DNA of 64,000 bases, from NCBI GenBank assembly GCA_958295805.1, contig OY282373.1, positions 157,001-221,000 of the forward strand. The letters are read 5' to 3'. Below are positions 1-64,000 of the stretch, one piece after another; the stretch's first letter is position 1; each line of letters begins with the position of its first letter. Source of the DNA: an uncultured Nitrospirales bacterium (GTDB lineage Bacteria > Nitrospirota > Nitrospiria > Nitrospirales > UBA8639). A program made the position numbers and the translations under genes. Under the pieces are notes generated by a model. The model was not told the origin of the DNA, did not search any database, and saw only the letters and a list, made by a program, of their open reading frames with translations.

Positions 1-40
1 CGAATCAAAAATGACGGGAAAGTTGATCAATTGCATTTGT

Positions 41-85
41 TTTGAAGGGATTTTTTCAGCATCAGGCAGAGAAAATCCCTTCAAA
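41..85. repeat. Perfect 14-bp inverted repeat left of the CRISPR array
   Basis: Positions 41-54 (TTTGAAGGGATTTT) are the exact reverse complement of 72-85, with a 17-nt loop. There is no clear T-tract on either side, so a classical terminator is not shown. It lies where a minus-strand array transcript would end, so it could still act as a transcript-end structure or be a mobile-element remnant. Confidence 0.6.
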
Positions 86-107
86 CATAAGGCCTTACAG
101 AGGACCT

Positions 108-1529
108 AGCCTAGCACATGGGAATAGGCGGGGCTAGGACAACGATTTGAAGTGCCTATTGAGCATGTGGCCGAGCCTAGCACATGGGAATAGGCGGGGC
201 TAGGACAACTACTGAAGAACCATATGCTGAATATATTCGAGCCTAGCACATGGGAATAGGCGGGGCTAGGACAACAAGTGACCCGTGTTATTTGGCGCTT
301 GGATCAGCCTAGCACATGGGAATAGGCGGGGCTAGGACAACAGATTCGAGGTACCTATTGAGCATGTGGCCAGCCTAGCACATGGGAATAGGCGGGGCTA
401 GGACAACAGCCGTCCGTTTCTCCGTCGGACACTACTGAGCCTAGCACATGGGAATAGGCGGGGCTAGGACAACGATCGTACGGCTCCAAAGCTTATATGT
501 CAGAGCCTAGCACATGGGAATAGGCGGGGCTAGGACAACCAGGAGGTCTCTACTATTTTGGAAAAGGTCAGCCTAGCACATGGGAATAGGCGGGGCTAGG
601 ACAACAGAAGCTTTGTGATCCACTACATATTGTGGAGCCTAGCACATGGGAATAGGCGGGGCTAGGACAACTACAGATTAGCAGTGGTTATCGCTGTACG
701 GAGCCTAGCACATGGGAATAGGCGGGGCTAGGACAACAACCGGTTCCTATAGGTTTCTTCTTCTTTAAGCCTAGCACATGGGAATAGGCGGGGCTAGGAC
801 AACCGTTGGTCAGTCTCTGACGAACGCGGATTTAGCCTAGCACATGGGAATAGGCGGGGCTAGGACAACAGCATCCTATCTGGTGTTGATGTCATCATAA
901 GCCTAGCACATGGGAATAGGCGGGGCTAGGACAACCACTCAGTCAGTCAGGCTATCGTCGTTCCGAGCCTAGCACATGGGAATAGGCGGGGCTAGGACAA
1001 CAAGGTTCGAGCCTATAAATCCTAGATGTGTAGCCTAGCACATGGGAATAGGCGGGGCTAGGACAACTCACTTCGCCCTATTGCTAAAGCAATCGGGAGC
1101 CTAGCACATGGGAATAGGCGGGGCTAGGACAACAGAATCAGGAGCCTCACATGAACTGGTTCTAGCCTAGCACATGGGAATAGGCGGGGCTAGGACAACT
1201 ACCGCAATCAAATCGTTGAATAAAAACCAAGCCTAGCACATGGGAATAGGCGGGGCTAGGACAACGGATACCATTGTTGCATGGTCATGCCTTCGAGCCT
1301 AGCACATGGGAATAGGCGGGGCTAGGACAACACAGCTATCCATCGCACGCATCACCCGCACAGCCTAGCACATGGGAATAGGCGGGGCTAGGACAACGCG
1401 TGGGATGTTCTAACGGAGGGTGTAACTAGCCTAGCACATGGGAATAGGCGGGGCTAGGACAACCGGCCGCCGCGGGTCATCCGTTCAGGATGAAGCCTAG
1501 CACATGGGAATAGGCGGGGCTAGGACAAC
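108..1529 (-). CRISPR. CRISPR array, 22 repeats of 36 bp and 21 spacers of 30 bp, type II-C-like
   Basis: An identical 36-bp unit starts at 108, 174, 240 and then every 66 bp to 1494. Every spacer is exactly 30 bp and no repeat is degenerate at either end. Read on the minus strand the repeat starts GTTGTCCTAG and ends GTGCTAGGCT, with complementary CCTAGC and GCTAGG ends. This resembles type II-C repeats such as those of Neisseria, which start GTTGTAGC and end GTGCTACAAT. The 36/30 geometry also fits type II. I therefore assign transcription to the minus strand by analogy. In Neisseria each repeat carries an extended -10 box; here the equivalent TGCTAGGCT is a poorer match. No cas9, cas1, cas2 or tracrRNA anti-repeat is visible in the window, so these should lie left of position 1 or elsewhere. 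Confidence 0.97.
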
Positions 1530-1630
1530 GTAAGCTCAAAGCGACATTCATGAACCTTGAAGCTTGGCGAAGGTATTGCAAGATCATTGATGTACCTTCG
1601 GGTCGTTCTTTCCATATACTCTCACGAAAA

Positions 1631-1660
1631 TTGACAGTTCTGGAGGGGCGTTTCTATAAT
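1631..1660 (+). promoter_or_regulatory. Consensus sigma70-type promoter upstream of gpsA
   Basis: TTGACA at 1631-1636 and TATAAT at 1655-1660 both match the consensus 6 of 6, with an 18-nt spacer. Transcription would start near 1667, about 65 nt before the chosen gpsA start, and run away from the CRISPR array. Confidence 0.75.
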
Positions 1661-1731
1661 CCTGCACCCGTTTTCACGTCACATGTTTCACGACAGGCCG
1701 CATGAGATGCGGCGACTACAGGTTTTTGACG

Positions 1732-2781
1732 ATGGGTTACCCTGACATTCACGCGGCGTCGGTTATTGGGGCCGGGGCCTGGGGCACGACGCTGGCTCGG
1801 CATTTGGCAAATCAGGGGCTCACGGTTACGCTTTGGACGTATGAAAAAGACGTTGTCGAACAGATCCATCGCAACAGGGAAAATGTCTTGTTTCTGCCCG
1901 GGGTCACGTTGCCGACGGGTCTCTCCGCTACCCATTCTCTTCACGAGGCGGTCTCCGGCGTTGATTTGATCGTGCTGGCCGTGCCGTCTCATGCCATGAG
2001 ATCGGTGGTCCAGGCGTTGAGGCACTCACTTGGTGACCCGCTGCCGGTTGTCGTGGCCTCCAAAGGTATTGAGGAAGAGTCGCTTTATGTAATGTCTCAG
2101 GTTCTTGACGAACTCCTGCCTGCGGCTTGGGCTCCGGGGGTGACGGTGCTCACGGGGCCGAGCTTTGCGGCTGAAGTGTGTCAACACAAGCCGACGACCG
2201 TGTTGTTGGCCGGTCGTGACGCGGGACTCACGGCTCATCTCCAACGGGTGTTCATGTCTGCGTCCTTCCGCGTGTATACCGGAACCGATCTCATCGGTGC
2301 GCAATTGGGCGGGGCACTCAAAAACGTGATGGCCATTGCCGCGGGCGTGGTGGATGGGTTGGAGTTGGGTCTGAACGCACGAGCCGCGCTGATGACCCGA
2401 GGCTTGGCTGAGGTGATTCGGCTCGGCGTCGCGGCCGGCGCCGACATCCATACGTTCTACGGACTGTCGGGTTTAGGTGATCTGGTCCTCACCGGCACGG
2501 GTTCCTTGAGCCGGAATCATGCCGTGGGATTGCAAGTGGCTCGGGGCCGGCGGTTGGAAGACATTCTGAAAGAGACCGTGACGGTGGCCGAAGGCGTCCG
2601 AACCACCAAGGCCGCGGTGGCGTTAGCTCAACGGTTGCAGGTGGAAATGCCGATTGTCCAGTGCGTTCACGCGATCTTGTTTGAGGGGCAGTCACCGACT
2701 CACGTGGTCACGGAATTGATGACCCGCTCGGCCAAGGAAGAAATTCCGTTTGCCGTTTCCGGCGCAAAGGCCGTTGATTGA
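1732..2781 (+). CDS. gpsA: Glycerol-3-phosphate dehydrogenase [NAD(P)+]
   Basis: Cytosolic enzyme that reduces dihydroxyacetone phosphate to sn-glycerol 3-phosphate, the backbone precursor of phospholipids. The N-terminus has the dinucleotide-binding GAGAWGTTLA motif near residues 13-22. Further on are the family blocks LTGPSFAAEV and KNVMAIAAGVVDGL, the latter with the substrate-binding lysine, and then GLSGLGDLVLT. Length is about 349 residues, close to the usual 330-340. The reading frame opens at an ATG at 1702, but the ATG at 1732 puts the Rossmann motif at the normal distance from the N-terminus. It is the first gene after the consensus promoter at 1631-1660 and heads the plus-strand housekeeping run. 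Confidence 0.95.
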   Translation: MGYPDIHAASVIGAGAWGTTLARHLANQGLTVTLWTYEKDVVEQIHRNRENVLFLPGVTLPTGLSATHSLHEAVSGVDLIVLAVPSHAMRSVVQALRHSLGDPLPVVVASKGIEEESLYVMSQVLDELLPAAWAPGVTVLTGPSFAAEVCQHKPTTVLLAGRDAGLTAHLQRVFMSASFRVYTGTDLIGAQLGGALKNVMAIAAGVVDGLELGLNARAALMTRGLAEVIRLGVAAGADIHTFYGLSGLGDLVLTGTGSLSRNHAVGLQVARGRRLEDILKETVTVAEGVRTTKAAVALAQRLQVEMPIVQCVHAILFEGQSPTHVVTELMTRSAKEEIPFAVSGAKAVD

Positions 2782-2920
2782 GAGCCTTCGCTTCGTCTGC
2801 CTTTCGAGGCTCAGGGCAGGCGCTTCGATCAGGATTGTAAACGCGAGGCATGAGGGCCCATCCCCGGAACGTTACCCTCACCCCTGCTATCTCCCATCAA
2901 GGGAGAAGGTGAAGGAGATC

Positions 2921-3679
2921 ATGGATCCTTCGGTTCTTCACGATCTTCTCTTATCGGTGCAAAACGGGGCGGTGTCGGTTGAACACGCGCTTCACCGACT
3001 GCGCACCCTTCCCTATGCCGATCTGGGATTTGCCAAGGTGGATCACCATCGCGCACTCCGCCACGGCGCACCGGAGGCGATTTTCTGCGAAGGGAAGACG
3101 GAGGCGCAAATCCTGAAGATTGCCCGGGGATTACGGAAACACAAGGTTCCGGTTCTCGCCACGAGGGCCGATGACCGCGTGGCGCTCGCGCTCAAACGGT
3201 TGAGTCGAAAAGCCGTGTATCATCGAGAGGCACGTATCGTCGTGATTCCGTCAACGCCCCCCAAGCCTCTGCAAGGCGATATCGTCGTGGTCACGGCCGG
3301 CACGGCTGATATTCCGGTGGCGGAAGAGGCGAAGGTAACCGCCATGACGCTGGGCAGTGCCGTGGACACGCTGTTCGACGTGGGCGTGGCCGGAGTCCAT
3401 CGATTGTTCGATCAGGTTGATCGCCTGAGACAAGCCCGCGTGGTGATCGTCGTCGCGGGGATGGACGGGGTCTTACCGACCGTGGTGGGCGGGCTGATCC
3501 CGACTCCCGTCATTGCCGTGCCCACCAGCCGGGGTTATGGTGCGCATTTCGGAGGGCTGGCTCCGTTACTCACGATGTTGAACGCGTGCTCCGCGGGAAT
3601 CGGGGTGGTGAACATCGACAACGGCTTTGGCGCCGGGCATCTGGCGCATCGCATCAATACCCTGGTCACTCGACCCTAG
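2921..3679 (+). CDS. larB: Nickel-pincer cofactor biosynthesis protein LarB
   Basis: LarB carboxylates and hydrolyses nicotinic acid adenine dinucleotide to pyridinium-3,5-biscarboxylic acid mononucleotide, the first step towards the nickel-pincer nucleotide cofactor of lactate racemase-type enzymes. The C-terminal half is AIR-carboxylase-like, with SRGYGAHFGGLAPLLTML and SAGIGVVNIDNGFGAG, both typical of the family. The frame is open from 2750, but the ATG at 2921 has an AGGAGA ribosome site just before it and gives 252 residues, the usual LarB length. larC follows at 4283; larE and larA are not in the window. The last 14 nt overlap the convergent gene at 3666. The 2782-2920 interval holds a short dispersed-repeat copy (TTCGAGGCTCAGGGC). 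Confidence 0.93.
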   Translation: MDPSVLHDLLLSVQNGAVSVEHALHRLRTLPYADLGFAKVDHHRALRHGAPEAIFCEGKTEAQILKIARGLRKHKVPVLATRADDRVALALKRLSRKAVYHREARIVVIPSTPPKPLQGDIVVVTAGTADIPVAEEAKVTAMTLGSAVDTLFDVGVAGVHRLFDQVDRLRQARVVIVVAGMDGVLPTVVGGLIPTPVIAVPTSRGYGAHFGGLAPLLTMLNACSAGIGVVNIDNGFGAGHLAHRINTLVTRP

Positions 3680-4205
3680 TCGTCGCGGGTTGCCCGTCCC
3701 GTTCAGCGTTGGGGCGTTCTTGAGACGAAGCCACTTCCACCGTGCCGCGTGCGCGTGGCGAGACGATTTTGGCCTTCATAAACCCGTGCTCATCGGCCAT
3801 CAATTTGGCTCGGACTTCGTAGGCATACGTCCCTTCAGTCATGTACCGCCGGGCCTGATCCTTCCCATCCCAGAGCAAGGTGGTCCTCATGCGAGGCTTC
3901 CCCCGTTCCATAACCACGTGATCCAGTGCTTGTCGGCTGAATAAAAAGCGAATGACGCGCTTGGACGGACTACTGATCAGGGAAGACACTTCCAATACAT
4001 CGACGTTACTGAGGTCCTCGGGCAATTTTATCTCCACGATCATGGACATGGGACCGTTCCCGGGGGTAAAGGGCACCGGCGAGGTGGTGACGTCCACAAT
4101 CTTGAGCGGCAATGGCGGGGCCGACTTTTTTCGTTTGGCATCCAGCGCCACCGGGGTGCTCAACAAGGCCAGAAGCGCGACGATGCTGATGAAGGCTTGA
4201 CTCAT
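3666..4205 (-). CDS. Secreted hypothetical protein with FlgD/Ig-like fold
   Basis: A 179-residue protein with a probable signal peptide: a short start, then ISIVALLALLSTPVAL and a cleavage-like ALDA. The mature part has two beta-rich stretches. The segment LLWDGKDQARRYMTEGTYAY resembles the FlgD Ig-like repeat seen in many periplasmic or surface proteins, so an exported beta-sandwich protein is the best description. It lies between larB and larC on the opposite strand and its 3' end overlaps the end of larB by 14 nt. No enzymatic motif is seen. Function unknown. Confidence 0.75.
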   Translation of the reverse strand: MSQAFISIVALLALLSTPVALDAKRKKSAPPLPLKIVDVTTSPVPFTPGNGPMSMIVEIKLPEDLSNVDVLEVSSLISSPSKRVIRFLFSRQALDHVVMERGKPRMRTTLLWDGKDQARRYMTEGTYAYEVRAKLMADEHGFMKAKIVSPRARGTVEVASSQERPNAERDGQPATTRVE

Positions 4206-4282
4206 GATGGCGGATTGTTGATTGTGGATTTCTGATTTGTCAATCTACCATCAACAATTCACAATCAAAACTCAGCAAGCCC
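4206..4282. repeat. Dispersed GATTGTTGATTG-type hairpin upstream of larC
   Basis: The interval holds an imperfect inverted repeat: GGATTGTTGATTGTGGATT on the left, CATCAACAATTCACAATC on the right. Related elements lie at the pdxA start (about 5500-5535) and the rsmB start (6583-6635). Confidence 0.6.
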
Positions 4283-5491
4283 ATGTATCTGCACTTCGAT
4301 TGTTTTTCGGGAATCAGCGGGGACATGACGTTGGGAGCCCTGATTGACGCGGGGCTGTCTCCGCACAAGCTTCGCAAGGGACTCAAGGCGCTTCCACTCT
4401 CCGGATACCGTCTCAACGTCTCAAAGGTCCACCGCGGCGGGATTCACGCGACGAAAGTGGACGTCGTCATTTCCAAAGGCCGTGCCACTCCTCTCTCCTG
4501 GCCGCAAATCCGACGACTTCTTTCGACGAGCCGGTTGCCTCCCTGGGTCAAAACCCAGGCACTCTCGGTCTTCGAGCGGCTCGCCCAAGCCGAAGGCACC
4601 GTGCATGGACGAGACCCTGCCACCATCCGTTTCCATGAAGTGGGCGTGATCGATTCCCTGGTGGACATTGTGGGGAGCCTGTTGGGCTGTCATGAACTCG
4701 GGATTCAGACGTTCGGGGCCGCGCCCGTCAACGTGGGGTCTGGAACGATCCACGGTGCCCACGGCACGTTACCGGTCCCCGGACCCGCGGTGGCCGAGTT
4801 AGCCAAAGGGTATTCCATCTATACTCAAGGACCGGCGATGGAATTGACCACCCCCACCGGGATGGCCCTGCTGACCACGCTGACGCAGCCGTGCCACCAC
4901 CTGCCGCCCGTGGTTCCCCGGTCCATCGGGTATGGCGCAGGCACAGCCGATCCACCTGACTGGCCGAACGTGTTGCGCGTGTTTCTGTCATCGTCAACAC
5001 CGGCCCTGAGTTTTGAAGGGCTTGCCCTGAGCCCTGAAGGGTCAACGGAGTCGCTTGAGGCCGACCAGGTTATCCAATTAGAAACCACGATCGACGACCT
5101 GAATCCTCAAGTGTATGAATCGGTCATGGCACGGCTGTTTGAGAACGGTGCCCTCGACGTCACCTTGACCCCGACCATAATGAAACGGACTCGACCCGGG
5201 ACTCTCCTGACGGTGCTGGCTCCGCCTGAGCGGGCCGGGGTCCTGACTCAGACGCTGTTTCGGGAAACCACGACGCTTGGGGTGCGTCACCAGATCATCA
5301 ACCGCGTGACGTTGCCGCGTTCTATGAAAACGATCCGTCTCCCCCAAGGCCGTGTGCGCGTGAAAATCGTTCACGTGGGGAAGACCGTCACGTATCGGCC
5401 GGAATTTCAAGACTGCCAAACCATTGCCCAGAAAACCGGCCGTCCCGTTCAAGACGTTATCGACGTGGTGAAAAAGAAAATGGCAGAGTGA
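4283..5491 (+). CDS. larC: Nickel-pincer cofactor biosynthesis protein LarC
   Basis: LarC is the CTP-dependent nickel insertase (cyclometallase) that completes the nickel-pincer nucleotide made by LarB and LarE. The 402-residue product starts with the family signature HFDCFSGISGDMTLGALIDAG, here MYLHFDCFSGISGDM at residues 1-15. It continues through the LarC1 block GHDP-like segment (VHGRDPATIRFHEVG) to the LarC2 block LETTIDDLNPQVYESVMARL. Between the two lies a short insert around FEGLALSPEG, encoded by a copy of a dispersed repeat (about 5010-5043). Some LarC proteins are split by a programmed frameshift; this one is a single open frame. It is separated from larB only by the convergent secreted-protein gene. 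Confidence 0.93.
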   Translation: MYLHFDCFSGISGDMTLGALIDAGLSPHKLRKGLKALPLSGYRLNVSKVHRGGIHATKVDVVISKGRATPLSWPQIRRLLSTSRLPPWVKTQALSVFERLAQAEGTVHGRDPATIRFHEVGVIDSLVDIVGSLLGCHELGIQTFGAAPVNVGSGTIHGAHGTLPVPGPAVAELAKGYSIYTQGPAMELTTPTGMALLTTLTQPCHHLPPVVPRSIGYGAGTADPPDWPNVLRVFLSSSTPALSFEGLALSPEGSTESLEADQVIQLETTIDDLNPQVYESVMARLFENGALDVTLTPTIMKRTRPGTLLTVLAPPERAGVLTQTLFRETTTLGVRHQIINRVTLPRSMKTIRLPQGRVRVKIVHVGKTVTYRPEFQDCQTIAQKTGRPVQDVIDVVKKKMAE

Positions 5492-5501
5492 GGACGACCG
5501 A

Positions 5502-6581
5502 TTGAAAATCAATAATCGACAATCCGCCATCAACGACCCTTCACCCAGACCGTATCTCGCCGTGACCATGGGCGATCCCGCGGGGATTGGCCCGGAGGTG
5601 GTAGTCAAGGCCCTGGCCTCCCCGCTCGTGTGGCGCCTGTGTCGGCCCATCGTGATCGGATCGGTTCCGGTTTTCCAACGCGAAACCCGCCGGCTTTCTT
5701 CCTCGCTCAAGGTGGTGCCCCTGCCTTGGGACCACGGTCCCGTCGCGGCGCCATCTCATGGCGCGAAAGAAAGCCAACCCTTCAGAAGAGGCCATCTTCC
5801 GGTGCTTGATCCGTTGCAAACGCCGTTGGGTCGATTTCGATCAGGCCGAGCCGCTCGTGCCACGGGCGCAGCGTCCATTGCCTTCATTCAAACCGCCGTG
5901 CGGTTGGCCCAAGCCGGGTGCGCGTCGGCCGTGGTCACGGCTCCGATTAACAAAGAGGCCATCCACCTTGCCGGTTATGCGTACCCCGGGCATACGGAAC
6001 TTCTGGCCGAGCTGACGGGATCGAAACGGGTCGGGATGATGTTGGTGGGTGGGCCGTTAAAAATTCTGTTTGTGACCACGCATCTGCCTCTTCAGCAGGT
6101 TCCCCGGACCCTGACGATTCAGCGCGTGGTGACGGCCATTCAACTCGCTCATCAAGCCATGAAGGACGATTTCCAGGTCGCTCGTCCGCGTATCGGCGTC
6201 GCCGCGCTCAATCCACACGCAGGCGAACGCGGAGTATTGGGCCACGAAGAGCAAGAGGTCATTGCGCCCGCGGTTCGCTTGGCCCGACGAAGCAGAATTC
6301 AGGCCACCGGCCCCCTGCCGGCCGATACGTTGTTCGGGACGGCCGTTCGCGGAGCGTATGACGTGGTGGTGGCCATGTATCACGATCAAGGACTGATCCC
6401 GCTCAAAACCGTGGCGTTTGGCCGGTGCGTGAACCTGACGGTCGGACTGCCGATCATTCGGACTTCCGTCGACCACGGCACGGCGTATGATATTGTCGGC
6501 ACGGGTCAGGCCGATCCCCACAGCCTGTTGGAAGCCATCAAACTGGCGAGGCAATTGATCGATGCCAGGGGCGTGGATTGA
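5502..6581 (+). CDS. pdxA: 4-hydroxythreonine-4-phosphate dehydrogenase
   Basis: NAD-dependent enzyme of the DXP-dependent pyridoxal 5'-phosphate pathway; it oxidises 4-phosphohydroxy-L-threonine. Family motifs are TMGDPAGIGPE near the N-terminus, the metal-ligand histidine region PGHTELLAELTG, LNPHAGERG and AMYHDQGLIPLK. The start is uncertain. The frame opens at a TTG at 5502 inside a dispersed ATTG-rich repeat, while a GTG at 5562 or an ATG at 5568 would start right at the first conserved motif. An insert-like stretch around residues 75-110 has lower similarity to what I recall of the family. The 3' end overlaps the first possible rsmB start by 4 nt. Confidence 0.92.
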   Translation: MKINNRQSAINDPSPRPYLAVTMGDPAGIGPEVVVKALASPLVWRLCRPIVIGSVPVFQRETRRLSSSLKVVPLPWDHGPVAAPSHGAKESQPFRRGHLPVLDPLQTPLGRFRSGRAARATGAASIAFIQTAVRLAQAGCASAVVTAPINKEAIHLAGYAYPGHTELLAELTGSKRVGMMLVGGPLKILFVTTHLPLQQVPRTLTIQRVVTAIQLAHQAMKDDFQVARPRIGVAALNPHAGERGVLGHEEQEVIAPAVRLARRSRIQATGPLPADTLFGTAVRGAYDVVVAMYHDQGLIPLKTVAFGRCVNLTVGLPIIRTSVDHGTAYDIVGTGQADPHSLLEAIKLARQLIDARGVD

Positions 6582-8086
6582 AGATTGCGGATTGTCGATT
6601 GAAAGTCAAACATCCACAATCAACAATCCGCAATCAGCAATACCCTTCCAGGGCAACATCAGATGGTGTCGCTACGTCTCGGCGGTTGGCCCTTCAAACG
6701 CTTGGGGCCGTGGAACGCGACCGTTGCTTTGCGGATGAGGCGTTTGCCCGATTCGCCGCGCCCGCGAAGTTGCCAACCCAAGACCAGGCTTTGGCGTTTG
6801 AACTGGTGTATGGGGTCCTCCGGCACCGGGCCACGCTGGATTGGCGGTTGAACGCGGTCGCCAGTCGTCCGATGGAGCGACTCCCTCTTGTCGTGGCCAA
6901 CGTGCTCCGTCTTGGGGCCTACCAAATGCTGTATCTGGATCGTATCCCGGTTTCCGCGGCCGTGAATGAATCCGTCACGCTCGCCAAGAGGGTGAAAGGC
7001 CGGGATTGGCGAGGGATGGTCAACGGGATTCTTCGGAATCTGGATCGACGGCGTGACGTCAAGTGGCCTGACATCAGGCACGATCCGGTTGAGGGGTTGT
7101 CCATCACGTACTCCTGCCCTCACTGGTTGACTCGACGCTGGATCGACCAATGGGGGCTTGAACTGGCTGAACAACTCTGCCGACGCACCCTCACCATTCC
7201 GCCTCTGACGTTGCGAACGAACACGCTTCGCTGTTCTCGTGAGCAACTGGAATCCACCCTTCGGGAACAAGGGTATGCGGTCTCTCAAACGGCGATCAGC
7301 GCGCAGGGACTCGTCCTGGAGCACTGCGGGCCGTTGCATCCGTTGTCCGCGATCCGGGAGGGATGGTGTTACGTGGAGGATGAAGCCGCGCAACTGGTGC
7401 CGTTGCTCCTGGATGTCCGGCCCGGTCACCGCGTGTTGGATGCGTGTGCTGCTCCCGGGGGGAAATGCTCACACGTCGCGGCATTGATGCAGAATCAGGG
7501 AGAAATTGTCGCAACCGATCCACATCCCAAGCGCCTGAAACGCCTGGAATCGAATCTGCGAACCCTGGGCATCACCTGCGTGCAACCCGTCCGGGTCTCC
7601 CATGACGCCCATCACCGTTCCTCCTCCCCTCACCCTGACCCTCTCCCGCCAGGGGAGAGGGAAGAAGGAGGGAACCCTACCCTCTCCCAGTGGGAGAGGG
7701 AGAAGGGTGGATTTGACCGGATTCTGGTGGATGTGCCCTGTTCAGGGTTTGGGGTCTTGCGTCGCCACCCCGAAGCCAAGTGGCAGAAAACATCCGAATG
7801 GCTTAACCGGCACGGGGAACGGCAATTCACCATCCTGCAACGGGTGTCCCGTTACTTGAGACCCCATGGAGTGTTGGTCTATAGTGCCTGTTCAACCGAG
7901 CCCGAGGAAACCACGGACGTCATTTCCCGTTTTTGCCGAGAGTATCCTGATTTCCGCCACGAACCATCAACAGCGTGGCTTCCTCCCCGGGCTCATTCCC
8001 TCACGAACCCGGCCGGAGATTTTCTGACCGTGAGTTCCCCCTATAACATGGACGGATTCTTTGCCGCCCGACTTCGACGGACGTAG
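6578..8086 (+). CDS. rsmB: 16S rRNA (cytosine-967-C5)-methyltransferase RsmB
   Basis: SAM-dependent methyltransferase of the NOL1/NOP2/Sun family that modifies C967 of 16S rRNA. It has an N-terminal NusB-like helical domain (residues about 35-165) and then the Rossmann domain with DACAAPGGKCSHVA (SAM site), DVPCSGFG, and the catalytic pair region SACSTEPEE. The first start is a TTG overlapping the pdxA stop and lies within a hairpin repeat, so the true start may be downstream, near the residues preceding RRLALQTLGAVE. The product is long for the family because about 35 residues around HPDPLPPGERE and LSQWEREKGG (about 7618-7710) are encoded by a palindromic repeat inserted in frame between the SAM-binding core and the DVPCSG motif. 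Confidence 0.92.
   Translation: MKIADCRLKVKHPQSTIRNQQYPSRATSDGVATSRRLALQTLGAVERDRCFADEAFARFAAPAKLPTQDQALAFELVYGVLRHRATLDWRLNAVASRPMERLPLVVANVLRLGAYQMLYLDRIPVSAAVNESVTLAKRVKGRDWRGMVNGILRNLDRRRDVKWPDIRHDPVEGLSITYSCPHWLTRRWIDQWGLELAEQLCRRTLTIPPLTLRTNTLRCSREQLESTLREQGYAVSQTAISAQGLVLEHCGPLHPLSAIREGWCYVEDEAAQLVPLLLDVRPGHRVLDACAAPGGKCSHVAALMQNQGEIVATDPHPKRLKRLESNLRTLGITCVQPVRVSHDAHHRSSSPHPDPLPPGEREEGGNPTLSQWEREKGGFDRILVDVPCSGFGVLRRHPEAKWQKTSEWLNRHGERQFTILQRVSRYLRPHGVLVYSACSTEPEETTDVISRFCREYPDFRHEPSTAWLPPRAHSLTNPAGDFLTVSSPYNMDGFFAARLRRT
6583..6635. repeat. 19-bp inverted repeat at the pdxA/rsmB junction
   Basis: 6583-6601 (GATTGCGGATTGTCGATTG) pairs with 6617-6635 with one mismatch and a 15-nt loop. 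It lies inside the 5' end of the rsmB frame and is related to the hairpins before larC and pdxA. Confidence 0.7.
7618..7712. repeat. In-frame palindromic repeat (CCCTCTCCC family) inside rsmB
   Basis: CCCTCACCCTGACCCTCTCC is followed by GGGGAGAGGG and a second CCCTCTCCC/GGGAGAGGG pair. The same element recurs in intergenic DNA at about 42675-42780 and 61360-61505. Here it keeps the reading frame. Confidence 0.85.
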
Positions 8087-8788
8087 ATGACAAGTTCTTC
8101 ACCCGTAAAAATTGCGCCTTCGATTCTGTCCGCGGACTTTGCGCGGTTGGCGGAGGAGGTTGCCGCGGTGGAAGCGGGCGGGGCCGATTGGCTGCACGTG
8201 GACGTCATGGACGGGCATTTTGTGCCGAATCTCACGGTCGGCCCGCCCATTGTGGAGTCGTTGCGGAAGGTGACGGCTCTGCCTCTGGACGTTCATCTCA
8301 TGATGACCAATCCAGACGCGTTTATTCCCGATTTTGCTCAAGCCGGCGCCGATTATCTCACGGTCCACACGGAAGCCTGCCCTCACTTGCACCGTACCAT
8401 TCACGCCATCAAAGAACACGGGGTGAAGGCCGGCGTGACGCTCAATCCCTCCACGTCCCTGAACGCAATCGAAGAGGTCGTGACGGACGTTGACCTGGTG
8501 CTGATCATGTCGGTCAATCCGGGGTTCGGAGGACAAACCTTTATTCCGTCCTCACTCGACAAAATTCGTCGTGCGAAACACCTGCTCGACCGTACCGGCA
8601 GTCAGGCCTTTCTGGAAGTGGACGGCGGCGTCAACCTTGAGAACGCGGCAGCGATCCTTCACGCCGCTCAGGATGACGGAGGAGCCGGGGCGACGGTGCT
8701 GGTCGCGGGATCGGCGATTTTTGCTCGGCCCGATTATGCGGCGACGATTGCAGCGTTTCGATCCATTGTCCCTAGGGCGTCCCGATGA
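8087..8788 (+). CDS. rpe: Ribulose-phosphate 3-epimerase
   Basis: Interconverts D-ribulose 5-phosphate and D-xylulose 5-phosphate in the pentose phosphate and Calvin-type pathways. The 233-residue TIM barrel has all the family blocks: [30 protein letters not shown] (metal and catalytic Asp), [21 protein letters not shown] and VAGSAIF. The ATG follows directly after the rsmB TAG stop. The rpe stop overlaps the pheS ATG in an ATGA arrangement, so rsmB, rpe and pheS look translationally coupled. Confidence 0.96.
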
Positions 8789-10365
8789 ATGCCGTGTATG
8801 ATAGTTTGCATCCGCTGGAAATCAACCTGCTGGCGGCGTTCGGGCAAGCCCTTCGGCAAGGCTCAGGGCAAGCCTTGGATGCGTCGGTCTCCGATGCCTC
8901 CCTGCAAACGCTCTCGCAACTGGAACCGGCTCAAGTCAGTATGGCGATGGGATGGCTGCAAGCGAAGGCGCTGGTCCGACTCCACGCGGAAACCAGGACG
9001 TCCTGGGTGAGCTTGACGGAGGTGGGGCGGGGGTATCTGGCCACCGGTGCTCCGGCTGACTGGATCCTTACGACGTGTCGGCAAGGCGCGCAAGAAGGGC
9101 ACTCGTTTACCGTGAAAGATTTACAGGAGATGGGGACGTTTCAGCCTACCGAATTCAGTCGGGCCCTTGGTCTTCTCAAAAAAGAGGCGGCCATCCGCTT
9201 AGTGTCCGGAGGCTATGTCGCCGCGACGGAAACATCCAGCCCCACGATGGAGCAGTTCCACGATCTCCTCCGCCAGTTGAGCGAAAGCGGTCGAGAGATG
9301 CCGTCCTTTTCTTCAGGTCAACAAACCCTGTTACGACAGTACTCGGTGAAGCGGGGAAACGCTCAGGAGCCGTTTCGTATCGAGGATCGCATTCAACGCG
9401 AATACAGGCTGACCGAAACTGGGCAAGACGTGGCGAAACTCTGCCGTCCGGGTGCCGTGGAAGAAATTTCCCAACTGACACCGGACATGCTCAAAGACGG
9501 GTCCTGGCGCAAAAAGCCCTTCCGGAAATACACCATTACCCTCAGGCCGCCGCGCGTGGCACCGGGACGGCGGCATCCCTATCGGGAATTTCTGGACCTG
9601 GTCAAACACAAACTGGTCGGGATGGGATTTCAGGAAATGCGAGGCCCGTTGGTGGAAACCGAATTCTGGGACATGGACGCCCTGTACATGCCTCAGTTTC
9701 ATCCTGCCCGAGCGATTCACGACGTATATTTTGTGAAAACTCCCACCCATGCGGAGACGATCGCGGAACCGTTTCTGTCTCAAGTGGCCGACACCCACGA
9801 ACACGGCGGCGGCACGGGGTCAAGCGGGTGGGGCTATCAGTATGACCGGGCCCGGGCGCGCCGCTTGGTTTTGCGAAGCCAAGGCACCGCGGTGTCTGCT
9901 CGAACCATGGCGGCGAATCCTCTGGTCCCGGGCAAATATTTTTCCATGGCCCGGTGCTTTCGCTACGACCAGGTTGATGCGACCCATGCCACGGACTTTT
10001 TTCAAGTGGAAGGCATCGTGTTGGGAGACGATATTACGTTTCGGACGCTGCTCGGCCTGCTGACCCTGTTTGCCAAAGAAATGGCCCAGGCGCAGGAGAG
10101 CAAATTTTTGCCGGCCTATTTTCCGTTCACGGAACCGTCCGTGGAACTTCACGTCCGGCATCCGAAACTCGGCTGGATGGAATTAGGCGGGGCCGGCTTG
10201 TTTCGGCCGGAAGTGACGCACCCCCTCGGGGTCACGGTGCCGGTGATTGCCTGGGGATTGGGCCTGGATCGCATGGCGATGGTCGCCCTCGGGATTCATG
10301 ACATTCGCGACCTGTTTTCCGTGGACCTTGAAAAAATTCGCACGATGCGGGGACGGTTTTCTTAA
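8785..10365 (+). CDS. pheS: Phenylalanyl-tRNA synthetase alpha subunit, archaeal/eukaryotic type
   Basis: Charges tRNA-Phe together with PheT. The 526-residue product is far longer than normal bacterial PheS (about 330-350). It has an N-terminal stretch of winged-helix-like units (about residues 1-230), as in archaeal and cytosolic eukaryotic alpha subunits. The catalytic core has [39 protein letters not shown] (motif 2 region), [20 protein letters not shown] and [14 protein letters not shown] (motif 3). These spellings match the archaeal/eukaryotic rather than the bacterial form. Near residues 19-30 a short [14 protein letters not shown] segment is encoded by a dispersed repeat. It overlaps rpe by 4 nt. 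pheT is separated by 1035 bp of tandem repeats. Confidence 0.95.
8837..8878. repeat. Dispersed repeat (CTTCGGCAAGGCTCAGGGC type) inside pheS
   Basis: The stretch reads as GCAAGCCCTTCGGCAAGGCTC followed by AGGGCAAGCC. It adds about 12 residues near the PheS N-terminus without breaking the frame. Related copies lie in larC, mfd and several intergenic regions. Confidence 0.7.
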
Positions 10366-10488
10366 GTGCCGAACAGCATTTGCAACGAATCCCCCGTGCA
10401 GGCTTGCCTGCCTGAACGGCAAGTCATGAAAATGGAGCACTCTTGTCATCCCCGTAGTTCCCGCTCTGTCATTCCCGATATCCCTCCT

Positions 10489-11395
10489 CTGTCATTCCCG
10501 ACGTTTTTAATCGGGAATCCAGTCCGAGGTATTCGTGACAAAGAGTAAAACCCTGGATGCCCGCTAACAACCGGCGGGCATGACAGACAGGAAACCGCCG
10601 GCAGGCATGACAGACAGGAAAGTCCGGGTCTTGCCTTGGTCCTGTCAGGCGGTAACGTAGCACGCATTGAAATGTTCAGCCTCCTGTCATTCCCGACATC
10701 TTTAATCGGGAATCCAGTCCGAGGCATCAATGACAAAGAATAAAACCCTGGATGCCCGCTAACAACCGGCGGGCATGACAGACAGGAAACCGCCGGCAGG
10801 CATGACAGACAGGAAAGTCCGGGTCTTGCCTTGGTCCTGTCAGGCGGTAACGTAGCACGCATTGAAATGTTCAGCCTCCTGTCATTCCCGACATCTTTAA
10901 TCGGGAATCCAGTCCGAGGCATCAATGACAAAGAGTAAAATCCTGGATGCTCGCTAACAACCGGCGGGCATGACAGAAAGGAAACAGCCAGCAGGAATGA
11001 CAGACAGAAAAGCCGGGTCTTGCCTTGGTCCTGTCGGGCGGTAACGAAACACGCATTGACGTGTTCAGCCGCCTGTCATTCCCGACGTTTTCAATCGGGA
11101 ATCCAGTCCGAGGCATTGGTGACAAAGAGGCAAACCCTGGATGCCCGCTAACAACCGGCGGGCATGACAGAAAGGAAACAGCCAGCAGGAATGACAGACA
11201 GAAAAGCCGGGTCTTGCTTTGGCCCTGTCGGGCGGTAACGGAGCACGCATTGACGTGTTCAGCCTCCTGTCATTCCCGACATCTTTAATCGGGAATCCAG
11301 TCTGAGGCATTGATGACAAAGAGGCAAACCCTGGATGCCCGCTAATAGCCGGCGGGCATGACAGAAAGGAAAGTTCGGGTCTTTCCTTGGTGATG
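10489..11395. repeat. 194-bp tandem repeat array between pheS and pheT
   Basis: Units begin with CTGTCATTCCCGAC at 10489, 10685, 10879, 11073 and 11267, giving a 194-196-bp period and about 4.6 copies. Each unit carries two hairpins. One is built on ATTCCCGA/TCGGGAAT, the other on ATGCCCGC/GCGGGCAT. The copies differ by a few substitutions. Open frames across the array (for example on the minus strand at 10446-10931) are products of the repeat, not genes. The remainder of 10366-11400 holds one more partial hairpin near 10460-10490 and no gene. Confidence 0.95.
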
Positions 11396-11400
11396 ACGGT

Positions 11401-13104
11401 ATGCCGACGATTTCTCTGTTTCATAACGATTTTGAACGCCTCCTCGGGCAATCGGCCACGGTCGAGCAACTCGAGTCGTGGTTGCCTCTGGTCAAAGGGG
11501 AATTGAAAGAATTCACCCAGACCACAGGCGAAATGCGCGTTGAGTTGCAAGACAGCAACCGGCCGGATTTGTGGAGCGTGGAAGGGATTGCCCGACAGAT
11601 TCGGACGAAACTCCAAGGATTGCCCCCCGACTACCCCTTTTTCTACACCAGGACTCGTCCCAAACGTCGCGTGACGGTGGCCGCGGGCATGGAACGGGTG
11701 CGACCCTACGTGGCGGCCTGTGCAGCCACCGGCTACACCGTCACCGAGAAAGGCTTGACTCAACTTATTCAGTTTCAGGAGAAGCTTGCTGATATTTTCG
11801 GCCACAAACGAAAAACGATCTCCGTGGGGCTGTATCGACTGTCTCAGATTCAATTCCCGGTAACGTATGGACTCGTCAAACCCACTGAGGCCCGGTTTAC
11901 CCCTCTTGGGTTTTCCGAAACCATGACGCTTCAAGACGTGCTGACGGTTCATCCGAAAGGCCTGGAGTACGGGTACATTCTCGCCGATCAACCGTTGCTG
12001 CCGTTGCTGTGGGATAAAGAAGGGCAGATTCTCTCCTTCCCCCCCATCATCAACAGCCGGGAGATTGGTGAACTCCAGGTCGGTGACTCGGAGATCTTCG
12101 TGGAAGTGACCGGAACCGACCTGAGAATGGTGCTGTTGGCCCTCAACATCTTTGCCGCGAATCTGGCGGACCGGGGCGCCGCCATTGACCCGGTCGACGT
12201 GGTGTATCCGTATGCCACCGAATGGGGAACGTCAATCAAAACTCCTTGCGACGTCGGCAGGACTCAGAAAATTCCTCTGACCGCGCTTGAAGCTGCCCTC
12301 GGCCTGCCCATGGCCGTTGACCAAGTTCAGCAAGACTTACGGGCGTATGGGTATGAAGTCAAAGGGAGAGGGAAGAAGCTGATGGTGCGGTTACCACCCT
12401 ATCGCGGCGACCTCATGCACCCGGTGGACGTGGCTGAAGACGTGGCGATCAGCCGCGGGTATGACTCGTTTATTCCCGAGATGCCGGCCCAATTCACCGT
12501 TGGCGCGTTGTCTGCGCTTGATGAGACCTCTGATTCTCTCCGTGGGCACATGATCGGACAGGGGTTTCAGGAAATCTTTTCCAACATCCTGATGTCCCAT
12601 CAGGACCTCGTTGAACGGATGCGCCTGACCGCGGCTGACCGGCAACACGTCGTGGAAGTGGAGAACGTCATGTCGCAAAATTTTTCGTGTCTCCGATCCT
12701 GGATCGTGCCGTCGTTGTTGCGCGTGGAGACGGCCTCACCGCGCGCGTTTTATCCGCACCGGCTGTTTGAAATCGGTGAAGTGGCCATTCCTGACTTGAG
12801 CCAGGAACTCGGCTCCCGAACGGCGATACGTCTCGGGATCCTCATCGCGCACCCCACTGCGAACTTTTCTGAAGTGCATACCTGCCTGGACGTGCTGATG
12901 TTTTATTTCGTGAAGGCCTATACCCTTGAACCCATCAGCCACAGCTCCTTTATTGAAGGACGATCCGGAACCATTCTTTGCGACGGGCAATCCATCGGCC
13001 TGATCGGAGAACTCCACCCGGAAGTCCTGGAAAACTGGCAAATCTCCATGCCCATCTCCGTGGTCGAACTGGACGTGGCCCCCCTGTGTCGCGACGATTC
13101 GTAA
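11401..13104 (+). CDS. pheT: Phenylalanyl-tRNA synthetase beta subunit, archaeal/eukaryotic type
   Basis: Partner of PheS. The 567-residue length is that of archaeal beta subunits (about 550). Bacterial PheT is about 800 residues and carries an N-terminal EMAP-type tRNA-binding domain and a C-terminal anticodon-binding domain; neither is seen here. The N-terminal MPTISLFHNDFERLLG, the segment DSNRPDLWSVEGIARQIR and the B5-like domain region around PPYRGDLMHPVDVAEDVAI fit the archaeal form. No strong ribosome site precedes the ATG at 11401, which sits 6 nt after the last repeat unit. Together with pheS it suggests that the whole synthetase was acquired or retained as a non-bacterial pair. Confidence 0.94.
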   Translation: MPTISLFHNDFERLLGQSATVEQLESWLPLVKGELKEFTQTTGEMRVELQDSNRPDLWSVEGIARQIRTKLQGLPPDYPFFYTRTRPKRRVTVAAGMERVRPYVAACAATGYTVTEKGLTQLIQFQEKLADIFGHKRKTISVGLYRLSQIQFPVTYGLVKPTEARFTPLGFSETMTLQDVLTVHPKGLEYGYILADQPLLPLLWDKEGQILSFPPIINSREIGELQVGDSEIFVEVTGTDLRMVLLALNIFAANLADRGAAIDPVDVVYPYATEWGTSIKTPCDVGRTQKIPLTALEAALGLPMAVDQVQQDLRAYGYEVKGRGKKLMVRLPPYRGDLMHPVDVAEDVAISRGYDSFIPEMPAQFTVGALSALDETSDSLRGHMIGQGFQEIFSNILMSHQDLVERMRLTAADRQHVVEVENVMSQNFSCLRSWIVPSLLRVETASPRAFYPHRLFEIGEVAIPDLSQELGSRTAIRLGILIAHPTANFSEVHTCLDVLMFYFVKAYTLEPISHSSFIEGRSGTILCDGQSIGLIGELHPEVLENWQISMPISVVELDVAPLCRDDS

Positions 13105-13187
13105 CCGTGGAACCATGACGTGCGGGGTGCGTTGGCACTCATGCCCGCACAAGCACCTTTCCCCATGCCCCATTCATTGTTGTTTGA

Positions 13188-13254
13188 ACTTTTAGTGAAC
13201 AACTTGTAGTATTTTGTAACAAATTATAAGATTTCTCTGGCCAATTCTATAAGG
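13188..13254 (+). promoter_or_regulatory. Possible AT-rich promoter/operator upstream of the methyltransferase
   Basis: The short gap before the methyltransferase is AT-rich, unlike the flanks. TTGTAG (13204-13209) and TATAAG (13225-13230) lie 15 nt apart, a short but possible -35/-10 pair. Short TTGTT and AACAA arms around 13181-13202 could be an operator for the gene's own HTH domain. Weak evidence. Confidence 0.3.
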
Positions 13255-13263
13255 ATGATCCCC

Positions 13264-14829
13264 GTGAGAAAGCAAATTTACGCTTCGGTCAACAGAGAAC
13301 AAGAAAAACTCATGACCGTTTCAGAAGTCGCGACATTTCTTAAAGTCTCTCACAATACCGTTAGATCTCTAACGGACCGTGGAGAATTAGATTGTTATCG
13401 AGTTGGCGGCAGAAATGAACGTCGGTTCTCAATAGAATCAATACAAGCGTATCTTGAGAGGAACGGTTCTAACGGCTACCAATTCACACGATGGAAGTTT
13501 ACGAATGCCGGTAAAGCGAGAGAACCGGTTCCGGCATACAGTTCAACGGCAATCTTGAATCAGGGGCTTCACGTCCACGATTGGTATTTGATGCCTGAAT
13601 CTTATTCGGAACCACTTATTGTGGAAGCCACAGAGCGATTTGGCATCAATCCTGGCGAAACGATTTTGGACCCCTTTTCTGGCACGGGAACTACGGTCTT
13701 GACGGCAATACTGAAAGGAATTAACGGAATCGGCCTTGAAGTGAACCCCTTCCTTGCCTTCGTCTCGCGTGTAAAACTTGATTGGGACGTTGATATCAAT
13801 CGATTCAAAAGCTCATTGGTGGCTTTGTTGAACGAAACGCGACCCTTATTACGAAGTATGAGTGTGAGCCAAGACCTGTTCGATCAGAATGGTTCAGATA
13901 CTCGGGTCAACCAAATTAGAAGTCGGATCAGGGCAATACTGGCAGAAACATCAGAGCCGGATATGCCAAGGCTCTACAAGTGGATGACGAAAATTGTCGT
14001 TCAGAAGATTCTGATACTGAGATATATAATAGGGCAGCGAATTCCAAAACGTTTGCAGCCGTACTTTTTACTTGCTTTGGCCTCAATCCTGCGCCCTGCT
14101 TCCAATATGAAACTGACTCCCCATGCTTTTGGCTCAAATTCGAGGAAGGAGGATGCCCCAGTCTTTGATCTCTTCGCTCAAAAGATTCATAAAATGTATT
14201 CCGATCTGGAGTATGTGAACTCGCTGGATTACCAGCACGGTAAGGGATATATCGGTGAGTGTGACGTCAGATCTGCCGAGAGCCTCCAACACCCGTTTTG
14301 GCCCGCTTCTTTGGTGATTACTTCCCCACCGTATCTGAATAACCTGGATTACACGATGCAGACACGCATGGAATTGTTCTTTCTGAAATTTGCAGAAAAT
14401 ATGATCGATTTACGCAACCTGAGAAAGGCTATGTTAATTTGCGATGCCAAAGCCATGTATAAAGATATTAAGGATTCAGAGGAAGTGGCAAAGATTGGAA
14501 GTATCCAGAACATTGCTGATAGCTTAAGGGAAGTGCATAAAGGCAAAAACTGGGGTTGGGATTATGCCTTCATGACCACGCAATACTTTGGGGGAATGCT
14601 CCGAACGCTAAGAACCCTCAAACCTCTTCTGAAACGTCATGCTCCTTTTGTCTTAATCGTCGGAGAGTCATCTCATAGTGGGATCAAGGTGCCCGTTCCC
14701 GACATCCTTGCTGAACTAGGCGAACTGGCAGGGTATACATTTGAAGAAATCAACGTCATACGGCGTCGAAGGTCTTCCTCTCATAGCCATGAACTCTGCG
14801 AATCTGAAGTGATCCTACGGAAAAAATAG
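13264..14829 (+). CDS. DNA methyltransferase with N-terminal HTH (excisionase-type) domain
   Basis: Predicted modification enzyme of a type II restriction-modification pair. Residues about 15-65 form an excisionase/MerR-like helix-turn-helix (TVSEVATFLKVSHNTVRSLT). The methylase core follows: DPFSGTGTTVLTAIL is the SAM-binding motif and, about 190 residues later, TSPPYLNNLDYT is the catalytic motif. SPPY-type motifs are common in N4-cytosine methylases but also occur in N6-adenine ones. The frame starts at ATG 13255, but GTG 13264 lies 9 nt after AAGG and is preferred. Base composition is clearly more AT-rich than the housekeeping neighbours, which suggests acquisition. The convergent endonuclease-like gene ends 4 nt beyond its stop. 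The fused HTH may autoregulate the pair. Confidence 0.85.
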   Translation: MRKQIYASVNREQEKLMTVSEVATFLKVSHNTVRSLTDRGELDCYRVGGRNERRFSIESIQAYLERNGSNGYQFTRWKFTNAGKAREPVPAYSSTAILNQGLHVHDWYLMPESYSEPLIVEATERFGINPGETILDPFSGTGTTVLTAILKGINGIGLEVNPFLAFVSRVKLDWDVDINRFKSSLVALLNETRPLLRSMSVSQDLFDQNGSDTRVNQIRSRIRAILAETSEPDMPRLYKWMTKIVVQKILILRYIIGQRIPKRLQPYFLLALASILRPASNMKLTPHAFGSNSRKEDAPVFDLFAQKIHKMYSDLEYVNSLDYQHGKGYIGECDVRSAESLQHPFWPASLVITSPPYLNNLDYTMQTRMELFFLKFAENMIDLRNLRKAMLICDAKAMYKDIKDSEEVAKIGSIQNIADSLREVHKGKNWGWDYAFMTTQYFGGMLRTLRTLKPLLKRHAPFVLIVGESSHSGIKVPVPDILAELGELAGYTFEEINVIRRRRSSSHSHELCESEVILRKK

Positions 14830-14833
14830 TCCG

Positions 14834-15796
14834 CTAGGCTTTTACGATACTTGAAGCAGCCTTTGCGAGATTTCCAGAGTCAAGAGAGGAAGAAAGGCGG
14901 AAGCTGGTAGAGGAATTCACGATCTTGTCGTGAAGCATCTCGACCACGATTTCTGAGTCGGGAATCGTCAATGGCTCAAAAACGCTTGTAAAATCTTCTT
15001 TGGTTCCACCGTAGACTTTCTTCAGCTTAAGCTCAAACAGCTCTTGATGTTCAGCCGGATCCATTCCATACACGAAGAATAGAATGGGCATTTTTTCGGT
15101 TTCCCGAGGATTATCGATAGCTTCCAAAGCAAGCGGTTTCAAACTGATCTTCGTCGTTGCCTGCATGTAGCGATAGAATACATCCTGAACGGCCCAGATC
15201 ATCCGCTTATTCCATTTCTCACACGCGAAGGCCTTTGCCAAAATCTGAACCATCATTCTGCTGATAACCTGCCTGTAGTTGATCCCGTATTTCAGCGTTC
15301 TCTGGATTTGAGACCCTTCAAGGACGTCGTGTAAGGAACGCAGAACGTCTCCCGTTCTGGTCGTACTGCAAGCCATGACTTCGAGTATATTGAAATCAAC
15401 GACTTGCTGTCTCGACGGATCATATTGAGCGAGAATGTAGTCGATTCTTCCCATCGGCAAACTCGCCTCTGGAATGATGATGGTCTCCGTCCCTTCTTTC
15501 CTCTCAAAAAGCCGATTGGCATCCCAGAAAATTTGATGATTTTGGACGAATCTGACGGGGCAGATGACATGAGGATGTGGTTCCGTAACACCTGTACCAC
15601 GATGCCAGACGCTACAAGCCCCAAAAGGAATATTGGCATCATAATCTCCATGTTGACCCGGCTTTACACATTTCGCATTGAGAAAGGGACACTGATATTC
15701 TCTCCTTGCTCTTAACGCTTCAGGGGAAGTCGCTTCTGAAGAATATCCGAAGACTTCTGAAACTTTTCGAAGGTAACTCTGCCGCTGTTTTGCCAT
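14834..15796 (-). CDS. NotI-like type II restriction endonuclease (predicted)
   Basis: A 320-residue protein convergent with the methyltransferase. The N-terminal part carries spaced cysteines (CPFLNAKCVK, FGACSVWH, VICPVRF) like the metal-binding knuckle of the NotI family. A PD-(D/E)XK-like core follows: GRIDYILAQYD and then VDFNILEVMA, where the family has an acidic pair and E-x-Q/K. Here the last position reads as Met in my alignment, so the active site needs checking. The low-GC composition matches its partner. If the assignment is right, it cuts unmethylated DNA at a GC-rich site and the adjacent methyltransferase protects the host. An inactive or diverged nuclease is the alternative. 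Confidence 0.7.
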   Translation of the reverse strand: MAKQRQSYLRKVSEVFGYSSEATSPEALRARREYQCPFLNAKCVKPGQHGDYDANIPFGACSVWHRGTGVTEPHPHVICPVRFVQNHQIFWDANRLFERKEGTETIIIPEASLPMGRIDYILAQYDPSRQQVVDFNILEVMACSTTRTGDVLRSLHDVLEGSQIQRTLKYGINYRQVISRMMVQILAKAFACEKWNKRMIWAVQDVFYRYMQATTKISLKPLALEAIDNPRETEKMPILFFVYGMDPAEHQELFELKLKKVYGGTKEDFTSVFEPLTIPDSEIVVEMLHDKIVNSSTSFRLSSSLDSGNLAKAASSIVKA

Positions 15797-15972
15797 TCAA
15801 CTTTCCTTACGAAACATACCAATACAGATCATGGGCAAGGTCACGTCTTATTTTTCGTTCTCAGGCAGTTGAGACTTCCGTGTTCAAGATATGATTCCAT
15901 GGTCGTAAACAGAAAGGGACAGAAGTTGACGGCAAACTCGTTGATAAAAGTGTGCCAAGCTGTGCAGTTCTC

Positions 15973-16533
15973 TTACTTGGTGTCCGGCGGCGGTGGATAG
16001 GGATTCTGTTCTTGTAGTGGCTGGTACGGGTGGATATGTATAGGTGATTTTTCGTGAAGCACATTAATCAAACCGCGCCGCACAAGTTGTTGTTCCCATT
16101 CGTCGTTAGCCCAACCCAGCGGCACATAATTTCCCTCAAGAATGTCTAGCTGCGGAACCTTGATCTTGAGGGCTTTCGCAATCTCGTCAATCAGTTTTGT
16201 CAGCAACGAGTTACGCTTCTTTATAAATGCGTCATGCCGGTTCTTTTGCTCTATTACCGGAATTTCTTCTCCCAAATTGGCCAGATACTCCTTCCATGCG
16301 TTCACAACACCGGGGCAGTCAATGAATTCCACCTCAACGAGATTCAGTGCTCCGACATGCTCCCAATGCAATTGGAGTCCTCTCGTCCGCATCAGTGTGC
16401 GGAAGATATCCAGTTTTCGTGCTTTGTCGGCACGCCGATTGTCCATGTGCCGTGCAGCCAAGACGGCAAACACCGGCACCAAGAACACCGCCACGATTGT
16501 GGCCAGACCCATCCAAAGCCCGTCGTCAGTCAT
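15973..16533 (-). CDS. Membrane-anchored hypothetical protein (DUF6680-like)
   Basis: A 186-residue protein with one N-terminal membrane segment (GLATIVAVFLVPVFAVLAA), followed by a basic stretch (RHMDNRRADKARKLDIFRTL) and a soluble, mostly helical domain. The layout and the FRTLMRTRG block resemble the DUF6680 family as I recall it. The proline-rich C-terminus (NPYPPPPDTK) is probably disordered. Its ATG overlaps the stop of the upstream GrlR-like gene by 4 nt (ATGA), so the two are co-translated. It sits between the restriction pair and the SRAP gene, in an accessory patch. Function unknown. Confidence 0.65.
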   Translation of the reverse strand: MTDDGLWMGLATIVAVFLVPVFAVLAARHMDNRRADKARKLDIFRTLMRTRGLQLHWEHVGALNLVEVEFIDCPGVVNAWKEYLANLGEEIPVIEQKNRHDAFIKKRNSLLTKLIDEIAKALKIKVPQLDILEGNYVPLGWANDEWEQQLVRRGLINVLHEKSPIHIHPYQPLQEQNPYPPPPDTK

Positions 16534-16868
16534 GGGATATCCCGCAGTCGCCTGAACACAACATTGACTGGCCCAGTTGGCGTCTGAACACCAATCGGAC
16601 GACCATTGCCCAGATTTGCCGGTAGGATTGTGGTGATTTGCTGTGCCATGGGATTCCTTCCGGCAATCGCGCCGGTCACGAGCGAAGTACCTGCAGGAAC
16701 TGTCAGCGTCACCGAGACGTCGAGTTTACCATCGCCAACATCCTTGTAGGTGCCATCAAGCACAGCACCTACGGCATCTGCTCCCACAATCACACTGTTT
16801 TTCATGACAAACACGGCATGGCCGGAGCCTGACACCCCGGTGAAATACATCGCGTAGATTCCACTCAT
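16530..16868 (-). CDS. Small GrlR-like protein
   Basis: About 112 residues from the ATG at 16868. The frame is open 12 codons further, but MSGIYAMYFTGVSGSGHAVF is the natural start. The pattern of a short N-terminal strand pair, GADAVGAVLDGTYKDV and then a repeated beta layout resembles the GrlR family. GrlR of enteropathogenic E. coli represses type III secretion; homologues outside pathogens are common and of unknown role, so no such function is claimed. It is translationally coupled to the downstream membrane-anchored gene. The 16869-17123 interval upstream shows no gene. Confidence 0.6.
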   Translation of the reverse strand: MSGIYAMYFTGVSGSGHAVFVMKNSVIVGADAVGAVLDGTYKDVGDGKLDVSVTLTVPAGTSLVTGAIAGRNPMAQQITTILPANLGNGRPIGVQTPTGPVNVVFRRLRDIP

Positions 16869-17123
16869 GTTGCCACGATAACAACACACAAGGTAGAGCT
16901 GCAACAGCCGGGGCGACCCTGATTTGGCTAACAGAGATGAAGCTGGGGAGTATCTATTTACCTTTACTGCACGGCATAATCAGCAACTACCCAACAAAAT
17001 GTTGCACCTGACGGCAGCGACAGGCTGAATGTCGTGCTGCCTAACCACTCGCCGTAATAGACGCCGCGTGCCGTTGACCTTAAAGACGTTGGCCCACCAA
17101 ATCCGACTCGTACCGTTCAAGCA

Positions 17124-17831
17124 TCACAAGGACGACTGCATGACTCCGCCGGAAGAGACAGCCGGCTCCATGCAGGCGGGTACGTCATTGTGGGGAGCAT
17201 TCACGACGGTCGTGACGGGAAATCCTTCCACGTCGTCTGCGGGATAGGGTTGGAGGAGGGGAAGAACGTTGTGAAGGTCATCCACGGCTGGGTTGAGCCA
17301 GTGTGCTTCGGCTTCACGGGGGAGAATGACCGGCATACGATGGTGAATCTGTTTCAGGAAGGCATTCGCCGCGGTGGTGATGATCGTACACGACTGAATC
17401 GTTTCCCCGGATGAGGAAGACCAGCTTTCCCATAGGCCGGCAAAACCAAACGGCTCACGAGACTTCAGCCGAATATAGTGGGGCACTCTGAATGAGGCCT
17501 CTTGTTTCCATTCATAAAATCCATCGGCCAACACCAGACAGCGACGTGTCCGAATCGCTCGGCGAAAGCTCGGTTTTTCCGCAATCCCTTCAGACCGGGC
17601 ATTAATCATGCGGGTGCCGATCGCCTTGTCCTTTGCCCATGAGGGAATCAGTCCCCAATGCAGCGCCACGATCCTTGGTTCCTCGCCATGGACCACCGCC
17701 CAGACCGGCTGAGACGGAGCGACGTTATAGCGTGCCCCTCGTGCGGGCAGCCACGCCTCAGACGTTGATTGCCCGACAAATCGTTCCGTGATCACGTCTG
17801 TTTCCGTCGTCAAGCTGTACCGGCCACACAT
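17124..17831 (-). CDS. SRAP (SOS response-associated peptidase) protein, YedK/HMCES family
   Basis: Forms a covalent thiazolidine link to abasic sites in single-stranded DNA, which shields them during replication. The product starts MCGRYSL, so Met removal exposes the catalytic Cys2. NARSEG supplies the conserved Asn, DGFYEW the conserved Glu, and HHRMPVILP the active-site His. The frame is open to 17846, but only the start at 17831 leaves Cys2 next to the initiator Met. Length (235) is normal. The gene diverges from the HigBA pair at 17953. Confidence 0.93.
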   Translation of the reverse strand: MCGRYSLTTETDVITERFVGQSTSEAWLPARGARYNVAPSQPVWAVVHGEEPRIVALHWGLIPSWAKDKAIGTRMINARSEGIAEKPSFRRAIRTRRCLVLADGFYEWKQEASFRVPHYIRLKSREPFGFAGLWESWSSSSGETIQSCTIITTAANAFLKQIHHRMPVILPREAEAHWLNPAVDDLHNVLPLLQPYPADDVEGFPVTTVVNAPHNDVPACMEPAVSSGGVMQSSL

Positions 17832-17952
17832 AGGACACGCCTCCAAGCCTCTCCTAGACTGGCGCTACCCACGTCATCTTTCAAGCTCCCTGTCTCACTT
17901 CTGGGGGCTCTGTGTATTGACAAGCGTCGATTGACACATTACATTCAAATAA

Positions 17953-18231
17953 ATGATACAGAGTTTTCGTCATCGCGGGCTCAAACGTCTTTACGAGCAC
18001 GGCGACCGTAGCCTCATCCGTCCTGATCTGCAAGAACGGGTAGAAGTGATGCTCGCCCAGCTTGATGTCGCCAGTTCACCCGAGGCAATGCGCATTCCCC
18101 ACTACCGACTACATGCACTCAAAGGTGATCGAAAAGGTTATTGGTCGATAACCGTGAAGACCAACTGGCGTATCATCTTTCACTTCGAAGGCAAAGACAT
18201 CTACGATGTCGAATTGATTGACTACCACTAA
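17953..18231 (+). CDS. higB: HigB-type toxin (RelE/ParE superfamily)
   Basis: A 92-residue basic protein. The family is a ribosome-dependent mRNA endonuclease that acts in the cytosol and is neutralised by HigA. Visible features are the N-terminal FRHRGLKRLYEHGD, the central HALKGDRKGYWSITV and the C-terminal NWRIIFHFEGKDIYDVELID, which together match the HigB plasmid-maintenance killer group. It is followed after 21 nt by the antitoxin, so the order is toxin first, typical of higBA and unlike most other type II systems. Confidence 0.9.
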   Translation: MIQSFRHRGLKRLYEHGDRSLIRPDLQERVEVMLAQLDVASSPEAMRIPHYRLHALKGDRKGYWSITVKTNWRIIFHFEGKDIYDVELIDYH

Positions 18232-18252
18232 ACTAAGGAACGGAGAACCACG

Positions 18253-18549
18253 ATGCCTATGAAAAATCCGCCGCACCCGGGCACAGTGGTGCGGGTGTCC
18301 TGTCTGGATCCGCTTGGCCTCAACGTCACCGACGGCGCGAAGGTCCTCGGCGTCAGTCGTCAGGCGCTCTCGAATCTGGTGAACGGTCGCGCCCGTATGT
18401 CGAGCGAAATGGCAATACGACTCGCGAAGGCTTTCGGCTCCACGACGGAAACCTGGATACGCCTGCAAACTGCCTACGACGTGGTGCAGGCCCAAGCGCG
18501 CGAGGATGAGATTGAGATTGAGCCCTACGAGCCGCAACCAGCAGCATAG
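18253..18549 (+). CDS. higA: HigA-type antitoxin, HTH_XRE family
   Basis: A 98-residue DNA-binding antitoxin. The N-terminal PPHPGTVVRVSCLDPLGLNV is the usual HigA opening. The helix-turn-helix reads TDGAKVLGVSRQALSNLVNG, followed by ARMSSEMAIRLAKAFGSTTE. It binds and masks HigB and represses the shared promoter. A GGAACGGAG stretch before the ATG gives a plausible ribosome site. A copy of a dispersed repeat (GCAGGCCTGCC, 18580-18625) follows. Confidence 0.92.
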   Translation: MPMKNPPHPGTVVRVSCLDPLGLNVTDGAKVLGVSRQALSNLVNGRARMSSEMAIRLAKAFGSTTETWIRLQTAYDVVQAQAREDEIEIEPYEPQPAA

Positions 18550-18575
18550 GAAGCTACAGAGGGCAGGCCATCAAA

Positions 18576-18626
18576 GCACGGACGACAGGCAGGCCTGCCT
18601 TTGCGTCGGCAGACAGGCCTTGTCAC
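18576..18626. repeat. Dispersed repeat with GCAGGCCTGCC and GCAGACAGGCC
   Basis: A short palindrome-rich element between higA and rplT. The same family (GCCTGCCTG with GGCAGACAGG) appears at about 42785-42812 and inside the DUF499, DUF1156 and mfd genes. Confidence 0.7.
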
Positions 18627-18684
18627 TAAGGGTGACAAGAAAGGAACTTGGCGCATCATCAGCACTCTTGATGGTGTGACAGGG

Positions 18685-19038
18685 TCAGGCGGAGGCTTTT
18701 GCGAGATCCGTGAGAGACTTGAATCCCGCGGGGTCGTGGATGGCCATTTCTGAGAGCATCTTCCGGTTCACGGCCACGTTGGCTTCGGTCAACGCATGGA
18801 TGAACCGGCTGTACGATAACCCATGCGCCTTGACCGCCGCGGAAATTCTGGTAATCCACAATCGCCGAAAATCCCGTTTTCGATGTCGCCGGCCAACGTA
18901 GGCGTAACCTTGACCTTTATCAACGGACTCCGTGGCCGTCCGAAACAGTTTGCTTCTGGCCCCGTATTGCCCTTTGGCTAACTTTAACCGCTTCTTTCTG
19001 CGGCGGCGAGTTTGCGGGCCGCCTTTCACGCGTGGCAT
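18685..19038 (-). CDS. rplT: 50S ribosomal protein L20
   Basis: A 117-residue ribosomal protein that binds 23S rRNA early in large-subunit assembly. It starts MPRVKGGPQTRRRRKKRLKL and ends with the usual SFSKLIHAL-like block, here YSRFIHALTEANVAVNRKML. It is the last gene of the thrS-infC-rpmI-rplT set. In many bacteria L20 represses this operon through a leader structure; I could not identify that here. Confidence 0.97.
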   Translation of the reverse strand: MPRVKGGPQTRRRRKKRLKLAKGQYGARSKLFRTATESVDKGQGYAYVGRRHRKRDFRRLWITRISAAVKAHGLSYSRFIHALTEANVAVNRKMLSEMAIHDPAGFKSLTDLAKASA

Positions 19039-19100
19039 GACGTAAAACTCCTTCGTTTAGATGGTCCTGAACCTGATTGCCGTTTCTTCGGTTTCTACAG

Positions 19101-19304
19101 TCAGGAATAAGGTAAGAGTCGGGACAACGAATCTTGATCCGATTTCGAAACGACGACCGTATCATTCAGCCGTTTTTTCCGTTTGGCGTTTTTCGTGGTG
19201 AGGATGTGTCGCAATCCCGCCTTCCGCCTCATGAATTTCCCCGTTCCCGTTCGCTTAAACCGTTTGGCTGCTCCCGAATGACTTTTTAACTTCATACGCG
19301 CCAT
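19101..19304 (-). CDS. rpmI: 50S ribosomal protein L35
   Basis: A 67-residue basic ribosomal protein. [20 protein letters not shown] and the following [20 protein letters not shown] are the standard family sequence. It sits 62 nt before rplT and downstream of infC. A repeat element separates it from infC. Confidence 0.97.
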
Positions 19305-19322
19305 GTGTTGCTCCCCTTAAGA

Positions 19323-19430
19323 GACCTTTGCAAGACTCCCTTTCTCTGTCATCTTTCGGCAGGCCCTTTCGATTTTTCGCTTCGCCCTTCGAGGCTCAGG
19401 GGAACCTCAGAATGACATGTGACAAAGGTC
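19323..19430. repeat. MITE-like element bounded by GACCTTTG and CAAAGGTC between infC and rpmI
   Basis: The terminal arms GACCTTTGCAA and TGACAAAGGTC are imperfect inverted repeats. The body contains CCCTTCGAGGCTCAGGGG and AGAATGACA. A second member lies at 36975-37048, and partial members start at about 56262 and near 59105. It interrupts an otherwise tight ribosomal operon. Confidence 0.75.
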
Positions 19431-19433
19431 CCC

Positions 19434-19955
19434 TTAATGCTTCGGGGCCACGATCATATACAGATTGCGCCCTTCCATTCTGGGTTCCATTTCAATCGTG
19501 CAGACGTCTTTAATTTCTTCCCGCACTTTCCCCATTGCCATCCGACCGAGTTCCTGGTTGGCCATTTCTCGTCCTCGAAACATGACCGTTACTTTGGTTT
19601 TGTTTCCATCCTCCAGAAATTCTAAAATTCGACGAACCTTGGTCTCCAGATCATGCTTGTCCGTGCGGGGACGAAATTTGATTTCCTTGACCTGGGTCGA
19701 TTTCTGGTGCTGGCGAATTTTATGTTCTTTCTTGCTCTGCTCATACTTGAATTTTCCATAATCCATGATTCGACAGACCGGCGGGGTGGAGTTGGGGGCA
19801 ACTTCCACCAAATCATACCCGCTTTTCACGGCCTGCTTGAGAGCGTCACCGGTCTTGAGAACACCCAGTTGCTCCCCTTCCGGACCAATGACCCGGACTT
19901 CGGTGACTCGAATCAAATGATTGACCCGATATTTGGCAACGACCGTTCTACTCAT
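19434..19955 (-). CDS. infC: Translation initiation factor IF-3
   Basis: Binds the 30S subunit, keeps it free of 50S and proofreads initiator tRNA and start-codon choice. The 173-residue protein has the N domain (VIGPEGEQLGVLKTGDALKQ), the linker (YEQSKKEHKIRQHQK) and the C domain (EIKFRPRTDKHDLETK, VMFRGREM). The start is ATG at 19955, overlapping the thrS 3' end by 8 nt; E. coli uses a rare AUU for autoregulation, so that control may differ here. Confidence 0.96.
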   Translation of the reverse strand: MSRTVVAKYRVNHLIRVTEVRVIGPEGEQLGVLKTGDALKQAVKSGYDLVEVAPNSTPPVCRIMDYGKFKYEQSKKEHKIRQHQKSTQVKEIKFRPRTDKHDLETKVRRILEFLEDGNKTKVTVMFRGREMANQELGRMAMGKVREEIKDVCTIEMEPRMEGRNLYMIVAPKH

Positions 19956-21924
19956 TCGTGCTAGAGGAACGGGTCAATTGGTCTGAGGGTACGTCTTGTC
20001 GAATCAGGTCTCTTACCCCTGTGATCGGCATGGCCCCTACGTTAGTTCCGCTTCGTTTTCGGACTGAGACCGTCTGCGTCTCCCGTTCCCGATCCCCGAC
20101 CACGAGCATGTAGGGAATTTTGGCTTTTTCGGCTTCACGGATTTTGAACCCTATCTTTTCATTTCGCAAGTCCAGGTCGACGCGCAGACCGACGTCCGCT
20201 AATTGCTCGCGCACGTGTGACGCATAGTCCGCCTGTTTGTCGGTAATGGGCAAGACTTTCGCTTGGACGGGTGCCAGCCACGTCGGAAAGACCCCGGCGT
20301 AATGTTCAACGAGGATGCCGAAAAATCGCTCGATGGACCCCAGCAGCGCCCGATGAATCATGATCGGCTGGTGCGCCGCCCCATCGTCCCCCACGTAGGA
20401 CAGCCCAAACCGTTCAGGATTATTAAAGTCAATTTGAACCGTCGAACATTGCCACGCACGCCCCAAGGCGTCGCGGATTTTCAGATCGATCTTCGGTCCG
20501 TAAAACACGCCTTCGCCCGGGTCGATGGTATACGGGAACCCGCTTCCCTTCAGTGCGGCTTCAAGTGCCTGCGTCGCCTGGTCCCACTTCTCCACGGTCC
20601 CCACCGCCTGCTCCGGTCTCGTGGACAGATACAAGTCAAATTCCGTAAACCCGAATCTCCTCAGCATGAACATGGTGAAATCGAGGACGCTCCGCACTTC
20701 GGATTCGATCTGATCGGGACGACAAAAGATGTGCGCATCGTCCTGGGTAAAGCCCCGCACCCGCATGAGTCCGTGCAACACCCCCGAGCGCTCGTAGCGA
20801 TACACCGTGCCTAACTCACCATAGCGCAGGGGAAGTTCCCGATAGCTCCGCAAGTGCGACTTGTACACCATGAGATGAAACGGACAATTCATGGGTTTTA
20901 ACTGATATTCACTGGCCTCGACGGTCATGGGCGCAAACATGTTCTCTTGGTAATAGTCCACGTGCCCGCTGGTTTTCCATAAATCCAACCGCGCGACGTG
21001 CGGAGAATAGAGCAGGTCATAACCGTGTCTGACGTGCTGGTCGCGCCAGAAATTTTCGATTAACAATCGAATCAACGAACCCTTGGGATGCCAGAGGATC
21101 AAACCCGGGCCCGTTTCATCCTGAATGCTGAAGAGATCAAGTTCCTTCCCGAGTTTGCGATGATCGCGCCGTTTAATTTCTTCAAGCTTATGGAGATGCG
21201 CGTCCAATTCCCGTTGCGTCGGAAACGAGGTGCCATAAATGCGTTGCAGCATCGGGTTGCGTTCATCGCCTCGCCAATACGCTCCGGCGGCGTGTAACAG
21301 CTTGAACGCCTTCACCTGACCAGTCGAGTTCACGTGAGGCCCACGACACAAGTCGATGAAATCGCCTTGCTGGTAGAGTGAGACGGCCCCGTCCTCAATC
21401 TGCTGAATAATCTCCACCTTAAAGGCTTCCCCTTTTTCTTGAAACAGCTTGATCGCGTCCGCCTTCGACATCTCAAGCCGATGCACGGGATAATTTTCGC
21501 GGATAATCTCGTGCGCCCGCGCCTCTATTTTCTCGAGATCCTCCGGAGTGAACGGCCGTTCAAAGGAAAAATCATAATAAAAGCCGTCGTCAATGGCAGG
21601 CCCGATTGTCAGATTGGCCGCAGGAAACACGTCTTTCACCGCTTGCGCCATAATATGAGTGCTGCTGTGGCGATACACTTCCTTCCCGTCGTCCGACGCA
21701 AACGTCAACGGCTCGACCGTGGCGCTCTCCGTCAGAGGCGTACTCAAGTCACCGGAGGCCCCGTTAATCCTCACCGCAAATACCTCAGGGGACAGCGTGC
21801 CGATCATCTCGGTCAACACGTCACGCGCCGTGACCCCGGCCAGAAAGGTTTTCGTCCCCGTTCCCGGCAACGAAATTTCAATACGTTCGCCCTGGATTTT
21901 TTCAGCCTCAACCGAAACCGACAC
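19948..21924 (-). CDS. thrS: Threonyl-tRNA synthetase
   Basis: Class II synthetase that charges tRNA-Thr and edits mischarged serine. It has the TGS-like N-terminus (ISLPGTGTKTFLAG), the editing domain with HSSTHIMAQAV, the catalytic core (MNCPFHLMVYKS, RYGELGTVYRYERSG, motif 3 near IMIHRALLGSIERF) and the anticodon-binding domain. The frame opens at an ATG at 21957, but the GTG at 21924 is preceded by a strong GGAGG 7 nt upstream and gives 658 residues. That start also avoids using the last base of the adjacent tRNA as part of the start codon. Confidence 0.95.
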   Translation of the reverse strand: MSVSVEAEKIQGERIEISLPGTGTKTFLAGVTARDVLTEMIGTLSPEVFAVRINGASGDLSTPLTESATVEPLTFASDDGKEVYRHSSTHIMAQAVKDVFPAANLTIGPAIDDGFYYDFSFERPFTPEDLEKIEARAHEIIRENYPVHRLEMSKADAIKLFQEKGEAFKVEIIQQIEDGAVSLYQQGDFIDLCRGPHVNSTGQVKAFKLLHAAGAYWRGDERNPMLQRIYGTSFPTQRELDAHLHKLEEIKRRDHRKLGKELDLFSIQDETGPGLILWHPKGSLIRLLIENFWRDQHVRHGYDLLYSPHVARLDLWKTSGHVDYYQENMFAPMTVEASEYQLKPMNCPFHLMVYKSHLRSYRELPLRYGELGTVYRYERSGVLHGLMRVRGFTQDDAHIFCRPDQIESEVRSVLDFTMFMLRRFGFTEFDLYLSTRPEQAVGTVEKWDQATQALEAALKGSGFPYTIDPGEGVFYGPKIDLKIRDALGRAWQCSTVQIDFNNPERFGLSYVGDDGAAHQPIMIHRALLGSIERFFGILVEHYAGVFPTWLAPVQAKVLPITDKQADYASHVREQLADVGLRVDLDLRNEKIGFKIREAEKAKIPYMLVVGDRERETQTVSVRKRSGTNVGAMPITGVRDLIRQDVPSDQLTRSSSTNE

Positions 21925-21956
21925 GACTCCGCCTCCGACAATCACGTGGACAATCA

Positions 21957-22031
21957 TGGTAGGCGCGGGCGGTATTGAACCGCCGACCTCTACCGTGTCA
22001 AGGTAGCGCTCTCCCCCTGAGCTACGCGCCT
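21957..22031 (-). tRNA. tRNA-Val (GAC anticodon)
   Basis: Read on the minus strand it folds as a full cloverleaf. The acceptor stem is AGGCGCG/CGCGCCT with discriminator A and an encoded CCA. The D-stem is GCTC/GAGC, the anticodon stem CTACC/GGTAG with loop TTGACAC, and the T-stem GGCGG/CCGCC with TTCAATA. The anticodon GAC reads valine codons. The terminal A of CCA is also the A of the first ATG in the thrS frame. Confidence 0.95.
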
Positions 22032-22032
22032 A

Positions 22033-22464
22033 TCACAAGCGGAACATGCTAGAGGAGCCTCTTGCATCCTGTCAAGAAATTCGGGAGGGACTTATCTATC
22101 TCACTCGATAACCCAGGAAGAGCCATGAAAATCATATTCCAAAGGAATATTAGTCTCCCATCAAACAATCTGAGCACTAGGGCAACCAATAAAAATGATA
22201 GACAGAGCCAAGTAGACAGCAAAAGAGGGGCAGAAATCAGTCAGTGGAACGCAGAACGGACGGCGGTACAGAAACCACTCTGTCCCGGCATACCTTCTGC
22301 GATAGAATCCGTCGGGTCCGCGCCATTTCCCCAAGCATCTTTTCGCTTACGCGAATAAACGCCGCGGTCTTGACCCGTCGGAAATCGGATGCCAAATGGT
22401 TGACATGGTTTCACTGCTTCTTCAGTATTCCCTTCCCTTTCCCAACACAAGATAGGAGAGAAGA
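22033..22464. other. Intergenic region without a recognised gene
   Basis: About 430 bp between tRNA-Val and the MBL gene, more AT-rich than its neighbours. Short frames are present, but none has a convincing ribosome site or recognisable product. It must hold the promoters for the divergent tRNA/thrS and MBL genes; I could not place them. Confidence 0.5.
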
Positions 22465-23343
22465 ATGATGCTAAGGACACTCAAAACAATCATCTTCACA
22501 TGCGCCATGACTTTTCTGACGGCGGCCACGGGTTTGGCGGGGGCGACGGTGAAGCAACTCGCCGACAACGTGTACATGATGAGCGAATTCCACTATACCA
22601 GCCTGGTGGTGGTGGGCGAAGACGGGGTGCTGATCACCGACCCGGCGTTTCCGGGACGGGCCCAATTGCTGAAACGTGCCATCGCCGACATCACCGACAA
22701 GCCCGTCACGAGAATCGTCCTATCCCACGAGCACTACGACCACGTGGGCGGCACCGGGGTCTTCCCCGAGGCTCAGGTGATCTGCCACGCCGCCTGCCAA
22801 ACGGTGTTCGACCTGGACGTGGGCGGGGTGGTTCCTGAAAAAGTAGACGTGACGTTCACCGACTCCCTGCGGGTGGACTTTCGCGGGCCACCGGTGAACC
22901 TGCACTACTATGGTCCGGGCGACGGCTTCGCCTCCATCGTGGTGCATCTGCCCGAGGAGCGCGTCGCGTTCACCGCCGACCTCTACGAGGACCACGCGCT
23001 GACGCCGGGGAAGTGGATGGATGACTCCAACTATCTGGCCATCCTCAGGGTGTTGAAGGAGTTGCAAAAGAAAAACCTGCGCCACGCGGTGAACGCCCAC
23101 TCGGAGGACGCCTCCGTGACAATCGTTGACGAGAACGTGAAGTTCATGAGTGACTTATTCAACGTGGTGAACGGCGAAATTCGCAAGGCCATGGAAGCCG
23201 GTGGGCCGATGCAGGTGATGACCAGCATAAAAAAGTGGCAACACGACTTGAAACTTCCGCAATACGCCGACTGGGAGGGCTACGATGAGCACCTGCCGGC
23301 CCACGTTCGTCGCATGGCGTACTCTATTTTTCACGGCGGCTGA
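22465..23343 (+). CDS. Exported metallo-beta-lactamase-fold hydrolase
   Basis: A 292-residue protein with a signal peptide (TIIFTCAMTFLTAATGLAGA), so probably periplasmic. The metal site motif HEHYDH is at about residues 92-97, with the later TADLYED and AHSED supplying further metal ligands. It resembles the broad cyclase/quinoprotein-relay-type MBL subgroup more than true beta-lactamases; the substrate cannot be predicted. Two adjacent ATG codons (22465, 22468) follow a good AGGAGAG ribosome site. The strand switch after it makes it convergent with the GHKL/STAS-type gene. Confidence 0.85.
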   Translation: MMLRTLKTIIFTCAMTFLTAATGLAGATVKQLADNVYMMSEFHYTSLVVVGEDGVLITDPAFPGRAQLLKRAIADITDKPVTRIVLSHEHYDHVGGTGVFPEAQVICHAACQTVFDLDVGGVVPEKVDVTFTDSLRVDFRGPPVNLHYYGPGDGFASIVVHLPEERVAFTADLYEDHALTPGKWMDDSNYLAILRVLKELQKKNLRHAVNAHSEDASVTIVDENVKFMSDLFNVVNGEIRKAMEAGGPMQVMTSIKKWQHDLKLPQYADWEGYDEHLPAHVRRMAYSIFHGG

Positions 23344-23372
23344 GCCGCGGGCCGGTCGCGGCAGCGAGCGCG

Positions 23373-24608
23373 TCACGCGTCACCGTTGCCGAGCCTGGTC
23401 CGCTGCACGATGGCCCGATCAATCAGGCCCTCAACGGTTGGATCGACGTTCCGCATTTCGATTCGCGTCATGAAGGCGCGCGGTCCCATCTCGACGAACA
23501 AACGCCCGAAAACTTCGTCGGCGAAACTGCTTGATATGACGCCGACACCGCTGAAATCGAGAATAACCGGATGATTCAGATTCAGGAGATTCCGGATCAT
23601 GCTGCGGATTTTCACACCCCCCTGACGAGAGCCGAAGTCACGCCACGCCTGCTCTCTCATGTTGAGAGTCACGTCATCCTCACCACGTTCGAATGTACGC
23701 TCAATATAATCAACGGGTGGATCGTGCGGGACATCTTTGAATCGAAGAGCCTTATTGAGCAATTCATGGTCGCCAATCGTAATGGCACATCGAACGGACG
23801 TCCCATTGTATGGAACCGTCTCCTGACTGTTTCTGATTCCCTCCTCAGGATTGTTGACGTATAACAAGCCGTGCAAGGAATGTATCTCAAATTGACCGCC
23901 CGACAGGAAGGCAACACGATAACTTCCGTAAAGGCCATTGCCGGCGTTTTGGGTTTTATCTCTGGTCACCCCTTCGTGAATGGCTTCTCTGAGTGCCGTC
24001 GCGTGATTGTCTATTTGCATGCTCGCGGGAATACCGATGCCGGCGTCGGACACGACGAACTCAACTTGGTTCCTGTTCTTATAGGCCGTCGCCTGTACGA
24101 ATCCACCGACCGACGATTGGGCATGATTGGACACGTTGTCCATGATTTCCCCAAGTGACCACTCAATCGCCTTCAGGGTTGACCGATCCGTCTCCAGTTG
24201 CCTCAGAATCAATCTCATGACTTTATCGAGAATGTCGCTTTGATCCTCCGTCCCACCGAAGCGAAGGGCAGGAACGTGACCGCCTTCGTGTGAAGAAGGG
24301 TCATACCGTTCCGGTTTGATATAGTGTCCCCAGTTGGCATTGAGAAAAAGCCGAGTGAGCTGGGCATCCGCCGGTGGAATCAAATCGAAGCTGATTCCCC
24401 GTCTGCGATAGTCCGTAATGATTGGCATCAGTGGAAGCATCACGGCTTCCGTAACGCCGTCGCACAGAGAAAAGTCTAAGACAACGTCAGAACAGCCACG
24501 ATCAACGATCGTTTGATGGAGAGACGCACACAGGCGCCGTAAATGGTGACGTTGCACTCCACCTTGTATCGAAATGCGATTCAAACTTCCTTCGACGTGG
24601 GAATCCAT
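23373..24608 (-). CDS. GHKL ATPase with STAS-like N- and C-terminal domains
   Basis: About 411 residues. The N-terminal part (VVLDFSLCDGVTEAVMLPL) is a STAS-like/MreB-like fold. A GHKL histidine-kinase-type ATP-binding domain follows, with N box EWSLGEIMDNVSNHAQ, G1 DAGIGIP and G2 GNGLYG. The C-terminus (HPVILDFSGVGVISSSFADE) is a DUF4325-type STAS-like domain. No histidine phosphoacceptor or receiver is seen, so a partner-switching or anti-sigma-like regulatory role is a guess. The frame opens at 24668, but the ATG at 24608 has a GGAG 7 nt upstream. Convergent with the MBL gene; the symporter gene follows upstream on the same strand. Confidence 0.8.
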   Translation of the reverse strand: MDSHVEGSLNRISIQGGVQRHHLRRLCASLHQTIVDRGCSDVVLDFSLCDGVTEAVMLPLMPIITDYRRRGISFDLIPPADAQLTRLFLNANWGHYIKPERYDPSSHEGGHVPALRFGGTEDQSDILDKVMRLILRQLETDRSTLKAIEWSLGEIMDNVSNHAQSSVGGFVQATAYKNRNQVEFVVSDAGIGIPASMQIDNHATALREAIHEGVTRDKTQNAGNGLYGSYRVAFLSGGQFEIHSLHGLLYVNNPEEGIRNSQETVPYNGTSVRCAITIGDHELLNKALRFKDVPHDPPVDYIERTFERGEDDVTLNMREQAWRDFGSRQGGVKIRSMIRNLLNLNHPVILDFSGVGVISSSFADEVFGRLFVEMGPRAFMTRIEMRNVDPTVEGLIDRAIVQRTRLGNGDA

Positions 24609-24747
24609 TCGGCGACTCCAGGGAGAAATGAATAGGGTGATTAGACGCCGTTGACGCCGAAGAGTCAAACACGCACAGGCATGAGATTTGAATTCTCCCT
24701 CGGAGGTGAAATCGGTTCCGTCTTGACGGGAAAGCGGACAACGGAAC

Positions 24748-26259
24748 TCAGGGCCGGGTCGGGCTCGCGGAGGGAGCGTTCACCTTGTTGAATAGGGCCA
24801 CCGTCGCCGCGGACGGCCTAGGCGTCAGCAAGGTCACGATGACGGCTGCCAGCACCGCCGTCAGGCAACCGGGAGTGGCGGGTTGCAGGTCCATGATCCC
24901 GGCGGGGCCGCCCGAATAGTATCCCCAGATTGATGCCGCAGCAGTACCGGTCACCATGGCCACGACCGCGCCCTGAACGTTGAACCGGCGCCAGTACAAC
25001 GCCATGATCGTGACCGGGGCAAACGCCGCCCCCATGCCGCCCCAGGCGTAGGATACCAGGACGAACACCGATTCCGGGTTGAAGATCGAGAATGCCGCCG
25101 CCACGACGCCCGTCACCACGAGCAGAACCCGGGCCAACCGGACCCTGGCACCGGCCCCCAGCGCAGAGGTGTACCGTTTGACAAAAGGCAGATCGTTGGT
25201 GGTGACCACCGACGCCAGCAACAGTTGCGAGTCCGCCGTGCTCATGACCGCGGCAATCACCGCGGACAACAGCAGCCCGCCCACGATCGGGTGGAAGAAC
25301 ACCTGCGTCGCCACGAGATAGACGCGCTCGGGATCGGCCGTCACGTCGTCCAGCCGGCCTGCCTCCGAAAGCGCCGGCAGGGCAACCAGCCCCAGCAGCA
25401 GCGCAAATAGATAAACGAGGAGCATCCACGCAGTGCCGATGGCGCGGCTTTGCGGAATCTTGTCCTCGCTTTCCACCGCCATGAAACGCTGCACCACGCG
25501 CTGCGAGCCCAAGTAGCCCAATCCCCATCCCACCGTAGAGAGCCAAAAGATCACGTTGAGGGAATCGCCCTTCCGGTCAGTGAAGGGATTCCAGAAGCCT
25601 GGCGTCGTCTCGCCCAGGCCCTCGAACGGGGTGTCCGTCACGACAATCAACCACAGCGGCAGAATGACGAAGGCCGCCAGCATCAACGTCGCCTGGAACA
25701 CGTCGGTCCTGGAAACCGCCAGGAAGCCGCCGATGAAGGTGTAGGACCCCACGGCAGCGAGCGTCACCACCACCCCCAGCGTCTCATCCAGTCCGAAGAC
25801 CGTCCCCAACAATTTGGAACCCGCAATCAAGCCGGAACTGAGGTAAAAGACGATGAAGAAAAGGGTAATGAGCGCCGCCACCGTGCGTACGGTCCCGGTG
25901 GCGTCCCCGAACCGCTTTTCCAGGAACTCCGGCAGGGTGAGGGAATCCTCCGCGGCAATGGTGTAGCGGCGCAGCCGTTTCGCAAGCACCGTCCAACTCG
26001 ACCAGATGCCCGCCACCAATGCCAGGGCCGTCCACGTCTCTACCAACCCGTGCTGGAAGGCCAACGCCGGAAACACCAGGACCGCCCAGCCGCTGGTGCC
26101 GGACGAACTGGCACTGAGCGCCGACGTGAAACTGCTCATCCGCCGGCCCCCGAGCACGTAATCGGACATCACCCGCATCCGCCGGCCGCGGAAGACGGCA
26201 ATGCCGATCAGCGTCGCAAAATACCCGAAAAAGACGACCAGTATCCAAGAACGGTCCAT
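24748..26259 (-). CDS. Solute:sodium symporter, PutP-like
   Basis: A 503-residue integral membrane protein with about 13 hydrophobic segments, of the SSS family, which couples sodium entry to uptake of an organic solute. Landmarks are SDYVLGGRRMSSFTSALSAS near the start, the segment SGTSGWAVLVFPALAFQHG, and FLAVSRTDVFQATLMLAAF. The family has members for proline, pantothenate and other solutes. Sodium/proline symporter is the nearest in my reading, but the substrate is not established. The gene lies at the left edge of the defence island. Confidence 0.85.
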   Translation of the reverse strand: MDRSWILVVFFGYFATLIGIAVFRGRRMRVMSDYVLGGRRMSSFTSALSASSSGTSGWAVLVFPALAFQHGLVETWTALALVAGIWSSWTVLAKRLRRYTIAAEDSLTLPEFLEKRFGDATGTVRTVAALITLFFIVFYLSSGLIAGSKLLGTVFGLDETLGVVVTLAAVGSYTFIGGFLAVSRTDVFQATLMLAAFVILPLWLIVVTDTPFEGLGETTPGFWNPFTDRKGDSLNVIFWLSTVGWGLGYLGSQRVVQRFMAVESEDKIPQSRAIGTAWMLLVYLFALLLGLVALPALSEAGRLDDVTADPERVYLVATQVFFHPIVGGLLLSAVIAAVMSTADSQLLLASVVTTNDLPFVKRYTSALGAGARVRLARVLLVVTGVVAAAFSIFNPESVFVLVSYAWGGMGAAFAPVTIMALYWRRFNVQGAVVAMVTGTAAASIWGYYSGGPAGIMDLQPATPGCLTAVLAAVIVTLLTPRPSAATVALFNKVNAPSASPTRP

Positions 26260-26646
26260 GAGCGAACCGGTTCATTCTTGACGAGTGGAAAAGCGTTGCT
26301 GATAGACACAAGGGAACTCAGCGATCAAACCAGGAAGGCATGGCCGCTGACCAAGACCGGAACCCTCGGCGACACACGCGGTCGGTATCTTGAAACGATC
26401 ATCATCCCGCCATGCGGCACACACCGAAACTTGCAGTATTTGCAGAAAACGCCACGAGCAACTCTACCAGCAGGCGTTATGCTTGACGCGGGTAAGTCCT
26501 TGCTTACCTTAAGACATCAGCACCTAAGTTAGGCATCGAATTCGTCCTTAACAAACTGTGTTAAGAAGGATCCCTCGGCAGGATGTTGGAGGCGTTTAGG
26601 ACGGTGTGCAGCTGTACCATATGGCATATGAGTCTCCACATATCAG
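26260..26646. other. Gap at the left edge of the defence island
   Basis: About 390 bp with no supported gene, tRNA or recognisable attachment site. It marks the change from host-like sequence to the AT-richer ATPase gene. Confidence 0.5.
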
Positions 26647-28113
26647 TCAAGATTCATCCGAAGAAAGTTCTAACTGGTCAAAAATACTAAAAACGTCATC
26701 CGGCTGCAGAGCCCAACGGTAGGCTGGATGTACCTCCCAGTCAAAACCAAAATCGGCAAATCGGCTGCTCAAGTAGCGACTTTCCTCGAAATACTTTCGC
26801 AATATAGACCCAGGACTCTCCCTTCGTCCCGTCAAGAAGTTGATTTTGTACATAAAGGCCGCTAATTCCCGCGGATCAGCATCTTTCTGTGCAAATCGGA
26901 ATTTGCCTTGCTCCATTATTCTTTTAATTTTATGAATCAATTCATCCGTGTGATAGACATATCCCTGTCTAGTTGTCTTTTCTTTTCTGTTCGGCTTCAT
27001 TCCTATCAATAAGCGTTCAATATCAGGAAGTTCCGATCTAAATTCATTTATGGTATCTTGCAGCCGACCTTGTGAGTACTCCTCAAATGATCCCTCTAAG
27101 TCTTGAGTATTAATTCGGTTACTACTTCTAAGGTGTGCCTGTCTGGCCGCAAGTGTACAGAGTTTTACAAGATCTCTAGGGCGACGGCGAATGAGTGACA
27201 TAAAAACACGGTACATGGGTGCATTTTTCCAATGACCACGACCTTGAAATCGAGGTTCCACTATTGACTCTAGGTAATCCGCCAACCGAGATTGCGGCAT
27301 AGACATCAATTTTTCTTCGTTAACAGCTCGCCCCCAAAAACTCTCAATCCGTTTGACCCAAAGCACAAATATCTCGTGATTAGTCCACGTATGCCAGATC
27401 ACGGAACCTTCAATCTTGTCTGTCGATTCATCCGATGTTCTCACAAGAAAGTACACGTCGGATCGTATTCCTATACGAAAAAAGATTCCACTATTATCAG
27501 TCGAAATATCTCGAACGGCATTCAGCAAAGCAGAAAGACGCGTAATGTCTTGCATTCGTCCTTGCCACCCTCGATCAAGATCATCAATGTAGATGTAGAT
27601 AGACTTGCTCTCTAGAAATTTCGTTACGACCTTTTCCTTCGCGGGGGCTAGGTTGAGTTTGGAGCGATCTTTAAAGACTTCAAGAAGGAACTCTATGACC
27701 TTGCTGCCAAAAGCGGCAAACTGATGCATCTTATCGTCATTCCCAAGTGCCATCTCCGTCAGAACTTTTTTTGCGACAAGCTCAAGGATTCCTGACTTCC
27801 AATCGCGTATAGTCGTAAGGAAGTCGGATGTACTGCTCCCCAGATTGGCTATATCGTCAGGCTTTATCAAAACAGTTAATTTTTGATCGTCTTGTTCCTC
27901 TGCCATGGCGACCTGAAATAGGGCGGATTTACCAATCCCTTTATGGCCGACTAGAATCCGAAGAGGTACGTCTGCAATGACCTGATCGTAGGTATTGGTC
28001 TTAAAATAGTACTGTCGTAATCGTTCACTAGATTCGTTTTCGGCGGCCTCATGTCCGAAAAGTTTTTGTATTTCATTTTCACTGAAGTTTAGCGATGGAC
28101 GAGATTCAGACAT
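26647..28113 (-). CDS. P-loop ATPase, Sll1717-like, probable defence protein
   Basis: A 488-residue ATPase. Walker A is LVGHKGIGKSALF near residue 50 and Walker B is IYIYIDDLDRGW near residue 160. The opening LFGHEAAENESSERLRQYYF is the family's usual lead-in before the P-loop. The rest is helical, with many charged residues. The family is recurrent in defence islands; a nuclease or membrane effector is not visible in the protein. It is AT-rich relative to DUF499 and separated from it by 384 bp, so it is probably its own unit rather than part of the operon. Confidence 0.75.
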   Translation of the reverse strand: MSESRPSLNFSENEIQKLFGHEAAENESSERLRQYYFKTNTYDQVIADVPLRILVGHKGIGKSALFQVAMAEEQDDQKLTVLIKPDDIANLGSSTSDFLTTIRDWKSGILELVAKKVLTEMALGNDDKMHQFAAFGSKVIEFLLEVFKDRSKLNLAPAKEKVVTKFLESKSIYIYIDDLDRGWQGRMQDITRLSALLNAVRDISTDNSGIFFRIGIRSDVYFLVRTSDESTDKIEGSVIWHTWTNHEIFVLWVKRIESFWGRAVNEEKLMSMPQSRLADYLESIVEPRFQGRGHWKNAPMYRVFMSLIRRRPRDLVKLCTLAARQAHLRSSNRINTQDLEGSFEEYSQGRLQDTINEFRSELPDIERLLIGMKPNRKEKTTRQGYVYHTDELIHKIKRIMEQGKFRFAQKDADPRELAAFMYKINFLTGRRESPGSILRKYFEESRYLSSRFADFGFDWEVHPAYRWALQPDDVFSIFDQLELSSDES

Positions 28114-28284
28114 TTGATCTACCTTTGGCAGGAAAGATAAAAGCAGTTACTTCCTGTCCCTTTTATTCCAAGTGACTACGTACATAATAAAGGACAAATT
28201 GGGCAAGCGTGTCAATGGCGTTGGGCATTGTTGTAACTATCGCGGGTTGGATATGTCCATTGCGACCTTGCGAACAGGGATATC

Positions 28285-28461
28285 ATGAAAATTGTGCCTC
28301 TACGTGTCGAAATCCTCCATCTGCACACGGAAACGAGCGATGTGTCACCTGAATTCCCTTTCAAGCTAATCGTCGGCAATACCTGCGACATTCTCGGGTA
28401 TTCACTCCAGTTCACTCGCCCACAATGGAATCGTCAAGAAAGTGCAACACCTTTTTATTAA
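28285..28461 (+). CDS. Small 58-residue open frame, uncertain
   Basis: An ATG at 28285 opens a frame ending TAA at 28461 with a weak AGGGAT upstream. The product starts MKIVPLRVEILHLHTETSDV and resembles nothing I know. It is the only candidate in the 384-bp gap between the ATPase and DUF499 genes. It is antisense to the island and may be a gene fragment or a chance frame. Confidence 0.25.
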   Translation: MKIVPLRVEILHLHTETSDVSPEFPFKLIVGNTCDILGYSLQFTRPQWNRQESATPFY

Positions 28462-28497
28462 CGTGTTGGTATAAGCATCTACACGATGCGGCTTCTG

Positions 28498-31311
28498 TCA
28501 CTGGATGTTCACCTTTTCCGATAATCCCAGGTCTGTCAGTATTTGCTTCAACTCGTCCACGAGTCCCCGGGCTATCGAGTCATTGACCGTCACTGAGAAT
28601 TCGATGCCGATTTTCAGGTTTGCCCCACTGCGTAACTTGGGCAGCAGCTTCGTGCCCAGCCGGTTCCATGTTTCAGGCGGAACGTCGCCGCTCAGGCGGA
28701 TGGTCCTGGTGGCCTCACTCAACGGCGTCTCGGATTTTGATTCGGATTCCGGATCCAATGACGCTGCCGGTACAGACCGTTCCTCCGAGGAAGGATGGAG
28801 AATAATCGGTTCCTGTTCCGGTTTTGTCCTCAGCGTCATCGCCTTTTCCCTGCGAAGCAGAAACACGCCGGAGTCGAACGTGACTTCTTCAATCGGGACA
28901 GGTTCTTTGAACCACATTCGTTCGTAAGTCCCGTCCGACTGCCGGCCGGAGGCCAAGCCGAAGTCGCCCCGATTCACGAACTCGACGACCTTGGCGCGAA
29001 GCGTGGCGTCCGGATCAAGTAGCCGCGTGAGCGATCCGTTCAGAAAACTCTGGCGAAGACTCGCCATCGGCCATGCGCCGCATTCCATCAAAGCCGGTGG
29101 CCAGTTTCGTTCGATGTACCCGATTCCCACGGAATCATTGAGGATCGCCTGGGATTTCAATGCCGTCAGGACGCGAGCGCACAGCGTTTCGCCTCCGCTC
29201 GAATGCCCCGCACCCAGGTCAATGACCTTCAAGCCGTTCGACTCGTTGCCTGCCTGCGCAGGCAGGCCGTCCGCGATGACGACGAAGCGGTAGCTGCCCC
29301 AAATCTCATCCTTCACGGCTGTTTCAGCATCGGTCACCTTGGATTGGATTTCGGTCCGGTCCGTCCGATCGAAATCCCCGCCCAGCGTGCCATCGGCGAC
29401 CTCCCTGGCCACGCGCTTCCAGGCCAGCATCAATTCGATTTTGTCTCGCAGATCGCGCCCAGGCTTCTTTACGCACCAGACAAGCGAGGCCGGATAGAGC
29501 CTGGGTGACGTGCCGCGCTGGGTTGTCCAGTCACGGATCTGCTCGCGAAGAGTGCCTGTGCCCGCCTGCCCGTGCTGCGGCAGACGGGTCCAGTCCGACT
29601 CCGGATTCACGACAACAAGCGTCAGCTTCGGCGTATCCTGCACTGATAAGCCGTCGGCCGGAAACGGCACGATGGGGAGAGCCGCGCCCCGGTCGAATTC
29701 CCTTTGGACCATTGAACGCATGACCGGGCGAATCTCCGTGTCTTCGTCCAGAGAAGCGCGCCGGTCGCTGACGACCTTTTTCATGGTCGGCTGGTGACTG
29801 ATCTTGAACCCGTCCGACCCGATCCGCCGGATGAAGTAGGTTTTGTCCTCAAGCGCGAGTGCGGCGTTGTCCACCGACGTGGTATCCACATCAGGGTCAC
29901 CGAGCGCAAAGCGCAGTTCCGGCAGGTGAGCCACCTTATCGATCTGGCCGCCGGAAGACTCGAAAAAGATCGTCGTTCCCACCCGTCGGTGGATGTCTCG
30001 CAGGGCGCCCTTTGTATCCGCGTCCAAGGCCCGGGCGTGCGCCTGTGCTCCAGAAACGTCGGCGTCAATGGCGGCGACGAGTCGGGATTCGCCGAGTTGA
30101 CCGAGCACCACGCTACGAAATTCCGGTACTTCGAGCGGTGCGGACCCAAGCGTGATGAGCGGCTCCGTCCGTGCCGTCGTGAACCCTTCCCTGAAGGCCC
30201 AGGAGATCCATTGGGCCAGCATGGCCAGCGTGCCGCGTGTCTGTTGGTATTGGGCCAGCGCCTGCCATTTGCGTTGAAAGACCGAGAGCGTTGACGGATG
30301 GAACGGGAAACACGTTTCAAAACGGGTGCGTAAATATTCCCTGGCCTTGCTCTCCGTTGTGGCGCTGTCCACCGCCGTCCATTCGGACGGTAACTGGGCG
30401 CGACGCTCGAAGCACCAGTCGGCATACGCCTTCGATACCTTCTTCCGTTGGCGGTCGTTGCCGATGTCCTCAAAAAGCCGCCGCCGGATCACTTCGCTGA
30501 TTTCCGCCTCGTCGTTGGCAATCAAATCCTGGGCAACGCGCCGGACCACCTTGGTGATCTTGTCCTGCCACTGCATGTCCCAGTCGGTCATCTCGATCTG
30601 GCTGCGCGGCAGGCTGATGACCGCCGCGCCGTGCGTCGTCGCGGTCGTGGCAACCGTCAGATTCTGGATAAAAGCGTGGAACGGTTCGGCCAATCCACGG
30701 TGCCGATTCAGAAAATTCAAGACCTCATCGAAAAGAAGCAGCACCGGCGCGTTGGCCGCCTTGAAGACGCGGGCAATCGCCTCGGTGCCGGGAGGCGTGG
30801 TCTTGGCCGCGGGGCCGAGTTCCTTGACGCCTTTCTCACCGGCGAGTTGCCGGGCGACGTCGATCCACGGCGTTTCCCTGCCGTCTTGAGGGTCCCAAGC
30901 GTTGCCGACGAAGACGCCGACGCGAGCGTCGGGAGCTTTGGTTATCCCTGCCTCGTTCAGGAGATCCCCCACGCCCGGGAATTGAGAGGCACCCGCGCCG
31001 GCTCGCGCAAGGTGATAGAGCGAGGTGAGCGTATGCGTCTTGCCGCCGCCGAACTGGGTAATCAGGGTCAAAACCGGCGACGTGTTCTCCGTTCGTCCGG
31101 AGAGGCGCCGGAGCACCATGCCGGTATGGTCCTTGAGCGCGCGCGTGAAGCAGGTACGGGCGAAGAACTGTGCCGGATCGCGGTAGTCCTCCGGCGCGGT
31201 CCCAGCGACCACGTGCTCAAGCGCGATAGCGAACTCATCCGGGCTGAACGAACGGCCTTCACGGACTTCCCGGCGGAGCGTAACGACTTTGTACCAGGGT
31301 TCAAGTGCCAT
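28498..31311 (-). CDS. DUF499 ATPase (COG1483-type)
   Basis: A 937-residue AAA+-type ATPase. Walker A is FGGGKTHTLTSLYHLARAGA near residue 88 and Walker B is VLLLFDEVLNFLNRHRG near residue 195. The product opens MALEPWYKVVTLRREVREG, which is family-typical. DUF499 proteins are found next to DUF1156 methylases and SNF2-type helicases in defence islands, exactly as here. Two short dispersed-repeat copies lie inside it in frame (about 29250-29272 and 29563-29590, giving Gly/Gln/Ala-rich segments). It is the last gene of the long minus-strand run; the DUF4276-like gene ends 40 nt upstream. It may power DNA translocation or sensing for the methylase-helicase complex; this is inference. Confidence 0.85.
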   Translation of the reverse strand: MALEPWYKVVTLRREVREGRSFSPDEFAIALEHVVAGTAPEDYRDPAQFFARTCFTRALKDHTGMVLRRLSGRTENTSPVLTLITQFGGGKTHTLTSLYHLARAGAGASQFPGVGDLLNEAGITKAPDARVGVFVGNAWDPQDGRETPWIDVARQLAGEKGVKELGPAAKTTPPGTEAIARVFKAANAPVLLLFDEVLNFLNRHRGLAEPFHAFIQNLTVATTATTHGAAVISLPRSQIEMTDWDMQWQDKITKVVRRVAQDLIANDEAEISEVIRRRLFEDIGNDRQRKKVSKAYADWCFERRAQLPSEWTAVDSATTESKAREYLRTRFETCFPFHPSTLSVFQRKWQALAQYQQTRGTLAMLAQWISWAFREGFTTARTEPLITLGSAPLEVPEFRSVVLGQLGESRLVAAIDADVSGAQAHARALDADTKGALRDIHRRVGTTIFFESSGGQIDKVAHLPELRFALGDPDVDTTSVDNAALALEDKTYFIRRIGSDGFKISHQPTMKKVVSDRRASLDEDTEIRPVMRSMVQREFDRGAALPIVPFPADGLSVQDTPKLTLVVVNPESDWTRLPQHGQAGTGTLREQIRDWTTQRGTSPRLYPASLVWCVKKPGRDLRDKIELMLAWKRVAREVADGTLGGDFDRTDRTEIQSKVTDAETAVKDEIWGSYRFVVIADGLPAQAGNESNGLKVIDLGAGHSSGGETLCARVLTALKSQAILNDSVGIGYIERNWPPALMECGAWPMASLRQSFLNGSLTRLLDPDATLRAKVVEFVNRGDFGLASGRQSDGTYERMWFKEPVPIEEVTFDSGVFLLRREKAMTLRTKPEQEPIILHPSSEERSVPAASLDPESESKSETPLSEATRTIRLSGDVPPETWNRLGTKLLPKLRSGANLKIGIEFSVTVNDSIARGLVDELKQILTDLGLSEKVNIQ

Positions 31312-31350
31312 TGGGTATAGGTCTTCTTGCTCGTTTCTCTGCGGGGTGAA

Positions 31351-31983
31351 TCAATTCGGACGCCCCAATGACTCCAGGGTTTTCACCCATTCGTGGAACC
31401 GCTGGCATTCAGCACGCATCGTCTTCAAGCCTATTTCCATTGCCAGAATGGGACCGTTAACCGCCTTCTTGTATCCTGGGATGATTTGCGTAATACGCTT
31501 GCTGGGCGCCGTGTCTAGATTATCGTTGATATCTTCGGGAGTGGGAAATCGTGAACGAACCTCTCTGAGTTGCATGATGCTCTGGTTCGATGCGCGTGCG
31601 GCTCTGAACGCCGTGACGTCCGAGAATAACAACCCCTCAAATTCGTGCTTCTGAACATAGGGAATGACCGTTTTTCGGTTTGGAACGTTCCGTCGGATTT
31701 CCTGCCCAAGATGTTCCTCCAATTCATCAACCGTTCTTTCTCCTTTGCCGCGAAATCCATAGAAATCCACCAATGAAGTCACGGCGTCAAATGACCAGGA
31801 CAAATGGACCATCTCCGATACAAGTCGTTCGACGCTGACGTTGCCGCCACCACCGTGGCTGCTGGCGCGTCTAAGCAGTATCGGAATCGGCTCGATCTTC
31901 ATCGGCCGCAGATGGGTTGCAAGAACGGACTTGACGAATTCCTCCTCGGTTTGACCTTCCACCGATATGGCGAGACGGATCAC
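31351..31983 (-). CDS. DUF4276-like TOPRIM nuclease partner (pair A)
   Basis: About 210 residues from the GTG at 31983, which overlaps the ATPase stop as GTGA; an ATG at 32013 is also open. The start ISVEGQTEEEFVKSVL and the later VDFYGF fit the acidic residues of a DUF4276/TOPRIM-type fold, and the FEGLLFSD block is family-typical. Together with the coupled ATPase it forms a two-gene version of an OLD-type nuclease, where ATPase and TOPRIM domains are normally fused. The predicted action is ATP-regulated cleavage of DNA or RNA; the trigger is unknown. Confidence 0.8.
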   Translation of the reverse strand: MIRLAISVEGQTEEEFVKSVLATHLRPMKIEPIPILLRRASSHGGGGNVSVERLVSEMVHLSWSFDAVTSLVDFYGFRGKGERTVDELEEHLGQEIRRNVPNRKTVIPYVQKHEFEGLLFSDVTAFRAARASNQSIMQLREVRSRFPTPEDINDNLDTAPSKRITQIIPGYKKAVNGPILAMEIGLKTMRAECQRFHEWVKTLESLGRPN

Positions 31984-33104
31984 GGACGGCCACCGAGAAG
32001 ATTCTTTTGCCAAAGCTCACCCGTCGTATATTCCTCCAACCAGTGTTGATACTCATTTGTATCAAGCCGGCGGACCTTTGTCTCGCCATCTTGCAGTTCC
32101 AGCACAATGATCTCATTCAGACTGAACGTATCCACGAGCAGAGGAGATTGTGTTGCGACGATGACCTGCTTGTCATGTCCAAGTGCTTGAATCATGCCGC
32201 CTACCAAGGTAATAGCCGCCGGATGCAAACCTAACTCCGGTTCGTCCAGCAGGATGACGTCAGGCAGCATGCCCGTCGGCAGGTTGAGCAGCGTCACCAG
32301 GGCAAAGAAACGAAGCGACCCATCGGAGGTCAGGTGCGCGCCAAACGTCTTGTCCATGCCTTTAGCCTTCCACGCCAAGAAAACTTTTCCATAGCTCTCT
32401 TCAATCTGGAACCGGTCGAAACCCGGAAGCACCCGGCCGACGTGGCGGCAGATCGTCTCGAATCGCGTGGCGTCTTGACGTTCCAACCGGAGCAGAATCG
32501 CGGCCAGATTGGCGCCGTCAGAGCGGAGAAAGTTGTTGTCCTCCACGTCCCACCGTATCTTGAACTTCGAGCCGTCGGAAGTGTCGTGGAATTGATACGC
32601 CGTGTAATTCCGCAGCAGATTGAAAAGGACCTGTGCCGTTCTCGGATTGACGCCGACGGGTTCATGAGATTGTACGGCTTCGACGATTTTTGCTTCCGAA
32701 TGGCCGCTTCCGAGATATTGCCAGGGTGCGTCAGTCGGCAAATGCTCCCGGCTGAACCGGAAAGCCTCTTCCGTGAAGATGAAACGATCGGGATGTGCGT
32801 GAGCGAGCGTAAACCGATAGTCGTTTCGGCCCGCGTCGGTTCGTATGGTTACCGTAGCATCCATGCGCGGGCTGACCTTGCTGCCGCCGAACAACTGATC
32901 GTCGGCTCCGCCCTGGCGTTGGACGAACTCATCAAGCCGCCGAGACCGTAGCATCCACCCCATCATCTCGAAGAAGCGGATGAAGTTGGACTTGCCGGAT
33001 CCATTGGCACCGATCAAGACGGCGACCCTGGGCAAGTCGTCGATCTCGACGTCGGCGAGGGAGCGGAAGCCTTTGACGTGAATGGAGTTAATCAGGTTCG
33101 GCAT
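31980..33104 (-). CDS. ABC/OLD-like ATPase (pair A)
   Basis: A 374-residue RecF/SMC-type ATPase. Walker A is LIGANGSGKSNFIRFF near residue 32, Walker B is VILLDEPELGLHP near residue 287, and the switch histidine is replaced in VIVATQSPLLVDTF, where Gln stands at the usual His. It is followed by the coupled DUF4276-like gene. Its start overlaps the end of the PIN gene by 13 nt, so the three genes are transcribed together. Such ATPases typically form a dimer that gates the partner nuclease. Confidence 0.85.
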   Translation of the reverse strand: MPNLINSIHVKGFRSLADVEIDDLPRVAVLIGANGSGKSNFIRFFEMMGWMLRSRRLDEFVQRQGGADDQLFGGSKVSPRMDATVTIRTDAGRNDYRFTLAHAHPDRFIFTEEAFRFSREHLPTDAPWQYLGSGHSEAKIVEAVQSHEPVGVNPRTAQVLFNLLRNYTAYQFHDTSDGSKFKIRWDVEDNNFLRSDGANLAAILLRLERQDATRFETICRHVGRVLPGFDRFQIEESYGKVFLAWKAKGMDKTFGAHLTSDGSLRFFALVTLLNLPTGMLPDVILLDEPELGLHPAAITLVGGMIQALGHDKQVIVATQSPLLVDTFSLNEIIVLELQDGETKVRRLDTNEYQHWLEEYTTGELWQKNLLGGRP

Positions 33105-33559
33105 AAATCCTGCCTGCTAAGCAACCGTTTGTGCGTCTTTGTGAAATTTTTGTTCTGTCGCGTTGAGTAGATATTTCCTTGAGGATTGTCAATCAATTTT
33201 TTGTTTTTGAAATCCTGCTGCAACTTCCCATCGTTGGAGTACAACAAGCGGGCGCCGCTCAGTTCGGCCACGGCAAGAACATGAGGATCATCTGACTTAT
33301 GTCGTCCACGTTGTTTCATCTTTTCGACACTTGCATAGACTTCGTCTTTGTTCAAAGTCCGCATTTTTCCAGCACGTACAGCCTGACTTGCCCACTCTCT
33401 GAATTTCAGAGAACCCACCTCAAGTTCCTCAAGCAATTTCCCGCCAACCACCAAACGGTTGCTTCCTTTGTTGATCCAGTCAAAAAACTTATCTCCCGCC
33501 GGAGTCGGGTTGGGGCCGAACACCTCGTTGGCAACATTGGCGTCAACAATAGCACACAT
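33092..33559 (-). CDS. PIN-like nuclease partner (pair B)
   Basis: A 155-residue protein. It opens CAIVDANVANEVFG (first acidic residue) and later has KSDDPHVLAVAELSGARLLY and SNDGKLQQDF, the typical acidic positions of a PIN domain. PIN proteins are metal-dependent RNases. It lies 8 nt downstream of an OLD-like ATPase, where the other pairs carry a TOPRIM-type partner, so it appears to replace that module. The C-terminal 30 residues are basic (TRQNKNFTKTHKRLLSRQ). No antitoxin gene sits beside it, which supports the ATPase as its regulator. Confidence 0.75.
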   Translation of the reverse strand: MCAIVDANVANEVFGPNPTPAGDKFFDWINKGSNRLVVGGKLLEELEVGSLKFREWASQAVRAGKMRTLNKDEVYASVEKMKQRGRHKSDDPHVLAVAELSGARLLYSNDGKLQQDFKNKKLIDNPQGNIYSTRQNKNFTKTHKRLLSRQDLCRT

Positions 33560-33567
33560 TCCTCAGA

Positions 33568-34953
33568 TCACTTCCGCTTCCATAAAGACCGCGCCGTTTC
33601 TTGCATGAAGAAGCGGCGATAGCTTTCAGGGGCATTCAAGACGTTTCCCTCTTCATCCAACCGTAGAGAATGAATGCGAATGTCCAAGCCGCCACGCTCA
33701 AAATACAGAATGGACACGTCCGCAGGCTTCAGACCCCCTACACCATCGCGGACATCCATGCGCACTCGGTCAAGCAGGTGGTCGCTGTGCGTTTCGACCA
33801 CCAGTTGACGCCTAGGGTTGGCAACCTGACAAAACAGACTTCCGAGAGCAGCCTGGGCACTGGGATGAAGATGCACTTCCGGTTGTTGCAAGAGGAACAT
33901 CGGTGGGACGTCGTGACGCAGCAGTTCGGTAATAACGGGCAGAACCTGACTGACTCCGTAGCCGACGTCAATCAGATTGCGTTGCGGTCCCTTGGCCTTA
34001 CGTCCGGATTTCCTGACCTGTAACTGAAACGGTCCGCTCGCCGTCTTCCCAAGAGGCTTAACCGAAATTTCGTCGAAAAGACCTGACTCCTTTCCGAACT
34101 TTTCGAATGCACCTTTGAGAGCCTTCCATCGTGTCACGTCTCGAAAATATAAGTCGGCAAGATACATCGGAACATAATCGCCTTCGGGGTCCCGTGTGGG
34201 ACGAGAGGGATCGTACGTTCGATGCGGTTTAGATCGAACCGGGGAGCTGGCATACAACGGTTGGCTACGGAACATCTTCTCCAGGTTGTAAATCCGTTCA
34301 ATCAGTTCCCAATCACTGTCGCCAGGTTGTCCGGAACCGCGTCGTACAACTAACTTATAATCTGCACGCTCCAGCCGGGATTTCCCTCCTAGCCCTCCCA
34401 GATAAGAATTCCGAAGAAAGTCAATTGACAACATGTGATCGTCATTAGGCCAATATATGCCTTCATCAATCGTCCAAACTCCTTTCGGCGTGCCGATGAA
34501 AAACTTACACAATCCACCTTTATAGATGTCTTGACTGTGGCACAATTTGACCCATACGCCCTCTTCTTCATTGGAAAAACGTCTTTCCACCGGAAATGGG
34601 ACCGTCCCCCTCTTTCCAAAAACGACATTGAGCCGATAGCTGACATCCTTCGTCGTTCGCCAGCCTTTTTGCCAGTCTTCATGAGTGACAACAAACCCTG
34701 CCTCAAACGTCTCAGCCCGACTTCCCCGTGCTCCCCGGTGGTGAGCGATTTCGTCGAAGCTGCCGAGGTCGTAGGGCTCTTCCTTGAAATCGGGAACGCG
34801 ATTCTGGCGGGGAAGGTCCCACAGCGCCCGGATCATTGCCAGGAAGGAGGTTTTGCCGGTGCTGTTTTCGCCGACGAGGAGGGTCAGGGGGGCCAGGCGG
34901 GCGGTTTGTTCTTCGCGGAAGCAGCGGAAGTTTTTCAGTGTAATTTGGTCCAT
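33568..34953 (-). CDS. ABC/OLD-like ATPase (pair B)
   Basis: A 461-residue ATPase. It opens MDQITLKNFRCFREEQTARL. Walker A is LVGENSTGKTSFLAMI near residue 27. Walker B is the FLLQQPEVHLHP stretch near residue 355, and the switch region is VVETHSDHLLDR. The long segment between the motifs is divergent, as expected for target-sensing inserts. The TOPRIM gene of pair C ends 3 nt upstream of its ATG and the PIN gene starts 8 nt after its stop, so the modules are packed with almost no spacing. Confidence 0.85.
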   Translation of the reverse strand: MDQITLKNFRCFREEQTARLAPLTLLVGENSTGKTSFLAMIRALWDLPRQNRVPDFKEEPYDLGSFDEIAHHRGARGSRAETFEAGFVVTHEDWQKGWRTTKDVSYRLNVVFGKRGTVPFPVERRFSNEEEGVWVKLCHSQDIYKGGLCKFFIGTPKGVWTIDEGIYWPNDDHMLSIDFLRNSYLGGLGGKSRLERADYKLVVRRGSGQPGDSDWELIERIYNLEKMFRSQPLYASSPVRSKPHRTYDPSRPTRDPEGDYVPMYLADLYFRDVTRWKALKGAFEKFGKESGLFDEISVKPLGKTASGPFQLQVRKSGRKAKGPQRNLIDVGYGVSQVLPVITELLRHDVPPMFLLQQPEVHLHPSAQAALGSLFCQVANPRRQLVVETHSDHLLDRVRMDVRDGVGGLKPADVSILYFERGGLDIRIHSLRLDEEGNVLNAPESYRRFFMQETARSLWKRK

Positions 34954-34956
34954 GGG

Positions 34957-35619
34957 TTAACCGATTTCTGCAAGACTTCTCACTCCGTCTCGAAAGACCT
35001 GGAAACTTTTCGACCCGTTCCGGTCCACGTCCACGTGGGGAGCGATTTTTTCGGCCCATTCACGTTTTGCCATTCCTGTATTGGGATAGCCGGATTGCTT
35101 GAGCCGTGCTGCCCCGCAGGGATGGACGGCATCCGCGAGAACTTCCCACGTGCCGCAGATGCTGTCTTGCACGTACCCGTTCAGAACGGAATCCTTTGCG
35201 CCGGGATAGGCCGCCTTGACCGCGGCACGATCTCCCAACAACCACGCTTCGCTTTCCTCAATGGCAATCCTGAACAGCGTTCTCGGACGCGGCCGGCACG
35301 CATTCAACATGGCAAGCAACTCCTGCTTGAATGCCCTGCAATCTCTGGTGTCCAAGTCCACGACGACAACAACCGCGGCCGGCTGGCTGAGACTCTTGAG
35401 ACTCCGCCCGTATCCCCGCAAGAGCTTTGGCAGTCGATCCAGAAGAATCCGTTTCTCGCGGTCCGTGACATCGCGCAAATTCCTTGGGATGCGACCGATG
35501 CCCTTGTAGGCGTGTATCTTCCAGGAATGAACCGATCCATTTGGACCGAGAATCTTTTCCAAAAGATGCTCAAGCGCAACGCTCCCCGACCTGTCCTCAA
35601 CCAGCACTTCAAAATGCAC
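34957..35619 (-). CDS. TOPRIM/DUF4276-like nuclease partner (pair C)
   Basis: About 220 residues from a GTG at 35619, 4 nt after the upstream ATPase stop; the frame is open much further but the upstream part is shadow sequence of that ATPase. It has the TOPRIM acidic set: VLVEDRSGSVALEHLL (Glu) and VVVVDLDTRDC (DxD). The block RIAIEESEAWLLGD closely resembles RIAVREVEAWLMAD of pair D, so the two are homologous. It should act as the nuclease arm of the coupled ATPase. Confidence 0.78.
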   Translation of the reverse strand: MHFEVLVEDRSGSVALEHLLEKILGPNGSVHSWKIHAYKGIGRIPRNLRDVTDREKRILLDRLPKLLRGYGRSLKSLSQPAAVVVVVDLDTRDCRAFKQELLAMLNACRPRPRTLFRIAIEESEAWLLGDRAAVKAAYPGAKDSVLNGYVQDSICGTWEVLADAVHPCGAARLKQSGYPNTGMAKREWAEKIAPHVDVDRNGSKSFQVFRDGVRSLAEIG

Positions 35620-35623
35620 CGGC

Positions 35624-36916
35624 CTATCCCCGGTCCAGATAGTCGCTGTACCAGAGGCCGCCAAGCGGCAGGCCCTCGTCCACCATGGCCTTGACGGTGG
35701 CATCGTCGCTAGCCCTGCGAATGGTCGCAAAACCGTCGGCTCCCTTTTCCAGAATCCATGTTTCCTCGGGTTTGAGCGCGTCAATCAGATAGGGCTGGTG
35801 GGTGGTCACGAAAACCTGCGGCGCATCCTTCTCCCCGGTGGCGTGTCTCCGAAACTCGTCGGCCAGGACCTCCAGCAATTTGTGATACAGACCGTTTTCC
35901 GGTTCTTCGATACAGATGAACGGCGGCGGCGATGGATCGTACAACATCAGCAGGTAGGCAAACACCTTCAGCGTGCCGTCGGACATTTGCTGGGCATAAA
36001 AGGGGTCTTGAAAGCCCTTGTCGTTGAAGCGCAGAAGCAACCGTCCATCCGGGCTTTGTTGCGTATCAATGCGGTCAATACCCGGAACCTTTTCGGCAAT
36101 CGAAGCCAGTATGTTTGCAAATCTGTCCGGGTGTTCACGCTGCATGAACTGCACAACGTTGCCGAGGTTATCTCCGTGGACGTTCAAATGCTTCTGAGGA
36201 CCGGCCAAGGGCAAGCTACGAGCCGCGTCCGGCGTAAAGTAGCTCAGATACCAGCCTTCGAGGAACCGGCGAAAAGCCGCGATGCGGGGATGTTGTTTCA
36301 ACGCGCCAAGCGTGGCGAGGGCGAGCGTGCGTTTGTCCTGAAGTTCAATGAATTCTTCTTCTGCACTTTTTTCTCCACTCAATTGTCTCTTGATCTGAGC
36401 ATCAATCTCATCCAAATCGGACAGTATCCCTTTGTCCTCAATCTGCTGTCCTTGCGCGTATCCTTTCCAGGCAAATCCACGGCCTTTGGTCATTGTGAAG
36501 ATTAAAAAGGACTGGCCCCTTTCCTGTTTTTCACCACGCTGGTAAAGGATTTCGTATGAGACATAGGGACATCCCGAATCGTCCCGATCAATCTCCAAGG
36601 AGTACGTAATGGGTTGAGCATTTGGTTCTTCCCTATAATAGATCTGGAATCTAGTCGGGACATCACTCCCCTGAGAACGGATACGGTCGAATCCGCCGCG
36701 CCCTCGGGCGTCACACGCCTCTTCAACACCTGATTTCAGGCAATCCGCAAGAAAACCAAAGGCATCGAACAGAGAACTCTTACCCACCCCGTTTTTTCCT
36801 ATCACCGCGGTGATCGGAGTCAAGGGTTGTATGGGCTGTGGATGCCACAAATTTCCGAGCACTATGTCTTTCAACACCCGATAATTTGTGATCCAGATGC
36901 CTTCAATTTGTGCCAC
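35624..36916 (-). CDS. ABC/OLD-like ATPase (pair C)
   Basis: A 430-residue ATPase. It starts MAQIEGIWITNYRVLKDIVL. Walker A is VIGKNGVGKSSLFDAFGF near residue 38, Walker B is FICIEEPENGLYHKLLEVL near residue 335, and the switch is VFVTTHQPYLIDAL. A charged, coiled-coil-like stretch lies near residues 165-205 (QIKRQLSGEKSAEEEFIELQ). It is the first member of the tightly packed pair C-B-A run; the region upstream (36917-37109) holds a repeat element. Confidence 0.85.
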   Translation of the reverse strand: MAQIEGIWITNYRVLKDIVLGNLWHPQPIQPLTPITAVIGKNGVGKSSLFDAFGFLADCLKSGVEEACDARGRGGFDRIRSQGSDVPTRFQIYYREEPNAQPITYSLEIDRDDSGCPYVSYEILYQRGEKQERGQSFLIFTMTKGRGFAWKGYAQGQQIEDKGILSDLDEIDAQIKRQLSGEKSAEEEFIELQDKRTLALATLGALKQHPRIAAFRRFLEGWYLSYFTPDAARSLPLAGPQKHLNVHGDNLGNVVQFMQREHPDRFANILASIAEKVPGIDRIDTQQSPDGRLLLRFNDKGFQDPFYAQQMSDGTLKVFAYLLMLYDPSPPPFICIEEPENGLYHKLLEVLADEFRRHATGEKDAPQVFVTTHQPYLIDALKPEETWILEKGADGFATIRRASDDATVKAMVDEGLPLGGLWYSDYLDRG

Positions 36917-36974
36917 GAGTCAATTCCTCTCGTTTAAGCTGTTCATTATCCTCCACCGGCAATGACCACACCAA

Positions 36975-37048
36975 GCCTTTGCAACTCAGATTCTTCGCTA
37001 CGCCCTTCGAGGCTCAGGGCAAGCTCAGAATGACATTTTGCAAAGGTC
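36975..37048. repeat. MITE-like element with GCCTTTGCAA/TTGCAAAGGT ends
   Basis: Ends are near-perfect inverted repeats; the body holds CCCTTCGAGGCTCAGGGC and AGAATGACA. It is a second copy of the element at 19323-19430 and lies between the ATPase of pair C and the DUF2283 gene, so it may split the long transcript. Confidence 0.75.
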
Positions 37049-37109
37049 TCCACACGGCTGACATAAGCATCGAGACTGAACCGATTGTCTTCCTTCAACC
37101 TGTCGCGGC

Positions 37110-37370
37110 TCAAGTCGTAGGGGGTGATGAGAGTTCCCGTAGCATTTTCTCACGGATTCCCACGATTGAGAGTCCGACGACTTCACCGTGGACCTCATCG
37201 TATCGGACAACCACACCCTCTCCAATATCAATGCCTACTGCGGGTTTCGGTGAATCAACAGAGATGTACAGAATGTCGGCCGCTCCATCGTAATCCCAAT
37301 CCAGGTTGTACTTGCTTTCGAGAATTCTCAACGCTTCCATAAGATTCTTCTCCCTGATGACGGCCCTCAT
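37110..37370 (-). CDS. DUF2283 small protein
   Basis: An 86-residue protein. The DUF2283 pattern is visible as YDGAADILYISVDSPKPAVG and VVRYDEVHGEVVGLSIVGI. Members often sit next to small toxin-antitoxin-like genes; the molecular role is not known. It overlaps the upstream DUF433 gene by 4 nt (ATGA), so the two are co-translated. Confidence 0.85.
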   Translation of the reverse strand: MRAVIREKNLMEALRILESKYNLDWDYDGAADILYISVDSPKPAVGIDIGEGVVVRYDEVHGEVVGLSIVGIREKMLRELSSPPTT

Positions 37371-37597
37371 TCATGCACGTGCTCACCCGCCAGGGAGCGG
37401 TGGCCAAACAGCAGGCATGCCTGAACGTCCTCGGGGGTTAAATCAGGATATTCCTTGATAATCGTCTCGGCAGTGTCACCGGCCGCCAGCATTCCCAAAA
37501 CGTGCTCCACGGCAATGCGCATGTCACGAATGATCGGTTTGCCGCCAAAGACGTCGGGGCGCGCCGTGATGCGCGACAACAGTTCGGCATGTGTCAT
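37367..37597 (-). CDS. DUF433 small protein, probable antitoxin-type DNA-binding
   Basis: A 76-residue protein with the DUF433 opening SRITARPDVFGGKPIIRDMR and the HTH-like EYPDLTPEDVQACLLFGHR. DUF433 proteins are usually paired with a PIN-like (DUF5615/Mut7-C) toxin; here the partner is DUF2283, so it could be a variant pair or one that lost its toxin. It follows the DUF1156 methylase by 57 nt. Confidence 0.85.
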   Translation of the reverse strand: MTHAELLSRITARPDVFGGKPIIRDMRIAVEHVLGMLAAGDTAETIIKEYPDLTPEDVQACLLFGHRSLAGEHVHE

Positions 37598-37654
37598 GGT
37601 GTTCCTCCCTAGCTACGGATAGTGGCGAGAGTACCCTTCCCTCACCACTAACTC

Positions 37655-40600
37655 CTACCTTGGCACCGCCAGGAGCATGGCATCCAGGAGGCGTTTTTCT
37701 TCGCTGGGCGAAGGGTACAAGGCAGATAGGGCGTTGGCAAGGCGGAGGAAGTCGGGGCCGCGTTCCTGTTCGGCCTTGAGGAGATTGCGCAGAGCGTTGG
37801 TCCGGCCACCCGCTTGCAAGAGCATGGCCGCGTGGACGCGGTCCAACGTCGTGGCTTGGCGTTCTCCCACAAGCTCTGCGTCGTCGGGGTCCATGACCGC
37901 TTTCCCACGTCTGCTGCGATTGCGGGCTTTGGGCAGGTGGGCTTTCTCCATTTCCGGGAAGAGCATCTGCTGGAGATTATTCCGAGGGTCACGTTCGATC
38001 CAGTCGGCAACGGCCTTGGCTCCGTCGTCACCGAACAGCGGTTTGGCGCGTTCGGACACGGCCATCAAGCGCACGACGCCCTTCTTCGTTTCGACGATCC
38101 GGCCTTCCCACTTGGGAAGTTCAATGCCTAGAGGTTGTGCGAAGCGGCGCACCACGTCGAAAACCAGGCTGTACCCCTTCGTCCTGCCTTTCGGCGCGGC
38201 TTCATCGTCGTCCTCGCCTGTCTGCCGTTGCACAGGCAGGTCACCGGAATCTGCTTCGCCGTCCTTACCGGAACCGCCGTTCACGCCGTTCTGTCCGTTG
38301 GTGGCTTGCAAAGTCCAGAGAAACAGAGCCGTGAGCCGGGCATCCTCTTCAACGGCCCCAGCCGCACCGTTTCTCGCCTTTGCCTCAGCAGTACCGAGCA
38401 CCTGTTCCAAGGCCGTGCGGCCGACGACTTCCCAGACCTTCTCCAGATATTCGGGCAGACCGACCTCGCGCCCTTCCACGGTTTCGACGACGCGGTAACG
38501 GCTGAATATTTCAAGAGCCGGACCGATGCAGGCAAACACCAGATCCGCACCCCGCACGCCTTCGCCTTGCAGCCGTTCCATCCAGTCGCCGACGCGGATA
38601 GGCAACTTTCGCAAAACTTCTCCCCAATCGCCGACCGGTGCATCGTCGGGCCGGGGCCTGCAGATCAGATGAACGCTGGTGGCGAGCGCGGCGGAGTCAC
38701 GGGCGCGCAGGCGTGAGCCCATCTCGGTAACAATAGGCCAGGAACCGGTGATGGTCCAGCCGCCTCGAATTATGCCGGAGAGCAGCGATTCCCAGCCCTC
38801 GGTGGTCTTGTGCGCGAAGACAACGGACCCGATACCGTCCTCGCTCAACACCCGGCGGCCTTCGGCAAAGGAATCGCCCATCGTGTCTTCAAAGAATACG
38901 CGGTCCTTGACGCGGTTATCGCATTGCTTGGTTTCGTCCTGCACCGCTTCGCGGTCCTTGGGTGACAGCGGGTTGGCTGGATCGAAGGGGTCCCGTAACA
39001 ACGGGTGATCGGGCAAGGCGCGCTTGAGCCAGACAAAAAAGAAGTCTGAAAGGTCGGCGTAGGGAATCGCGTCGTAGTAGGGCGGATCGGTGAACCAGAC
39101 TCCGGCGGCTTGGTCGGGGAGTGGATGCTGGGTGGCGTCGGCGGGTTGGATTTGGCCAATATCGGATTTGAAGCATGATTCAATAACAGTCGCGACCCAA
39201 TCAATCGCACCTACGAGGCTACCAGTAGAGCTAGCAACAAGATTCACTTCAGCAAAATCCCAGATAATAGGAAGAGCTTGGCGTGTGAATGTGTTACCTA
39301 TAAATTCACCGTGTGATACCCATCTGCAATTGGCACTATTGTAGTCTGCCGTTCTGTTTATCACCACAGATGCAGAAGTTCGTATGGCACTTCGAGCTTC
39401 CATGGGGTATCGCTGAACGCTGTTCCCCAACATCACCAACCCTACCTTCTGCCGCGCCGTGAACAGATCGCCCCATTGCAGCATCCCGTACCGCTGCACG
39501 CTGAACGCACGACCGGCACCCGAACCTCCGCCAGCGGGTGTCGGCTCATCCGGCACCGGGCAAAGCCCCTGCTTCCCGCCTGCCTGCGCCGCGGCAGACA
39601 GGCCTGCCTGGGCGTCGCACGCAGACAGGCCTGCCTGGGCCGCAGACGTCGCGGCAGACAGGACGCGCTCCCACTCGTCAAGGATTTCGGCAAGCCGCGT
39701 CTGGGCCTTGCGCACCGCCGCGTAATCGGCATCCGTGGGCAACCGATAGTGGCGGCCAGTCTCGCCGGGCTTGAGCGTCACCACCGCGGTCATGCGCGCG
39801 CCGCCGATGCGCTTCCCTTTGCCGTCGAAGATCACGTCCGCACCGCCGCGCTGCTCGGAAAGCTGGGCCCGCACCCACTCCGGCGGCAAGACGATACCGC
39901 AACACAGGCAGGCCGCCTTCGCCCGCGTGACCGTGCCGCCGCGCACGTCACCGTCACTCTTGGGCTCGAACACCTCAAACTCGACGCATGGCAGCTTGCC
40001 CTTGGGCCGCACCACGTTCGGACGCAACGCCCGTTTGCGTTTCGGCTTCTTGCACAGCCAGAACGAGCGCATCAACGGAATTTCCGCCCCGCAGTTCGGC
40101 GCCTCGCACCGCACGGTGCGCGCCCAGAGATAGGCAATCGGCATAGCTCTATCCCGGTCCTTGGGGTAGAGGTCGGCCAACTCCCGTTCCGCCGCCCGCT
40201 TGATCTCGCCGCCGACCTTGCGCAACTCCTCGGCCAACCCAGGCCCATGGCGTGGAATGTCCTCCAGCATCACCTTGAGGATCAGGCAGGCGACCGGATT
40301 CAAGTCGCTGGCAAACGCCTCGCACCCCAACCGCAACGCCTCCAGCGGAATTGACCCGCCACCGGCAAACGGGTCCACCACCAGCGGCAACTCCTCCCCG
40401 TGGGCGGCCCGCACCAAGCCACGGCCGACTTCCAGATACGCGGCTTTCCCCGCGTTGTCCCAATTAGCGAAGTCGCCGATAAACTTCAACAGCTTCGCCC
40501 GCAACTCCAAGTCGCCGTCTCCCACCGGCCCGGACGTCTTCGGCAACAGATCACGCGCCCGCTTCCTGAAGTCCTCGGGACAGGCCGAATCGCACGGGTC

Positions 40601-40777
40601 CGGCAACAGCAACGCCAACAACACCGCCCGACACGACGCCAACGGCCGCCGCGCCCACCACAAATGCAGCGTCGACGGATGCCCATGCCGAATCGACTTC
40701 TCCCTCGCCGCGTGCTTCGACACCACCGCAATCGGAAACTCCACCTCCGCGAGCCGTTTGCACTGTTTGGGGATCAT
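37655..40777 (-). CDS. DUF1156 DNA methylase (COG1743-type)
   Basis: About 1040 residues from the ATG at 40777, which has GAGG upstream; the frame opens at 40945 but the conserved start is MIPKQCKRLAEVEFPIAVVS. The block HLWWARRPLASCRAVLLALL is the DUF1156 signature. Then come the SAM site DPFAGGGSIPLEALRLGCEA, a zinc-ribbon-like CEAPNCGAEIP and CLCCGIVLPP, and the catalytic motif TDPPYYDAIPYADLSDFF near residue 600. It should methylate adenine in DNA; this is inferred from the DPPY motif. Two in-frame dispersed-repeat copies lie inside it (39580-39665, giving QAGLSA units, and 38216-38241). Probable modification arm of the helicase/DUF499 system. Confidence 0.9.
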   Translation of the reverse strand: MIPKQCKRLAEVEFPIAVVSKHAAREKSIRHGHPSTLHLWWARRPLASCRAVLLALLLPDPCDSACPEDFRKRARDLLPKTSGPVGDGDLELRAKLLKFIGDFANWDNAGKAAYLEVGRGLVRAAHGEELPLVVDPFAGGGSIPLEALRLGCEAFASDLNPVACLILKVMLEDIPRHGPGLAEELRKVGGEIKRAAERELADLYPKDRDRAMPIAYLWARTVRCEAPNCGAEIPLMRSFWLCKKPKRKRALRPNVVRPKGKLPCVEFEVFEPKSDGDVRGGTVTRAKAACLCCGIVLPPEWVRAQLSEQRGGADVIFDGKGKRIGGARMTAVVTLKPGETGRHYRLPTDADYAAVRKAQTRLAEILDEWERVLSAATSAAQAGLSACDAQAGLSAAAQAGGKQGLCPVPDEPTPAGGGSGAGRAFSVQRYGMLQWGDLFTARQKVGLVMLGNSVQRYPMEARSAIRTSASVVINRTADYNSANCRWVSHGEFIGNTFTRQALPIIWDFAEVNLVASSTGSLVGAIDWVATVIESCFKSDIGQIQPADATQHPLPDQAAGVWFTDPPYYDAIPYADLSDFFFVWLKRALPDHPLLRDPFDPANPLSPKDREAVQDETKQCDNRVKDRVFFEDTMGDSFAEGRRVLSEDGIGSVVFAHKTTEGWESLLSGIIRGGWTITGSWPIVTEMGSRLRARDSAALATSVHLICRPRPDDAPVGDWGEVLRKLPIRVGDWMERLQGEGVRGADLVFACIGPALEIFSRYRVVETVEGREVGLPEYLEKVWEVVGRTALEQVLGTAEAKARNGAAGAVEEDARLTALFLWTLQATNGQNGVNGGSGKDGEADSGDLPVQRQTGEDDDEAAPKGRTKGYSLVFDVVRRFAQPLGIELPKWEGRIVETKKGVVRLMAVSERAKPLFGDDGAKAVADWIERDPRNNLQQMLFPEMEKAHLPKARNRSRRGKAVMDPDDAELVGERQATTLDRVHAAMLLQAGGRTNALRNLLKAEQERGPDFLRLANALSALYPSPSEEKRLLDAMLLAVPR
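39580..39665. repeat. Tandem GCAGACAGGCCTGCC repeats inside the DUF1156 gene
   Basis: Three units around GCAGACAGGCCTGCCTGGGC are arranged in tandem and encode an Ala/Gln/Gly-rich linker with QAGLSA repeats. The frame is kept. Confidence 0.8.
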
Positions 40778-40958
40778 GGAGTCCTCACCTAGGAAGATAC
40801 TGGAGACGCCGTCTGCCATTTTTGGTTGAACTCCAATTCTGCAGCCAGTGTCTGCAGAATTGGCCATGCGCGGCAGAATGCCCGTATCTGCAGGATGTTC
40901 CGAACCGAAAATCCTCGGTCGTAACAAGCAAAGTATCGGCGGCAAGCCGTTCGGTAAG

Positions 40959-42266
40959 CTACTTGAACGTCAGTTTCTCGAAGTATTCGTGCAGCTCTTC
41001 CGGTTTGTGACATCGCTCTACATCCGGATCAGTGAGTAGTCTGAGAATCGCGTTCTTGGTGATGCAGCAAACGTCGTTGCGGTACTTTTCCGCTACCTCG
41101 TAACTACCACTGTGAACGATCTTCGACCGAAGGGCATATAGCTCTTTTATCCTCTTCGCAAATTTCATACGCTGATGTCCATTTTCTTCGAATAGCCACG
41201 CCACACGCAGAGAAAGGCGATATGCAAGTTCTTCACTCTGTATTGGCAAAATCAGACATTCCAGAGCTATCGCAAATCGCATGAACGACTCCTCTCGTAT
41301 TTTCGCTACAGTCGCCCTTCCCGCCCAACGAACGGATGTCAAAAGTATTTCTTCGACTCCGTTCCGCTGCTTTGAGAGTAACGAATCTACACGCTCAACG
41401 GCGTTGGCAACCATGCCCTCGGTTTTTTCACGAAGCGTTGCGATAGAAAAGCTTCCTAACGGTCCGTCCGAACCTTTGCTGTATCTAGTATATATAGACC
41501 CGCCTCCAGAGACGACAAAAAGCGATCTGACACCGGATAGTTTCCATCCAGGATGAACGTAGAGCCATGCATGATTGTAGGGGATCATATCCGAGAAAAA
41601 ATTCAAGCATTCTAGCGTGGCGCGGACTTTCCGCTCGGCAAGGGTTATAGCTGCCGTCTTATCGAATGCGGTAACTTTCACCACTGCCGTCGGACGATCC
41701 AAGAGAGATTTTTTTAGTCGATTGATCATCGCAAATTTGTTTGCACGATCATGGCTATGTTTTGTCTGGATAATTTCCTTAAGCCTATGGATTTGATCGC
41801 TATCAAAAACATCAAAACGAACAGAGCCAAAATGGTCTGGAAGAGAAGTAATTTCTAAACCACCGACCTCAATCCAACATTCGTATTCTTCAGACGGAGC
41901 GGTTAAGAATTTCTCCAACTTCTTTAGAGCGTTGTCCAACCGAGTAGACTTATCACCACGACGTTTCGGAATATCTATGGATTCAAAAACTGCGGTCCTA
42001 AGCGCCGTGTCTATGGCTGATTCTGAGCGGTTCTCTTTTTGTGCATATCTTCCAAGCAATTCTCTACAAACTTTTCTATATTTTTTGTATTCCTCCGTAT
42101 TCAGAGAAATGGATCCTTCCCCGTTTCGGGACCACCAATTGTCAGTCTCGGGCAAGAAATCCCAAAGAGGGGATGTATTGTCCGAAAGGTCGCTTAGAAA
42201 GCGCCTGACGAACCCCAATTCGTTGTTATTTGATTGGCTGCTTTGCGGCCTAGATTTCTTTGTCAT
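40959..42266 (-). CDS. HEPN-domain protein, ApeA-like
   Basis: About 435 residues from the ATG at 42266; the longer frame (to 42566) overlaps the antitoxin gene and is not used. The C-terminal part carries RFAIALECLILP, a helical stretch and YALRSKIVHSGSYEV, i.e. the R-x4-H motif of HEPN RNases. That layout matches the Apea-type HEPN domain of single-gene abortive-infection proteins. The N-terminal 250 residues would be the sensing part and have no motif I recognise. The gene is AT-rich compared with the methylase beside it, which suggests a separate arrival. The likely effect on activation is RNA cleavage and growth arrest. Confidence 0.75.
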   Translation of the reverse strand: MTKKSRPQSSQSNNNELGFVRRFLSDLSDNTSPLWDFLPETDNWWSRNGEGSISLNTEEYKKYRKVCRELLGRYAQKENRSESAIDTALRTAVFESIDIPKRRGDKSTRLDNALKKLEKFLTAPSEEYECWIEVGGLEITSLPDHFGSVRFDVFDSDQIHRLKEIIQTKHSHDRANKFAMINRLKKSLLDRPTAVVKVTAFDKTAAITLAERKVRATLECLNFFSDMIPYNHAWLYVHPGWKLSGVRSLFVVSGGGSIYTRYSKGSDGPLGSFSIATLREKTEGMVANAVERVDSLLSKQRNGVEEILLTSVRWAGRATVAKIREESFMRFAIALECLILPIQSEELAYRLSLRVAWLFEENGHQRMKFAKRIKELYALRSKIVHSGSYEVAEKYRNDVCCITKNAILRLLTDPDVERCHKPEELHEYFEKLTFK

Positions 42267-42285
42267 TGGATTGACAGACGTGACG

Positions 42286-42531
42286 CTAACGGTCGCATTT
42301 CCGGTCCGCGTCACGGGCGCGCAGGATGCGGGACGGCGGGACGCGGGTCCCCGTGGCTTCCTTGCGTTCACGAATGCCCTGCAGCCACGCGCCCAGTGAG
42401 GGACGGGACGCGATCCGTTCCAACTCACCGCGGAGGAACTCCTGCATTGATCGGTGTTGTAGCGCCGCACGTGCCGCAAGTTCGTCGCGCACGTCCTCGG
42501 GGACGCCTCGTATGGTAATCTGTACCGACAT
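42286..42531 (-). CDS. Orphan FitA/VapB-type antitoxin (ribbon-helix-helix)
   Basis: An 81-residue protein starting MSVQITIRGVPEDVRDELAA, then RAALQHRSMQEFLRGELERI, the usual FitA/VapB-like start. Its normal partner, a PIN toxin, would follow directly; instead the HEPN gene begins 20 nt later. It is therefore an antitoxin without its toxin, probably a remnant left when new DNA replaced the toxin. A diverged copy of its start is found at 44452. Confidence 0.8.
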   Translation of the reverse strand: MSVQITIRGVPEDVRDELAARAALQHRSMQEFLRGELERIASRPSLGAWLQGIRERKEATGTRVPPSRILRARDADRKCDR

Positions 42532-42674
42532 GCCCGTAGTATGCCCGCAGAGACCGCATCAAGCAAGCAGTTTCCAAGGCAGGGAGAAGATCACTTTGAG
42601 ATGCGTGTGAATCCGTCATTTTATGCTCAACCATAGTCCCCTCCTCCTCATTCATTGAAGAGGCAGTGGCTCAA

Positions 42675-42812
42675 TTTGAGAACCCCCCTCACCCCAGCCC
42701 TCTCCCGCCAGGGGAGAGGGAGAAGAAAACGGAGGGAGAGGGAAACACCCCTCGCCCTCTGGGAGAGGGGCTGGGGTGAAGGTCCGGCCTGCCTATGCCA
42801 CGGCAGACAGGC
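42675..42812. repeat. Compound palindromic repeats (CCCTCTCCC and GCAGACAGG families)
   Basis: CACCCCAGCCCTCTCCC on the left is matched by GGGAGAGGGGCTGGGGTG on the right, a long stem. A GGCCTGCC/GGCAGACAGG element follows directly. The block interrupts the truncated methylase frame. Confidence 0.85.
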
Positions 42813-42943
42813 CCGCAGCGATGAATCCGCCGGAGAATTTCAAGCTGAGACACTACCATTGAAGATGGCTCATTGACGGGTTTCAACACCACCGCAATGT
42901 GAAAATCCACATCCGCCAGCCGCTTGCACTCCTTGGGGATCAT
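42689..42943 (-). pseudogene. Truncated second DUF1156 methylase start
   Basis: The ATG at 42943 opens MIPKECKRLADVDFHIAVV, nearly the same as MIPKQCKRLAEVEFPIAVV of the full methylase at 40777. Similarity stops after about 20 codons, and the frame then runs into repeats and ends. Its ATG overlaps the AlbA_2 stop as ATGA, which suggests that the ancestral operon placed the methylase directly behind the AlbA_2 gene. Confidence 0.8.
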
Positions 42944-44172
42944 GCGGACTTTGGCCCCTTCCATAGGCGGACGATGAAACGGCTCTCTTCCTCAATCAGG
43001 TCGGGCTCGGTGCCGTTATGCTTACGCATGGATTCAATAATTCGATTGCGCACCCCCATGCCAAAATGTTCAACGTAGCCGTAATCGCGAAGGATTTCCT
43101 TCAGAAGTTCGTTTCTGGCGGCCCGCAGCCCTTCCTTCATCTTCTCTACCGTCACGCCATTGGGAAGACGTCCGGGCGAAATGACTTCCAGACGGTCGCG
43201 ATATAAAGAGATTTCGACATCCGTGCCGGCGAGCGTATAGTCACGGTGCGTGACCGCATTCACGATGGCTTCACGAACCGCGTCTAACGGAAGTTCCTTC
43301 TTGCGGTGCCTCCGGCCTCCTTCGAGCCACGCGACGGAACCTACGTTGCGGCTCACGAAGTCTACCGCTCGGTCGATCACGCCTCTCTCCGCAACGCGCT
43401 CTTTTGGCGCGATCACTGAAACCAGGGGTCCTCTGATTATCTCTTCGTCAACGGTATTGTAATCTTTATCGTCTTCCGGGAAGGCAGCGGCCGTCATGCC
43501 GGCCTGTGGAAGCCTGCGATTCGGATTCGTGCCGAAGAGCAGCAAACCCGCGACGGTCGCCATGGTTGTGCCCGCCACTTCCGTGAGGATGTCGATGTTC
43601 GTAAGGATTCGTTGCCACGCCTCAACATCCTCCGTTGCCGGCGCATCGCGCTTCTGAATTTGGAAGTAGTTCTTGATCCGGCCCAAGTCCAGACTCTCCA
43701 ACCCGGTCTCATGAACGGGTTTGATGTCGTAGCGCATGACGCGGGCGGACTGATAGAGTCGTCCTTCTTCTTCGTGACTCGCTTTTCTCGACGTGGTGCC
43801 GACGCGAATATAGGTTTGCCACGCTTTTCCCAGTTTTGCTTTATACGGCTTGTCTGGGCCGTCCGACGACAAGCCAATGATTCCAACAATTTTGTCGTCG
43901 TCAAACGCAATGCACGACCACGAAGGAATAAAGGCTGGTTGGACGTTTTGACGAACAACGTTCATGACCCATTCCTCGGCATCTTCACGAGTCCGTGTCA
44001 GACCGGTCACGCGACCGTCATCTTCCACGCCAAGGAATATCCATCCGCCCTCGAAATTGAGAAGTGCCGAGATTTCTTTTGCAATCGATTCAGCACGCTC
44101 GTTGTCCCGCTTGAACTCGACCCCGGAGTTTTCTCCGTTGGCTATCAGTTCGATCAATTCAGCCCTGTTCAC
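42940..44172 (-). CDS. AlbA_2/Schlafen-type DNA-binding ATP-binding protein (COG2865-type)
   Basis: About 410 residues from GTG at 44172, chosen because GAGG lies 8 nt upstream; a TTG at 44184 is also open. The N-terminal AlbA_2 domain has GENSGVEFKRDNERAESIAK, ALLNFEGGWIFLGVEDDG and the segment YIRVGTTSRKASHEE. The C-terminal GHKL-like part has REAIVNAVTHRDYTLAGTDV and the EHFGMGVRNRIIESM block. Proteins of this type act as transcription regulators or helicase-related factors and are common in defence islands. It sits between pair D and the methylase remnant. Confidence 0.85.
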   Translation of the reverse strand: MNRAELIELIANGENSGVEFKRDNERAESIAKEISALLNFEGGWIFLGVEDDGRVTGLTRTREDAEEWVMNVVRQNVQPAFIPSWSCIAFDDDKIVGIIGLSSDGPDKPYKAKLGKAWQTYIRVGTTSRKASHEEEGRLYQSARVMRYDIKPVHETGLESLDLGRIKNYFQIQKRDAPATEDVEAWQRILTNIDILTEVAGTTMATVAGLLLFGTNPNRRLPQAGMTAAAFPEDDKDYNTVDEEIIRGPLVSVIAPKERVAERGVIDRAVDFVSRNVGSVAWLEGGRRHRKKELPLDAVREAIVNAVTHRDYTLAGTDVEISLYRDRLEVISPGRLPNGVTVEKMKEGLRAARNELLKEILRDYGYVEHFGMGVRNRIIESMRKHNGTEPDLIEEESRFIVRLWKGPKSA

Positions 44173-44180
44173 GATTTTCC

Positions 44181-44348
44181 TCAAAATCCATACTTGCGGC
44201 GGCGTTCAAAGGCTTCCTTGCCGCCTTCAGTCTCTTGACCACGGAACGTGCCGGCGTAGTGGAACGGGTTCACCTGCAACGCGCACCGATGAAACACGGC
44301 GACTGACGGCTTCGTCCCTGTGTGAGCGGTATGACCTTTGGATGCCAC
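44181..44348 (-). pseudogene. Gene remnant, possible N-terminus of a PHP/TrlF-like protein
   Basis: A GTG at 44348 has GGAG 7 nt upstream and opens a 55-codon frame containing VAVFHRCALQVNPFHYAGTF and ending ERRRKYGF. The first block resembles the start of PHP-domain/TrlF-like ATPases as I remember them; the protein stops far short of the usual length, so an internal deletion is likely. Its stop overlaps the upstream edge of the AlbA_2 start region. Assignment is tentative. Confidence 0.5.
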
Positions 44349-44390
44349 GTTCTCTCTCCGTCAGTCGGCGTGCTCTCGCTTACATCCATA

Positions 44391-44452
44391 GCCTTCCCTC
44401 GCACACGGAAGCATCAACAACGATTGCCTCGTATGGTGATCTGTCGCGACAT
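44391..44452 (-). pseudogene. vapB/vapC fusion scar
   Basis: The minus strand reads ATG at 44452 then MSRQITIRG, the start of a VapB/FitA-type antitoxin (compare MSVQITIRG at 42531). After that, in another frame from about 44424, it reads IVVDASVCEG, the start of a PIN toxin. The two starts are only a few bases apart, so the body of the antitoxin gene has been deleted. DNA upstream of this ATG also resembles that upstream of 42531. Confidence 0.65.
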
Positions 44453-44560
44453 GACCCGCAGTATGTCAGCGAAGCCGTCCTCAAACAAGCAATCGCCGGA
44501 GTTGGTGAAGGGTCATTTCGCGCCGGTTCGTGGACGGGATTCCGGCGTTTCAGATCGGAT

Positions 44561-45163
44561 TCAGCCTCGATCTTCAACGAGACACCTGAGGCAGTCGATA
44601 GTCCGGCGTAAGCTGTCCGCTCGTTGGGAAGCGACATCAGGGCGCCACGTTGTCTTGACGTATTCGATGAGTCTGGATACATACGCCACTCCCACCTGAC
44701 GGCCGCTGCCTTCGCGTGCCACCATGTCCTCGCGGATATTTTTACGTCGAGACCCACGTGCCAAGTTGACTAGGGCGGCCTTGGGCGCATTCAGGCTTTC
44801 GACATTCGCGGGGACTTTGCTTCGCGCAATGCTCAGGTAGTCCGCCAACGTTTCCGCGTCTGCCATCAACCAAGCTTCGACTTCCCGAACGGCGATACGA
44901 AAGCAAAGGCGGGGTGAGGGCTTCGGAAGCCACGCAGCGCGGGCCAGAGGTGCGCAGTCTTGGTCGTTGTCGAGGTCAACAAGCACGATCCAGAGTGAAT
45001 GGCGTCCTGCGTTGTTATAACCCATGAGCTTGTTCAGAACGGACGCCTTGCCATCTTTTCCGTAGACCACACCAACCCGGCCGCCGACGTGGCAGATAAG
45101 TCTGCGGACCACGGCTTCGTCCATGGGCCCTTCCACCGCTGCCGAGATAACCACGGGCCTCAC
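44561..45163 (-). CDS. TOPRIM/DUF4276-like nuclease partner (pair D)
   Basis: A 200-residue protein starting MRPVVISAAVEGPMDEAVVR (TOPRIM Glu) with the DxD motif in WIVLVDLDNDQDC. The RIAVREVEAWLMAD block resembles that of pair C. It starts 4 nt after the upstream ATPase stop, so it is coupled to it. It should form an OLD-like two-gene nuclease. Confidence 0.78.
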   Translation of the reverse strand: MRPVVISAAVEGPMDEAVVRRLICHVGGRVGVVYGKDGKASVLNKLMGYNNAGRHSLWIVLVDLDNDQDCAPLARAAWLPKPSPRLCFRIAVREVEAWLMADAETLADYLSIARSKVPANVESLNAPKAALVNLARGSRRKNIREDMVAREGSGRQVGVAYVSRLIEYVKTTWRPDVASQRADSLRRTIDCLRCLVEDRG

Positions 45164-45167
45164 GTCC

Positions 45168-46340
45168 TCACACGTCGAAAACGCTGAGCCTTTGCACGTG
45201 TTCCGGTTGCGTCTTCGGGATCACGATATCACCAAGCGACAACCCGCCTTCCAGCAGGTCGCGGACTTCCTGGTGCGATCCCGCCGGCGTGACGTCGGTT
45301 CCTTCGGGACCGGGAACGAGCAGAAACGTCTCGTCAAGGCCGATTCCCTCATCGCGTAACAATTCCGGGGAGTGGGTGGTAAGAAATATCTGTCTGCCGG
45401 TTCGTCGTTGTGCGCGGGCCAGCATCTGAGGCAACGTGCAGACGATTTCCGGATGAAGCGAAAGCCCCGGCTCTTCAAGCAGCAACGGTCCTTTACCCCG
45501 GTCCATAGCCGCCCAGAGAAGCCCGATGAGTCGCAACGTTCCATCTGAAAATTGCTCTTCCGTTTGCCAGGCTCCTTGTGGACGCCAATGCCGGTACTTA
45601 CCGCGTAAGTGAGGCGTGCCGCGCTTGTCGTGCCACAATTCGATTTTCTCAAGTTGCGGGACGGCAACGCGAAGGACGTTCTCAAGAGACCTTATACGCT
45701 TTGTTCGGATCGACTCCCGGGTTTTCGCAATCCGATCCAGGAAGTCGCCTCCATACGGATCGTTTGATGGAACCACGGATCGGTCCGGTTCGCGGACGAA
45801 CTGCGGGACGACGTGCGAGTACTGAGTAGACGCGAAAAACGTGGCCACTTGGCGAAACGGCCGGTTCACGTTCACCTGTTCGAGCGCGGTCTGCGTCAGA
45901 CGCTCGCGGTCTTTTCTGTCTTCTTCGTCAGGCCGGCAGACGAGTTCTTCAGCGTCACGGAGCACACGCTCTTTTTTGACCAGCGGCCGCCGTTGGTTAT
46001 CCTGATTGAAAGCAAGTTCGTACTCCCAACGAGCATCGTCGTCCACTCCCCGTATTTCAACGTGAATTTCGATATCGGTCTTCCGACGTGCCGCCAGGCA
46101 GCGAATCGCCGTCATACCGTTGCGCAGCCGGACGGCTTCCTGAAATCCACCACCTGAGGAGGCCAGATCTCGCAGGAATCGAAAGACGTCAAGGAAGTTG
46201 GATTTTCCAGAGGCGTTCGGACCGACGAGAAACATCCGGTACTGAAGGTCGACGTCCAGAGCTGAAAAATTCTTCCAGTTCCGTAGCTGCAGGCGGGAGA
46301 ACTTCAGCCTTTCACTGTTTGCGGGCATTGGTTGTCTCAT
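45168..46340 (-). CDS. ABC/OLD-like ATPase (pair D)
   Basis: A 390-residue ATPase. Walker A is FLVGPNASGKSNFLDVFRFL near residue 36, Walker B is LLLEEPGLSLHPEI near residue 290, and the switch region is IFLTTHSPELLRDE. The signature-like stretch before Walker B is EQFSDGTLRLIGLLW. It follows the helicase by 134 bp and leads into its TOPRIM partner; a GLSLGDI motif near the C-terminus resembles GLPLGGL of pair C, so the two ATPases are likely related. Confidence 0.85.
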   Translation of the reverse strand: MRQPMPANSERLKFSRLQLRNWKNFSALDVDLQYRMFLVGPNASGKSNFLDVFRFLRDLASSGGGFQEAVRLRNGMTAIRCLAARRKTDIEIHVEIRGVDDDARWEYELAFNQDNQRRPLVKKERVLRDAEELVCRPDEEDRKDRERLTQTALEQVNVNRPFRQVATFFASTQYSHVVPQFVREPDRSVVPSNDPYGGDFLDRIAKTRESIRTKRIRSLENVLRVAVPQLEKIELWHDKRGTPHLRGKYRHWRPQGAWQTEEQFSDGTLRLIGLLWAAMDRGKGPLLLEEPGLSLHPEIVCTLPQMLARAQRRTGRQIFLTTHSPELLRDEGIGLDETFLLVPGPEGTDVTPAGSHQEVRDLLEGGLSLGDIVIPKTQPEHVQRLSVFDV

Positions 46341-46474
46341 CTCCAGGTAACCGTGATCGTCATATCCATAACGGAAGCCTCCATCCTACCACAGTCAAAA
46401 TGGGCGTTCACTCCAGCCGCACTGCGGTTTTATGCGCTTCTTCCCTAGCGGACGCCGCTTTCGAGAATCCCAAC

Positions 46475-49400
46475 TCAAGGGTTTCGTTCTCCGTACAGGA
46501 GTTCGTCTTCCCAAATGTTCATCGGCTGCTTCAGGGCATCGACGTTCAGCCAATAATGCTGGACCTTGATGACTTCGTGCCACGGGAATCGGGCGAGGTC
46601 TTTGATCGGTTCCTGAAGCTTGGGTTCCGTGGCACAGCCGGTCACAACGTAGAGCCAGTAGCAGTCACGGCGGTCTTCAGCCACCCGTCGCTCATTCGGC
46701 GTGAGCAGGATGCTTCCGGTTTCGCCGGCGAGACCCTTGACCTCAATCAGACGCAACTCGCCGGACTCCAGGTCAAGGCTGGTCACGTCGTACCCCAGGT
46801 TCTTCTCGTGGACGTCATCGACTCGGCGTCCCTGCCCGGTCTCGTGTTCCATGACCACCCGCATGGCCGTCATCTCGGTTTCGGGATTCGGACGCAGGCG
46901 CCGAATATCCAGGGTCTCGCGTTCGGGGTGGGGCAGGATAAGGGCGCTTGCCAGCCGTTGGACGCCTTGTAGCGTCACCGCCTGCTGCCGTTTGAGTTCT
47001 TCGCGCCGGCGCTCGCGCCTTGCCATCACGTCGGCATGGCGGGTTTCGGCCTGAGCCAAGCGCGCCTCGGCGCCAATGACCTTTTTATCCACTTCTTCCG
47101 CCGCACGGCCTATTTCGGCATCGACTCGATGAAGCACCTCAGTCAAGGATAGCTCGACGTGCTCGGTAATGCGTTTGACCTCGGCTAAGCGTTCCGTCCG
47201 AATTTCGTTGATAAAGGGCGTCAAAGCGTGTTCGTTGAGCCAAGCCGTTGCCTCCGGGAGGGTCGCTACGGGCGGCAGAGTCCCAGACGCTCCGGCTAGA
47301 GCCTGCCCTAGGTTTGACACGGGGTTCAGGTTGCCGAGGACGTCCGGTTCACGCAGAGACGGGATGCCGTCATCCGCCAGTTCCACAACGAACAACCGCT
47401 CGTGAATGACGTGTCCGAGACCGTCCACGACCCGCGCCCGGTAGAAGTCGAGGCGTGCCGGTGCCTCGTGCGCCAATGAATGGAAGCAAGCACCCTTGGC
47501 GAAAGCATCATGGCCAAGATCATGGCTATGGCGGCGCAGGGACTCAAACAACGGATGCCCGGGGGTGACCCATTCGAGGTTGTTTTCTTCCGCTGCTTCG
47601 CGGTCCGTGGATAGGCGCGGATAGCGACCGGCCAACTCCGTGTGCTTCCAACCCGGGTCGTGCTCATACTTCTTCAAGCCGGGCGGTGTGCGACCCGGGT
47701 CGAAGGTGTGCGCCATGCTGTTCACCGGCTTCAACGTCAAGGCCGCATCCTGGGCGCACTCCTTGATGAACCGCGCAATTGTTTCGGGTACCACGCGCCG
47801 TTCCTGCGCCCGGGCTCGGCGTTCAATGAGCATGTCGAGGTTGAGTTTCTTGGCAGCCAAGCCTTCCAGCGCCGTCTGACAGATGGCCCGGAAATGACCT
47901 TCATCCACGTCCTGCAACAGCCGGTCTTCGAAATCGGCTTCGCCCAGCTTCCCCGCGTAGTAGTCTCGGAGCACGCGCTCCACGTGGGCGGACGGCAGGA
48001 TTTCACCCACCACGTTGAACACCACGTCGTCATTGAGGGCGTCGCGGATCTCCTGAAGCTTGTCCAGGAGGCGCCGGAGCACTCGTCCCTCAATGGTGTT
48101 GGTCGCCACGAAATTGAAGATCAGGCAATCATGCCGCTGGCCGTAGCGATGGATGCGGCCCATGCGCTGTTCGAGCCGGTTCGGATTCCAGGGAATATCG
48201 TAGTTGAAGAGAATGTGACAACATTGAAGGTTGATGCCTTCGCCCGCGGCCTCGGTGGCCACCAGAACCTGAATGGCGCCTTCGCGGAATTGCTGTTCGG
48301 TGTAGAGCCGGCTCCCGGGTTCGTCGCGCGACCCGGGCTTCATGCCGCCGTGAATGCAGCCGACGCTGAACCCCCAGGCTTGCAATCGCTCCATCAGATA
48401 GTCGAGGGTGTCTTTGAACTCGGTGAAGAGCAGCAGTCGCTGGTCAGGACGGTCGAAGAACCCCTCGTCCTGCATGATGGTCCGAAGGTGCCCGAGTTTC
48501 GCCTCGTTACCTGAGTTTTCAACTTTCATTGCCTCTTCGGCCAGATGCAGGAGTTCGGCGACCTCTCTGCGTACCTGCTCAGCGTTCCCGGTCAGCGTGG
48601 TCGCCTCCAGCATTCTCTCCAGATCCTCGCGCTTGGCGTCCTCGAACTCTTCAAGTTCCTCCAGGTCGGGGAGAGCAGGCGCCGCGGTCTGCACCAAAGT
48701 CTGGGCGCGCTGGAGGCCATCTTCCAGACGCTTGGCACGTTTCTCCAGCGAACGCCGCATGGCGTGCGTGCTGGAGGCCAGCCGCCGTTGGTACAGCGAC
48801 ATCAGGAATCCGACTGCCCGAGCCCGAGGGTCGTCACCCTGCGCGGCAGCCTGGGCGCTCTGCCGTTTCACGAAACGCGTGACGTTCTGATAAAGCTCAA
48901 ATTCAGGACCATCAATGGCAAAGTCTGCGGTGCGTGGGATACGCCTGGTGAAGACCGGCTTCGCGGCCCATGTTCCGTCCTTTTGCCGTTCCGGGAAGTA
49001 CACCATCGCCTCCTTGGTCCGTCGCAGATAGAAGGGTGCTCGCCTCCGTTCCATGGCCTCGCGGATCGATTTCACGTCGGCGTAGGCGTCCCGGTCGAGA
49101 AGTTGCAAGAACAGCGTGAAGTTTTGCGGATCGCCCTTGTGGGGCGTGGCCGTGAGCAGAAGCACGTGATCGGCGCCGTCGCGCAGCAGTTCTCCCAGTC
49201 TGTAGCGTTGGCTCTTGTGCGTCTCATCTCGTGCCGACATGCGGTGCGCCTCGTCAACAATCACCAAGTCCCAATGCACCTGCCGAAGTCCGGGCAAAAT
49301 CTCGGTGCGCTTGGCGAGATCGAGGGAGGTGATGATCTGCTTCTGCTCCAGCCATTGGTTGACGCCGAATTGATCGCGGATATCGCCGCCCTTGAGCACC

Positions 49401-49960
49401 ATGAATTTCTCGTCGAACTTTTCCTTGAGTTCGCGCTGCCACTGGAACGTCAGATTCGCCGGACAGACGACCAGGACCCGCTCAACAAGACCTCGGAGTT
49501 TGAGTTCGCGGACCAGAAGGCCCGCCATGACGGTCTTCCCGGCACCCGCATCGTCGGCAAGCAGAAAGCGCACGCTGGGCAGTTTGAGGAGGTGCTCGTA
49601 AACGGCTTCAAGTTGGTGTGGCAGCGGGTCCACACGCGAGATGGAGAGCCCGAAGTACGGGTCGAATTCGTAGGCGATGCCGAGGGAATAGGCTTGCAGT
49701 CCAAGCCGCAGAAGCCGCCCGTCACCGTCGTAGGAGAGGACAGAGTCGGTGATGGTCAGGTGGGCAACGTCTTCGGACGTGAGCGTGACACGACGAAACT
49801 GCTCAGACCGCTGGCCGACGAGGCCCACAACCAGGCTGTCGCGACCGTTTGAGCGAACGGTCTCCACTCGCATCGGCTCGCTGAACAGCGGGCCCAAGAG
49901 AATCTGTCCTTCCTTGATGACGATTTCAGAACTCAACGGGTCTTCCCTGTTCTCAGCCAT
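46475..49960 (-). CDS. SNF2-type DEAD/DEAH helicase with C-terminal DUF3883-like domain
   Basis: About 1161 residues from the ATG at 49960. The frame is open to 50062, but that ATG is inside the Fis gene and the conserved start is MAENREDPLSSEIVIKEGQI. Motif I is LADDAGAGKTVMAGLLVREL, motif II is IVDEAHR (DEAH box) and motif III is LLTATPHKGDP. The C-terminal helicase half has EAAGEGINLQCCHILFNYDI and QRMGRIHRYGQ. A long coiled-coil-like, Glu/Arg-rich section follows near residues 930-1010 and then a DUF3883-like end (LRLIEVKGLAGETGSILLTP). It is the first large gene of the system and a likely motor that couples DNA recognition to the methylase and DUF499. Confidence 0.88.
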   Translation of the reverse strand: MAENREDPLSSEIVIKEGQILLGPLFSEPMRVETVRSNGRDSLVVGLVGQRSEQFRRVTLTSEDVAHLTITDSVLSYDGDGRLLRLGLQAYSLGIAYEFDPYFGLSISRVDPLPHQLEAVYEHLLKLPSVRFLLADDAGAGKTVMAGLLVRELKLRGLVERVLVVCPANLTFQWQRELKEKFDEKFMVLKGGDIRDQFGVNQWLEQKQIITSLDLAKRTEILPGLRQVHWDLVIVDEAHRMSARDETHKSQRYRLGELLRDGADHVLLLTATPHKGDPQNFTLFLQLLDRDAYADVKSIREAMERRRAPFYLRRTKEAMVYFPERQKDGTWAAKPVFTRRIPRTADFAIDGPEFELYQNVTRFVKRQSAQAAAQGDDPRARAVGFLMSLYQRRLASSTHAMRRSLEKRAKRLEDGLQRAQTLVQTAAPALPDLEELEEFEDAKREDLERMLEATTLTGNAEQVRREVAELLHLAEEAMKVENSGNEAKLGHLRTIMQDEGFFDRPDQRLLLFTEFKDTLDYLMERLQAWGFSVGCIHGGMKPGSRDEPGSRLYTEQQFREGAIQVLVATEAAGEGINLQCCHILFNYDIPWNPNRLEQRMGRIHRYGQRHDCLIFNFVATNTIEGRVLRRLLDKLQEIRDALNDDVVFNVVGEILPSAHVERVLRDYYAGKLGEADFEDRLLQDVDEGHFRAICQTALEGLAAKKLNLDMLIERRARAQERRVVPETIARFIKECAQDAALTLKPVNSMAHTFDPGRTPPGLKKYEHDPGWKHTELAGRYPRLSTDREAAEENNLEWVTPGHPLFESLRRHSHDLGHDAFAKGACFHSLAHEAPARLDFYRARVVDGLGHVIHERLFVVELADDGIPSLREPDVLGNLNPVSNLGQALAGASGTLPPVATLPEATAWLNEHALTPFINEIRTERLAEVKRITEHVELSLTEVLHRVDAEIGRAAEEVDKKVIGAEARLAQAETRHADVMARRERRREELKRQQAVTLQGVQRLASALILPHPERETLDIRRLRPNPETEMTAMRVVMEHETGQGRRVDDVHEKNLGYDVTSLDLESGELRLIEVKGLAGETGSILLTPNERRVAEDRRDCYWLYVVTGCATEPKLQEPIKDLARFPWHEVIKVQHYWLNVDALKQPMNIWEDELLYGERNP

Positions 49961-49997
49961 TCTGCCTTGGGACTCTTCCGGGATCGGCCATAGCTTG

Positions 49998-50333
49998 TTA
50001 TCCAGATTGACGGTGCTGGCGAGATTGCGAGCGGCGTGTGACGGGAATGCGGTAGGTCTCAATTTTCTTTCGGAGGGTGTTGCGGTGCATACCGAGCAGT
50101 TGCGCGGCTTGAATCTGGTTGCCGCCCGTTTCTCGAAGCGCGTGTTGGATCAACGGCCGTTCGACGGCTTGGATGAGGGTCGCGTGTAAACTTGTGGCCG
50201 AACTCGCTTTCATGGCTCGAACGAACTCGCTGAATTTTGACTCAATGTAGTCTTCGAGAGTCAGATCCTTCGCTTCGCTCAGGATGACAGATTGTTGACG
50301 ATCTGGTTTGTCTTTGGCTTGCTGCGGCGTCAT
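49998..50333 (-). CDS. Fis-family DNA-binding protein
   Basis: A 111-residue protein. The C-terminal half is a Fis-type HTH: RPLIQHALRETGGNQIQAAQ and LLGMHRNTLRKKIETY. The segment VILSEAKDL near residues 16-24 is encoded by a dispersed repeat (about 50263-50294), so the N-terminal 30 residues are probably not ancestral. It is a nucleoid or transcription regulator placed just before the helicase; it may control the island or may be a host gene at its edge. Confidence 0.8.
   Translation of the reverse strand: MTPQQAKDKPDRQQSVILSEAKDLTLEDYIESKFSEFVRAMKASSATSLHATLIQAVERPLIQHALRETGGNQIQAAQLLGMHRNTLRKKIETYRIPVTRRSQSRQHRQSG
50263..50294. repeat. Dispersed repeat (GATCCTTCGCTTCGCTCAGG) inside the Fis gene
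   Basis: The element reads GATCCTTCGCTTCGCTCAGG then ATGACA. A mirror copy, TGTCATCCTGAGCAACGCGA, is in mfd at about 52812. Both keep the frame. Confidence 0.75.
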
Positions 50334-50363
50334 GGTCTGTCGTCACGGACGTCCGTTCCGGTC

Positions 50364-51845
50364 TTAGACGAACCCCAGGAGCGGACACAACAGGTACAGC
50401 ATCAGCCAAATGAGTGCTGCCCCCAGCACGTTTAACAATACCCCGACTTTGAGCATCGTCGGAAGCGGGACTAAGCCGGTGCCGTAGACAATGGCATTCG
50501 GCGCCGTGGCGATCGGCATCATAAACGCCAAGCTTGCACCCAGACACACGCCGAGGGTCGGCGGGATGGGAGAAATCCCGGCCGCGGTGGCAATGGAGAT
50601 GACCACGGGAACGAGCATGCTCGCCGACGCGGTATTCGACACAATCTCCGTCAGCGACACCGCCAGAACAATCGAGACCGCCGTCAACATCCACAACGTG
50701 TTGCTTCCAAAGAGCGAGACGACGTTTTCTCCGATGATCTCGGCCAGATTGGTTTGTACCATAAAATGTCCGAACGTCAACCCACCGCCGAACAATAAGA
50801 TGGTGCCCCAATTGATGCGCGTGGCTTGGGTCCAATTCAACGTAAATTCGCCGACTCTGAAATTGACGGGCAACACGAACAGCAGCCCCGCGGCGAAAAT
50901 CGGCACCATTTCTTTGGGAAGGCGGGCGTTGATGAACGTCACGACCTCGGAATCCCGGCCCAACGCCACCCCCAGAATCCCCGGCCCGACCCAACAGATG
51001 ATGGCCAGGGCAAACGCGATGCAGGTATTCACTTGGCCGCGTGTCCAGGGTTCCCGTGGTTGACCAAGGACGCGAAGATGCTCGCCGGTCGCCAGGAACG
51101 TTGTCGGCAGTGGGTGAAACCACAAGAGCACGACGGCAATGCAGACGCCGAGCACGCCCGCGAGAGGCAGACCAATGCCCATCCACCCAAAAAAGGAGAG
51201 GGACACGTCCGCTTGCTGGGACAGAAAGCCCACGGCAATGAGATTGGGAGGCGTGCCGATCATCGTGGCAATGCCTCCTGCCGCGGAGACGTATGCTAAG
51301 AACAGGAGCATCCCGGGCTCGTGACGATCTCCTTGTTCGTGAGCGCCGCGAATCGTCGAGAGAATGCCCAAGGCCACGGGAAGCATAATGGCCACCGACG
51401 CGGTGTTACTGATCCACATGGACAGGACGGCCGTCGCGATTCCCATGGTGCCGAAAATTGCAATCGGCCGGCCCTGGAGCCATTTTCTGGACAACAGCCA
51501 GCGGGCGAAGCGTCGGTCTATCCCATGCACCGTAAAGGCTTCTGCTAACAAGAAGCTGCCGATGAAGAGGAAGATGATGGGATGGGCAAACGTGGCCAGC
51601 ACTTCCTTTGCCGGTCCCAATCCCGCGGCAATACACAAGGCCGCGCCGAGTAACGAGGTCATGGCGAGAGGAAGGGCTTCCGTGCTCCAACTCACCACGA
51701 CCCACGTCAGAATGGCTGAGAGGGTATGCGCGGAGGGCGGCAGCGTGGAAAAGGGGTTGGCATACACCAAGAGCGCCAGCACGGGGGCCGCGTACAGGCC
51801 GACGTGTTGTCTCATTCCCCACGTCTTCTGGTTTCCGGTGGTCAT
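50364..51845 (-). CDS. DASS-family (SLC13-type) anion:sodium symporter
   Basis: A 493-residue membrane protein with about 12 hydrophobic segments. The two SNT motifs of the family are seen: WISNTASVAIMLPVALG near residue 145 and IVSNTASASMLVPVVIS near residue 405. They form the sodium/anion site. GTPPNLIAVGF and TAPNAIVYGTG are also typical. Substrates in the family include dicarboxylates, sulfate and phosphate; the substrate here is not determined. It marks the right boundary of the island on the minus strand. Confidence 0.88.
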   Translation of the reverse strand: MTTGNQKTWGMRQHVGLYAAPVLALLVYANPFSTLPPSAHTLSAILTWVVVSWSTEALPLAMTSLLGAALCIAAGLGPAKEVLATFAHPIIFLFIGSFLLAEAFTVHGIDRRFARWLLSRKWLQGRPIAIFGTMGIATAVLSMWISNTASVAIMLPVALGILSTIRGAHEQGDRHEPGMLLFLAYVSAAGGIATMIGTPPNLIAVGFLSQQADVSLSFFGWMGIGLPLAGVLGVCIAVVLLWFHPLPTTFLATGEHLRVLGQPREPWTRGQVNTCIAFALAIICWVGPGILGVALGRDSEVVTFINARLPKEMVPIFAAGLLFVLPVNFRVGEFTLNWTQATRINWGTILLFGGGLTFGHFMVQTNLAEIIGENVVSLFGSNTLWMLTAVSIVLAVSLTEIVSNTASASMLVPVVISIATAAGISPIPPTLGVCLGASLAFMMPIATAPNAIVYGTGLVPLPTMLKVGVLLNVLGAALIWLMLYLLCPLLGFV

Positions 51846-52063
51846 GCCGATGAGGGGCGACGGAGAATGAGTCTGAACAGCGTTGACGTGATTGGCTTAA
51901 TTGGCTTAAGGAGTCCGGCGTGAGACACGCATGAACGAAGGGACACTGTATCATAGGAAGGTGTGGAAAAACCATTCTCATATCCTGTAGCATCTTCGCC
52001 CAGGCCCTCCCCTGACCTTCTCTCGTCAAGGAAGAGGGAGCATGAGGAATTCCAAGAGCGGAC

Positions 52064-52606
52064 GTGCCGATGATGGCGAACAAATGCTTCATGACCATAG
52101 AAGAACTCCTGCCCGTGGTGACGCGGCGAAGAGCACGAGGCGACCGCGTGGTCTTGACGAATGGATGTTTTGATTTGCTTCACGTGGGGCATATTCGATA
52201 TCTCCGGGCGGCTCGGGAATTGGGAGACCTCTTGATCGTGGGCGTGAACAGTGATGCGTCCGTGCAGACGTTGGACAAAGGGCCGGGGCGGCCCATTATT
52301 CCAGACGACCAACGCATGGAAGTGCTCAGTGCTCTTTCGTGCGTTGACTACGTCGTCACGTTTGCGGAACCCGATCCGTTGCGTTTGATTGACATGATCC
52401 AGCCCGATGTCTTAGTGAAGGGCGGAGATTGGCCGGTTGAGAAGATCGTCGGCCGTGACGCGGTTGAAGCCCGGAGGGGCACCGTTGTCAGCATCCCACT
52501 GGTTCCTGAGGTTTCAACGAGCCGTATTATGGAGCGCATCCAACGTCTCGGCTCAGCAAAGGGAAATCAGGAACAGCACCGGCGTCATAGCAACCCGTTG
52601 TCGTGA
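52064..52606 (+). CDS. rfaE2: Heptose 1-phosphate adenylyltransferase (RfaE domain II)
   Basis: Transfers AMP to D-glycero-beta-D-manno-heptose 1-phosphate to make ADP-heptose for LPS inner core. It has the nucleotidyltransferase motif LTNGCFDLLHVGHIRYLRAA, the block VKGGDWPVEKIVGRDAVEA, and STSRIMERI near the end. The kinase half of HldE is absent, so the kinase must be encoded elsewhere. The start is ambiguous: GTG at 52064, ATG at 52070/52073 or ATG at 52091, which matches the family's usual MTIEELL-like start. Its end overlaps mfd by 4 nt (GTGA). Confidence 0.93.
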   Translation: MPMMANKCFMTIEELLPVVTRRRARGDRVVLTNGCFDLLHVGHIRYLRAARELGDLLIVGVNSDASVQTLDKGPGRPIIPDDQRMEVLSALSCVDYVVTFAEPDPLRLIDMIQPDVLVKGGDWPVEKIVGRDAVEARRGTVVSIPLVPEVSTSRIMERIQRLGSAKGNQEQHRRHSNPLS

Positions 52607-55600
52607 ACACCCAAACCATGAACAACTTGGCCCAATCCTCGTGGGCGCACCTGCTGATGCCCATGCTGGAAGCCTGCACCACTCCAGGCATGAAACCCTT
52701 CGTGGTGGGACCGCACGGACCCAGCCTCGCTTACCTGCTCAGTGTGTTGTCAGCCGTGTCGCAGAGCCGGAACCAAGCGGGGGCGCCCCTCTCCCTCTCG
52801 GTGCAGCCCTCTTGTCATCCTGAGCAACGCGAAGGATCTGCAGGGTCTCAGCCTTGGCTTGTGCTCACCCCGACGCAGGAAGAAGCGGAGACTCTCTTTC
52901 AGAACATGCAGTTTTTCTTTACCTGCTTCAACCTTCCCGTCGAATCACTGACCGTGTACCCGGATCGCGTGGACTCTCCGACGGACGCCGGTGCCCCATC
53001 CATCGACTTGACCGCGCGGCGCATGTGTACGTTGCGTCAGCTCCAAGCCCGTCGTCCCACGGTGGTCATCACGACCCCTAACGCTGCCCTCCGGTTGCTG
53101 ATGCCGCCGTCTGCGTTTACCGCCTCTTGCCTCACCTTCACCGTCGGCACCGTGATTGATCGGGAATCGCTGATTCGCCATTTGCTGGCCACGGGATACC
53201 GGCGCGTGTCCCTCGTGGACGTTCCGGGTGAATTCAGCATTCGAGGCGGGATCGTCGATATTTTTTCCACTGGTGAAACGGATCCCTATCGGATCGAGTG
53301 TTTGGGCGATACCGTGGAGTCCATCCGTCAATTTGATCCAGGCACGCAAGAGTCCACCCGAGTGATACGCACCGCCGAGATTCTTCCCGCACGGGAAGAT
53401 TTTCTCCCATCTGAGCACGCTGAGGGGTCCCCGTCTGACGGCCTGGCGGATACGGAATCGCCTGCCTGTGCGTCGCACGCAGACCGGCTTGAAGGCTCTC
53501 CCTCAATGGCGACGCTGCTGGATTATTTTCCAACCCTTCGAAGCTCAGGGCGGGCCCTTCAAGGCTCGGGGCGGGCCCTTCGAGGCCCGGGGCGGGCGTC
53601 GCCGTTCGTGGTGATGGATCGTCCCGGCACCTTGGCGCAGGTCGCTCAGGACTGGTGGGAGGGCTTACTGGAAGCATGGGAAGCCCACGCCGCCGCCAAT
53701 CCGGCCGGTTCGTTCCCTGATCCCTATCACCAATACCTTGTCTGGGATGCGTTCACGTCGTCTCTGGCCGATTGCCCGTCTCTGGCGGTTGACGTATTCG
53801 AGCCGCCTGAGGAGACGTGGCACCCGGTGTTCACTCTCCCCATTCAATCGACGCAGAGCGTGGGGTTGGGGTCCCGCGCCACGTCATTTACCGAGACGCT
53901 CGCCATTCTGGAACAGCTTCGACGAGAGGGGCCCGTGATGGTGGTGGTGCGATCAGCCGGACAGGTGGGACGGTTGTCGGGATTGTTTGCGGAGCATCAG
54001 ACGCCCGCAACGGAACAGCCCCTCTTGACGCACGCGCTCGACTCTGCCGAACGCACGCCGTTTTACCTGAATCAGGGCTTTCTGTCTGCCGGGTTTGTGG
54101 CGCCCTCGTTTCCGTTCACGGTGGTGACCGAAGAAGAGGTATTCGCAAAAATGTCACGGCACCGCCCTCAACCAAAAAGCAAGGCCGCGACGTTTCTCTC
54201 CTCGTTGGACGACTTGAACGTCGGCGACTACGTCGTCCACGTGCATCATGGGATCAGCCGATATCAGGGGCTTCGACGCTTGTCCGTGCAGGACTTCGAA
54301 AGCGACTATCTGATTCTGGAATTTGCCGGACGGGATACCGTCTACGTGCCTCTGGATCGGTTAGGCCACGTCCAAAAATATCGAGCAGGGGATCACCCCG
54401 CCCCGACGCTCGACGCCTTAGGGGGGACCCGCTGGGCCAAGACCAAGGCGTCGGTCAAAAAAAGCATCGAAGAGATGACGACGGAACTGGTTGAATTATA
54501 CGCCAACCGGGAACTGGTCACGCGACGCCCCTATCAGCCGGACGCGACCCTGTCGCATGAATTCGACGCGGCCTTTGATTACGAAGAAACCCCGGATCAA
54601 CTCAAAGCCATTCAAGATATTCTCCGAGACCTTGACCTTCCAAAACCCATGGATCGGTTGGTGTGCGGCGACGTGGGGTATGGAAAAACCGAAGTGGCGA
54701 TGCGGGCGGCGTTTCAAGCCGTCCAGGATCATCGTCAGGTGGCAGTGCTGGTGCCCACCACCATTCTGGCGCAACAACATTATGAAACCTTTTCCCGACG
54801 TTTCGCCCCGTTTCCCGTCCGCGTCGCGGTCCTGTCCCGGTTTCAAAGCCCTAAAGAGGTCAAAGCGTTGTTACCCGACCTTGCGTCGGGCGTCGTAGAC
54901 GTCGTCATCGGCACGCATCGGCTCCTGCAAAAACAGGTGCAGTTCAAGAATCTGGGACTGGTCATTATTGATGAGGAGCAATGGTTCGGCGTCCGCCATA
55001 AGGAACGGCTCAAACAACTTCGCACGCACGTTGACGTGTTGACGCTCACGGCCACCCCCATTCCGCGCACGCTGCACATGGCGTTTTCCGGGGTGCGCGA
55101 TCTGTCGATCATCGACACGCCTCCGCCGGGACGCCTCGCCATTCGGACCCAAGTCATGCGATTCAATCCCCATTTCGTTCGAGACGCCATCCGGCGGGAA
55201 TTGGCGAGAAAGGGGCAGATATTCTACGTCCATAATCGGGTTGAAACCATCGAGCGCACCGCCGAATGGCTCAGGACTCTGGTGCCCGAAGCCCGGATGG
55301 TCATGGCCCATGGGCAGATGAACGAACATGCGCTTGAAGGCGTCATGTGGAAATTTTTTCATGGGGAGGCGGATATCCTGATTGCCACCGCAATTATTCA
55401 ATCCGGGTTAGACGTGCCACGGGCCAACACCATCCTGGTGGATCGAGCCGATCAGTTCGGGCTTGCGCAACTCTATCAGCTTCGGGGTCGCGTGGGCCGG
55501 GCCGGAGACCAGGCCTATGCGTACTTTTTCTTTCCCGACGAAGAGACGTTGAGCACCGACGCCCAGAAACGCCTCATGGCCATTCAGGAATTTGCCGATT

Positions 55601-56238
55601 TAGGCTCGGGCTTTCGCATTGCCGCCGCTGACTTGGAAATTCGAGGAGCCGGCAATCTGTTAGGCAAACAACAATCCGGCAACATTGCCGCGGTCGGCGT
55701 GGACCTGTATATGCAAATGGTTGAAGAAGCGGTCCACCAGATTAAAGGTGAGAGGGTCGAAGAAGAGATTGATCCGACCTTGCACGTTCCCGTATCGGCT
55801 TTTATTCCGGACGACTACATTGAGGACGGCCATCAACGCCTGTCGCTGTACAAACGGCTGTCGGCCGGTCAGACCATCGGTGATCTCGCTCTGCTCCATG
55901 AGGAGACACGAGATCGCTATGGAACGCTGCCTGAGCCGGTTGAACGGTTGTTCGAAGTCATGCACGTTCGCCTGCTCGCCAAGAAGCTGCTATTAGAGTC
56001 GCTGGATGCGACGAAGAACACCATCACGATGACCTTTTCCCCCAAGGCCACGATTTCTCAAGAGGGCCTCGATTGGCTCATGCAGTATGCAAATGAGGAG
56101 ATCCGGTTTCTCTCGCCGGTTTCTTTGGCCATTGACGCCGGCCTGAACGATTGGGAAGACGTGGTGTCCCGCTTGAAAACGATGTTACACGGCTTGTTGG
56201 ACGCCTCCCAGGAGGCCGTCGCCCCTTCACGACCATGA
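52603..56238 (+). CDS. mfd: Transcription-repair coupling factor Mfd
   Basis: Superfamily 2 translocase that removes RNA polymerase stalled at DNA damage and recruits UvrA. The 1211-residue protein has the N-terminal UvrB-like modules, the RNAP-interaction domain (VGDYVVHVHHGISRYQGLRR) and the motor with Walker A CGDVGYGKTEVAMRAAF. The later motor motif is IIDEEQWFGVRHKERLKQL, and the RecG-like TRG region is ATAIIQSGLDVPRANTILV. The C-terminal D7 domain closes it. It starts at a GTG overlapping rfaE2. Three repeat families are inserted in frame in its N-terminal third: about 52806-52842, 53455-53495 and a 21-bp triplet at 53534-53597. Confidence 0.96.
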   Translation: MNTQTMNNLAQSSWAHLLMPMLEACTTPGMKPFVVGPHGPSLAYLLSVLSAVSQSRNQAGAPLSLSVQPSCHPEQREGSAGSQPWLVLTPTQEEAETLFQNMQFFFTCFNLPVESLTVYPDRVDSPTDAGAPSIDLTARRMCTLRQLQARRPTVVITTPNAALRLLMPPSAFTASCLTFTVGTVIDRESLIRHLLATGYRRVSLVDVPGEFSIRGGIVDIFSTGETDPYRIECLGDTVESIRQFDPGTQESTRVIRTAEILPAREDFLPSEHAEGSPSDGLADTESPACASHADRLEGSPSMATLLDYFPTLRSSGRALQGSGRALRGPGRASPFVVMDRPGTLAQVAQDWWEGLLEAWEAHAAANPAGSFPDPYHQYLVWDAFTSSLADCPSLAVDVFEPPEETWHPVFTLPIQSTQSVGLGSRATSFTETLAILEQLRREGPVMVVVRSAGQVGRLSGLFAEHQTPATEQPLLTHALDSAERTPFYLNQGFLSAGFVAPSFPFTVVTEEEVFAKMSRHRPQPKSKAATFLSSLDDLNVGDYVVHVHHGISRYQGLRRLSVQDFESDYLILEFAGRDTVYVPLDRLGHVQKYRAGDHPAPTLDALGGTRWAKTKASVKKSIEEMTTELVELYANRELVTRRPYQPDATLSHEFDAAFDYEETPDQLKAIQDILRDLDLPKPMDRLVCGDVGYGKTEVAMRAAFQAVQDHRQVAVLVPTTILAQQHYETFSRRFAPFPVRVAVLSRFQSPKEVKALLPDLASGVVDVVIGTHRLLQKQVQFKNLGLVIIDEEQWFGVRHKERLKQLRTHVDVLTLTATPIPRTLHMAFSGVRDLSIIDTPPPGRLAIRTQVMRFNPHFVRDAIRRELARKGQIFYVHNRVETIERTAEWLRTLVPEARMVMAHGQMNEHALEGVMWKFFHGEADILIATAIIQSGLDVPRANTILVDRADQFGLAQLYQLRGRVGRAGDQAYAYFFFPDEETLSTDAQKRLMAIQEFADLGSGFRIAAADLEIRGAGNLLGKQQSGNIAAVGVDLYMQMVEEAVHQIKGERVEEEIDPTLHVPVSAFIPDDYIEDGHQRLSLYKRLSAGQTIGDLALLHEETRDRYGTLPEPVERLFEVMHVRLLAKKLLLESLDATKNTITMTFSPKATISQEGLDWLMQYANEEIRFLSPVSLAIDAGLNDWEDVVSRLKTMLHGLLDASQEAVAPSRP
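53455..53597. repeat. Repeat cluster inside mfd with a 3 x 21-bp tandem
   Basis: A GCCTGCCTGTGCGTCGCACG copy is followed by three tandem 21-bp units (CCCTTCGAAGCTCAGGGCGG type) at 53534-53597, encoding LRSSGRA, LQGSGRA and LRGPGRA. The frame is intact. Confidence 0.85.
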
Positions 56239-56261
56239 ATCGATTCCTCTACGCCCCGTTG

Positions 56262-56375
56262 TCAAGACCTTTGCACAAGTCGAATGACTGCGCCCCGACA
56301 CCTGCGCCCCGACACCTGCGCCCCTCTTGTCATGCCGAGCCACCCTCTTGCCATTATGCTCAAAATGACAAGGTG
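56262..56375. repeat. AGACCTTTGCACAAG-type repeat before the SurA-like gene
   Basis: Starts AAGACCTTTGCACAAGTC and ends AAAATGACAAGG, with two small hairpins. It is related to 19323-19430 and 36975-37048. It lies in the 5' part of the frame of the SurA-like gene and may have moved its start. Confidence 0.65.
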
Positions 56376-56402
56376 GTTCCGTTGTCGCCCGATGCTTCCC
56401 GA

Positions 56403-57344
56403 ATGCGTCGAGGTCTGCGAGCTGCGCTCGTCGGCATCGTGACCGCGCTGGCCGCGGGTTGGGGCTGGGCGAGCTTGGGGCTGGCCCAACCGGTGTCTGA
56501 CGGGATCGCCGCCATTGTCAACTCGGAGGTGATTACAATTTCCGAGTTGCAAGCCGAAATGGCGGACCAGACCGTTCGCCTGAAAGCCCGTTATGACGGG
56601 ACTGAATTCACGGATCGCCTGGTTCAAAAACAATATGAAGTCCTGAATCGGATGATTGAACGGAAACTGCAACTGCAGGAAGCCAGAGCCAAGGGCATCG
56701 CGGTCAGCGAGGCGGAGGTGGAAAAAGCGTGGGAGCAGTTGAACCAGAACTCAACAACCCCGGGGTCGTTACTGGAATCAAAGGCGTCCCTGCGCGAAGA
56801 GTTGACGATACGCCGAATCATGAACTTCGAAGTCCGGCAAGACTTGATGGTCTCTCCTGAAGAAATTCGGGCCTACTACACGGAACGGCAGGAACTTTTT
56901 ACGTCTCCACCCGAATATCACCTCAGACAAATCCTCTTGTTACCGGACCCGGGTGAGAGCGTGGAGGAGGTCAAGACCCGGGCGGAGAATCTGGTGCGTC
57001 AACTCAACGAGGGTGCTGATTTTTTTGAATTGGCGGCAGAATTTTCCGACGGGACTGAAAACCTCAAAGGAGGGGACTTGGGGTTCCTCAAGAAAGCCGA
57101 TCTCTTGGCCCCGCTCCGTGCGGCCTTGGAGTCGCTCAACCCGGGGGAGGTGAGCCCGGCGATTGAAACGAATCTGGGGGTCCACATTCTCCGACTCGAA
57201 GGGACCAAGGCCGGCACCCTGCAACCTTTTGAGGAGGTCAAAGCTTCTCTTGAAAACCAATTGTATCAACAGAAAACGCAACAAGCCCACGAAGCTTGGT
57301 TGGCGTCGTTAAAAAATAAAGCCTACATCGAAATCCGCTTTTAA
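56403..57344 (+). CDS. SurA/PpiC-type periplasmic peptidyl-prolyl isomerase
   Basis: Outer-membrane protein chaperone and foldase. From ATG 56403 it has a signal peptide (ALVGIVTALAAGWGWASLG then LAQP), the N-terminal SurA core (IAAIVNSEVITISELQAEMA, MIERKLQLQEARAKGI) and one parvulin domain (HLRQILLLPDP, FFELAAEFSDG and GDLGFLKKADL). It has 313 residues, one parvulin domain fewer than E. coli SurA. An ATG at 56235 also opens the frame, overlapping the mfd stop as ATGA. That could be the ancestral start, now followed by an inserted repeat. Confidence 0.9.
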   Translation: MRRGLRAALVGIVTALAAGWGWASLGLAQPVSDGIAAIVNSEVITISELQAEMADQTVRLKARYDGTEFTDRLVQKQYEVLNRMIERKLQLQEARAKGIAVSEAEVEKAWEQLNQNSTTPGSLLESKASLREELTIRRIMNFEVRQDLMVSPEEIRAYYTERQELFTSPPEYHLRQILLLPDPGESVEEVKTRAENLVRQLNEGADFFELAAEFSDGTENLKGGDLGFLKKADLLAPLRAALESLNPGEVSPAIETNLGVHILRLEGTKAGTLQPFEEVKASLENQLYQQKTQQAHEAWLASLKNKAYIEIRF

Positions 57345-57967
57345 TCTCCGGCGCGTTCGTGCTTCCACCGGACGCAGCGATCTCTCAACGCGTGCCACAG
57401 TTCCTGACGGCCTTCATGGGTTTTGGCGGAGTACGCCAGGATGTCGTCGAGCGAGTCCAATCCCAGGTCGTGACACGCGCCCATCAAGCTCGACCGGCGC
57501 CGGCCCCGAGTGAGTTTGTCAATTTTCGTGCTCACCACGATCGGCACGTGGCCAAAGTGTCGCAACCAGCGTTGCGTGGTCACGTCATGCTGTTCCACCC
57601 CGCGTGAATCCACGAGTTGAATCACGCTGAACAACTGCTTCCGACCGGATAGATACGCTTCAATCATCGGCCCCCACCGTTCGCGGACGGACCGTGACGT
57701 TTTGGCGTAGCCATACCCGGGCAAGTCCACAAAGAACAGTTGATTCACCGCCCGATCGCCGACCACGACTTTGAAAAAATTCAGGGTCTGCGTTTTCCCG
57801 GGCGTGGCACTGATCCGGGCCATTCCTTTCCGATTCAACAGACTGTTAATGAGGGAGGATTTTCCGACGTTGGACCGCCCGACAAAGGCCACCTCGGGAA
57901 GCCGTTCGCGTGGGTATTGATCGGAAGTCACAGAACTCCCGATACATTCAACGGAGAGAATTTTCAT
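57341..57967 (-). CDS. engB: Ribosome biogenesis GTP-binding protein YihA/EngB
   Basis: GTPase needed for large-subunit assembly. The 208-residue protein has G1 GRSNVGKSSLINSLL, the G2 threonine in ISATPGKTQTLNF, G3 DLPGYGYAK and G4 VSTKIDKL. It is convergent with the SurA-like gene, whose stop overlaps its own by 4 nt. It lies 15 nt downstream of smpB. Confidence 0.96.
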   Translation of the reverse strand: MKILSVECIGSSVTSDQYPRERLPEVAFVGRSNVGKSSLINSLLNRKGMARISATPGKTQTLNFFKVVVGDRAVNQLFFVDLPGYGYAKTSRSVRERWGPMIEAYLSGRKQLFSVIQLVDSRGVEQHDVTTQRWLRHFGHVPIVVSTKIDKLTRGRRRSSLMGACHDLGLDSLDDILAYSAKTHEGRQELWHALRDRCVRWKHERAGD

Positions 57968-57982
57968 GCGATCAACGAGGCC

Positions 57983-58465
57983 TCACGCCCGGCGTTCTAC
58001 GTCCCTGCGTCGAGTTTTCATGACTCGTTCCATTTCACGGCCGGCTTCCCGTTGTTTCAGGGTCTCCCGCCGATCATAGTGTTTCTTCCCGCGTGCCAGA
58101 CCCAACTCGACCTTGGCCATGCCGCGAGGTGAAAAATAGAGGCGCAACGGAATGAGGGTGAGGCCTTTCTGTTGAACTGTTGTCTCCAATTTCTGAAGCT
58201 CTTTTTTGTGCAACAGCAGCCCGCGCGGCCGTAACGGCTCATGATTCATAATGTTGCCGTGGCTGTACTCGGCAATGTGACAGTTATGCAGGATGGCCTT
58301 GCCCGCGGCCACCGTGGCATAGGCCTCCCGCAAGTTGACGCGCCCTTCCCGCAGAGACTTCACTTCGGTCCCCGTCAGAATCAGGCCCGCTTCGATTTTT
58401 TCCTCAATGGAATACTCGTGAAACGCTTTGCGATTACTGCCGACGACTTTCGGTTCTTGCGACAT
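57983..58465 (-). CDS. smpB: SsrA-binding protein SmpB
   Basis: Binds tmRNA and directs it to stalled ribosomes for trans-translation. The 160-residue protein has NRKAFHEYSIEEKIEAGLIL, GTEVKSLREGRVNLREAY and the C-terminal tail rich in Arg/Lys (DRRETLKQREAGREMERVM). The tmRNA gene (ssrA) was not found in this window. Confidence 0.97.
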   Translation of the reverse strand: MSQEPKVVGSNRKAFHEYSIEEKIEAGLILTGTEVKSLREGRVNLREAYATVAAGKAILHNCHIAEYSHGNIMNHEPLRPRGLLLHKKELQKLETTVQQKGLTLIPLRLYFSPRGMAKVELGLARGKKHYDRRETLKQREAGREMERVMKTRRRDVERRA

Positions 58466-58608
58466 AACTTGCCATCTAGGGGTGCTTGCTATCGATGTAG
58501 GGGCGCCATCCCCCGCTTCCGCGAGGGCAGGCTCATGGCGCCCTCCGTCAGTTGATCCCGCCTTTGGTCAGTTGCTCCCCTCTGTGAACGGACCTAGAAT
58601 AGCATTCC

Positions 58609-58998
58609 ATGCACGCCTTTGCATCCGCCAAGTCCGTCATCAACGAAATCTCCCGACGTCATGGGTTTGCCGGGCGACTGTGGGAATATCGTCTGCAAAA
58701 GCAGTGGAAAACGCTCGTGGGTGAGGCGACCGCTGCCCACACTTGGCCGACCAGAATCAAGTTTCACAAGCTGCACGTGCTCGTCGACAATTCCGTCTGG
58801 CTTCACCAACTCACGTATCTGAAACGCTCTCTGGTCGAGAAGATTCAATCGGAGATGACGGAACTTTCCGTGGACGATATTATTTTCAGGATCGGCGAAA
58901 TCCCCGACTGCCCGGAGGAAGACTCACCGGCTGACGCTCCCACTCCTCTCCTGAGGCCTCTTGAAAAACAACCTGGATTCCCGTTTGCACGGGAATGA
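58609..58998 (+). CDS. DUF721/DciA-like protein
   Basis: A 129-residue protein with the DUF721 pattern: WEYRLQKQWKTLVGEATAAH, HKLHVLVDNSVWLHQLTYLK and the end of the domain KIQSEMTELSVDDIIFRIGE. DUF721 proteins include DciA, the predicted helicase loader of many bacteria, but the short form is of unknown role. The last 10-15 residues (QPGFPFARE) come from a dispersed GGATTCCCG/CGGGAATGAC repeat, so the gene end has been replaced by repeat sequence. Confidence 0.8.
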   Translation: MHAFASAKSVINEISRRHGFAGRLWEYRLQKQWKTLVGEATAAHTWPTRIKFHKLHVLVDNSVWLHQLTYLKRSLVEKIQSEMTELSVDDIIFRIGEIPDCPEEDSPADAPTPLLRPLEKQPGFPFARE

Positions 58999-59039
58999 CG
59001 GCCGGGTGCTGAGGCCTCGCGTAGAGGAGGTCGTGTTCT

Positions 59040-59216
59040 ATGAAAGCTAAGAAATTCGATTCAGACTTTGATGACGGCAAAGATATCTCTCATGCGTTGG
59101 ATGTATCGAACGTCCGCAGACCTTTGCAGGAACAGAGAAGAGTGATCTTGAGCAATCAGCTTCGAATAACACACCCTGAGGTGGATGAGTCTGAGCGACT
59201 CAACGCATGTCTTTAA
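59040..59216 (+). pseudogene. Truncated CopG/BrnA-type antitoxin
   Basis: An ATG at 59040 has GAGGAGGT 8-10 nt upstream and opens a 58-residue frame starting MKAKKFDSDFDDGKDISHAL. The start matches the CopG-type antitoxins that read MKAKEFD..FD.GED(I/V)S.YLD; the later DNA-binding part is missing after about residue 35. It is short enough to be missed in ORF calling. No toxin gene is next to it. Convergent with the vapC gene. Confidence 0.6.
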
Positions 59217-59629
59217 CTTGGAATCAGCACCGGAATGACGTGACGGCTGTGTTTTCGATAGATGCGAAAATCCTGATCCAGCGTGAACACCTTGCTTTGG
59301 GAACGTTGTTCCGCCATCCGAACCAGACAGGCATCGGCCAAGGACATGGGGACGTCGGCATAGCGTTGGATCAGCTTTATGAGTGGCTGGACTTCTTCTT
59401 CCAGGTCGAAGATGGGCTGAATGACTCCCCGGTTCACCAATTCGAGGACGGCCTGATCGCCTCCTGGAAGGTGCCGTAGGAGAAAACAGGCCTCGGCTAG
59501 AACGGCTTCGCACGTGAGGAGCGGCGGTCTTATTCGCTCCCAGTGCTGTTTTGTCCAATTATGGAAACGGTCGGTTCGGTTGAGCAATGCGACAAGGGGG
59601 CCTGTATCCACGATGACGGACGTGTCCAC
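59213..59629 (-). CDS. VapC-type PIN toxin
   Basis: A 138-residue PIN RNase: IVDTGPLVALLNRTD (first Asp), LTCEAVLAEACFLLRHL (Glu), PMSLADACLVRMAEQ (Asp) and TLDQDFRIYRKH (last Asp). It starts 5 nt after the antitoxin stop. Type II toxins of this class cut tRNA or rRNA; the target here is unknown. Confidence 0.92.
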   Translation of the reverse strand: MDTSVIVDTGPLVALLNRTDRFHNWTKQHWERIRPPLLTCEAVLAEACFLLRHLPGGDQAVLELVNRGVIQPIFDLEEEVQPLIKLIQRYADVPMSLADACLVRMAEQRSQSKVFTLDQDFRIYRKHSRHVIPVLIPS

Positions 59630-59634
59630 GCGGA

Positions 59635-59874
59635 TTACCGGCCAAAGCCTTTGAGATGAGCTTTGTTGACTGAGAGGTCGGCTGGCCCGGTCAAAGTCCC
59701 TGCCAGATCATGGGCTAATTCAAATGCTGAGCCTTTTGAGGATGCGTGGCCTTTTTCATAGCAGAGGTTCAGCGCCTCCCGAACGACCTCCGACCGCGTC
59801 GTCTTTCGCCGTTTGGCCATGGATGAGACTTTCGCATAGAGGGCTTCATCAAGTCTAAGCGTTACGGTTTTCAT
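59635..59874 (-). CDS. CopG/RHH-type antitoxin partner of VapC
   Basis: A 79-residue protein starting MKTVTLRLDEALYAKVSSMA with KRRKTTRSEVVREALNLCYE, a ribbon-helix-helix fold. The ATG at 59874 has a GGAG ribosome site; the frame is open to 59892. It neutralises the PIN toxin encoded directly downstream and probably represses the pair. Confidence 0.9.
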   Translation of the reverse strand: MKTVTLRLDEALYAKVSSMAKRRKTTRSEVVREALNLCYEKGHASSKGSAFELAHDLAGTLTGPADLSVNKAHLKGFGR

Positions 59875-59995
59875 GGGTCTCCTTCTCCTCATGGTTTCAC
59901 CTGTAAGACAGATATGACAGTATGGTAATTCATGACACGTCGGCCGTCAACGTCGTTTTCACAATCCATCGAACCTCGTCATCCTTTCCTTCGGC

Positions 59996-60427
59996 TTATT
60001 TCAGCTTGGGAAGATCCTCAACCCAGAGCATTCGCCTTCCATAAGTGCTCGCTACCAACGAAGAATAAAACTTTTTGTCCGCCGTCACGACCTGCCCGTC
60101 AATGGCTTCAGCCAGGGCTACATACAGACAGTCGTATAAACTTTGCTTGGTTTGAACGGTCAGGGCAAACGCAGGTTTCACGAATCGTTCATTCGCATGT
60201 TTTTGTAAGGGAAGACGGTGAAGTTCCTTGAGCATCGCTTCTCCTTCTTCGGGAGTCAGTTCATTCCGGCGGATTCTTTTGGAGAGGACGTTGCTGAGTT
60301 CCAAACTAAAAAACGCCGGCACGTGGAGCGACGCATTCAAACGTGGCCATCGACTGGCCGCTTCAGAATGAATTTCAGGAAGAAACCACTTGATTCCAAC
60401 GCTCGCATCCACCACGTAACGGTTCAC
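59996..60427 (-). CDS. VapC-type PIN toxin (second)
   Basis: A 143-residue PIN protein: YVVDASVGIKWFLPE (Asp), PAFFSLELSNVLSKR (Glu), QSLYDCLYVALAEAI and VVTADKKFYSSL (Asp). It overlaps its antitoxin by 4 nt. It belongs to the VapC group that begins VVDASV, different from the first pair. Confidence 0.92.
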   Translation of the reverse strand: MNRYVVDASVGIKWFLPEIHSEAASRWPRLNASLHVPAFFSLELSNVLSKRIRRNELTPEEGEAMLKELHRLPLQKHANERFVKPAFALTVQTKQSLYDCLYVALAEAIDGQVVTADKKFYSSLVASTYGRRMLWVEDLPKLK

Positions 60428-60657
60428 CGATCCCGATCCTCTCGAATGAGGAGCGTACTATCACTGAACGTTTTTCCTGCTTGTTTGAGGTCTTTCTGCC
60501 ATTTCGCAATCCGTTTCCATGCGCCTTCATAGTCGGGGACGGCTTCTTCAAGAATGGTCTTCACTTCCGACTGCAACGACCGGCCGTGTTCTTTGGCACG
60601 TTTCTTTAATCGTTCTACCAGTTTGTCATTCAATTGCCGAACCAGAACTTGTGCCAT
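60424..60657 (-). CDS. FitA/VapB-type antitoxin partner
   Basis: A 77-residue RHH protein starting MAQVLVRQLNDKLVERLKKR and AKEHGRSLQSEVKTILEEAV. The C-terminal half (FSDSTLLIREDRDR) is the toxin-binding tail and overlaps the vapC start by 4 nt. Confidence 0.9.
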   Translation of the reverse strand: MAQVLVRQLNDKLVERLKKRAKEHGRSLQSEVKTILEEAVPDYEGAWKRIAKWQKDLKQAGKTFSDSTLLIREDRDR

Positions 60658-60775
60658 GTGTCTCTCATTCCTTCATCAAGATGGTCAATGACATTTATCG
60701 TGATAGCAAAATGCTAGCATGACTCCCATTGAAGGGCAATGCTTTTTTATTGACGATCACGCGACTCTGGCCGGC

Positions 60776-61348
60776 TCAGGTTAGGGGCGGGGCAGCGTCA
60801 TCAAACAGGATTTGAGTCGTCGGGGATTTTTCGGGAGTTGATTGGCCAGGAATGGGGCCCAGCCAGCCTTTGGTTTTGCCGCGGCCATAGATAAATCCGC
60901 CGCGGGCGGATCGTTCGAATTCACGCCGAAACGCCTCTTCTTTTTCGCCTGTCTGCTTGGCCAAGTACCGATGCAGCGTGTCTCGTTCGGTCCAGGCGGG
61001 ATCGGAGAAAACATAGAGGATGACTTCCCGGTACAGGGTGTTCGGATCGTCCGGGGTGGTGGGGCGTATTTTCAGAGACCGGAAATCGTGCCGGGTCACG
61101 CCGACTTTCCGGAAGCGACGGATCAAGGATTCAATTTCCGGATCGCTTGTCCACGCCGGCACGTGCACGGCCACGACCGTGTTCTCCTGTGCGCCTATGC
61201 TGAAGGGGGGAATGGTGCGATCTGGTCTGGACAGAAACATGCCGCCCGCAATCAGCGTGATCCCTCCGATGAGGACGGTCAGTCCTATTTTGACAACGGG
61301 ATCGAACGGCGTTCGGGCAGGTTTGATTTTCGAATCCACTTTCGGCAA
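60776..61348 (-). CDS. Membrane-anchored hypothetical protein
   Basis: A 190-residue protein with one N-terminal transmembrane helix (KIGLTVLIGGITLIAGGMFL) and a mostly soluble outer domain. No family was recognised. Neighbouring TA genes are on the same strand, and gyrA lies upstream with only repeats between. Possibly co-transcribed behind gyrA. Confidence 0.6.
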   Translation of the reverse strand: MPKVDSKIKPARTPFDPVVKIGLTVLIGGITLIAGGMFLSRPDRTIPPFSIGAQENTVVAVHVPAWTSDPEIESLIRRFRKVGVTRHDFRSLKIRPTTPDDPNTLYREVILYVFSDPAWTERDTLHRYLAKQTGEKEEAFRREFERSARGGFIYGRGKTKGWLGPIPGQSTPEKSPTTQILFDDAAPPLT

Positions 61349-61505
61349 TCGACGTTGAGGGAGTCAAGTCCGAGAACTTCACCCTCACCCTTCCCCTCTC
61401 CCGTCAAGGGAGAGGGAAAGAGCGGCAATCGACGGTGCGGGAGCCAATTCCGAGAACCTCACCCTCACCCTGGCCCTCTCCCGTCAAGGGAGAGGGGAAG
61501 AGGGA
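61343..61505. repeat. Tandem CCCTCTCCC palindromic repeats at the gyrA 3' end
   Basis: Two units of about 79 bp each start CGGCAATCGACG (61343, 61422). Each has CCCTCTCCCGTCAAGGGAGA hairpins. The second runs into gyrA and supplies its last codons and stop. Confidence 0.85.
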
Positions 61506-63994
61506 GCGCCATTTGTCTCAGCCGTGGTGCCGGCACCGTTGGTTCCGTTGTCTTCTTCGGCGTCGGCACTCTCCGCAAGTTTGGCGACACTCACGACGCG
61601 GTCGGCGTCTTCCATGTCTATCAGCCGCACCCCTTGCGCATTGCGGCCGATGTCCCGGAGCGCGTCCACTTTGGTTCTGAGGATCTTGCCTTCGGCGGTC
61701 ATAATCATGATTTCATCGGATTCTTTGACTTGATGGAATGAGACGGCTAATCCGTTTTTGTCGGTGACTTTGATGCTGATGACCCCTCGGCCCCCGCGCC
61801 CTTGCGTGCGGTATTCGGTTGCCAACGTCCGTTTCCCGAATCCCCGTTCGGTCACGGTCAAAATCGAGGCGTCCACGTCCGGCTGGATGACGGCCATCCC
61901 GATGACGTGATTGGTTCCCGCCAAGCGCATGCCCCTGACCCCTCGGGCGGTACGGCCCACGGATCGGACGTCTTGTTCCCGAAACCGAATGACCAGTCCC
62001 GTTCGGGTCCCCAGGATGACGTCGCTTTGGCCGTTCGTGATTTCGACGCCGATGAGTTTATCCCCGCTTTCCAACGACAGCGCGATGATCCCGCCCTGCC
62101 GGGGATTGCCATACGCGGATAACGGCGTCTTCTTGATGTATCCCGTGCGGGTGGCCATCACGACGTAGGACGTATCGGAGAACTCTCGCACCGGCAGGGT
62201 CGCGGTTACCCGTTCTTCCGGCCCTAACGCCAGCAGGTTGACCATGGCCTTGCCTTTACTGGTTCGACCGGCTTCCGGGATTTCATGGACTTTGAGCCAA
62301 TAGACTTTTCCGGCGTCGGTAAAGAACAGGATGAAGTCGTGCGTGGAGGCGGTTAAGATGGTTTCGACGAAATCTTCGTCCTTCACGCCCATGCCGATCT
62401 TGCCTTTCCCGCCCCGGTGTTGCGCCCGGTAGTCGGAGACCGGACCGCGTTTAATGTAACCGACGTGGGAAATGCTGACCGCCATTTCTTCATCGGCGAT
62501 CAAGTCTTCCACGTTGATCTCCGCTTCTTGCGGAATGATCCGGGTGCGGCGGTCGTCTTGATAGGCGTCTTTGAGGTGGATCAACTCGTCTTTGATGATG
62601 CGTTTGACTAAATCCTCGGACCCGAGAATGGCTTGAAGTGAAGCGATTTTGGCCTGGAGTTCTTCGTACTCTTGAGAAAGTTTATGTTGTTCGAGTTGGG
62701 TCAATCGTTGAAGCCGCATGTCCAGGATCGCTTGCGCCTGCACGTCAGACAACGGAAAGCGTTGCGTGAGGTTGGTCTTCGCCTCATCGGGCGAGGCTGC
62801 TCGACGGATCAAGGCAATCACGTCGTCCAACTGCTCGATCGCGACTTTGAGGCCTTCTAAAACGTGAGCGCGTTCTTCGGCTTTCCGCAACTCATAGGCG
62901 GACCGCCGAATGACCACTTCTCGTCGATGCTCAAGAAAGGCCACCAAGATTTGTTTGAGGTTCAAAATCTCCGGCCGGTTATTTACGAGCGCGAGCATGA
63001 TGACCCCAAACGTATTTTGAAGCGAAGTGTGCTTATACAATTGATTCAGGATGACGGGCGCCATTTCGCCTCTTTTGAGTTCAATCACGACGCGGATGCC
63101 GTCCCGATCCGATTCATCTCGAATGTCGGCAATCCCTTCGACGCGTTTTTCATGAACCAGATCGGCGATCTTCTCAAGCAACTTGGCCTTGTTCACCTGG
63201 TAAGGAATTTCGGTGACGATGATGCTCTCCCGATCTCTTTTTTCATCCACTTCCACGTGGGTTTTGGCGCGGAGCGTCAAGAGGCCTCGCCCCGTTTCAT
63301 AGGCGTCTTTGATCCCTTGGGTTCCGTAAATGAAGCCGGCCGTCGGAAAATCGGGGCCCGGCAGACTCTCCATCAACTGCGCGATGGAGACATCCGGGTC
63401 GTCAAGGACGCGCAGCAACGCCGTGACGACTTCGCTAAGGTTGTGCGTGGGGATATTGGTCGCGTAGCCGACGGCGATGCCGCCGGCCCCGTTGATTAAG
63501 AGGTTGGGAACCTTGGCCGGTAGCACCAACGGCTCGACGTCCGATTCGTCATACGTGGGACCGAAATCAACGGTTTCACGATCGATATCCGCCAGCATTT
63601 CGCCGGCGAGTTTCATCAGCCGGGCTTCGGTATAGCGCATGGCCGCCGGCGGGTCGCCGTCCACTGAGCCATAATTCCCCTGACCGTCCACCAGGAGATA
63701 GCGCAAGTTGAAGTCCTGGGCCATGCGCACCAGCGTGTCATATATGGCGGAATCACCGTGCGGATGATAGTTGCCCATGATTTCGCCCACGATCTTGGCC
63801 GACTTCCGGTAGGCCCGGTTGTGCGCCAGGCCCATCTGGTTCATGCCGTACAAAATGCGCCGGTGCACGGGTTTCAACCCGTCACGCACGTCAGGCAAGG
63901 CGCGACCGACGATCACGCTCATGGCGTAATCCAGATACGACAAGCGCATCTCGTCTTCGATGGCGACTTGGGTTAAGCGGACGGCCTCAGGCAT
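61484..63994 (-). CDS. gyrA: DNA gyrase subunit A
   Basis: Breakage-reunion subunit of type IIA topoisomerase that introduces negative supercoils. The 836-residue protein has the winged-helix domain with [19 protein letters not shown] (Ser and Asp at the quinolone-determining positions, unchanged), the catalytic-tyrosine motif [17 protein letters not shown] near residue 120, and the GyrA box as [11 protein letters not shown]. The six-bladed C-terminal wheel follows. The stop is inside a palindromic repeat, so the terminal residues (NGAPSSPLP) are repeat-encoded. The start lies 6 nt from the window edge. Confidence 0.97.
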
Positions 63995-64000
63995 CGTGGG

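Follow-up and report, generated by a model that had tools for sequence, protein, structure and literature searches.

The gene at 40959..42266 (minus strand) encodes a 435-aa protein with a predicted HEPN domain at roughly residues 289-434, a catalytic motif R380-x4-H385 and an N-terminal part of ~270 aa of unassigned fold. In our reading, the product is an ApeA-like HEPN ribonuclease, standalone, and acts within an Hma system as its embedded backup (abortive-infection) effector; the gene arrived with hmaB and probably sits on an old fitAB promoter. We give this reading a probability of about 65%. It is built from sequence comparison: the motif is conserved, the protein is kin to ApeA, an Hma system surrounds the gene, HmaB is the neighbour in two phyla and the HmaB proteins share ancestry, and the locus keeps a relic of hmaB and a junction at a toxin start.

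The window (the whole 64,000-nucleotide stretch of DNA analysed) holds the gene as an open frame of 435 codons, most likely starting at the ATG at 42266, and there is one copy in the 2.9-Mb genome. The first-pass annotation had described an AT-rich frame between an antitoxin and a methylase, and this is borne out. A FitA-type antitoxin lies on one side and the adenine methylase HmaB on the other, and the GC content is 45.8%, compared with 62.8% for HmaB, 54.8% for AlbA and 65.9% for FitA (neighbours overall, 55-66%). Scanning genome contigs brought up a single close homologue, which is 57-58% identical and comes from a Latescibacterota metagenome-assembled genome (L005). There, too, the HEPN gene is AT-rich (49.3% GC, versus 62.5% for HmaB of that genome). 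The gene therefore seems to be AT-rich in a lasting way, and its composition does more than mark a recent arrival. Differences between the two genes fall on codon positions 1, 2 and 3 at 0.29, 0.25 and 0.54, a third-position excess that points to constraint. The open reading frame could instead be a decaying or non-functional passenger, since it is AT-rich, the locus holds relics and a lost toxin, and a scan called no consensus promoter. The long open frame, the retained catalytic residues, 58% protein identity across phyla and the third-position excess (0.54 versus 0.25-0.29) make this extremely improbable.

R380-S-K-I-V-H385 is the sole R-x4-H within the protein. Because shuffling yields a bare R-x4-H in 58% of cases, the motif by itself is no proof. 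The longer pattern Y-x2-R-S-x-hyd-hyd-H appeared in none of 5000 shuffles. Residues E336, A356, Y377, R380, S381 and H385 are invariant across 14 relatives, and with R380 and H385 the 14 homologues carry the conserved R-x4-6-H motif of the HEPN superfamily. The HEPN motif in a helical context, as originally proposed, is supported. Pfam, NCBIfam and PADLOC gave no reliable match to the protein. One unnamed PHROGs family matches it at 3e-08, motif included, and some similar plasmid proteins carry the public annotation 'HEPN domain-containing protein'. A profile of 13 distant relatives, from which the protein and its close homologue were left out, recovers the protein at 3.7e-25 (best of 2000 shuffles, 0.48). 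Because these 13 were first found via the protein or its profile, the recovery shows consistency more than independent evidence.

An independent link between this family and ApeA comes from a search of the PDB with the 14-sequence alignment, which covered 177,635 sequences and gave ApeA proteins as all five of its best matches. The E-values are 1.6e-4 for Ec4ApeA, 0.04-0.14 for Ec2ApeA and 0.5 for Ec3ApeA, and in the alignments shown the R-x4-H is in register with Ec4ApeA and Ec2ApeA. A two-sequence profile of the protein and its close homologue (A1) does not by itself hit ApeA, so the kinship of the protein to ApeA is transitive. Antibody light chains, the sole PDB matches with the protein as a single query, were dismissed as chance. 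The HEPN_Apea model PF18739 matches nothing in the genome even at E<=10, and the Pfam scans likewise gave none. PF18739 members in related genomes read R-N-x3-H, versus R-S-x3-H in the family here. An hhalign comparison with PF18739 members put the motifs in register at a probability of 5.8%, which is low and was not taken as proof. We describe the protein as a putative divergent ApeA-like HEPN, by distant and transitive homology, and do not assign it to PF18739. The claim that it is ApeA-type thus stands as distant homology and fails as membership of that family.

Like E. coli ApeA (Ec2ApeA, Ec3ApeA and Ec4ApeA; PDB 9hxd, 9hxj and 9hxm), the protein has a C-terminal HEPN domain with Y-x2-R-x4-H and a preceding ALE-L helix. 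Unlike ApeA, it is missed by PF18739 and PADLOC and sits in an Hma locus, and the chains of Ec2ApeA and Ec4ApeA are longer (593-619 aa). The N-terminal half had been said to lack any match. It has no family match, and Pfam finds no match to the beta-rich ApeA-NTD1, but the relative L004, another HEPN protein, aligns weakly over profile positions 126-390. This suggests that the two proteins have a common N-terminal module and qualifies the earlier statement. AlphaFold models made from a two-sequence alignment reach a mean pLDDT of 34 for the full protein and 46 for an all-helical domain model, both too low to be usable. Foldseek matches obtained with the latter are noise.

The profile matches identify the methylase beside the HEPN gene as HmaB of a complete Hma system, DUF499-centred and BREX-related. 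HmaB, a DUF1156 DNA adenine methylase (37655..40777, minus strand; HmaB model, 2.1e-115), lies directly downstream, and its true start is likely the ATG at 40777 rather than the TTG at 40945. HmaA, an SNF2 helicase with a C-terminal NOV_C domain (46475..50062, minus strand; HmaA model, 7.3e-170), lies upstream. HmaC, a DUF499 AAA+ ATPase of 937 aa in which no fused N-terminal HEPN was recognised (28498..31311, minus strand; HmaC model, 1.7e-93), completes the set within one locus. The slot between HmaA and HmaB also holds a Schlafen AlbA_2 and HATPase_c_4 protein (42940..44184, minus strand; Pfam). A HEC-01 pair of AAA_21 ATPase and DUF4276 (44561..46340, minus strand; Pfam and PADLOC) is embedded in the locus as well; HEC stands for Hma-embedded candidate. 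The genes embedded between the Hma cores include AAA_21/DUF4276 pairs, Schlafen AlbA_2 and DUF433/DUF2283. The HEPN gene thus resembles such embedded genes in using the HmaA-HmaB slot of variable effector genes, and differs from them in that no PADLOC model matches its product.

Several other features of Hma loci were observed. Three separate AAA_21 and DUF4276 pairs matching HEC-01 models occur in this one locus (31351-33104, 34957-36916 and 44561-46340). At 33092-34953, also inside the locus, an OLD-type ATPase (NsnB-like) is followed by a short ORF resembling a PIN-type nuclease. The DUF433/DUF2283 pair lies downstream of hmaB (37110-37597), and a DUF433 counterpart, 85% identical, stands beside the broken Hma locus of a genus-mate (L041:1-7778), which is fragmented, with HmaC, HmaB in several pieces and a partial HmaA. 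Just downstream of hmaC is an AT-rich ORF of 488 aa (26647-28113; ~44% GC) with a P-loop-like stretch. Elsewhere in the phylum, the corresponding Hma slots are filled by AlbA_2, AAA_13, SIR2 with HerA, RmuC, DUF3800 and TIR genes; AAA with DUF4276 is also among the contents of other Hma slots. Examples are HerA, SIR2 and RmuC (L043:1182-5792), a weak SIR2 with TIR (L039:11973-17818), AAA_13 (PDC-S06; L036:10308-12611) and DUF3800 (L040:6800-7576). A 446-aa gene between HmaA and HmaB in a further locus (L044:9849-11186) has no Pfam or PADLOC match.

Position relative to hmaB is what the two close family members share. In the Latescibacterota genome the HEPN homologue and hmaB share a strand, with the HEPN gene directly upstream; a HEC-01-like ATPase with DUF4276 comes next, and then hmaC. 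There is no antitoxin, and the available stretch shows no hmaA. Both close members, from two phyla, therefore hold the same place in an Hma locus, in a small sample: only two are known, and the adjacency rests on n=2. The first-pass annotation had treated the antitoxin as the key neighbour. The close relative lacks it, yet keeps the adjacency to HmaB, so that claim is not supported and is probably wrong. That reading overlooked the Hma system, for which embedded HEPN effectors are already known (PMC12839542), and the link to the antitoxin is secondary to that with HmaB.

A tree built from 14 HmaB proteins places HmaB of the window in a clade with those of the Latescibacterota locus and a genus-mate (L035), with support of 1.0 (0.99 for the N-terminal part, 0.95 for the C-terminal part). 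In the HmaC tree, by comparison, the protein of the window joins L040 (0.955) instead of L005. The genus-mate in the HmaB clade has no HEPN gene within 640 bases before hmaB, and none of the other surveyed HmaB loci carries this HEPN family. The association thus appears in two phyla but is optional. Overlapping sets of genomes from the phylum (395), order (235) and class (269) held no more close members and gave just weak HEPN-domain relatives. Viral contigs gave no relative with the HEPN protein, HmaB and profiles A1 and A3 as queries, and phages gave no match to the HEPN protein. Distant relatives occur on both plasmids and chromosomes, where the sequence stretches read show no Hma, and ApeA is a single-gene system. 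Both points favour a self-sufficient ApeA-like defence gene that sits in a defence island and acts independently of Hma. We consider this rather unlikely, because the two close members, though from different phyla, both have hmaB as the gene directly downstream and their HmaB proteins share ancestry.

A trace of how the HEPN gene may have entered the Hma locus remains upstream of the antitoxin. What is left of the 5' end of an older hmaB (MIPKECKRLADVDFHIAVV; 42877..42944, minus strand) overlaps the AlbA stop and is a direct repeat of the live hmaB start, with 84% identity over 68 nt at a distance of 2166 bases. The two copies enclose a REP-like palindrome, FitA, HEPN and a spacer of 181 bases. 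The palindrome, a REP/MITE-like element with inverted repeats I1 and I3 and no assigned strand, occupies 42686..42782 between the relic and the antitoxin. In the simplest reading, recombination at the conserved 5' end of hmaB would have brought in a piece with HEPN and hmaB and ousted the older hmaB. HEPN and hmaB probably travel as a cassette. The spacer between them has no copy elsewhere in the genome besides its own inverted repeat. A 15-bp inverted repeat in the spacer (40833-40863) is 93% complementary and may be an operator or hairpin.

The upstream neighbour is an orphan FitA-type (ribbon-helix-helix) antitoxin of 81 aa (42286..42531, minus strand; FitA-like_RHH, 5.8e-10). The position of the HEPN gene after an antitoxin without its toxin had been called odd. 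Of the 13 genus-mates examined, nine carry this FitA, at 73-81% identity. Three of these (L071, L072 and L073) have the full 133-aa PIN toxin after FitA, with a start overlapping the antitoxin stop. The toxin is interrupted in L075, and its body is missing in the other five. An intact toxin is therefore absent in six of nine FitA-bearing genus-mates, which makes an orphan FitA common in the genus and not odd in itself.

Here, DNA homology to the genus-mates runs from ~42569 to ~42288. It takes in a promoter-like region, the antitoxin and the opening bases of the toxin, and goes no further. The promoter-like region (42538..42566, minus strand), TTGCTT-N17-CATACT, aligns with TTGCTG-N17-CATAAT of the relatives; it is weak in consensus, and its function as the fitA promoter is presumed. 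The start of the lost FitB toxin persists as an 11-codon ORF, MRPLASRLSIQ* (42263..42298, minus strand), whose TGA overlaps the HEPN ATG (ATGA). After the antitoxin, where FitAB has its PIN toxin, the HEPN gene is found instead. Elsewhere in the genome, a search for FitB gave only remote PIN proteins, ~30-33% identical. The locus is thus like FitAB in its antitoxin, promoter region and toxin start codon, and unlike it in that the PIN toxin is gone and replaced by the HEPN gene, which, by this alignment, now occupies the former toxin place of an old toxin-antitoxin pair.

It had been suggested that the HEPN gene took over the promoter. Since the gene follows FitA at the point where the toxin was cut off, the old fitAB promoter probably drives its transcription, and its translation is probably coupled. 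The junction is compatible with both, and the ATGA overlap can be chance. A promoter scan called no consensus site. Takeover is plausible: the kept promoter region, antitoxin and toxin start speak for it, as does the overlap. A simple palindrome search of the antitoxin upstream/operator region found only weak inverted repeats, here and in relatives.

The same junction allows for a larger role of the antitoxin. FitA and HEPN could form a chimeric toxin-antitoxin pair, in which FitA, now without FitB, restrains the ribonuclease or its expression. FitA is intact, including its C-terminal tail, and promoter region, antitoxin and toxin start are kept, with HEPN in ATGA overlap at the beginning of the toxin. 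We regard such a pair as very unlikely. The close relative has no antitoxin, the partner of FitA is a PIN-fold toxin, and nothing points to FitA binding HEPN. In addition, an orphan FitA unaccompanied by HEPN is common among genus-mates (toxin body missing in five of nine, interrupted in one), and the inverted repeats upstream of the antitoxin are only weak. A related idea is a chimeric control unit, in which HEPN replaced the toxin at the start codon and the orphan FitA and promoter regulate, by transcription or binding, a suicide effector of Hma. This we find doubtful, though slightly less so than the pair.

Returning to the embedded backup effector, ribonuclease activity, a trigger and phage protection are what we infer for the HEPN protein. 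The C-terminal HEPN domain would dimerise to form a composite R-x4-H active site. This site would cut RNA, probably tRNA or mRNA. The ribonuclease would be kept inactive until infection is signalled, either through the N-terminal domain or by Hma losing its function. The gene would have come together with hmaB, which replaced an older hmaB. A 2026 preprint, by its title as cited in PMC13405049, has deoxydinucleotides activating ApeA. Speculatively, a nuclease-bearing Hma system could supply deoxydinucleotide-type fragments as the trigger.

Hma is a candidate defence system (PMC8565338) that has been renamed Type-1 BR (PMC12839542). Parts of the latter source describe standalone HEPN ribonucleases among the auxiliary effectors of Type-1 BR and fused HEPN domains on many DUF499 ATPases (PMC12839542). 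The gene here resembles these auxiliary effectors in lying inside or immediately beside a core of helicase, methylase and DUF499 ATPase. It differs in that its family is absent from the described parts of PMC12839542 and in that it comes after an orphan FitA antitoxin. In 2013, HEPN ribonucleases linked to restriction-modification were proposed as a second line of defence, with PrrC as the model (PMC3710099). Like PrrC beside PrrI, the putative HEPN ribonuclease here adjoins a modification system; unlike in PrrC, no ABC ATPase domain was detected in the protein, and its guarding role is putative. The locus adds one more case to an arrangement that is already known and is not a new type of system; for such systems, effectors with a backup abortive-infection role are on record.

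With this gene, the exchangeable slots of Hma/BR systems gain a HEPN effector family that escapes Pfam, NCBIfam and PADLOC. The locus suggests a cassette mode of swapping, in which a live hmaB enters together with an effector and the 5' stub of the old hmaB stays behind. It is also a natural test case for two questions: whether toxin-antitoxin promoters can be reused for abortive-infection effectors, and whether the failure of a core defence system is something that ApeA-type HEPN proteins react to.
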